DNA of 34,221 nucleotides, taken from contig RZZM01000012.1 of NCBI GenBank assembly GCA_009929845.1, forward strand, positions 1-34,221. The letters run 5' to 3'. A model generated the notes under the pieces. That model worked only from the letters and a program-made list of their open reading frames with translations, ran no database searches and was not told the origin of the DNA. The stretch's first letter is position 1; every line of letters begins with the position of its first letter. Origin of the DNA: Spartobacteria bacterium (GTDB lineage Bacteria > Verrucomicrobiota > Kiritimatiellia > RZYC01). This document shows positions 1-34,221 of the stretch, in pieces. The translations under genes and the position numbers were made by a program.

Positions 1-1341
1 CCACGGGCCATATCACCAGCCGAAAACACACCGGGTTGGCTGGTCATGTTCAGGGCGTCCACCCGAATGTTTCCCCGGGCGTCCTTTTCGAGCCCCAACT
101 GGTCAACCAGCCGGTTGGGTCCGGGACCGGTAAAGCCCATCGCCAGGAGTACCAATTCCGCATCCACCGTAAATTCCGTGCCGGGCCTGGCTTTGCAGCC
201 CATGCGCCCGTCGGCGCCTTTCTCCCATTCCACCTCGACACAGCGCAACCCGGTTAGCCTGCCGTCACGGCCCAGGCATTCCGTGGTATTGACGCACCAC
301 CGCCGTTCGCCGCCTTCTTTGTGGCTGCTGGATTCACGCAGCATGAGCGGCCATTCCGGCCAGGGGGTGCTTGCCGAACGGGTTTCCGGCGGTTTGGGCA
401 TGATCTCAAACTGGTACACCTTTTTGGCGCCCTGGCGCAGGGCTGTACCCAGGCAGTCCGAGCCGGTATCACCGCCGCCGATCACTACCACATTTTTGCC
501 TTCGGCGGAAATCTCTCCGGCTGGATCGATCGTCTCACCGCCCACCCGCATATTCTGCTGCACCAGGAAATCCATCGCAAAATGGATTCCGTCCAACTCA
601 CGCCCCGGCACGGTCAGATCACGCGGCGCCTGGGCGCCGCCCGTCAGCAATATCCCTTCAAACCGATTCTGGATGTACCGCAACGAGATATCTTCACCGA
701 CCCGCACGCCGGTTTCAAAAACGACGCCTTCGTCCTTCATCAACTGCACGCGGCGTTCCACTACCCATTTTTCGAGTTTAAATTCGGGGATACCATAGCG
801 CAGCAGTCCGCCGGGGTACTTGTTGTTTTCATAGACCACCACGGGGAACCCCGCGCGATTGAGTACGAACGCGGCGGCCAAACCTGCCGGCCCGGAACCA
901 ATGATGGCCATAGGTTCCGCACGCCGTTCCTTCGGCGGTTCCGGCACGAGGTAACCGCGTTGGAAGCCTTTTCCCACAACCGCCAGTTCGATCTGCCGGA
1001 TGGTTACCGGATCGTCATTGATCCCGAGTACACAGGAGCCTTCACAGGGCGCGGGACAGATGCGTCCCGTAAATTCCGGAAACGGATTCGTATACAGGAG
1101 GATATCCAGCGCTTCCTTCCAACGCTTATTGCGGACATGATCATTGAATTCGGGAATCACGTTAAGCAGTGGACAGCCGCACCCGTGGCAGAACGGTATG
1201 CCGCAATTCATACAGCGCATCGCCTGCTGATAGATATCGTCATCGGTCGCCATCAGTTCAACCGCCTTGAAATCCTGCAGCCGCTGTTCCTTCGGACGAT
1301 AGCCCGGTTCTTTTCGTTTATACGTTAAAAATCCTCGTTCA

Positions 1342-1349
<8 letters not shown>
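1..1349 (-). CDS. gltD: Glutamate synthase (NADPH) small subunit, C-terminus cut by the window edge
   Basis: My minus-strand translation begins MTDERGFLTYKRKEPGYRPKEQRLQDFKAVE, with CMNCGIPFCHGCGCPLLNVIPEFND, GRICPAPCEGSCVLGIND and the GSGPAGLAAA nucleotide-binding motif. Open to base 1. Its start overlaps the gltB stop by 8 nt (ATGACTGA). Confidence 0.95.
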
Positions 1350-5901
<4,552 letters not shown>

Positions 5902-5933
5902 GTGCTTACCTTACTTCACCAGAGAATTCAGCA

Positions 5934-5963
5934 GCGCTCCCGGACACAAGTGCCCGGGAGCGC
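5934..5963 (-). terminator. Strong hairpin between glnN and gltB, possible terminator or attenuator
   Basis: Perfect 10-bp inverted repeat GCGCTCCCGG-N10-CCGGGAGCGC, with no clear U-tract on the minus strand. Confidence 0.45.
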
Positions 5964-5999
5964 GCATTATAGTACTATCATACAGGGCGCTGCGTTCAC

Positions 6000-8102
6000 T
6001 CAGCTCATAAACATCATTTCCGCGTAGGAGGCCAGCGGCCACATATCGTATGGCACCTGCGTTTCCAGATGGTCCACCGCTTCGCGCAGTGTCAACATCG
6101 CCGCGAGCATATCGTCCGTGGACTTCTTTTCAAGCTGGGATTCGAGTTCCTTGATCCCGGCGAAGATCGCCTCGGTCGTGTCACACAGGTCGGCCAGCAG
6201 TTCCTTGCTTCCGGTCATTTCTTTTCCGGCCACGCTGCTTACGGCATCAATGCTGGCGGCCACATCCTGTTGGTAGGCCATCGCCACGGGCACAATCATC
6301 GTCCGCGCGATGTTCAGCGCGCACCGCGTCTCGATAGCGATTACTTCCTCGTATTCCTCGCGGTAGATTTCGTAACGCGATTGCAGTTCGCGCTTCGAAA
6401 GCACCTTGTAGCGCTCGAAGAGTTCAATCGTCTCATCCTTGAGCAGGTAGGCCAGCGCGGCGGGCGTTTTCTTGAGATTGAGCAGCCCACGTTTTTCGGC
6501 CTCGTCCACCCATTCCTGCCGGTAGTTGTCGCCATTGAACAGTACGCGTTTGTGCTTGATGATGATATCCTGCAGGATCGGCTGCAAGGCCTCGCCCAGC
6601 TCCTTGCCGGCGGCCACTTCCGCCTCGAGGGCCGTGCAGATTTCATCCATCGCCGACGCCACAATGGTATTGAGCACCACATTGGCCCCGGCGCAGCTCT
6701 GGTTCGAGCCGACCGCGCGGAATTCAAACTTGTTGCCCGTGAAGGCAAAAGGCGAGGTCCGGTTACGGTCCGTCGCGTCGCGCGGCAGTTCCGGCAGGGA
6801 GGAGACGCCGATTAGAATGGAACCGCCCGACTTGGAACTGGTGGCCTTGCCCTTTTCGATCTGTTCGACCACATCATAAAGCTGTTCGCCCAGGAAGATG
6901 GAGATGATCGCCGGCGGTGCTTCATTGGCGCCCAGGCGATGATCGTTTCCGGCCGTCGCGACTGTCGCGCGCAACAATCCGGCATAGGTATCCACCGCCT
7001 TGATCAACGCGCAAATGATCGTCATGAACTTCGCGTTTTCGTGGGGGCTGTTGCCCGGGGTCAGCCAATTCTTACCGTCCGGACCGGCAATCGCCCAGTT
7101 GTTGTGCTTGCCGGAACCGTTCACGCCCGCAAAGGGCTTTTCGTGCAGCAGACAGACCAGGCCATGCCGGTCGGCGACTTCACGCAGCACCTCCATCGTG
7201 ATCATGTTGTGGTCCACCGCGAGGTTCAACTCCTCAAACATCGGGGCGATTTCAAATTGTGCCGGACAAACCTCGTTGTGCCGCGTCTTCGCGGGAACAC
7301 CCAGACGCCACAATTCGTGGTCCAACTCCGCCATGAACGCCATCACACGGCTTTTGATCGCGCCGAAATAATGATCGTCCAACTGCTGGTGCTTCGCCGG
7401 CTTCATGCCGAAAAGCGTCCGTCCGGTCTGCATCAGGTCCAACCGGCTTTCATAGAACCGCTTGTCGATCAGAAAATACTCCTGCTCCGCGCCCATCGTG
7501 GCCACCGCGCGACCGCCCCCCTCGATACCGAACAGTTTGCCCAGGCGGCAAATCTGTTTGGATACCGCGTCCATGGAACGTAGCAACGGCGTTTTCTTGT
7601 CCAGCGCTTCGCCATTGTACCCGCAGAAGATGGTTGGGATACAGAGGGTCGCCGACCCGCCAAAGTCCTTGATGAACGCCGGACTGGTCGGGTCCCACCC
7701 GGTATATCCGCGCGCCTCAAACGTCGCGCGCAGCCCGCCGGAAGGAAAACTCGACGCATCCGGTTCCCCCTTGATCAGCTCGCTGCTGGAGAACTGGTAG
7801 ATGGCGCCGCCCTCCCGGTCCGGCATCAGAAAAGAGTCATGCTTCTCCGCCGTCGCGCCCGTCAACGGCTGGAACCAATGCGTGTAATGGGTCGCCCCTT
7901 TGCTGAGCGCCCAGGTCTTCATCGCCTCGGCCACCTCTTCAGCAATACTCGCATCCAGCATGTCCCCGTTGCGTATCGTCGCCGCCAGCGACCGGTACGC
8001 CGGTTCGTTCAGGTAATTGCGCATGACCTTCAAACTAAAGACATTTTCACCAAAAATCGACGCGGCATCATCGCCCGTCATCTGTTTATGTGTCGCACTC
8101 AT
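6000..8102 (-). CDS. glnN: Glutamine synthetase type III (GlnN family)
   Basis: 700 aa with GSIII signatures: MGAEQEYFLIDKRFY, HEKPFAGVNGSGKHNNWAI, LGANEAPPAIISIFLGEQL, NRTSPFAFTGNKFEFRAVGSNQS. RBS-like AAAGGAAG upstream. Confidence 0.95.
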   Translation of the reverse strand: MSATHKQMTGDDAASIFGENVFSLKVMRNYLNEPAYRSLAATIRNGDMLDASIAEEVAEAMKTWALSKGATHYTHWFQPLTGATAEKHDSFLMPDREGGAIYQFSSSELIKGEPDASSFPSGGLRATFEARGYTGWDPTSPAFIKDFGGSATLCIPTIFCGYNGEALDKKTPLLRSMDAVSKQICRLGKLFGIEGGGRAVATMGAEQEYFLIDKRFYESRLDLMQTGRTLFGMKPAKHQQLDDHYFGAIKSRVMAFMAELDHELWRLGVPAKTRHNEVCPAQFEIAPMFEELNLAVDHNMITMEVLREVADRHGLVCLLHEKPFAGVNGSGKHNNWAIAGPDGKNWLTPGNSPHENAKFMTIICALIKAVDTYAGLLRATVATAGNDHRLGANEAPPAIISIFLGEQLYDVVEQIEKGKATSSKSGGSILIGVSSLPELPRDATDRNRTSPFAFTGNKFEFRAVGSNQSCAGANVVLNTIVASAMDEICTALEAEVAAGKELGEALQPILQDIIIKHKRVLFNGDNYRQEWVDEAEKRGLLNLKKTPAALAYLLKDETIELFERYKVLSKRELQSRYEIYREEYEEVIAIETRCALNIARTMIVPVAMAYQQDVAASIDAVSSVAGKEMTGSKELLADLCDTTEAIFAGIKELESQLEKKSTDDMLAAMLTLREAVDHLETQVPYDMWPLASYAEMMFMS

Positions 8103-8172
8103 CGTACTTCCTTTCTGTTATTACAAATCTGTCCAGTCCGCCTACGGCTTCTATATCAGCAGTACACTTACA

Positions 8173-8189
8173 TGCAAACACCGTGCCAA
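8173..8189 (-). promoter_or_regulatory. Sigma-54 (RpoN) -24/-12 promoter for glnN
   Basis: Minus strand reads T-TGGCACG-GTGT-TTGCA, a full match to TGGCACG-N4-TTGCA, about 70 bp upstream of the glnN ATG. Confidence 0.85.
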
Positions 8190-8258
8190 CTTTTTATAAA
8201 AATATTTAAATGTTTGCATAGCAACATAATATAAATTCCACGCCAGAAGATTACCGCT

Positions 8259-8276
8259 TTTACGGCAAGCCGTAAA
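8259..8276. promoter_or_regulatory. Palindrome in the position of an upstream activator site for the sigma-54 promoter
   Basis: TTTACGGC-AA-GCCGTAAA, a perfect 8-bp inverted repeat about 80 bp upstream of the -24 element. AT-rich DNA lies between the two. Confidence 0.5.
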
Positions 8277-8359
8277 TACATTTTTGTATGTTTCTGCCCG
8301 ATATACCTACAAAATTGGCAAATTCTCAATAACATTTCCATCTGATCGGGTATGTCGTA

Positions 8360-8560
8360 TCCTCTGCGGTTGGGGTGACCGGGGCTCTGACGGGGAGGAA
8401 GCTGGAAATTATCAAGCCGCTCAAGCTTGAGCAGCATCGCCCGCGCAGCCATGTCCTTCACACGCCCCTTCTCGTTACGCCAGCCCCATCGCTCGCACAG
8501 CTCCCATAAGCCCAATGTCCAATGCCGTAACACAACGCCCTTGTATGTGGCGGAGGCCAT
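8360..8560 (-). pseudogene. Truncated DruA/DUF4338-like N-terminal fragment
   Basis: MASATYKGVVLRHWTLGLWELCERWGWRNEKGRVKDMAARAMLLKLERLDNFQLPPRQSPGHPNRRG resembles the DUF4338 N-terminus (LCExWGWRxxxGxxKDMAxRxxLLKLExxGxxxLPP). The rest of the family domain is absent. Confidence 0.6.
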
Positions 8561-8662
8561 AATGAGAATTGCTGGGGATAAAACTTGACGCCTCCACAAG
8601 GAAATATTACACGAAAAAATGGCGACACGCGGCAAAAGGCCAGTGCACAGGGACAAGGAATT

Positions 8663-9748
8663 ATGACAGAAGATTTACAATCGGCGCGGCGCACGCGCCT
8701 GCGACAGAAAATATTGCTTTGCATTGCCAGCATCTTGTTGGTGCTTTTCATGGCGATACTACTGGGTGAATTGTACTGCCGGAACCGGTATGGAATGCTC
8801 AACGACATCCTCAATGGACAGGCAAATAAAGGGGATTACTTTATGTATGACTCCGAACTGGGATGGAAGGGCAGACCGAATGTCTCGGGTTTGCATGTTA
8901 GCGGATCGCATATAACGCATAATGACAGGGGATATCGTGACACACCCTGGGATATTGACACAACGAAGAAAAGGGTGCTGTTGTTGGGCGACTCTAATAT
9001 GTGGGGGTATGGGGTCGAGGATGATGAGCATCCCGCGGCATTGCTGAATGAAAAGCCCCCCCATATACGCTGGTTTAATGCCGGAATGAACGGATACGGG
9101 ACGGATCAGCAATACCTCACATTCTTGCGGATTGCCCCGGAACTGAAACCGGATTGGACAGTGTTGGTTGTATGCGGAAATGATCGGAAAGAGAATCAGC
9201 ACCGACGGATCCGGGGCTATGACAAACCCTATTTTTCAATTAATGAAGGCGCGCTTGTGTTATCCAACGTCCCGGTGCCCAAACCGGAAATTGACCACGA
9301 TCTGCCCCTAGCAACCCGGGCGTTCAAGAAAGTCCACTCCTATCTGCTATATCATATCGCACAGGCGATTGACAGCCGCGCCAATACAGAAGCAAACCAG
9401 CTTGTTCGGGATACAGAAGACCCGACCGAGTTGATCGTCAAGGCGTTATATGATGCCGCCGAAGGACGGTTGCTGGTCTGCCCCATGGTGGCGGACCGGC
9501 AACTGCTCGGTTTCTGCCGTGAAGCCGGCATCCCTGTTGCGGATATGAGCGCGACGGACGCCGCGCAACCAGGACCGCTGCAGTATCCGGGAGGCGCCCC
9601 GAAGCACGGGCACTGGACCCCGGAAGGGAATCGGGTGGCTGCGGAATTCATTTTTTCTTCACTACGCCCTTATCTGTTCAGTGAAGATGCCGATACAGAT
9701 AAACCCGCCGGTACAGATCATACAGATCGTAAAACCCCTCCACTTTAA
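8663..9748 (+). CDS. SGNH/GDSL hydrolase-like membrane-anchored protein, probably polysaccharide modification
   Basis: N-terminal TM segment; VLLLGDSNMWGYGVEDDE (block I GDS), NAGMNGYGTDQQYL and a C-terminal HWTPEGNRVAAEFI block. ATG at 8663 preceded by AAGGAA; the ORF extension to 8585 is less likely. Confidence 0.75.
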   Translation: MTEDLQSARRTRLRQKILLCIASILLVLFMAILLGELYCRNRYGMLNDILNGQANKGDYFMYDSELGWKGRPNVSGLHVSGSHITHNDRGYRDTPWDIDTTKKRVLLLGDSNMWGYGVEDDEHPAALLNEKPPHIRWFNAGMNGYGTDQQYLTFLRIAPELKPDWTVLVVCGNDRKENQHRRIRGYDKPYFSINEGALVLSNVPVPKPEIDHDLPLATRAFKKVHSYLLYHIAQAIDSRANTEANQLVRDTEDPTELIVKALYDAAEGRLLVCPMVADRQLLGFCREAGIPVADMSATDAAQPGPLQYPGGAPKHGHWTPEGNRVAAEFIFSSLRPYLFSEDADTDKPAGTDHTDRKTPPL

Positions 9749-10568
9749 GGGCAAAATTCGTCCCTGCGTCCTTTTCGTAGACGGTCAGTCGTGGAAGCGA
9801 AAAAAGGTTTTCGCTTTTTCGAATAGAGCGGGCGGCGGTAGTCATCGCCGTGTGCAATCCAGCGGCTTGACACAACGCCATGTCCCGCTCAGTAAAGTCT
9901 TTCTTTGCGCCATACGGGTAAGAAAAGTGGGTTACGGACCGTTCAATAACCGACACAAGCGCACGTATGGAATCGCGAATCTCTGCATCAGCGGTCTCCG
10001 CGGGCAGGCGCGCAAGTCGTTGATGCGTGACCGTATGCGCCCCTATGCTCATTCCCTCCGTCGCTGCGAGTTCTTTAATCTGCGCAGAAGACATAGGCAT
10101 ATAATACTTAACGGCGGTTGATTTGTCGCACGTGATCCAGGGAAAGGGCGTCGCCGAGTCAATATAGGCGGTTGAAATGAATATACAAGCCTTGAGCCCT
10201 GCGTCCCGCAGAATGGGCAGGGCATACTCATACGTGTTCCGATAGCCGTCATCGAAGGTCAATAAGACCTTCTTTCGTGAAGACGGAGTGCGGATCACCT
10301 GCGCTATATCCTCTGGGCTGATGGTCTCATACCCATTGTCAACCAGCCAACGCATCTGCGCCCTGAATATATTCAGCGTAATATTAAAACGGCCATTGTG
10401 CTCCGTTGCGGGATCAGGACAGATACTGTGGTAGAGCAATATTGTTAACCGCGGGCGAGGGAGAGGAAGCCGTGCGACCCATTGAGCCCACATCCCATAA
10501 CTCGGGTAAGGCCGGAAGAAATCAGGATTCCGCCTTGCCCCTTCCCGATCAGGTCGCGTTTTCACCAC
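9678..10568 (-). CDS. Polysaccharide deacetylase (NodB/CE4 family)
   Basis: LTILLYHSI, LLTFDDGYRNTYEYALPIL, IGAHTVTHQRLA, FSYPYG motifs. AGGAGG upstream. Confidence 0.9.
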   Translation of the reverse strand: MVKTRPDREGARRNPDFFRPYPSYGMWAQWVARLPLPRPRLTILLYHSICPDPATEHNGRFNITLNIFRAQMRWLVDNGYETISPEDIAQVIRTPSSRKKVLLTFDDGYRNTYEYALPILRDAGLKACIFISTAYIDSATPFPWITCDKSTAVKYYMPMSSAQIKELAATEGMSIGAHTVTHQRLARLPAETADAEIRDSIRALVSVIERSVTHFSYPYGAKKDFTERDMALCQAAGLHTAMTTAARSIRKSENLFSLPRLTVYEKDAGTNFALKVEGFYDLYDLYRRVYLYRHLH

Positions 10569-10624
10569 TATAAGGCCTCCTGTTTATGCCCGAATGCTGC
10601 ATCGCTGAACGAGTAAAACGCCCG

Positions 10625-11449
10625 TTATGCATCCATGGATTTCACGACCTTGACAATGTAGCCTGAGGCCATAAACATGGACATGCTGCTCCGGTGCAAT
10701 TTCTCCAGCTTTACCGCCATCTGTGTCCCTTTCCCGCCCAACAGGTATTCGAAAGGCGCAGGAAGAATGTAGTAATGGAAGTAGGCCTGGGCCACTTTTT
10801 TAAAGCCGATGGCCGCAAGCGTCCGGCAAAAGGCGTTGGGGGCATGTTTCTTATACCAGATGCCATCCCGGAACTTCTTGTCGAGATATGCCTTCCCTCC
10901 ATACAATCCAAATTTCGCCAACATCGCTCGTATGTTTTTGCGCAGTGGAATGAATGCATCCCATAAGCGAAACAAGCACATTTTATTGCGGATTGAGATA
11001 ACCAGTGTGCCGCCAGGCTTGAGAACCCGCCATAACTCCGACAGTGCCTTGTCATCTTCCCTGAGATACTCGACAACGCCTATGCAGGCAAGGGAGTCAA
11101 ACTGATGGTCCTCAAAGGGAAGCTTCTCTATGTCCCCCTGAAGAAAATGTGGTTGCGAGGCGTCAAGTCCTGCGTCCGAAATATTCTTTTTCGCTCGCTC
11201 CAGCATCTCTGGAGAAATATCCATACCTGTAATATCCCAGCCCTTTTTCAACAAAGGTATAATCGTGTATCCGGGGCCACAACCCACATCAAGATGCTTG
11301 CAGGGTCCATCCCCCAGCATCTCGATAATATAGCGCAAACGGTATTCTTGCATGGGATAATGCTTCATATCGTGCCGCTGATGCTCGTATGTCGGCGCTT
11401 CACATGTCCAAAATTCCGCTAAGCCATCCGGATTAAGTGGTTTACTCAT
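10625..11449 (-). CDS. Class I SAM-dependent methyltransferase
   Basis: KHLDVGCGPGYTIIPLLKKGWDITGMDISPEML, LPFEDHQFDSLACIGVVEYL. Start placed at MSKPLNPDG (RBS AAAGGAAACAGG). Confidence 0.9.
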   Translation of the reverse strand: MSKPLNPDGLAEFWTCEAPTYEHQRHDMKHYPMQEYRLRYIIEMLGDGPCKHLDVGCGPGYTIIPLLKKGWDITGMDISPEMLERAKKNISDAGLDASQPHFLQGDIEKLPFEDHQFDSLACIGVVEYLREDDKALSELWRVLKPGGTLVISIRNKMCLFRLWDAFIPLRKNIRAMLAKFGLYGGKAYLDKKFRDGIWYKKHAPNAFCRTLAAIGFKKVAQAYFHYYILPAPFEYLLGGKGTQMAVKLEKLHRSSMSMFMASGYIVKVVKSMDA

Positions 11450-11545
11450 GGTGCCTGTTTCCTTTCGTCTTTTCGTCAAAAATGTGCCTTTCGTGCGGGG
11501 GAGTCTATCGGTGAAGGGGGAAATGTCAAATCTTGTTGTCGACTT

Positions 11546-13030
11546 TTATTTGCCCCGCCTGATCGCCTTCAATTCATTAATGGTCCACAGGCGGACCAGC
11601 AATCCGCATGCAAGAAAGGCCAAACACGCCAACGGCAATTCCACCAGTGAAAAGTGTCCGATTGCCCGACGCATCAACAGGGCCGTCCCCGCCATCGCCA
11701 GTGCGCTTACCGCCAGGCGACCAATGCGCAGTTCCGCCAGCTTGAAGTACGGGAGCAGACGACTCATTGCCATCGTGCATGTCAACAGGGCCACATAGGA
11801 TACCGTGGTCGCCAGGGCCGCGCCCTCAATGCCCATTTGCCTGACCAACACAACATTCAGAAAAAGATTGAGTACAGATGCCGCCAGGATGGAATTACCG
11901 ACGCGCAGAGTTTTTCCGTCCAGCGAAATGGCAAATTGGAAAATACTGGTGAAAGCAATAACCGGCACAACCGGCGCCATGACCGGAAATACAACGGAGG
12001 AATGGCTGAAGGAGCTGCCGGCAAGTATCTCCACGATATCCTTGCCCCACAGCAACAGTCCGACCATCAGCGGAATACTGGTCAATAGCGAAAGACGCAG
12101 CGTCATATGAAAATGCTCGGAGGCTTTGCCCGTACACCCCGGTTGCCCCCGCGTCACATTCGCATTCCAGGCTTCAGAGATGTGCGGCAACATGAACTCC
12201 AGGAAGTAACTGGTTTCCGCGGCAAAAAACACCAGCGTGGCGGCCACGGTGTAAAGCGCCACCTCTTCGGCGCCAATAACGGCCAGGATCACAAAGCGGT
12301 CGGCCAGCCGGAACAGCGCCAGCGCAAAATAACGCGGCAGCATGGGTACCCCATAGCGCAATCCGTCACGCATAACCTGTAGGCGCGGGGTGGCGAAAAT
12401 GCTCTTCCCGATTTTGACCATTACGATCCATGCGGTTAACCCAAGCGTAATAGCCAATCCCAGGACCCAGAGCCAGGCCATCATCTCCACGCTGTTGTTC
12501 CCCAAAAGAATGACCGGCAGGGCCAGGAACAACCACAGGCAGGTCATGGAAAAATTCAATACCCGGTACCGGACAAATTCACCCACCGCCAGAATATAGC
12601 CCTGCCCCAGATTGGCCAACGCGTACAGCAGGATGTACACCGCTCCGCTCAGAATGAGCAGGGACGAAAAATCGGCGGTAAGGCTTGGGACCGTATGTCC
12701 GGCGACCACAAAAGCCACTCCGATCAGAGCGCTCACGGACAGGGTCAACACAAAACAGGATACCAGGTACCCCCCCTGCTCGTCTTTTGTTTTGCCGGGC
12801 AGGACATAGATCAGGAACTGACGCAATCCCAGCGCGCCCACAAATCCCAACGACGCGGCAGCGATGCTCAACAAACTGAACAGTCCATAATCCGCCTTCG
12901 CGAGCGAACGGGTAAGAATGGCCATCCGTACCGGGGCAATGAGTACAGTCAGCAAGACAAACCCCATCGATATCCACCCCTGCAGGGCGATTCTGCTGCT
13001 GCTCGATTTTTCTTCCGAATCGTCTGTCAT
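11546..13030 (-). CDS. Polysaccharide flippase / oligosaccharide transporter (Wzx-like)
   Basis: 494 aa polytopic protein, about 12-14 hydrophobic segments, MATE/MOP-like N-terminus (ALQGWISMGFVLLTVLIAPVRMAILTRSLAKADYGLFSLLSIAA). Start overlaps the upstream gene's stop (ATGA). Confidence 0.85.
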   Translation of the reverse strand: MTDDSEEKSSSSRIALQGWISMGFVLLTVLIAPVRMAILTRSLAKADYGLFSLLSIAAASLGFVGALGLRQFLIYVLPGKTKDEQGGYLVSCFVLTLSVSALIGVAFVVAGHTVPSLTADFSSLLILSGAVYILLYALANLGQGYILAVGEFVRYRVLNFSMTCLWLFLALPVILLGNNSVEMMAWLWVLGLAITLGLTAWIVMVKIGKSIFATPRLQVMRDGLRYGVPMLPRYFALALFRLADRFVILAVIGAEEVALYTVAATLVFFAAETSYFLEFMLPHISEAWNANVTRGQPGCTGKASEHFHMTLRLSLLTSIPLMVGLLLWGKDIVEILAGSSFSHSSVVFPVMAPVVPVIAFTSIFQFAISLDGKTLRVGNSILAASVLNLFLNVVLVRQMGIEGAALATTVSYVALLTCTMAMSRLLPYFKLAELRIGRLAVSALAMAGTALLMRRAIGHFSLVELPLACLAFLACGLLVRLWTINELKAIRRGK

Positions 13031-13932
13031 TTATTGATATCCGGATTTTCCAGCAATGATTTCACGCCCCCGGCAATGGCCGTGCGACGCAGAAAATAGA
13101 ACACCCATATGGCCGGCCACACATGAAGATATTTGCGCCAGGACGGATTCTCGACAAAGACCCGGGTCGCCTGCTGCACGGCCTTGAACGGCGTCCACGC
13201 CAAAAATAACCACGGAAAGCGCCAAAGCTTCTTCCGGGTCTGCCAGTCATAAAAGTCCGGATGGCGCTCAATGAGCGCGACGCCGGCGCGTCCGTAAATG
13301 CCCGCATGACGACAGAGCCATTTAAAGGTCCCCTCGTCGGGCAGATGATCGACGACACTCCGGGGTTCAAAATATATGCGGTGACCAGCCTTCAAGAGCT
13401 TAATGGCCAAATCGTTGTCCTGTCCGCCCCGAAACGTCTCGTCAAACCCACCCAGGTCAAGGAGCACATCCTTCCAAAGCCCCATGTTGCCGCCACCCAC
13501 CCGGTTGTCCACTTCGCCGGCGGGGGTTTCCGGGGAGAGGTTGTGCAAAATGGCCATGTTGTCACCGGTTACCCAGTAGTTGGTCTTCGGGAAATCAAAC
13601 GCGCCGCCAACCATCTTGTACCCCTCGTCCAACCGCTTGCCCATCACCTCAATCCAATCGGCATTGCATCGGCAGTCCGCGTCGGTGAACAACAAAAAAC
13701 GCCCCTGCGACTCCCGTATGCCGATATTGCGGTTCGCCCCCGCGGAAAGCGGCGTCTCCGTCTCAATAAAACGGATGTCATCGCGCTGCTGACACAAGCC
13801 GCTGTCATCACGTCCAATCACAATGACCTCATAGGCATAGTCGGTCTGCTGGGCCGCCAAACTATCCAATGTCGTTGTTATCAACGACGAATTGACATTT
13901 GGGATAATGACCGAAATATCAATGGTTTTCAT
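13027..13932 (-). CDS. Glycosyltransferase family 2
   Basis: ISVIIPNVNSSLITTTLDSLAAQ, GANRNIGIRESQGRFLLFTDADCR, GGFDETFRGGQDNDLAIKLLKAGHRI. Confidence 0.92.
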   Translation of the reverse strand: MKTIDISVIIPNVNSSLITTTLDSLAAQQTDYAYEVIVIGRDDSGLCQQRDDIRFIETETPLSAGANRNIGIRESQGRFLLFTDADCRCNADWIEVMGKRLDEGYKMVGGAFDFPKTNYWVTGDNMAILHNLSPETPAGEVDNRVGGGNMGLWKDVLLDLGGFDETFRGGQDNDLAIKLLKAGHRIYFEPRSVVDHLPDEGTFKWLCRHAGIYGRAGVALIERHPDFYDWQTRKKLWRFPWLFLAWTPFKAVQQATRVFVENPSWRKYLHVWPAIWVFYFLRRTAIAGGVKSLLENPDINK

Positions 13933-14038
13933 ATAAATAATCCTCTAAAAAATGCTTTTTTGATGTCGAAGGCTACTCTATGCCACGATTTTTTCCGTTT
14001 GTCTCTAAAAATCGGAAACCCGCAACCCTTCGCCTATC

Positions 14039-16024
14039 CTAATCGCACTCTTTCCGCACCGGATGGAGCCACCAGGTGACGCCGAGATGAACATCATTTT
14101 CACATCGGGGGCAGTAGCCTTCTTCGTAGACGATGTAGTCCATGTGGTCAGGAAAGGGTTGCTGACGGATCAGGTATGGGATCAGGGGAATGACGCGGCG
14201 TGTCATACCGGGACCGAAAAACGGATATTCGTACCGGTCGACCGGGGCGACCAGCCCCACCGTGGCGTCCGGGGGGACAAGGGTTTCATAGGCGCGCAGG
14301 GCGTCAAGTTCCCAGGGACGATTGCTCATCAGTTGCGCGTGGCGGTCCTGCGAAAATACCGACCGGCTTTTGTAAGCGGGCCAGTCCACGGTGATCAAGG
14401 CGCGCTGGTCCCGAAAGGTTACGGCGCTCAGCGCGGTGATGATGGCCACCCACACCACCACCTGCAGGTAGAGATAGACCCAACGTTTCCGGGTGGTCAT
14501 GAGATATCCGGCCAGCGGGGCGCCGAATGCCGCCGCGGCAGTGAAATACCTTCCACGCCAGGGATCATAGGGCCCGATATAGCCTTGCAGCGCCCAGAAC
14601 ATGAAAAAGCCGATCGATAACCAACGCATATCCCATCCGGGAAGGATGAACAGCACGCTCAACAACGCTACCATCCAAATGAACGCGAAGCCTGTGATGC
14701 CCCAATACGAGCTGTCTTCGTGCGGTCGGAGCGGTCGCAGGTATGCAAACGGGGCCCGGCACTCCTGTGTGTCTTCCAGGTCAAGTCCCGTGGAGGCCAT
14801 GACGGCCCCGATCAGCCTGCGCGATGCGTTTCTGCATTTCAGTACGGGCGTCGCCGGGGGCAGGGATTCAAGGGAAGCGGCATCCACGCCGAAGCGCAGC
14901 ACATTCTTTGTGCCGAATTTCAGCCGGTGCGAAAGGGTTCCTCCTTCAAAAGAATGGGCGGCGCGTACATCCTCCGGTCCTACCGGGTGCCCGTACAAAC
15001 GGATATTGGCGATGTACCCCGACGGCGCGGTCCAGAGCAGCAGGGCTCCCAACAGCATACCGGCAAACACCACCAGGACGCGAACACGTTCGGCCACGGC
15101 GACGCCTTCCCGGGCAAGAACAACATATACAAAAATCAGACCCAACGCGGGGCCCACCAACAGAAAGGAGACCTTGGTTCCCAACCCCAGTCCAATGGCC
15201 ATGGCCGCCAGCCAGAGATAGCGCCTGGAAGGGATCGTCTTGAAACGAAACAGCGCGTACACCGCGCAGCAGGCCAGGGCGGCAAGGAGCAGATCATTCT
15301 GCGTGGTGGTGGCCTGCATAAGCGCGGAGATGAACAGTCCGAAACAACCCGCGGCGAACAAACCGGCGGCGTCTTTTTTGAATACCTCCCGGGCAATGCC
15401 GAACAGCGCCACCACGCAGGTCCAGTACGCCACAAACTGCGGGGCCTGCATCCAGTTTTCCCGGCATCCGGAAGCCAGCCAGGAAAAAATCAGCATCACC
15501 GCGCTGTTCCGCGGATGGGCGACCTGGGCCCAGTAGTTGGCGTCGTAATGCGCCAGGGACCCCTGCTGCAAAAAGTAGGCGACACGGGCAAGATGATAGG
15601 TCATGCTGTCCCAGTTATGCGGCGCGCAACGCAACACGATCAACCCGTTAATAATCCCCAGGCCAAACACCGTTGCCCAGAGCGGCGCGAGCAACCCGCA
15701 TTCGCGGCGCGTCAGGCCGCGGCATAACTCGACCATCCGACGAAAAAACCAGGGCGGCGAGGGCCATTGCCACATCCGCGCGCGGGCCCGCGTACTGAAG
15801 AAGGCCACCACAAGCAGGACGACCAGCAAGACCCCTTCCAGGACAATCCAGCACCCCATCTGATCAAGCCGGTTCAGCCAGGAGCAAAGATACCCGACCA
15901 ACACAACGTGCCCCATCGCCATCACCGGCAGGCAGACGGCCTTGTCCAATCCGCGTGTGGGAAAGAGCAGCGCGGCCAGCCACCAGGTATTCACGGCACA
16001 CAGAATCAGCAGGAGCCAGTTCAC
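14039..16024 (-). CDS. Polytopic GT-C/GT39-like membrane protein
   Basis: Multiple TM segments; HNWDSMTYHLARVAYFLQQGSLAHYDANYWAQVAHPRNS. GTG start (VNWLLLIL) forms a 4-nt GTGA overlap with the GT4 stop; the longer ATG ORF to 16123 is less likely. Confidence 0.75.
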   Translation of the reverse strand: MNWLLLILCAVNTWWLAALLFPTRGLDKAVCLPVMAMGHVVLVGYLCSWLNRLDQMGCWIVLEGVLLVVLLVVAFFSTRARARMWQWPSPPWFFRRMVELCRGLTRRECGLLAPLWATVFGLGIINGLIVLRCAPHNWDSMTYHLARVAYFLQQGSLAHYDANYWAQVAHPRNSAVMLIFSWLASGCRENWMQAPQFVAYWTCVVALFGIAREVFKKDAAGLFAAGCFGLFISALMQATTTQNDLLLAALACCAVYALFRFKTIPSRRYLWLAAMAIGLGLGTKVSFLLVGPALGLIFVYVVLAREGVAVAERVRVLVVFAGMLLGALLLWTAPSGYIANIRLYGHPVGPEDVRAAHSFEGGTLSHRLKFGTKNVLRFGVDAASLESLPPATPVLKCRNASRRLIGAVMASTGLDLEDTQECRAPFAYLRPLRPHEDSSYWGITGFAFIWMVALLSVLFILPGWDMRWLSIGFFMFWALQGYIGPYDPWRGRYFTAAAAFGAPLAGYLMTTRKRWVYLYLQVVVWVAIITALSAVTFRDQRALITVDWPAYKSRSVFSQDRHAQLMSNRPWELDALRAYETLVPPDATVGLVAPVDRYEYPFFGPGMTRRVIPLIPYLIRQQPFPDHMDYIVYEEGYCPRCENDVHLGVTWWLHPVRKECD

Positions 16025-17313
16025 CGCACCGGGTCCTCGTCGGGCCGCACCAGCCCCCGGTACTTCAGACGCAACAGTCGGCTGTGCATCCATAAGGGGT
16101 CCAACCATCGCAAGGCCCCCCACCCTCGGGAAACTGATGGGGACGCCCCGCCGGAACCAGCGGCTCGCTTTGTAACGCTTTCATAGAAGGACAACAACCG
16201 GCGCGTGTTGCTCTCGGCGTCAAAATGCGCCTGGGCGAAAGCGGCCGCGGCGGCGCCCATCCGCGCGGCTTTGTCCGGGTTCATGAAAAGTTCGATACAG
16301 CGCCGCGCGATTTCCTCGGAGGTTCCCTCCCGCAGCAACAGGACGTCCCGGTCATCCTCCAGCAGGTCGGCGATGTTGGCGTCAGGAATAATCACCGGAC
16401 GACCCGCGGCCAGAAACTGCGGAATCTTTGAGGGCAACCGGTAGCGGTTGAACATGTCCAGCCGCCCCGGTTGCACCAGCACATCCGCCAGGGCCATCAG
16501 GCGCGGCACCATATCCTTGTCCACATAACCCGCCACATGGACATACCGCCGCAGCGAGGGGTCCACCTGCCCGATGAATTCATCCGCGTGCGGACCGGTC
16601 TGGATAAGGTGACAGACCAGGCCCTGCCGGTTAATCATCGGCAAGGCCTGGAAAAGGAGCAACAGGTCATCCCTGTTCATACTATTGACGCCACCGGGAT
16701 AGTAAATCAGCCTCGCGTTTTCCGGGATATCAAACATCCGGCGCAAGGCGGGATCGGGGGGCATGGGACGGAACATTCGTACATCCACACCGGGGAGCAC
16801 GGACTGCACAGGAATGCCCTCCGGCACGAAATCCGCCAGCGAAGGCGTGATCACCGTCACCCCGTCGGCCTGCCCCAGGAACGCCGCTCCATGATGCGGA
16901 TGCATGCAGTGCGGCGGAACCAGATAGGCGCATTCGCGCGGCGAACAACCGAGCAGTTGCCGGTAAGGCACGCCCGCGGTGCGCGCGGTGATCCATTGTT
17001 CGTTGTCCTCAAGATGCAGCACCAGGCGGGCGTCGGGATAACGCCGTAACGCAGGCAGCACGGCCCGCCGAACGCATTCTCGCGGGGTCCACGCGTGAAT
17101 AATATCCGGCGACGCGTCTTCTCCGAAGAGCGGAAGGCCGTTGATTACGTGGTCGTACCCGACAAGACGCAGCGAGACACCACGCCCCGATTCTTCTTCC
17201 GGCAGCGCAACCGTACAGGAATGGCCCAACGCTTCAAGCGCGCCCGCGAAGCCGAAGATATGCTCGATGCTGTTGGAACGGAGTCCGCCATAATTCACAA
17301 ACAGGATATTCAT
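16021..17313 (-). CDS. Glycosyltransferase family 4 (GT-B fold)
   Basis: MNILFVNYGGLRSNSIEHIFGFAGALEALGHSCTVALP, IYYPGGVNSMNRDDLLLLFQALP, DVLVQPGRLDMFNRYRLPSKIPQFLAAGRPVII. ATGA overlap with the upstream gene. Confidence 0.9.
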   Translation of the reverse strand: MNILFVNYGGLRSNSIEHIFGFAGALEALGHSCTVALPEEESGRGVSLRLVGYDHVINGLPLFGEDASPDIIHAWTPRECVRRAVLPALRRYPDARLVLHLEDNEQWITARTAGVPYRQLLGCSPRECAYLVPPHCMHPHHGAAFLGQADGVTVITPSLADFVPEGIPVQSVLPGVDVRMFRPMPPDPALRRMFDIPENARLIYYPGGVNSMNRDDLLLLFQALPMINRQGLVCHLIQTGPHADEFIGQVDPSLRRYVHVAGYVDKDMVPRLMALADVLVQPGRLDMFNRYRLPSKIPQFLAAGRPVIIPDANIADLLEDDRDVLLLREGTSEEIARRCIELFMNPDKAARMGAAAAAFAQAHFDAESNTRRLLSFYESVTKRAAGSGGASPSVSRGWGALRWLDPLWMHSRLLRLKYRGLVRPDEDPVR

Positions 17314-19034
17314 TCGCGTCGCTCCCACAGCCCGCAGGTAACGGCGCGGTCCGCGCTCAATGGCCGATAACGCAACCGCCCCTGTTCGTGCTCCAACGCC
17401 CGACTGTAATACGGGTCGCGCCCTTCCGGCAACATCGCAAGCGTGTCCGCCTCCACGTCAAGGACCGCGCGCTGCCCTTTCGTCTCCACCGCCTCGCAAT
17501 CCGGCAGCAAGACATGCCGATACCCCTGCGCCAGGGCCCGCAGACAAAAATCCGTTTCACACGATAGGCGCGCCGCGCGCATGCCCCCCAGCGCCTCGAA
17601 CACCGACTTTTTGAGCATCATCCAGCCCAGGGGCAGGACGCCGACATTCTGCGTCAGGCGCAACCGGTTAAAATAGCCGGGGGCCTGTTCCGGCAGACCA
17701 TGATACGCCAGACGCATCCGGTGCTGTTCATCAATCAGCCCCCCATAGGCATGGATGTGTCGGTCCTGGGTCAGGAGTCGTCCGCCCACCCCAGCGACAC
17801 CGTCAAGCTGTGCAACCCCCAACATACGCTGCGCCCAGCCCTTTGTCCGTAAATGAACAGACGCCGCCGTCAGCGCCAGATAGTCCCCCTTCGCCATGGC
17901 CACCGCCTGGTTGATGGCCGACGCCGGGGAATCCGTCGCCGACACCGCGCACACGCGCACATCCTCCGGCGGGGCCTCGCCGTCGGACGGGGCAATGACG
18001 ATATATTCCACGTTCGCGTAGGCCACACTGTCCCGCGCCGCGCGCAGGCAGGCCTCGCATTCACGGCGCGTCGCGGACGATAGAACAATCACGGACATCA
18101 ATGGTGTATTTTCTACATCGTAACGCACCTGGTAGTGATTCGGCAGACCGGCGCCGTCAACGGTGGCGGCCTGCCCCCGGCGCTTCAGGGCTTCCTCGAC
18201 CGCGCGGCGCCCGGCGTCATCGGTCTGCGCAGCGCCCGCGGCCCGGCGGCTGACGGATGTCGGGACATACCGCCAGTGATAGAGCACTTTGCGCAGATGA
18301 CCGATGCGCTTCGCCGCTTCGGTCAGTCGCAAGGCCAGGTCGTAATCCTGCGCCCCGTCGAATTCCGGACGCAGCCCCCCGACCTGCTCGATCAGCGACG
18401 CGCGCGCGAAGAGCGGATGGGTGATGTAGTTATGCGAGAGCAACAGTTCGGGCGAAAAATCCGGCTTGAAATGCCCATGCAGGAAACGCCCCTCGCAGGT
18501 AACGGTGTCCTCGTCGGCATACAGCACATCCGGGTCATGCACCATGATGGCCTTGACCGCCTCGAACAGCGCATCCGGGGTCAGCTCGTCATCATGATCG
18601 AGCAAAGTGATGTACTCGCCGGTCGCCAGGCCCCGCGCCCTTTCTGTCGCCCCGGAAATCCCAAGGTTGGTTTCCAGACGCTCAAAGCGCACGCGCTTGT
18701 CGTTCAACCCCTCGACAAAAGTTCGAACCTCGTCCGATGGAGAACAATCATCCACGATACAGAGTTGCCAGGCCGGATAGAGCTGGTCCTGGACCGACCG
18801 CACCGCCCGCTTCAGCCAACCCGCGTCGCCCGCATGAACCGGCAGCAAAATCGAGATTACCGGGTGCGCGGGAAACTGGTGAATCGTCTGTCGAATCGCC
18901 TCCCGGTCCAACCGGTCATCATAGACATAGCGATAACCCTGAAGGTAGTCCTGCAGCCTCGACCAGCCATACGACCAGCCCATCTCGCGCGCGTCGGCCC
19001 GCCATGCGCCCAGCCGCTTGCGCAACAACACCAT
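17310..19034 (-). CDS. Glycosyltransferase family 2, apparently tandem GT2-like domains
   Basis: ISILLPVHAGDAGWLKRAVRSVQDQLYPAWQLCIVDDCS, EYITLLDHDDELTPDALFEAV, PDVLYADED, second domain PLMSVIVLSSATRRECEACLRAARDS. Start ambiguous: ATG at 19034 or TTG at 19070. Confidence 0.88.
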   Translation of the reverse strand: MVLLRKRLGAWRADAREMGWSYGWSRLQDYLQGYRYVYDDRLDREAIRQTIHQFPAHPVISILLPVHAGDAGWLKRAVRSVQDQLYPAWQLCIVDDCSPSDEVRTFVEGLNDKRVRFERLETNLGISGATERARGLATGEYITLLDHDDELTPDALFEAVKAIMVHDPDVLYADEDTVTCEGRFLHGHFKPDFSPELLLSHNYITHPLFARASLIEQVGGLRPEFDGAQDYDLALRLTEAAKRIGHLRKVLYHWRYVPTSVSRRAAGAAQTDDAGRRAVEEALKRRGQAATVDGAGLPNHYQVRYDVENTPLMSVIVLSSATRRECEACLRAARDSVAYANVEYIVIAPSDGEAPPEDVRVCAVSATDSPASAINQAVAMAKGDYLALTAASVHLRTKGWAQRMLGVAQLDGVAGVGGRLLTQDRHIHAYGGLIDEQHRMRLAYHGLPEQAPGYFNRLRLTQNVGVLPLGWMMLKKSVFEALGGMRAARLSCETDFCLRALAQGYRHVLLPDCEAVETKGQRAVLDVEADTLAMLPEGRDPYYSRALEHEQGRLRYRPLSADRAVTCGLWERRE

Positions 19035-19064
19035 ATCCTTGAAAAAAGCGATACAACACTCCTT

Positions 19065-19257
19065 TTCCAACCATTGGAAACTTTTTTAGCGTTTTTTCCA
19101 ACCATTGGAAAATTCTTAGTCATTTTTTCCAATCATTGGAAACTTTTTCGCCGTTTTTTCCAATCATTGGAAACTTTTCAGCGGTTTTTTCCAATCATTG
19201 GAAACTTTTCAGCGGTTTTTTCCAATCATTGGAAACTTTTTCCAATGATTGGAAAAA
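19065..19257. repeat. Array of seven TTCCAAYNATTGGAA palindromes at 31-bp spacing (the last at 20 bp)
   Basis: 15-bp cores start at 19065, 19096, 19127, 19158, 19189, 19220 and 19240. Linkers are (A)ACTTTT(C)AGCGGTTTTT-like. The last unit is the perfect 21-nt palindrome TTTTTCCAATGATTGGAAAAA (19237-19257). Confidence 0.97.
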
Positions 19258-19291
19258 CGATTTTGAGCCCCAGGCCGGAACCCCACAGCAC

Positions 19292-19325
19292 CCGTCATTG
19301 CCGTCAATGCGGTCAATACGGTCAA
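19292..19325. repeat. 9-bp tandem word repeat (CCGTCATTG/CCGTCAATG/CGGTCAATA/CGGTCAA)
   Basis: About 3.8 direct copies at exactly 9-bp spacing in the intergenic region. Confidence 0.8.
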
Positions 19326-19353
19326 AAACACGCCCCCCCGGAGCGCACATCCA

Positions 19354-19380
19354 CGGGGCGGGCGCATCGCGCCCGCCCCG
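19354..19380 (-). terminator. GC-rich hairpin downstream of the 19395-19934 gene
   Basis: CGGGGCGGGCGC-ATC-GCGCCCGCCCCG, a perfect 12-bp stem just 3' of the stop codon. No immediate U-tract. Confidence 0.55.
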
Positions 19381-19394
19381 CGCATAAGATGTTA

Positions 19395-19934
19395 TCACTC
19401 GCAATGGATCAGGTAGTAGCGCGCGATATTGGTGGCGGAGCTAACGTTGAACCACACCGTGGTTTCGGCGCCGGCCAGTCCCTGCCCCTCGAATGCGGCC
19501 ACAGCCACATTAGTGAAGGCATGCTGTCCGAGGACCAGGCCTCCTTCTTCCTCGGTGACGTAGCGCACCTCGTATCGATTGCTATTGATTACGTAGAAGG
19601 TAACACCCATTTCGTTGGTGCCCATCTGGACATCCGCCAGGTCGGCCGGGTACAGGGTACAGGCGTCTTCCGCCTTCCAGAACCCGTTTTCGACCTGGTC
19701 GAGGTTGGCATTGGTGCAGATCAGGATCATCCCGCCCTGTCCCAGGGAACCTCCCAGCTTGATGGTATCCGCGGCATTGGTCGCGAACCCGCACCCGCCG
19801 GCATTGAGGCTTTCGTAGATGATGTCCGCGTCACCGCCCAGCCGTTCGCCGAGGGTAGAGCCCGTCAGCGCACACGCCAGGAGAACGCCCAGTGAGACGG
19901 CCATCGCATAGTGCATTTTTTTTGTCGGTGTCAT
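19395..19934 (-). CDS. Secreted hypothetical protein
   Basis: 179 aa with a signal peptide-like N-terminus (MHYAMAVSLGVLLACALTGSTLG). C-terminal half rich in short beta-strand-like segments. AGGAGG-like RBS. 21 nt after the preceding gene. Confidence 0.65.
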   Translation of the reverse strand: MTPTKKMHYAMAVSLGVLLACALTGSTLGERLGGDADIIYESLNAGGCGFATNAADTIKLGGSLGQGGMILICTNANLDQVENGFWKAEDACTLYPADLADVQMGTNEMGVTFYVINSNRYEVRYVTEEEGGLVLGQHAFTNVAVAAFEGQGLAGAETTVWFNVSSATNIARYYLIHCE

Positions 19935-19955
19935 GGCGACGCCTCCTTACTTGCA

Positions 19956-21908
19956 TCAGTCAAACCAGGAATTGGGCAACATGGGGAAAGTTCCTTGGTG
20001 TTCCGTATTATTGGCGGCGTCCGCCCCGGTCCCCATACCGGCCTGCGTCCACCCCGGGCCTGGCCCGCCCATATTGTTGATTGTCCCATAGACAATATTG
20101 TTGGCGTAAAACTGCGCATGTCCGGAAGTACCCACATCGCCTTGCACGGTGTTCTGCACAAAGCAGATGGTCGGGCCGGTGCCGCCGGCCAGGGGGTCCA
20201 CAACAGCGGACAGTCCCATGCCGGCCTCGGGTCCCTTGATATAGTTGTGCGTATAGAGGTGGACCGGCATAATTGGGCCGGGTTCAGCATCTTCGATAGC
20301 GGCATAGCCTCCGATGTTGGCCACTTCGCAGTAGGTCAGCTCGAAGGGGGTTACGCCCAGGTTGACCTGCAACGCGGCCATGGTGGCGGAGTTGTTGAAG
20401 ATGGAGGAATTATAGATGGCGATACTCTGGATATTGTTGATGCCGTCGCCAACCACCAGCCCATTACCGTCCATAGCTTCCGCATAGCAGTCCTGCACTT
20501 CCACCCGAGGGCCAAAGATATGCAGCGCACCGGCGAAGCGTGAATTATGGAACTTCACATCGCTGCCCAGGTCCGCGGCCACAATGGCAAGCCCCAGCAC
20601 AACGATATTTTCCACGCGCTGTTTTCCAGAAATATTTTTAGCGCCGCCCGCGACCTGCAACAGGCCCAGTTGCGGCCGTCCGAACCCGAGCACGTGCACG
20701 CTGCCCTTATTCATATTGAGGCCGCCGTAATTCCCGGAACAAATGACGACCGTGGAGGGCCCATTGGTATACTTCAGCGCCGCCAGGTCATAACCTGATT
20801 GCGGGTCGGGCAAGGGATCATCCACCGTCCCGCGGGCATTGAGTTTGCCGTTGGTGGCCACCCAGACGATGCAGTCGAGTTCGACGGGCAGATTGGTCAG
20901 GCCATGGCCGTCGCCGAAATACCTGCCGTTATGGATGGCATTATAGGCCATGTCAATATCCCCGCCCATCGTGAACCCGACGGCCTGGTTATTGGTCCAG
21001 ACCGGATCAGACTCCACATACACCGGCGTGCCGGTCGAGTAATCGGACATATCCGAACCCAGGATCATGGTGCGCGACGTTTCGTCATACATACCGGTGA
21101 CCACGCCGGACACGGACAGGTTGGTCGCGCCGGTGTCGACCGTCCAGGCCGCCGGGGCATTGGTCATGGTGGACAGGTCAAGTCCCGCGGCGTAGTCGGC
21201 GGTCCAGACCGGGTCCGACTCGACATACACCGGCGAGCCGGTGGCCAGGACGCCATTCGCCAGGTCGTTGGTATAGATCGGGTCCTGCTCGACAAAGACC
21301 GTGGCCGCGTTTGTCCAGGCCGCTCCGTTAAAGGTGAGCACTTCGCCGGACGCCGGCGCCTGGGCGCCTACATGAATCCCCTGCAGGTCGATAATGCGAT
21401 TATTGTGCGCCGGACCGCGGACATCTCCGCCGAGGGTCACGCTGTTGGTGGCAGCGGAAACCAGATCCGCCGCGTCAAAGCCGTCCAGCAAATCCGCATT
21501 GATCGCATACGGGGAGCTGACCAGTTTCTGGGAAGGAAGCATTTCATTGAAGGTGACATCATCGGTACTGAACCAGACACGCAGGTACAGATCATTGCCG
21601 TTGTTGAAAATATCCTTGTCGATCGGATTCATGGTCGCGTCGCCCAGCGTAAAACTGAAGACGCCGTTGTAGACCGAACCGGTAATGGAGGACGCCGGTT
21701 CCAGGGACACGGAACCGTCATTGGACCAGTAGTTGGTGGTGCTCAGCTCATCGGCGATGGCCACCTTGAAATACCCCGGCCCCGTAAACGGCAGGTCACT
21801 GATCAGCACCTTGCCCTGGTAGTCGAGTTCGGTAACGGGGTCCGCCCCGACCGACAGCACACATGCCAGACACACGCACGCAAAACAGAAAAATACCCTG
21901 ACGTTCAT
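19956..21908 (-). CDS. Secreted repeat/beta-helix-like hypothetical protein
   Basis: Start at MNVRVFFCFACVCLACVLSVGA (signal peptide; AGGAGG RBS). ESDPVWT repeats in the middle. C-terminal region has turn-rich repetitive segments (NIVVLGLAIVAADLGSDVKFHNSRFAGALHIFGPRVEVQDCYAEAM) like right-handed parallel beta-helix proteins. Confidence 0.7.
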   Translation of the reverse strand: MNVRVFFCFACVCLACVLSVGADPVTELDYQGKVLISDLPFTGPGYFKVAIADELSTTNYWSNDGSVSLEPASSITGSVYNGVFSFTLGDATMNPIDKDIFNNGNDLYLRVWFSTDDVTFNEMLPSQKLVSSPYAINADLLDGFDAADLVSAATNSVTLGGDVRGPAHNNRIIDLQGIHVGAQAPASGEVLTFNGAAWTNAATVFVEQDPIYTNDLANGVLATGSPVYVESDPVWTADYAAGLDLSTMTNAPAAWTVDTGATNLSVSGVVTGMYDETSRTMILGSDMSDYSTGTPVYVESDPVWTNNQAVGFTMGGDIDMAYNAIHNGRYFGDGHGLTNLPVELDCIVWVATNGKLNARGTVDDPLPDPQSGYDLAALKYTNGPSTVVICSGNYGGLNMNKGSVHVLGFGRPQLGLLQVAGGAKNISGKQRVENIVVLGLAIVAADLGSDVKFHNSRFAGALHIFGPRVEVQDCYAEAMDGNGLVVGDGINNIQSIAIYNSSIFNNSATMAALQVNLGVTPFELTYCEVANIGGYAAIEDAEPGPIMPVHLYTHNYIKGPEAGMGLSAVVDPLAGGTGPTICFVQNTVQGDVGTSGHAQFYANNIVYGTINNMGGPGPGWTQAGMGTGADAANNTEHQGTFPMLPNSWFD

Positions 21909-22045
21909 TCCTTGCCTCCTATCGTAGACTAACTCATTCATCTCTCGTACACATTTCATCGCGGCCCGATTAACCGCGCACATGATGATTCCAACATATA
22001 CATAAATAATGTCAATAAATATCACCCCAAAAAGACGCGGGTCGC

Positions 22046-22300
22046 TTAGTAATGATATCGTGCCTGTGCAATAAGCAGAGAATTGCCTTCAATAGAATAA
22101 ACGAGACGATGTTCATCTGTGATCCTTCTTGACCAATAACCGGATAAGTCATGTCTAAGAGGCTCTGGTTTTCCAATACCGTCAAAAGGATCCCTTTTTA
22201 TATCTTTGATTAGCAGAAGAATGCGTTTTGCAATTTTTCTGTCATTTGCAACCCAGTATGATACGTCTTCCCATCCTTGATCGGAGAATATAATTTTCAC
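22046..22300 (-). CDS. yoeB: YoeB/Txe family mRNA interferase toxin
   Basis: [68 protein letters not shown]...ARYHY, a classic YoeB sequence. Confidence 0.95.
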
Positions 22301-22554
22301 ATTAACTCCGGTAACGGTCGCTCAATACCTGCACCAGACCGCAACTGTTCAATAGAAAGTCGGAGACGTTTTGCATTCTTTGGACTTCGTAAAAGGTATG
22401 CGGTCTCTTCAAGTGCTTCATAATCATCTAACGACATCATGACAACAGCCTGATTACGATTACGCGTTATAATGACGGGATCGCGGTCGTCGCACACATG
22501 TTGCATAGTATTAGCGAGATTCTGTCTTGCTGTAGTATATGTTATAGCTTTCAT
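22297..22554 (-). CDS. yefM: YefM/Phd family antitoxin
   Basis: [64 protein letters not shown]. 4-nt ATGA overlap with yoeB. Confidence 0.95.
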
Positions 22555-22574
22555 ATGTACAACATAGTGTACAT
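22555..22574. promoter_or_regulatory. YefM-type operator
   Basis: ATGTACA-ACATAG-TGTACAT with two TGTACA cores (22556-22561 and 22568-22573), 12 bp centre to centre, abutting the yefM ATG. Confidence 0.8.
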
Positions 22575-22597
22575 CTGCGACCCTTTCAAGCTTTTTT

Positions 22598-23209
22598 TTA
22601 CCGCTGAGCAGCGAGTGTGGCTGGATGGCGGCCCTGGAGGGCGCGGGCGAGGCTGACGGGGTCGGAATAGGCGATGCCGCTGCCTGCGGGGAGGCCGGAG
22701 GCGAGGCGGGATATTTTTACGGGGGTTTGGGCGAGGTGTTCGGCGAGGAAGGCGGCGGTGGCGTCGCTTTCGACGTCAGTGTTAAGCGCAAGGATAATTT
22801 CGGTGATTTTTTCGTCCTCGATGCGCTTTTTGAGGGCGTCGATCTGCGCGACGGTGATCTGCTGGTTACGCGCGGGGGAGAGTTTGCCCATCACATGGTA
22901 GCGTCCGCGAAAGGCGTCGGCTTTTTCGAGCTGCATGATATCACCGATGTCTTCGACGATGCAAAGGAGGTGTCCGTCGCGCCGCGAATCGGTGCAGAAG
23001 GCGCAGGGATTCCTGGAGGTAAGGGTTACCGCGCCGCAGCGTGAACACGCGCAGGTCTCCTTTTCGAAGGCCTCGAGGGCCAGGCGAAGTTCCTGGAGAA
23101 TCCCCTTCGGGTTGCGGGCCAGGGCGATGGCCATCCGTTCGGCGGAGCGCCGTCCCACGGAGGGCAGTTGTCCCAAGGCCTTAATCAGACGTTCCATCGG
23201 TGGCACCAT
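22598..23209 (-). CDS. recR: Recombination mediator RecR
   Basis: MERLIKALGQLPSVGRRSAERMA, C4 zinc motif CSRCGAVTLTSRNPCAFC, Toprim LLCIVEDIGDIMQLEKADAFRGRYHVMGKLSP, SRLASGLPAGSGIAYSD. RBS AAAGGAGG. Confidence 0.97.
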   Translation of the reverse strand: MVPPMERLIKALGQLPSVGRRSAERMAIALARNPKGILQELRLALEAFEKETCACSRCGAVTLTSRNPCAFCTDSRRDGHLLCIVEDIGDIMQLEKADAFRGRYHVMGKLSPARNQQITVAQIDALKKRIEDEKITEIILALNTDVESDATAAFLAEHLAQTPVKISRLASGLPAGSGIAYSDPVSLARALQGRHPATLAAQR

Positions 23210-23224
23210 GACGGCAGCCCTCCT

Positions 23225-23554
23225 TTACATCGGGAATCCGCCCATGCCGCCGGGCAGGCCCATGCCCGCGGTGAGTTTGCCCATTTCTTCGGTCGATTTT
23301 TCCCGCGCTACGCGCAGGGCGCCGTCGACGGCGGACAGAACGAGGTCTTCGAGCATCTCCACATCGTCCGGATCGACCACTTTGGGGTCAATTTTGACGC
23401 TTTTGATGGTCATTTCGCCGGTGGCGACCGCCGAAACCATACCACCGCCGCTGGTGAACTCAAATTCGCTCTCGGCAAGTTCCTGCTGGATACGCACCAT
23501 ATCTTTTTGCATGGAAGCCGCCTGTTTCATCAATTTCATCATATTCGGGGCCAT
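23225..23554 (-). CDS. ybaB: YbaB/EbfC family nucleoid-associated protein
   Basis: MMKLMKQAASMQKDMVRIQQELAESEFEFTSGGGMVSAVATGEMTIKSVKIDP...LVLSAVDGALRVARE. Confidence 0.93.
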   Translation of the reverse strand: MAPNMMKLMKQAASMQKDMVRIQQELAESEFEFTSGGGMVSAVATGEMTIKSVKIDPKVVDPDDVEMLEDLVLSAVDGALRVAREKSTEEMGKLTAGMGLPGGMGGFPM

Positions 23555-23580
23555 TTTTACTCCTTTTTTTCTTATTTTTA

Positions 23581-23751
23581 GACAGGATTAACAGGATATA
23601 CAGGATTTTCACGACAGCAGCAAACAGTCGAGGAAATGTAAAAAATTTTAAAAATTCTATTACACAGTCTTTCAGCCTGCATTTCTGCTCGTGTTATAAT
23701 CTTATCGCATTTCCTGTGATCAACAGGATAATTCATCCTGTTCATCCTGTC
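23581..23751. repeat. Inverted intergenic repeat built from 9-bp ACAGGATT words
   Basis: Left GACAGGATT/AACAGGATA/TACAGGATT (23581-23607). Right ATCCTGTTCATCCTGTC (23735-23751) is the reverse complement of the first 17 nt with one mismatch. Confidence 0.85.
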
Positions 23752-23780
23752 AAAAAAAACTGCTATTGAGAAGTCAGATT

Positions 23781-24365
23781 CTACTCTCTTACATCAATAA
23801 TGTCACCGTTAAAAATCTCCAAGGCCCTGCGGACGGCTGGATTTTTCTGCCAAGTTTTCTTTACTTGGGCTGAAAAACTGGATTTTCCGGTCAACACAGG
23901 GATAATTTTGTCGTCTGCCGCGGGATTTTTCACTTCCTGGACCATTTTTACGTCGCCGGGAAGGGTACTTTTCGCGTCCAGCACACTGAAAACAACGTTC
24001 ACCTGCCTACCTAAAAGATCACTGATGGCTTTTTGCAAGGCCTTTTTGTTGTGCGGGTAGTCAATTTTGTCTTTTTCGTTGGCAAATTCAGGGTCGAACC
24101 CGATCCGCACTTGGTCCGCGTCCACGGCAATAGGTTTGGTATCGAGCAGGTAGCTGCGAGCAAGGTGGGCGGTCTGCCCTACCCGATCAAGGATTTCATG
24201 CCAACGGGTGACGAGCATCTGCAATTCGTCGGCGGGCGGCATGGACGGCTTTTGGGGCGCGGCGTCCGCGGGTCCGGATGCGGGCTCAGGGGATGCAGGG
24301 GGAGCGTCGGGTGGCGTGGATTCAACCGGCGGCGGTGGCTTCGCGTCCGGCGGGGGCGGCGTCAC
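23781..24365 (-). CDS. dnaX: DnaX tau-specific C-terminal region, -1 frame relative to gamma
   Basis: Pro-rich linker (TPPPPDAKPPPPVESTPP), then a tau-like domain (LQMLVTRWHEILDRVGQTAHLARSYLLDTKPIAVDADQVRIGFDPEFANEKDKI...ALQKAISDLLGRQVNVVFSVLD). The nominal GTG overlaps the gamma stop. Confidence 0.8.
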   Translation of the reverse strand: MTPPPPDAKPPPPVESTPPDAPPASPEPASGPADAAPQKPSMPPADELQMLVTRWHEILDRVGQTAHLARSYLLDTKPIAVDADQVRIGFDPEFANEKDKIDYPHNKKALQKAISDLLGRQVNVVFSVLDAKSTLPGDVKMVQEVKNPAADDKIIPVLTGKSSFSAQVKKTWQKNPAVRRALEIFNGDIIDVRE

Positions 24366-25558
24366 GGGTGTTTTTTTTTTACGGACGCGCTGTCCTCGGG
24401 GGCCTGGCCGTCTTCAAACGCCTTTTTGAGGGTTGCAATCTGACCGATGATCTGTTCGACCGAAGCGACGGTGGCGGCGCGGGCGGCCTTGATGACAGCC
24501 ACTTCGAGGAGGGTGCGCTGCGAGAGCGCGTAGCGCATGCGGCTGTCGGCATCGGTCAGGATTTCGATGATGCGGAGCACGCGTTCGGCCTCCGTGGATT
24601 CGGCCTGTTTTTTAAGGACCTCGACCTGGTTGGCGGTGACATCCAGCGAGGACGGGTTGCCCTTGGTATAGATAAGAATCATGATATTGCGGAATGACTC
24701 GATAAGTTCGACATTCAGGCGGGGCAGGTCTTTTCCGGTATCGACCAGGCTGGAGACCGTGGTCAGGGCCTGGGGAACATCACCGGCAAGGATCGCGCTC
24801 ACCAGTTCTTCGAGGGTGCGGCGCGCGACGAGGCCGAAGACCGACATTACGTCCTGCTCCCGGATGGTTTTGCCCTGGAACGCGATCAACTGGTCCATGG
24901 CCGACTGTGCGTCGCGCATGCCGCCCTCGGCGCCGCGAGCGACCGCCAGGAGGGCGTCTTCATCAATATCAATACCCTCCGCCCTGGCGATTTCCGCGAG
25001 GCGGCCCACGATGCGCGCGGCGGCGATCGGCCGCAAATCAAAGCGTTGAACGCGCGAAAGGATGGTGGCCGGGATTTTCTGGGGTTCGGTGGTGGCGAAA
25101 ATGAATTTTACATGGGGCGGGGGCTCTTCAAGGGTCTTGAGCAGGGCATTGAACGCGCCGGCGCTGAGCATGTGAACTTCGTCGATGATATAGACCTTGA
25201 ACGGTCCGCGGGCGGGCGCGTACATGGCATTTTCGCGCAATTCGCGGATGTAATCCACGCCGGTATTGGACGCGGCATCCATTTCGATGACATCGAGGCT
25301 TTTGCCGCTCATGATTTCGCGGCAGGCGTCGCAGGCGTCGCAGGGGGTGGGCGTGGGGCCTTTGACGCAGTTGAGGGCCTTGGCCAGGATGCGGGCCGTA
25401 GTGGTCTTGCCGATGCCCCTGGGGCCGACAAAGAGATAGGCGTGGGCGACCCGTTCCGCTTCGATGGCATTTTTGAGTGTGCGGGTCACATGCTCCTGTC
25501 CGACGACATCGTCGAACTGTTGCGGTCGCCACTTGCGGGCAATCACTTCATAAGCCAT
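24362..25558 (-). CDS. dnaX: DNA polymerase III gamma subunit (N-terminal zero-frame part of DnaX)
   Basis: ARKWRPQQFDDVVGQEHVTRTLKNAI, Walker A GPRGIGKTTTARI, Zn motif CVKGPTPTPCDACDACREI, IDEVHMLSAGAFNALLKTLEEPP. Ends SVKKKHP* right after an A10 run. Confidence 0.96.
   Translation of the reverse strand: MAYEVIARKWRPQQFDDVVGQEHVTRTLKNAIEAERVAHAYLFVGPRGIGKTTTARILAKALNCVKGPTPTPCDACDACREIMSGKSLDVIEMDAASNTGVDYIRELRENAMYAPARGPFKVYIIDEVHMLSAGAFNALLKTLEEPPPHVKFIFATTEPQKIPATILSRVQRFDLRPIAAARIVGRLAEIARAEGIDIDEDALLAVARGAEGGMRDAQSAMDQLIAFQGKTIREQDVMSVFGLVARRTLEELVSAILAGDVPQALTTVSSLVDTGKDLPRLNVELIESFRNIMILIYTKGNPSSLDVTANQVEVLKKQAESTEAERVLRIIEILTDADSRMRYALSQRTLLEVAVIKAARAATVASVEQIIGQIATLKKAFEDGQAPEDSASVKKKHP
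24371..24380 (-). promoter_or_regulatory. Candidate dnaX slippage site (A10 in mRNA sense)
   Basis: Minus strand ...GAGGACAGCGCGTCCGT-AAAAAAAAAA-CACCCGTGA. A -1 shift on the A-run joins gamma to the tau C-terminus (KKKTPVTPPPPDAK...). Confidence 0.7.
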
Positions 25559-25593
25559 CTTTCTGCTCCTTCACTCACTTATCTTCCGGGCGA

Positions 25594-25621
25594 CCGATCC
25601 GGTGGACATCCACCGGATCGG
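25594..25621 (-). terminator. Perfect 13-bp palindromic hairpin 3' of the SRP RNA
   Basis: CCGATCCGGTGGA-CA-TCCACCGGATCGG. Between the SRP RNA 3' end and the dnaX start; no U-tract. Confidence 0.5.
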
Positions 25622-25629
25622 CAGCAAAA

Positions 25630-25932
25630 CCAGCGGTCGTGCACCCTTGGTCGACAGCCCGCCGATCCGTGCGAAATCCGCATCCAAACTCAAGCCAGGT
25701 TGACCTACGGCACCCGAAAAACATGGCTTACCGCTGCTACCTTCCGGTCCTGACGGGGTTCACCCGTCCTCGTTGCATAGGGCCCAACTTTCAACATTCT
25801 TCAACGGCTCGCGCCGGTCCGGCATGCCTGCCTCGCAAGGGAATTCAACCCTGCTACAGCGGGTTGCAGGTCACTCCGGCAAAGCCGAAGCTCAAGGCAC
25901 CGCTACCTCCTCGTCTAGCACGACCGTTCGAC
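25630..25932 (-). ncRNA. ffs: Signal recognition particle RNA, long bacterial form with Alu domain
   Basis: Minus strand S domain GAACCCCGTCAGGACCGGAAGGTAGCAGCGG. 5' Alu domain GTGCTAGACGAGGAGGTAGCGGTGCC...ACCTGCAACCCGCTGTAGCAGGGTTGAATTCCC. Terminal pairing CGGTCGTGC / GCACGACCG. Ends approximate. Confidence 0.93.
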
Positions 25933-25950
25933 GACCCTACAGAGAGTCCT

Positions 25951-28152
25951 TCAAAATGGCAAGACGTGAAATAGATTATTCGTGATAAATGATTCGGGCG
26001 CGTTGGGAGGCCGCCATTTGAGCTGCATCACGGCGCCGTAATAGGCGTCAAAATAGCGGACGGTCATGGGATGGTAGCCTTTGGCCAGCCAGACGGTCTG
26101 GCTTTGGCGGCGTTGGGCATGTTCGCCGCCGTTGTCGACCACGAGCCGGTCGCCCAGGTATATCCAGGAGCCGTCATCCGAGATGGTGATAAGGGTATAG
26201 CGTCCCGCTTCGGGGGCATGGAGGAGGCCTTTCCATTCCATGCTCAAGGGGGCCCGGCAGGGTTTAGCGGCCTCGTCGGGCCAGTTGATGTCAATGGTGG
26301 TATCGACCTGATTTCGCAACGAGCGGCCCGCGAAAAATGCGCCCCGGTACAGGTGGCCGACCAACCCGGGAGCGATTTCCTGCCCCGGATGCAGCGCCAG
26401 GGTATTTGTAAAGGTGAAGCGGTCCTGCTGAACTTCGTCGGGGAGCGCGCGATGATAGAGCAGCAGGGGGGCGCCGGGGCGCAGGGTGAAATATTCCTTG
26501 TTGTAGCGGTCTTTCAGGCGCATTTCGACATCATCTTGCTGGTCGGCCTTGGCAAGGATCATGGGGGCGTTGAGGTCATCGATCAACTGGCCATACCACA
26601 ACACACCGGGGTAAAACCGGAAATACCAGGGCAGCGGCCAGTAATCCGGCGTGACGCTGATGATGGGCGTGGAAACGCCATCGTAGGCCTCGGCCAACTC
26701 GAAGATGCGTTCAATCATGCGTACGGCGTCGCGCGTGGTCTGCACGTATACGAGGGATTCGCCGTCGTCGTCATACTGCTCGAAGGACAGCGCATAGGCC
26801 AGCGTCCCCTGGCGTATGCACACCGCCGCCAGCAGCAGGAGCGCCACCGCGCGGAGCGCCCGTTTACGAAAGCGGGACAGGACAATCTCCACAAAGACCC
26901 CGCCCAGCAGGGCAAACGGCAACAGGATATTCAACACCAGCCAGGGGGTTTTGTAGGGGATCAGCGAATACACCAGCAGCAGGGCCAGCGCCCACACGGC
27001 GACAAAACAGGTCACCGAACGCCCGCGGCGGCAGCCGAAGAGTATCCCGCCGATGCCGAAGAGCAGCACAGGCGCTTCGTAGCGCAACATGATTTGCAGG
27101 AAGTAGACAAAGGGTTTGTTGTGCTGCGAGGCCACGGTCCCGGTGGTGAACCACAGTTCAAACGCGCGGAAAAACGCGGCGACGCCCCCACTCCACTGGA
27201 AGAACGTGGTGAACAGCACACTGATGACCAGAAAGAACAGCAGCACGCTGAAGATCACATGGCGCAGGCGTTCGCGCAGCGTGGCAAAGACGGACGCAAA
27301 CAGGATACAGCACATCATGACCACGCCGCCCTTCAGGAGCAGTGATGTGGCCCAGGACTGACGCAACCGCTGTTCCACAAAGGCCGGCGCCACCAGCCAC
27401 GCGACCAGCAGCACCACGGAAATGAGCACGCAGGACAGCGGCGCCGGCAGGATCATGACGCCCCCCACCCGCTTCAGCAGCCTTTGCAGGTCGCGCCGCC
27501 ACGCCGACGGTCCGGCGCGACACAGGTACCCGGACAAACTCACCACCCCCAGCGCCCCGCCCCATGCCGCCACGGTCAGAATCGCCGTTTCCTTGAGCGC
27601 GAACATACCGGCCAGCCCGAGCCCGATGCCATAGAGCCATCCGGCCCGCTTCGTGAGATAGAACCGATACCCCGCCAGGAACGTCAGCAACGTGAAGAAC
27701 AGCAGGTAGATTTCGTGGATATTGTCGCGTGAATAGTAGAGGAAAGCGGGCGAGACCGCCAGAAGCAACATGGCGAAGAGGACCCCGGCCCGGCCCATCC
27801 ATTTGCGAAAGGCCGGGATCAGGAGGATCAGCAGCGCCCCGAACAGGGCCGGCATGACCCGAAACGAAACATCGCCGACCATCGAATCCGGCGCAATGGG
27901 ATAGAGCGAAGACTCCATACCCATCACCGAAAGGGGCATCCAGGTCAAATAGTACAACAACGGCCCATGATAGTTGCAGGGATCATACTGGTAGGTTTGC
28001 CCCTTGAATATCTGCGTCATGAAATGGGTGTTGGCCCCTTCGTCGTGATGCAGCGGACGTCGGCCCAGATCATAGAAACGGGCCGAGGCCGCCAGTAGCA
28101 CGATCAGCAGCAGGGCGAGGCCGTAGAGGATGGAGGTTCGCGTTATCTTCAT
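25951..28152 (-). CDS. Agl23-like (TIGR03663 type) polytopic membrane protein with C-terminal PA14-like domain
   Basis: RFYDLGRRPLHHDEGANTHFMTQIFKGQTYQYDPCNYHGPLLYYLTWM, many TMs. C-terminus EWKGLLHAPEAGRYTLITISDDGSWIYLGDRLVVDNGGEHAQ...VRYFDAYYGAVMQLKW is PA14-like. ATG at 28152 (ATGA overlap). Confidence 0.8.
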   Translation of the reverse strand: MKITRTSILYGLALLLIVLLAASARFYDLGRRPLHHDEGANTHFMTQIFKGQTYQYDPCNYHGPLLYYLTWMPLSVMGMESSLYPIAPDSMVGDVSFRVMPALFGALLILLIPAFRKWMGRAGVLFAMLLLAVSPAFLYYSRDNIHEIYLLFFTLLTFLAGYRFYLTKRAGWLYGIGLGLAGMFALKETAILTVAAWGGALGVVSLSGYLCRAGPSAWRRDLQRLLKRVGGVMILPAPLSCVLISVVLLVAWLVAPAFVEQRLRQSWATSLLLKGGVVMMCCILFASVFATLRERLRHVIFSVLLFFLVISVLFTTFFQWSGGVAAFFRAFELWFTTGTVASQHNKPFVYFLQIMLRYEAPVLLFGIGGILFGCRRGRSVTCFVAVWALALLLVYSLIPYKTPWLVLNILLPFALLGGVFVEIVLSRFRKRALRAVALLLLAAVCIRQGTLAYALSFEQYDDDGESLVYVQTTRDAVRMIERIFELAEAYDGVSTPIISVTPDYWPLPWYFRFYPGVLWYGQLIDDLNAPMILAKADQQDDVEMRLKDRYNKEYFTLRPGAPLLLYHRALPDEVQQDRFTFTNTLALHPGQEIAPGLVGHLYRGAFFAGRSLRNQVDTTIDINWPDEAAKPCRAPLSMEWKGLLHAPEAGRYTLITISDDGSWIYLGDRLVVDNGGEHAQRRQSQTVWLAKGYHPMTVRYFDAYYGAVMQLKWRPPNAPESFITNNLFHVLPF

Positions 28153-30389
28153 TGGTTCACCGCCGGGGCCGCCGGCGCGTCGGGAAACGGCATTCGCCGA
28201 TAGATACTGACCCCGGACGCGCTGTATACGCAATCCATGATCTCCTCAAACTTCCGCAACCCATGGTCGGCGTACTCCTCGCGTTCGGGCGGGCCGATGA
28301 CCACATATTCGACATTATACACATCCATGAGCTGAAGGGCGCGGTCGGCGGCGGTCGTACGGTAGATTTGATCCATATCATTGCGTCGCTTCAATACCTC
28401 CTCGTAGGAATCGCGCCAGCCCGCCTCGTGATTGAACCAGCCCATAACACCCGGCAGTCCGGTGAAGGTGGAAATCCTTCCATTCCAGCAGTAGGCATAG
28501 CCTGGCGCCTCCAGCACCACCGGACGTCCGGTAATGTGCGTATTCATCCAGTCGATCGCCCGACAGTCGGCGGGATGCAGAACACGGTTGAAGGCCATAC
28601 CATCAAGTGTAAAGCGCTGCGCGAACCCGCGGGTCCGGGCCCAGGTGCCCGCCACGGGATACACCAGCCCCGCCAAGAGCAGGAGGAACAACGCGACCCG
28701 GAAACCCCACCTCGCGTACCAATGCGGGGAGCGCTTCAGGGTCTCCCCGATCAGATAGATCGTAAACACGCCGCCCATCGCCCAGATAAACCAGATTTGC
28801 AGGTAAACCTTGAAGACCGTATTCTGCCGTTCCAGCAACCCGGTGTACAAATCATTCACATACAGGAATTCACAGACCAGCGCGTAAAGCCACGGAAGCG
28901 CTGTCATCGCGATCACAAAAAATGAAATCGACGATGGCGCCGACCAGGAAGCGGATTTCTCGTCCGACGCCTTTCGCGACCATACCTCGTCAAAGAGTAC
29001 CCAGAGTGTTCCCGCCGCCAAACAGGCCAGGGCCACAAAATAGAGGTAGGCGGTCTGTCGGAACAGGCTGATGGCGGTGACAAACACGAACATGATCAAC
29101 ACCGATTTTCCCTGTCGTTTGGACGTCGAGGGCGTGCGCACGACAACCATCAGCCAATAGACCAGGATCGGCAGGATAAACAGCCCGAAGAGCTGAAGGA
29201 AATCTGTAAACAGGGAACGGCCCTCGGATACCAGCCGAATGGAACGGTGTTGCTGAAAGACGCGCAGATACGGAAAATAGGCGAATATCCCCGCCATGAA
29301 ATAAACGGCCGCGAGCCCCAGGGACGACAGCAGCCTTCTGACACGCCGGCCGGTCGGCGCGAACAGCGGGCCGACGCACATGGCCAGCAGCAGCACCACG
29401 AAATACGCGGGATAATCCCAGGTATTGACCGCGATGAGCGACCCGCCGAGGATCGCCCACAGCACGACCTGCAAGAGCCGGTTCGCGCGCGGACGGGGGC
29501 CGCCCGAACCGTCCGGCGGCGCACACTCGAACAGGTGATTGAGCGCAAAGGCAAAGACAATGAAGACGATGGGGAACGCCAGCATATACGGATGCAGATC
29601 ACCCCACAGAAAACTGAACCAGGGAAATTCATTGATCGTACCGGGGATGACGCGCGAACAGCCGAACCAGTCCAGCGCCGCAAACGGCGTTCCTGACGTG
29701 AGCTGGACCAGGGCGTTGATATTCCCGAAAAACAAGACCATGCCGACCGCCAACGCGCCGTAGCGATGGCGGCGCGTGAAATTATAGCCGCACCCGTAGG
29801 CCCCGATGAGTACCAGCGCGTAGATGAGCGCCACCGCCCCGTTGAAAAAATAAGGCAGCGCCAGGCCGGTCACCTTCTGCAGAATACCGACGATGACATA
29901 GCCGAAATAATAATAGTTCACAAAAAAACCCGAAAGCCAGATATCCTGCTGCGGGAACGACGAGGTCTTGAGCACCCCCTGCAGCATGGCCATATCCATC
30001 ATACGTTCGCTGTCGGGATCAATCGCGCCGTTAAAGCCGGTCAGCCAGAGAAAAACCCCCAACCCGACAAAAAACAGTGTCTCGACAGCAAACAGGTAGC
30101 GCCCGTTCTCGCGAACATACCGGCGCAGCGCCGTCCATTGGCGGGAGGCGATGGCCAGGTTGGCCGCCAGGAAAAGTAACATCACGCCACCGATCAGCCA
30201 CGTTCCGAACGACACGCCCAGGTGCGCCGCCAGCCAACTGAGGTAGGCCACCAGAATCATTCCGCCATAGCGCGCGACCGAATAGCCCCGGTCCGGCAGC
30301 CTGTGGAATGTCACGAAAAAAAGCGGGAACCCCACCACTCCGATCAGCGTGGCGGAAAGCCACATCAGACTGTAAACGATAAAAAACAT
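28149..30389 (-). CDS. DUF2298 / Chlor_Arch_YYY (TIGR03662 type) membrane protein
   Basis: 746 aa polytopic protein; NYYYFGYVIVGILQKVTGL contains the YYYxG signature. DPDSERMMDMAMLQGVLKTSSFPQQDIWLSGFFVNYYYFG. Confidence 0.8.
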   Translation of the reverse strand: MFFIVYSLMWLSATLIGVVGFPLFFVTFHRLPDRGYSVARYGGMILVAYLSWLAAHLGVSFGTWLIGGVMLLFLAANLAIASRQWTALRRYVRENGRYLFAVETLFFVGLGVFLWLTGFNGAIDPDSERMMDMAMLQGVLKTSSFPQQDIWLSGFFVNYYYFGYVIVGILQKVTGLALPYFFNGAVALIYALVLIGAYGCGYNFTRRHRYGALAVGMVLFFGNINALVQLTSGTPFAALDWFGCSRVIPGTINEFPWFSFLWGDLHPYMLAFPIVFIVFAFALNHLFECAPPDGSGGPRPRANRLLQVVLWAILGGSLIAVNTWDYPAYFVVLLLAMCVGPLFAPTGRRVRRLLSSLGLAAVYFMAGIFAYFPYLRVFQQHRSIRLVSEGRSLFTDFLQLFGLFILPILVYWLMVVVRTPSTSKRQGKSVLIMFVFVTAISLFRQTAYLYFVALACLAAGTLWVLFDEVWSRKASDEKSASWSAPSSISFFVIAMTALPWLYALVCEFLYVNDLYTGLLERQNTVFKVYLQIWFIWAMGGVFTIYLIGETLKRSPHWYARWGFRVALFLLLLAGLVYPVAGTWARTRGFAQRFTLDGMAFNRVLHPADCRAIDWMNTHITGRPVVLEAPGYAYCWNGRISTFTGLPGVMGWFNHEAGWRDSYEEVLKRRNDMDQIYRTTAADRALQLMDVYNVEYVVIGPPEREEYADHGLRKFEEIMDCVYSASGVSIYRRMPFPDAPAAPAVNQ

Positions 30390-30396
30390 GAAGCCC

Positions 30397-31560
30397 TCAT
30401 CCAGTATGAACGGTCAGGTTATGGGGCGAGAGTTTCATGTTGTCAACCAGGGTATCCACAACGGTTTCAGCCGCATGCGGGAAAGCCAGTTCCAGCGCCG
30501 ACATTTTCATGGCGGCCATCCGCGGTTCGTCCTGCAGCAGCTTGTCGACCTTGTAGGGAAGGGTCAGGATTTCGCTGCATTTGATGGCCGCGCCGAACTC
30601 CAGGAGATGATCGCTGTTGTGCTCTTCCTGTCCGGGAATCGGCTGATAAATGGCCATGGGCAGTCCACTGGTCATGGCCTCGGCGGTGGTCAGGCCGCCC
30701 GGTTTTCCGATAAACAGATCGGCCATGGCCATCCACTCATGCATCGCCTCGGTATAGCCCTCGATGCGGTATATCGGGTAGTCGCATGCGCTCTTGTCCA
30801 CAAACGTCTGTAAGCGTTCACGCAGCTCAGTGTTCTGTCCGCAGACCACCGCAACCGTCACTTTGGTCTGAAGGCGTTTCATCATCCGCACGACATCCTC
30901 GGCGGAATCGAGTCCGAAGGCGCCCGCGGAAACAAGGATCAGCGGCAGGTCCGGACGGATACCGTAGGCCGCGCGCAGCGCGGCCGGATCATGTGTTTCG
31001 GTAAAGACCGGATCAATGGGAATCCCCGAGACCGTGACCCGTTCCCCTGGAAAGCCCAGCATTTCGAGGTGCGCGCGCGACTCCTCGTGGGCCACGAAAT
31101 AGCGATGAAAGATACGGGAGAGCCACATCGCGTGCACATAGAAATCGGTAACCACAATGGCCAGTCGCGTATCCACCAGGCCTTTGCTGATGATGTGCGA
31201 GATGATCTCCGCCGGCAGGAAATGGGTACAGACCGCGATATCGGGTTTTTCATCGGTGATGCGTTTCACGAGGTCCTGCAGATTCAGCTTATCAAGCATC
31301 AGACGCATTTTATCGCTCTTCCACGGCTCGTTACTGGTCTCGTACCACATGCCCCACAGGTCCGGCGTACGGGTCACCATCTGCTCATACATTCCGCTGT
31401 AAAACTCCCGAAAGATGGCATTGGTATAGTCCAGCGCGTCAATATTGATCACTTCGCCGACCCGCGGATGCCGCGCGGCCACCTTGGCGACCGCCTCCGC
31501 CGCGCGCGTGTGCCCGCTGCCCGACGTCGCATGCAATATCATCATTTTCGACACACTCAT
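30397..31560 (-). CDS. MGDG synthase/processive diacylglycerol glucosyltransferase-like GT-B
   Basis: MMILHATSGSGHTRAAEAVAKV (MGDG_synth N-domain), KPDIAVCTHFLPAEIIS, VVTDFYVHAMWLSRIFHRYFVAHEESR, FIGKPGGLTTAEAMTSGLPM. Start at MSVSKMM. Confidence 0.88.
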   Translation of the reverse strand: MSVSKMMILHATSGSGHTRAAEAVAKVAARHPRVGEVINIDALDYTNAIFREFYSGMYEQMVTRTPDLWGMWYETSNEPWKSDKMRLMLDKLNLQDLVKRITDEKPDIAVCTHFLPAEIISHIISKGLVDTRLAIVVTDFYVHAMWLSRIFHRYFVAHEESRAHLEMLGFPGERVTVSGIPIDPVFTETHDPAALRAAYGIRPDLPLILVSAGAFGLDSAEDVVRMMKRLQTKVTVAVVCGQNTELRERLQTFVDKSACDYPIYRIEGYTEAMHEWMAMADLFIGKPGGLTTAEAMTSGLPMAIYQPIPGQEEHNSDHLLEFGAAIKCSEILTLPYKVDKLLQDEPRMAAMKMSALELAFPHAAETVVDTLVDNMKLSPHNLTVHTG

Positions 31561-31660
31561 GTCATCACCCGCTTTCCGAATAAAACTCAACTTATGTCTA
31601 TACCATACCCCGCCATTGAAACATACCAAGGCCATACAGGGCAATATCAAAGATACCCAT

Positions 31661-31706
31661 GATTCGTGATCCGTCTACGCATGCTGAAAAAATCTGATCA
31701 CGAATC
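31661..31706. repeat. Inverted repeat with GATTCGTGATC / GATCACGAATC arms
   Basis: Perfect 11-bp arms at 31661-31671 and 31696-31706. The right arm continues as a 9-bp word repeat CACGAATCG/CACGAATGG. Confidence 0.85.
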
Positions 31707-31859
31707 GCACGAATGGGTCGATTTTCTGGAAAACAACACCCTCCTTTGCACAAAATCTCCCATTTTCCACCAAAAAACCATTTTCATCCAAAAAAAAACG
31801 CCCATTTTTAGGCCTTTTACGCATTTTTCCATCGGGAAATGGCCATTTTGCCTATTATT

Positions 31860-31946
31860 CCTCTGCGCCTCTGCGCGATTTATCCCCGCCCACTTCCCCG
31901 TGCCCTGCCCAGCCCCTGTCTTGTTTATCGCGCAGAAGCGCAGAGG
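31860..31946. repeat. Inverted repeat with CCTCTGCGCCTCTGCGCGAT arms
   Basis: 31860-31879 versus 31927-31946 (ATCGCGCAGAAGCGCAGAGG), 20-nt arms with one mismatch. Each arm is a 9-bp word doublet. Confidence 0.9.
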
Positions 31947-32132
31947 AGAATGCGGGGACAGAGACGGTGTAAATTTCCATTTTTTGGCATGAAAATGACA
32001 AAGAACAGGGAAATAGCGACGCTTCCCACAAAAAAGTCGGAACGAAAACTTGTACAAGCGAGGGTGACTTTGCTAAGCAGTTGCCTTCAAATATGCATGA
32101 CCGCTAAACGAAGGTATTGAAAGGAAACAACC

Positions 32133-33773
32133 ATGGCAATCAGTCCCCTGGCAGGCAAGCAGGCGCCCAACGAACAGTTGTCGGATATTCCGAAGCTGCT
32201 TGAGCTGTATGCGCGTAACAAACCGGACCTCAGCCATCCGGAACAACAGGTAACGTTCGGCACCTCCGGGCACCGCGGCACGTCCCTGAACAGCACCTTC
32301 ACGGAAACACACATCATGGCCATTACCCAGGCTATCTGTGACTACCGGGCGCAAGCCGGTATCACCGGCCCCCTGTTCCTCGGCAAGGATACCCACGCGC
32401 TCTCCACCCCGGCCACCCGCACCGCCCTGCAGGTCCTGGCGGCCAACGGTGTCATGACGATGATTGACCAGGATGACGGCTTCACCCCCACCCCGGTCAT
32501 CTCGCATGCCATCCTGACCTATAATGATGGACGCGCGGACGGCCTGGCCGACGGCATTGTGGTCACCCCATCGCATAATCCACCGGATAATGGCGGCTTC
32601 AAGTACAATCCATCCAACGGCGGGCCGGCGGACACCGACATCACCGGATGGGTCGCCAAACGCGCCAACGCCCTGATTGCCGACGGCAACACCGGGGTCC
32701 AATGCATGGCCTATGAAGACGCCCTCAACGCGAAAACCACCGTCCGTTACGATTACATCACCCCGTATGTGAACGACCTGGAGAACGTGATCGACCTCGC
32801 CGCCGTAAGCAAGGCGGGGATCAAGATATGCGCCGACGCGCTGGGCGGCTCGGGGCTGGCCTACTGGCGCCCCATTGCCGAACGTTACAACCTGGATATC
32901 ACCATCCGAAACGCCGTGCCCGACCCGACCTTCAGCTTTATGACCGTCGACCGGGACGGAAAAATTCGCATGGACTGCTCGTCCCCCTATGCCATGGCCG
33001 GGCTCATTGACCTGAAAGATGAGTTTGATATCGCCTTCGGCAACGATCCCGATTTTGACCGCCACGGCATTGTCACCAGAAGCGCCGGGCTGATGAACCC
33101 GAATCACTATCTCGCGGTGGCGATCCACTACCTTTTCAGCAATCGCGCCGGTTGGCGCCAGAACGCCGCCGTGGGCAAAACCCTGGTCAGTTCCTCGATG
33201 ATCGACCGGGTGGCCGGCGACCTCGGGCGCGCCCTGTGCGAAGTGCCGGTGGGATTCAAATGGTTTGTCAGCGGCCTGGAGGACGGCTCGTACGGCTTCG
33301 GCGGGGAAGAGAGCGCAGGCGCATCCTTCCTGCGCAAGAACGGAAAGGTCTGGAGCACCGACAAGGACGGCATCATCATGGCGCTGCTCGCCTGTGAAAT
33401 CCTCGCGGTCACAGGCAGGGACCCGGGCGAGCATTACACCGCCCTGACCGAAAAATTCGGCGCGCCGGTATATGCCCGCATGGATGCCCCGGCCAACCGG
33501 GAGGAAAAGGCCCGCCTGGCGGCGCTCTCCCCCGAGCAGGTCACCGCCGAACAGATGGCCGGGGAACCCATCACCGCCAAACTGACCCACGCCCCCGCCA
33601 ATGGCGCGCCCATAGGCGGCCTGAAGGTCTGCACGGAAAACGGCTGGTTTGCCGCGCGCCCGTCCGGCACCGAGGATATTTACAAGATTTATGCCGAGAG
33701 TTTCAAGGGCGAGGCCCACCTCGAACAAATCCAGACCGAAGCCCGTAACATCGTACAGGCCGCGCTGGCATAA
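32133..33773 (+). CDS. pgm: Phosphoglucomutase, alpha-D-glucose phosphate-specific
   Basis: [84 protein letters not shown]. Confidence 0.96.
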
Positions 33774-33825
33774 CATCAGGACCGCGCCGCCGACGGCGTC
33801 GCGGAGGTCAAAAGGAGTTTCGGAC

Positions 33826-34221
33826 GTGAAGTATATCAATCGCGCAAAAGAAGTGATTCAAATCGAGATCGACGCCCTGCAGTCCGTCAGCGCCAACCTG
33901 AACGGCGGGTTCAGCGATGCCGTCCGGTTGATCCTGGAAACCCTGGGCAAAGGCGGGAAAGTGGTCGTCACCGGCATGGGGAAGAGCCTGCACATCGGGC
34001 AGAAAATCGCGTCGACGATGACCAGCACCGGCACCCCGGCCACCGTGTTGCACCCCTCCGAGGCCATGCACGGCGACTTGGGAATACTGCGCGCAAACGA
34101 CATTTTGCTGGCCCTGAGCTACAGCGGAGAATCGGATGAACTGATCGCGCTGCTCCCGATCATCAAGCGGCGCAACATCCCGGTGATTGCGGTGACCGGC
34201 AATCCGGACTCGTCCCTGGCC
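33826..34221 (+). CDS. kdsD: KpsF/GutQ family arabinose-5-phosphate isomerase, truncated by the window end
   Basis: GTG start after AAAGGAG. My translation includes GKVVVTGMGKSLHIGQKIASTMTSTGTPATVLHPSEAMHGDLGIL...LSYSGESDELIALLPIIKRRNIPVIAVTGNPDSSLA. Confidence 0.93.
   Translation, partial: MKYINRAKEVIQIEIDALQSVSANLNGGFSDAVRLILETLGKGGKVVVTGMGKSLHIGQKIASTMTSTGTPATVLHPSEAMHGDLGILRANDILLALSYSGESDELIALLPIIKRRNIPVIAVTGNPDSSLA

Follow-up and report, generated by a model that had tools for sequence, protein, structure and literature searches.

The window, a 34,221-nucleotide stretch on contig RZZM01000012.1 of a Spartobacteria bacterium, appears to carry a two-gene core, yyy-agl23. We read its products as two GT-C-type, lipid-phosphate-sugar-dependent glycosyltransferases that act outside the cytoplasm and probably cooperate, with the glycosyltransferase (GT) encoded next to them not a dedicated component; we put the probability of this reading at roughly 0.6. 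The YYY and Agl23 families, their pairing and PA14-tailed examples are already visible in public data. What we consider useful here is that both membrane proteins can be placed among GT-C enzymes with candidate residues named, that PA14 and NHL tails are exchanged, and that the GT drops out of the system first proposed.

Locus layout and family assignments

Three co-directional genes encode a UgtP/MGDG-synthase-like GT, a YYY protein and an Agl23-like protein (Table 1). The sequence-only reading had described a three-gene layout with a 7-nt spacing followed by an ATGA overlap, and the sequence confirmed both, the 7 nt lying between GT and yyy. A phosphoglucomutase/phosphomannomutase gene lies upstream of GT in divergent orientation, so the candidate operon consists of exactly GT, YYY and Agl23. 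A minus-strand open reading frame (32073-33839) was rejected as the upstream gene; it had no family matches, and the phosphoglucomutase/phosphomannomutase is encoded on the opposite strand. Long opposite-strand frames over the three genes themselves (for example 26071-27345, plus) look like antisense artefacts. Beyond the SRP RNA, downstream, come dnaX, ybaB and recR and then a YefM-YoeB pair.

Table 1 Features of the window around yyy-agl23.
Feature	Position	Strand	Description
GT, UgtP/MGDG-synthase-like glycosyltransferase	31560-30397	minus	ATG at 31560, stop at 30397, 387 aa; PF06925 and GT28 C-terminal domain
YYY protein (TIGR03662/DUF2298, PF10060)	30389-28149	minus	746 aa; predicted membrane protein, modelled GT-C fold
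Agl23-like protein (TIGR03663; PMT_2)	28152-25951	minus	733 aa; modelled GT-C fold, HHDEG loop
PA14 domain, C-terminal in Agl23-like protein	26370-25993	minus	residues 595-720
ATGA overlap, yyy stop/agl23 start	28149-28152	minus	seen in the sequence
Phosphoglucomutase/phosphomannomutase gene	32133-33773	plus	upstream of GT, divergent
Large bacterial SRP RNA (RF01854)	25923-25637		downstream of agl23
Polysaccharide cluster	9.7-19.1 kb of window		further downstream

Profile searches upheld the earlier family assignments for all three proteins, with both membrane proteins well above their curated cut-offs and all matches much stronger than chance would give. YYY scored 466.7 bits against TIGR03662 (cut-off 300.25; model positions 7-725 of 727) and 287.3 bits, above the gathering score, against the Pfam family PF10060 (DUF2298). 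The Agl23-like protein scored 243 bits against TIGR03663 (cut-off 126.25; model positions 3-428 of 435) and 38.1 bits, also above the gathering score, against Pfam PMT_2. Its PA14 tail, noticed in the sequence-only reading, matched the Pfam model at 62.6 bits (gathering cut-off 24). The GT reached 91.4 bits against MGDG_synth, and its GT28 C-terminal domain likewise scored above the Pfam gathering score. It has the same domain architecture as UgtP (processive diacylglycerol glucosyltransferase) and MGDG synthase, with PDB matches 9wde and 4wyi, but unlike a UgtP-type equivalog it falls below the NCBIfam cut-off for diglucosyl-DAG synthase (NF010135; 215.4 versus 500 bits) and is classed as a PF06925 member only. 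Searching the whole host genome gave one TIGR03662 and one TIGR03663 match above cut-off, and PF06925 matched a further gene, on a different contig. Both membrane-protein families also gave control matches in Haloferax volcanii.

Pairing of YYY with Agl23 and possible origin of the pair

We scanned a YYY alignment over 84,980 species, each represented by a single genome, which yielded 572 confirmed relatives, and kept the best 80 loci. An adjacent Agl23-like gene (same strand, no more than 400 nt away) or a fusion in which YYY follows a PMT_2-type half was present in 66 of these best 80 of 572 loci, as counted with profiles that were iterated from the window proteins and whose fused half reaches beyond TIGR03663 proper. 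Adjacent genes accounted for 30 of the 80 and fusions for 52; Pfam finds PMT_2 and DUF2298 within one protein at locus L025. The remaining 14 loci of the best 80, some of them on incomplete contigs, had neither kind of partner. Overlaps of 1 or 4 nt between the YYY and Agl23 genes also occur at L037, L038, L041, L047, L074, L108, L112 and L116. The co-occurrence of TIGR03662 and TIGR03663 stated in the sequence-only reading is thus borne out: the pairing is recurrent across several phyla and often overlapping.

Pairs in Chloroflexota contain the same two families, usually adjacent and often overlapping, but differ in that they often have PMT_2-YYY fusions together with several Agl23-like genes. 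PMC8756737 lists DUF2298 and PMT2/PA14 genes side by side in Chloroflexi bacterium 44-23. As an aside, the PMT_2-YYY fusions of many Chloroflexota would echo a two-headed arrangement of the kind considered further below.

In the host phylum YYY is rare (12 of 388 genomes). The window YYY grouped with that of Candidatus Coatesbacteria L037 (QMNL01000102.1) at an SH-aLRT value of 99 in a quick tree that has SH-aLRT support only and some long branches, and that gives neither the direction nor the source of a transfer. The L037 locus shares gene order, ATGA overlap and PA14 tail with the window, and its Agl23 is 34% identical to the window protein over nearly the whole length, including the tail. 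The copies from G001 and G002, genomes that belong to the same family as the window, sit elsewhere in the YYY tree. Their Agl23 proteins match the window Agl23 at only 26-29%; by contrast, the dnaX genes of G001 and the window share 84% identity over the part present. We rejected the window pair as an ortholog of the same-family copies, as the YYY tree joins it to Coatesbacteria. That the pair is not closest to the copies of its own family suggests, from sequence comparison, a separate acquisition.

The C-terminal tails of the long Agl23 relatives examined are mostly NHL propellers, in contrast to the PA14 domain of the window protein. NHL matches were found in 10 of 14 such tails, a set that includes G001, and PA14 matches in two (the window and L037); the G002 protein ends in NHL repeats. 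An SDDGS sequence, containing a DDG stretch, is common to the PA14 tails of the window and L037.

The neighbouring glycosyltransferase

The sequence-only reading had suggested that the GT could belong to a three-gene system that builds a glycolipid, flips it and transfers or anchors the sugar. In such a dedicated system the GT would make an inner-leaflet glycolipid, and YYY and Agl23 would move it and extend it or transfer sugar outside. Close spacing on a single strand in the host genome, the lipid-glycosyltransferase type of the GT and the phosphoglucomutase/phosphomannomutase gene divergent just upstream all speak for this reading, but comparison with other genomes makes it improbable. When a profile of 23 GT relatives was run over the open reading frames of 92 YYY neighbourhoods (12 from relatives plus the best 80 of 572), some on contigs that end close to YYY, it found no GT homologue even at E<=1; none of the 92 held the linked triple, whose absence from other genomes the sequence-only reading had named as a refutation of its proposal. 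At L037, the closest pair, a peptidase M19 gene is upstream where the window has the GT.

GT homologues also occur away from YYY. Of 57 relatives, 20 carry PF06925, and YYY is absent from most of these; contexts vary, with a GH1 glycosidase as neighbour in three genomes. In the same-family genome G002 the GT is one gene from recR with neither YYY nor Agl23 nearby, and the YYY-Agl23 pair is on a different contig with a tRNA-Ser just 5' of it; the 375 nt visible 5' of that pair hold no GT.

A role for the GT as a conserved or dedicated partner of YYY and Agl23 is accordingly not supported by these sequence comparisons, and the GT-YYY-Agl23 triple looks lineage-specific. In the host genome itself the GT is probably co-transcribed with yyy; the 7-nt gap makes co-expression probable and a shared function with the pair possible there. 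A three-step pathway should not be built on the gene order of one genome.

We also considered a chance neighbourhood, with unrelated membrane proteins lying beside housekeeping genes (the SRP RNA and dnaX). Seven dnaX neighbourhoods fetched from relatives contained no YYY, Agl23 or GT, so the whole block is local, in line with this reading. For the three genes together this explanation is highly improbable, and for the pair it is already refuted: yyy-agl23 recurs in several phyla with overlaps, so chance can account for no more than the GT and the place of the block. For the GT linkage it is the likeliest reading.

GT-C likeness of the two membrane proteins

Searching PDB sequences with a YYY profile gave chance matches only, and we therefore turned to structure. 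The YYY model was confident (pLDDT 90.6, pTM 0.93), and all eight of its PDB matches at E<=0.001 in Foldseek were GT-C enzymes: the C-mannosyltransferase DPY19, the arabinosyltransferase AftA and the oligosaccharyltransferases (OSTs) AglB and PglB, each at probability 1.00 with moderate TM-scores of 0.3-0.57. Tyrosines of the YYYxG motif, seen as NYYYFG (residues 158-163) as the sequence-only reading had it, were conserved in 51-55 of 55 aligned homologues (Y159 54/55, Y160 55/55, Y161 51/55). E128 was kept in 54 of 55, and D149 and H266 in all 55. Judged by where basic residues fall in the loops, together with the model helices, the loop carrying E128 and D149 lies outside the membrane. With its modelled fold and acidic E128 and D149 in the first GT-C loop, YYY is thus predicted to be a GT-C protein. 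Literature searches found no biochemistry for any YYY protein and nothing under TIGR03662, TIGR03663, Chlor_Arch_YYY or the Agl23 product name; in the library searched, DUF2298 was named only in an annotation list and a database paper.

For Agl23 a sequence route was available. Its profile matched ArnT (5ezm) with an E value of 3.9e-8 over 17-451, and the HHDEG loop (D37 E38) aligned to PDEG of ArnT, DE on DE. The protein also carries H62-G63-P64, R98 and R142, fitting the TIGR03663 family description (a conserved DE, HGP and two arginines). E38 was conserved in 35 of 36 homologues, and R98 and R142 in all 36. All 28 Foldseek matches at E<=0.001 were GT-C enzymes or OST-containing translocon entries; they included ALG12, ALG9, ArnT, PMT4 and OSTs, with probability 1.00 to ALG12, OST, ArnT and PMT4. 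The model, with a pLDDT of only 73.5, was weaker than that of YYY, and its PA14 tail was poorly modelled; the predicted fold and the DE in the first extracytoplasmic loop nonetheless place Agl23 in the GT-C superfamily.

What both proteins have in common with ArnT, PMT, OST and DPY19 is the fold class and the acidic first loop; identity to these enzymes in structural alignments is only about 10-15%, TM-scores are moderate overall (about 0.4-0.6), and YYY has extra N-terminal helices. The conserved acidic, arginine and histidine residues of Agl23 and YYY fit catalysis, as judged from the alignments. Because both membrane proteins look like GT-C enzymes, we favour two transferases over the earlier "build, flip, anchor" proposal.

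We keep flipping by Agl23 as an alternative because one archaeal Agl23 is reported to carry a lipid-linked oligosaccharide across liposome membranes (PMC11182771). On this view Agl23 would flip or scramble polyprenyl-phosphate sugars or oligosaccharides linked to lipid, and YYY would be a transferase that uses the flipped donor. The Haloarcula hispanica protein was reported to suppress a yeast rft1 deletion and to move M5GN2-PP-lipid in proteoliposomes (PMC11182771); flipping is the only Agl23 activity that we found reported, and the same paper gives a putative role in the use of hexose-P-dolichol outside the cell. TIGR03663 is named after Agl23 in NCBIfam, and YYY resembles a transferase, as this alternative has it. 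We nevertheless regard it as rather unlikely. The archaeal protein is likened to the window protein, and placed in TIGR03663, by the family name only; catalysis is the easier explanation of a GT-C fold with a conserved acidic loop aligned to the ArnT DE; and loss of a transferase could equally leave lipid-linked sugar unused. The GT-C placement and the named candidate catalytic residues make flippase versus transferase a directly testable question for Agl23.

In the two-transferase reading that we prefer, YYY and Agl23 would act together at the outer surface of the cytoplasmic membrane, perhaps as a heteromer, and each would take a polyprenyl-phosphate-sugar as donor. An acidic residue of the first extracytoplasmic loop (E128/D149 in YYY, D37-E38 in Agl23) may assist the reaction, and a glycan, glycolipid or glycoprotein outside the cytoplasm would receive the sugar. 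The PA14 tail, where many relatives have an NHL propeller, would lie outside and may hold the acceptor glycan. The GT would be a cytosolic UgtP/MGDG-synthase-type enzyme, glycosylating a lipid at the inner leaflet. YYY and Agl23 perhaps form a complex, of which adjacency and distant fusions are not proof.

A more tentative extension, which we think doubtful, is an obligate two-headed transferase with two distinct GT-C sites and interchangeable PA14 and NHL tails, in which the archaeal Agl23 "flippase" phenotype would reflect blocked transfer.

The neighbourhoods of other YYY genes may hold a further link to lipid-phosphate sugars. A Methanosarcina locus has a protein with GT2 and LPG_synthase_TM domains beside YYY, and LPG_synthase_TM occurs in other loci, including Chloroflexota ones. 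The fused GT2 and LPG_synthase_TM form presumably resembles the dolichol-phosphate-mannose synthase AglD, and these neighbouring genes are consistent with a polyprenyl-phosphate-sugar pathway.

Genes accompanying YYY/Agl23 and the glycosyltransferase

A gene resembling FAD amine oxidoreductases was repeatedly found near the genes for the membrane proteins YYY and Agl23 in other genomes (loci L038, L039, L050, L071, L082, L049 and L099), all from Chloroflexota or Methanosarcina hosts, and was often accompanied there by an LPG_synthase_TM gene. In three genomes of class relatives (L178, L179 and L181), a GH1-like glycosidase gene adjoins that of the PF06925 glycosyltransferase, an arrangement confirmed by Pfam for L178; the two enzymes possibly form a functional pair of their own.

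A split dnaX

In the window, dnaX is interrupted at an A10 run (CGTAAAAAAAAAACACCCGTGA) and read as two frames that overlap; relatives with a complete gene carry a single frame of 466–602 aa. Programmed slippage yields the tau and gamma forms from Thermus dnaX, and the split seen here may likewise reflect programmed slippage giving both forms, or it may be a sequencing error.

Other features of the window

The polysaccharide cluster encodes a deacetylase, a methyltransferase, a Wzx-like flippase, two GT2 and one GT4 glycosyltransferases and a PMT_2 membrane protein. Pfam and NCBIfam searches returned no matches for the 689-aa protein, which, judging by its sequence, looks secreted.

Further features of the window
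Feature	Position	Strand	Match
Polysaccharide cluster	9678-19070	-	
689-aa protein	19956-22025	-	
YefM-YoeB type II toxin-antitoxin pair, flanked by recR and the 689-aa gene	22046-22554	-	
dnaX, second frame, overlapping the first	23781-24365	-	
dnaX, first frame	24362-25558	-	
Large bacterial SRP RNA, between agl23 and dnaX	25637-25923	-	RF01854, 141.6 bits
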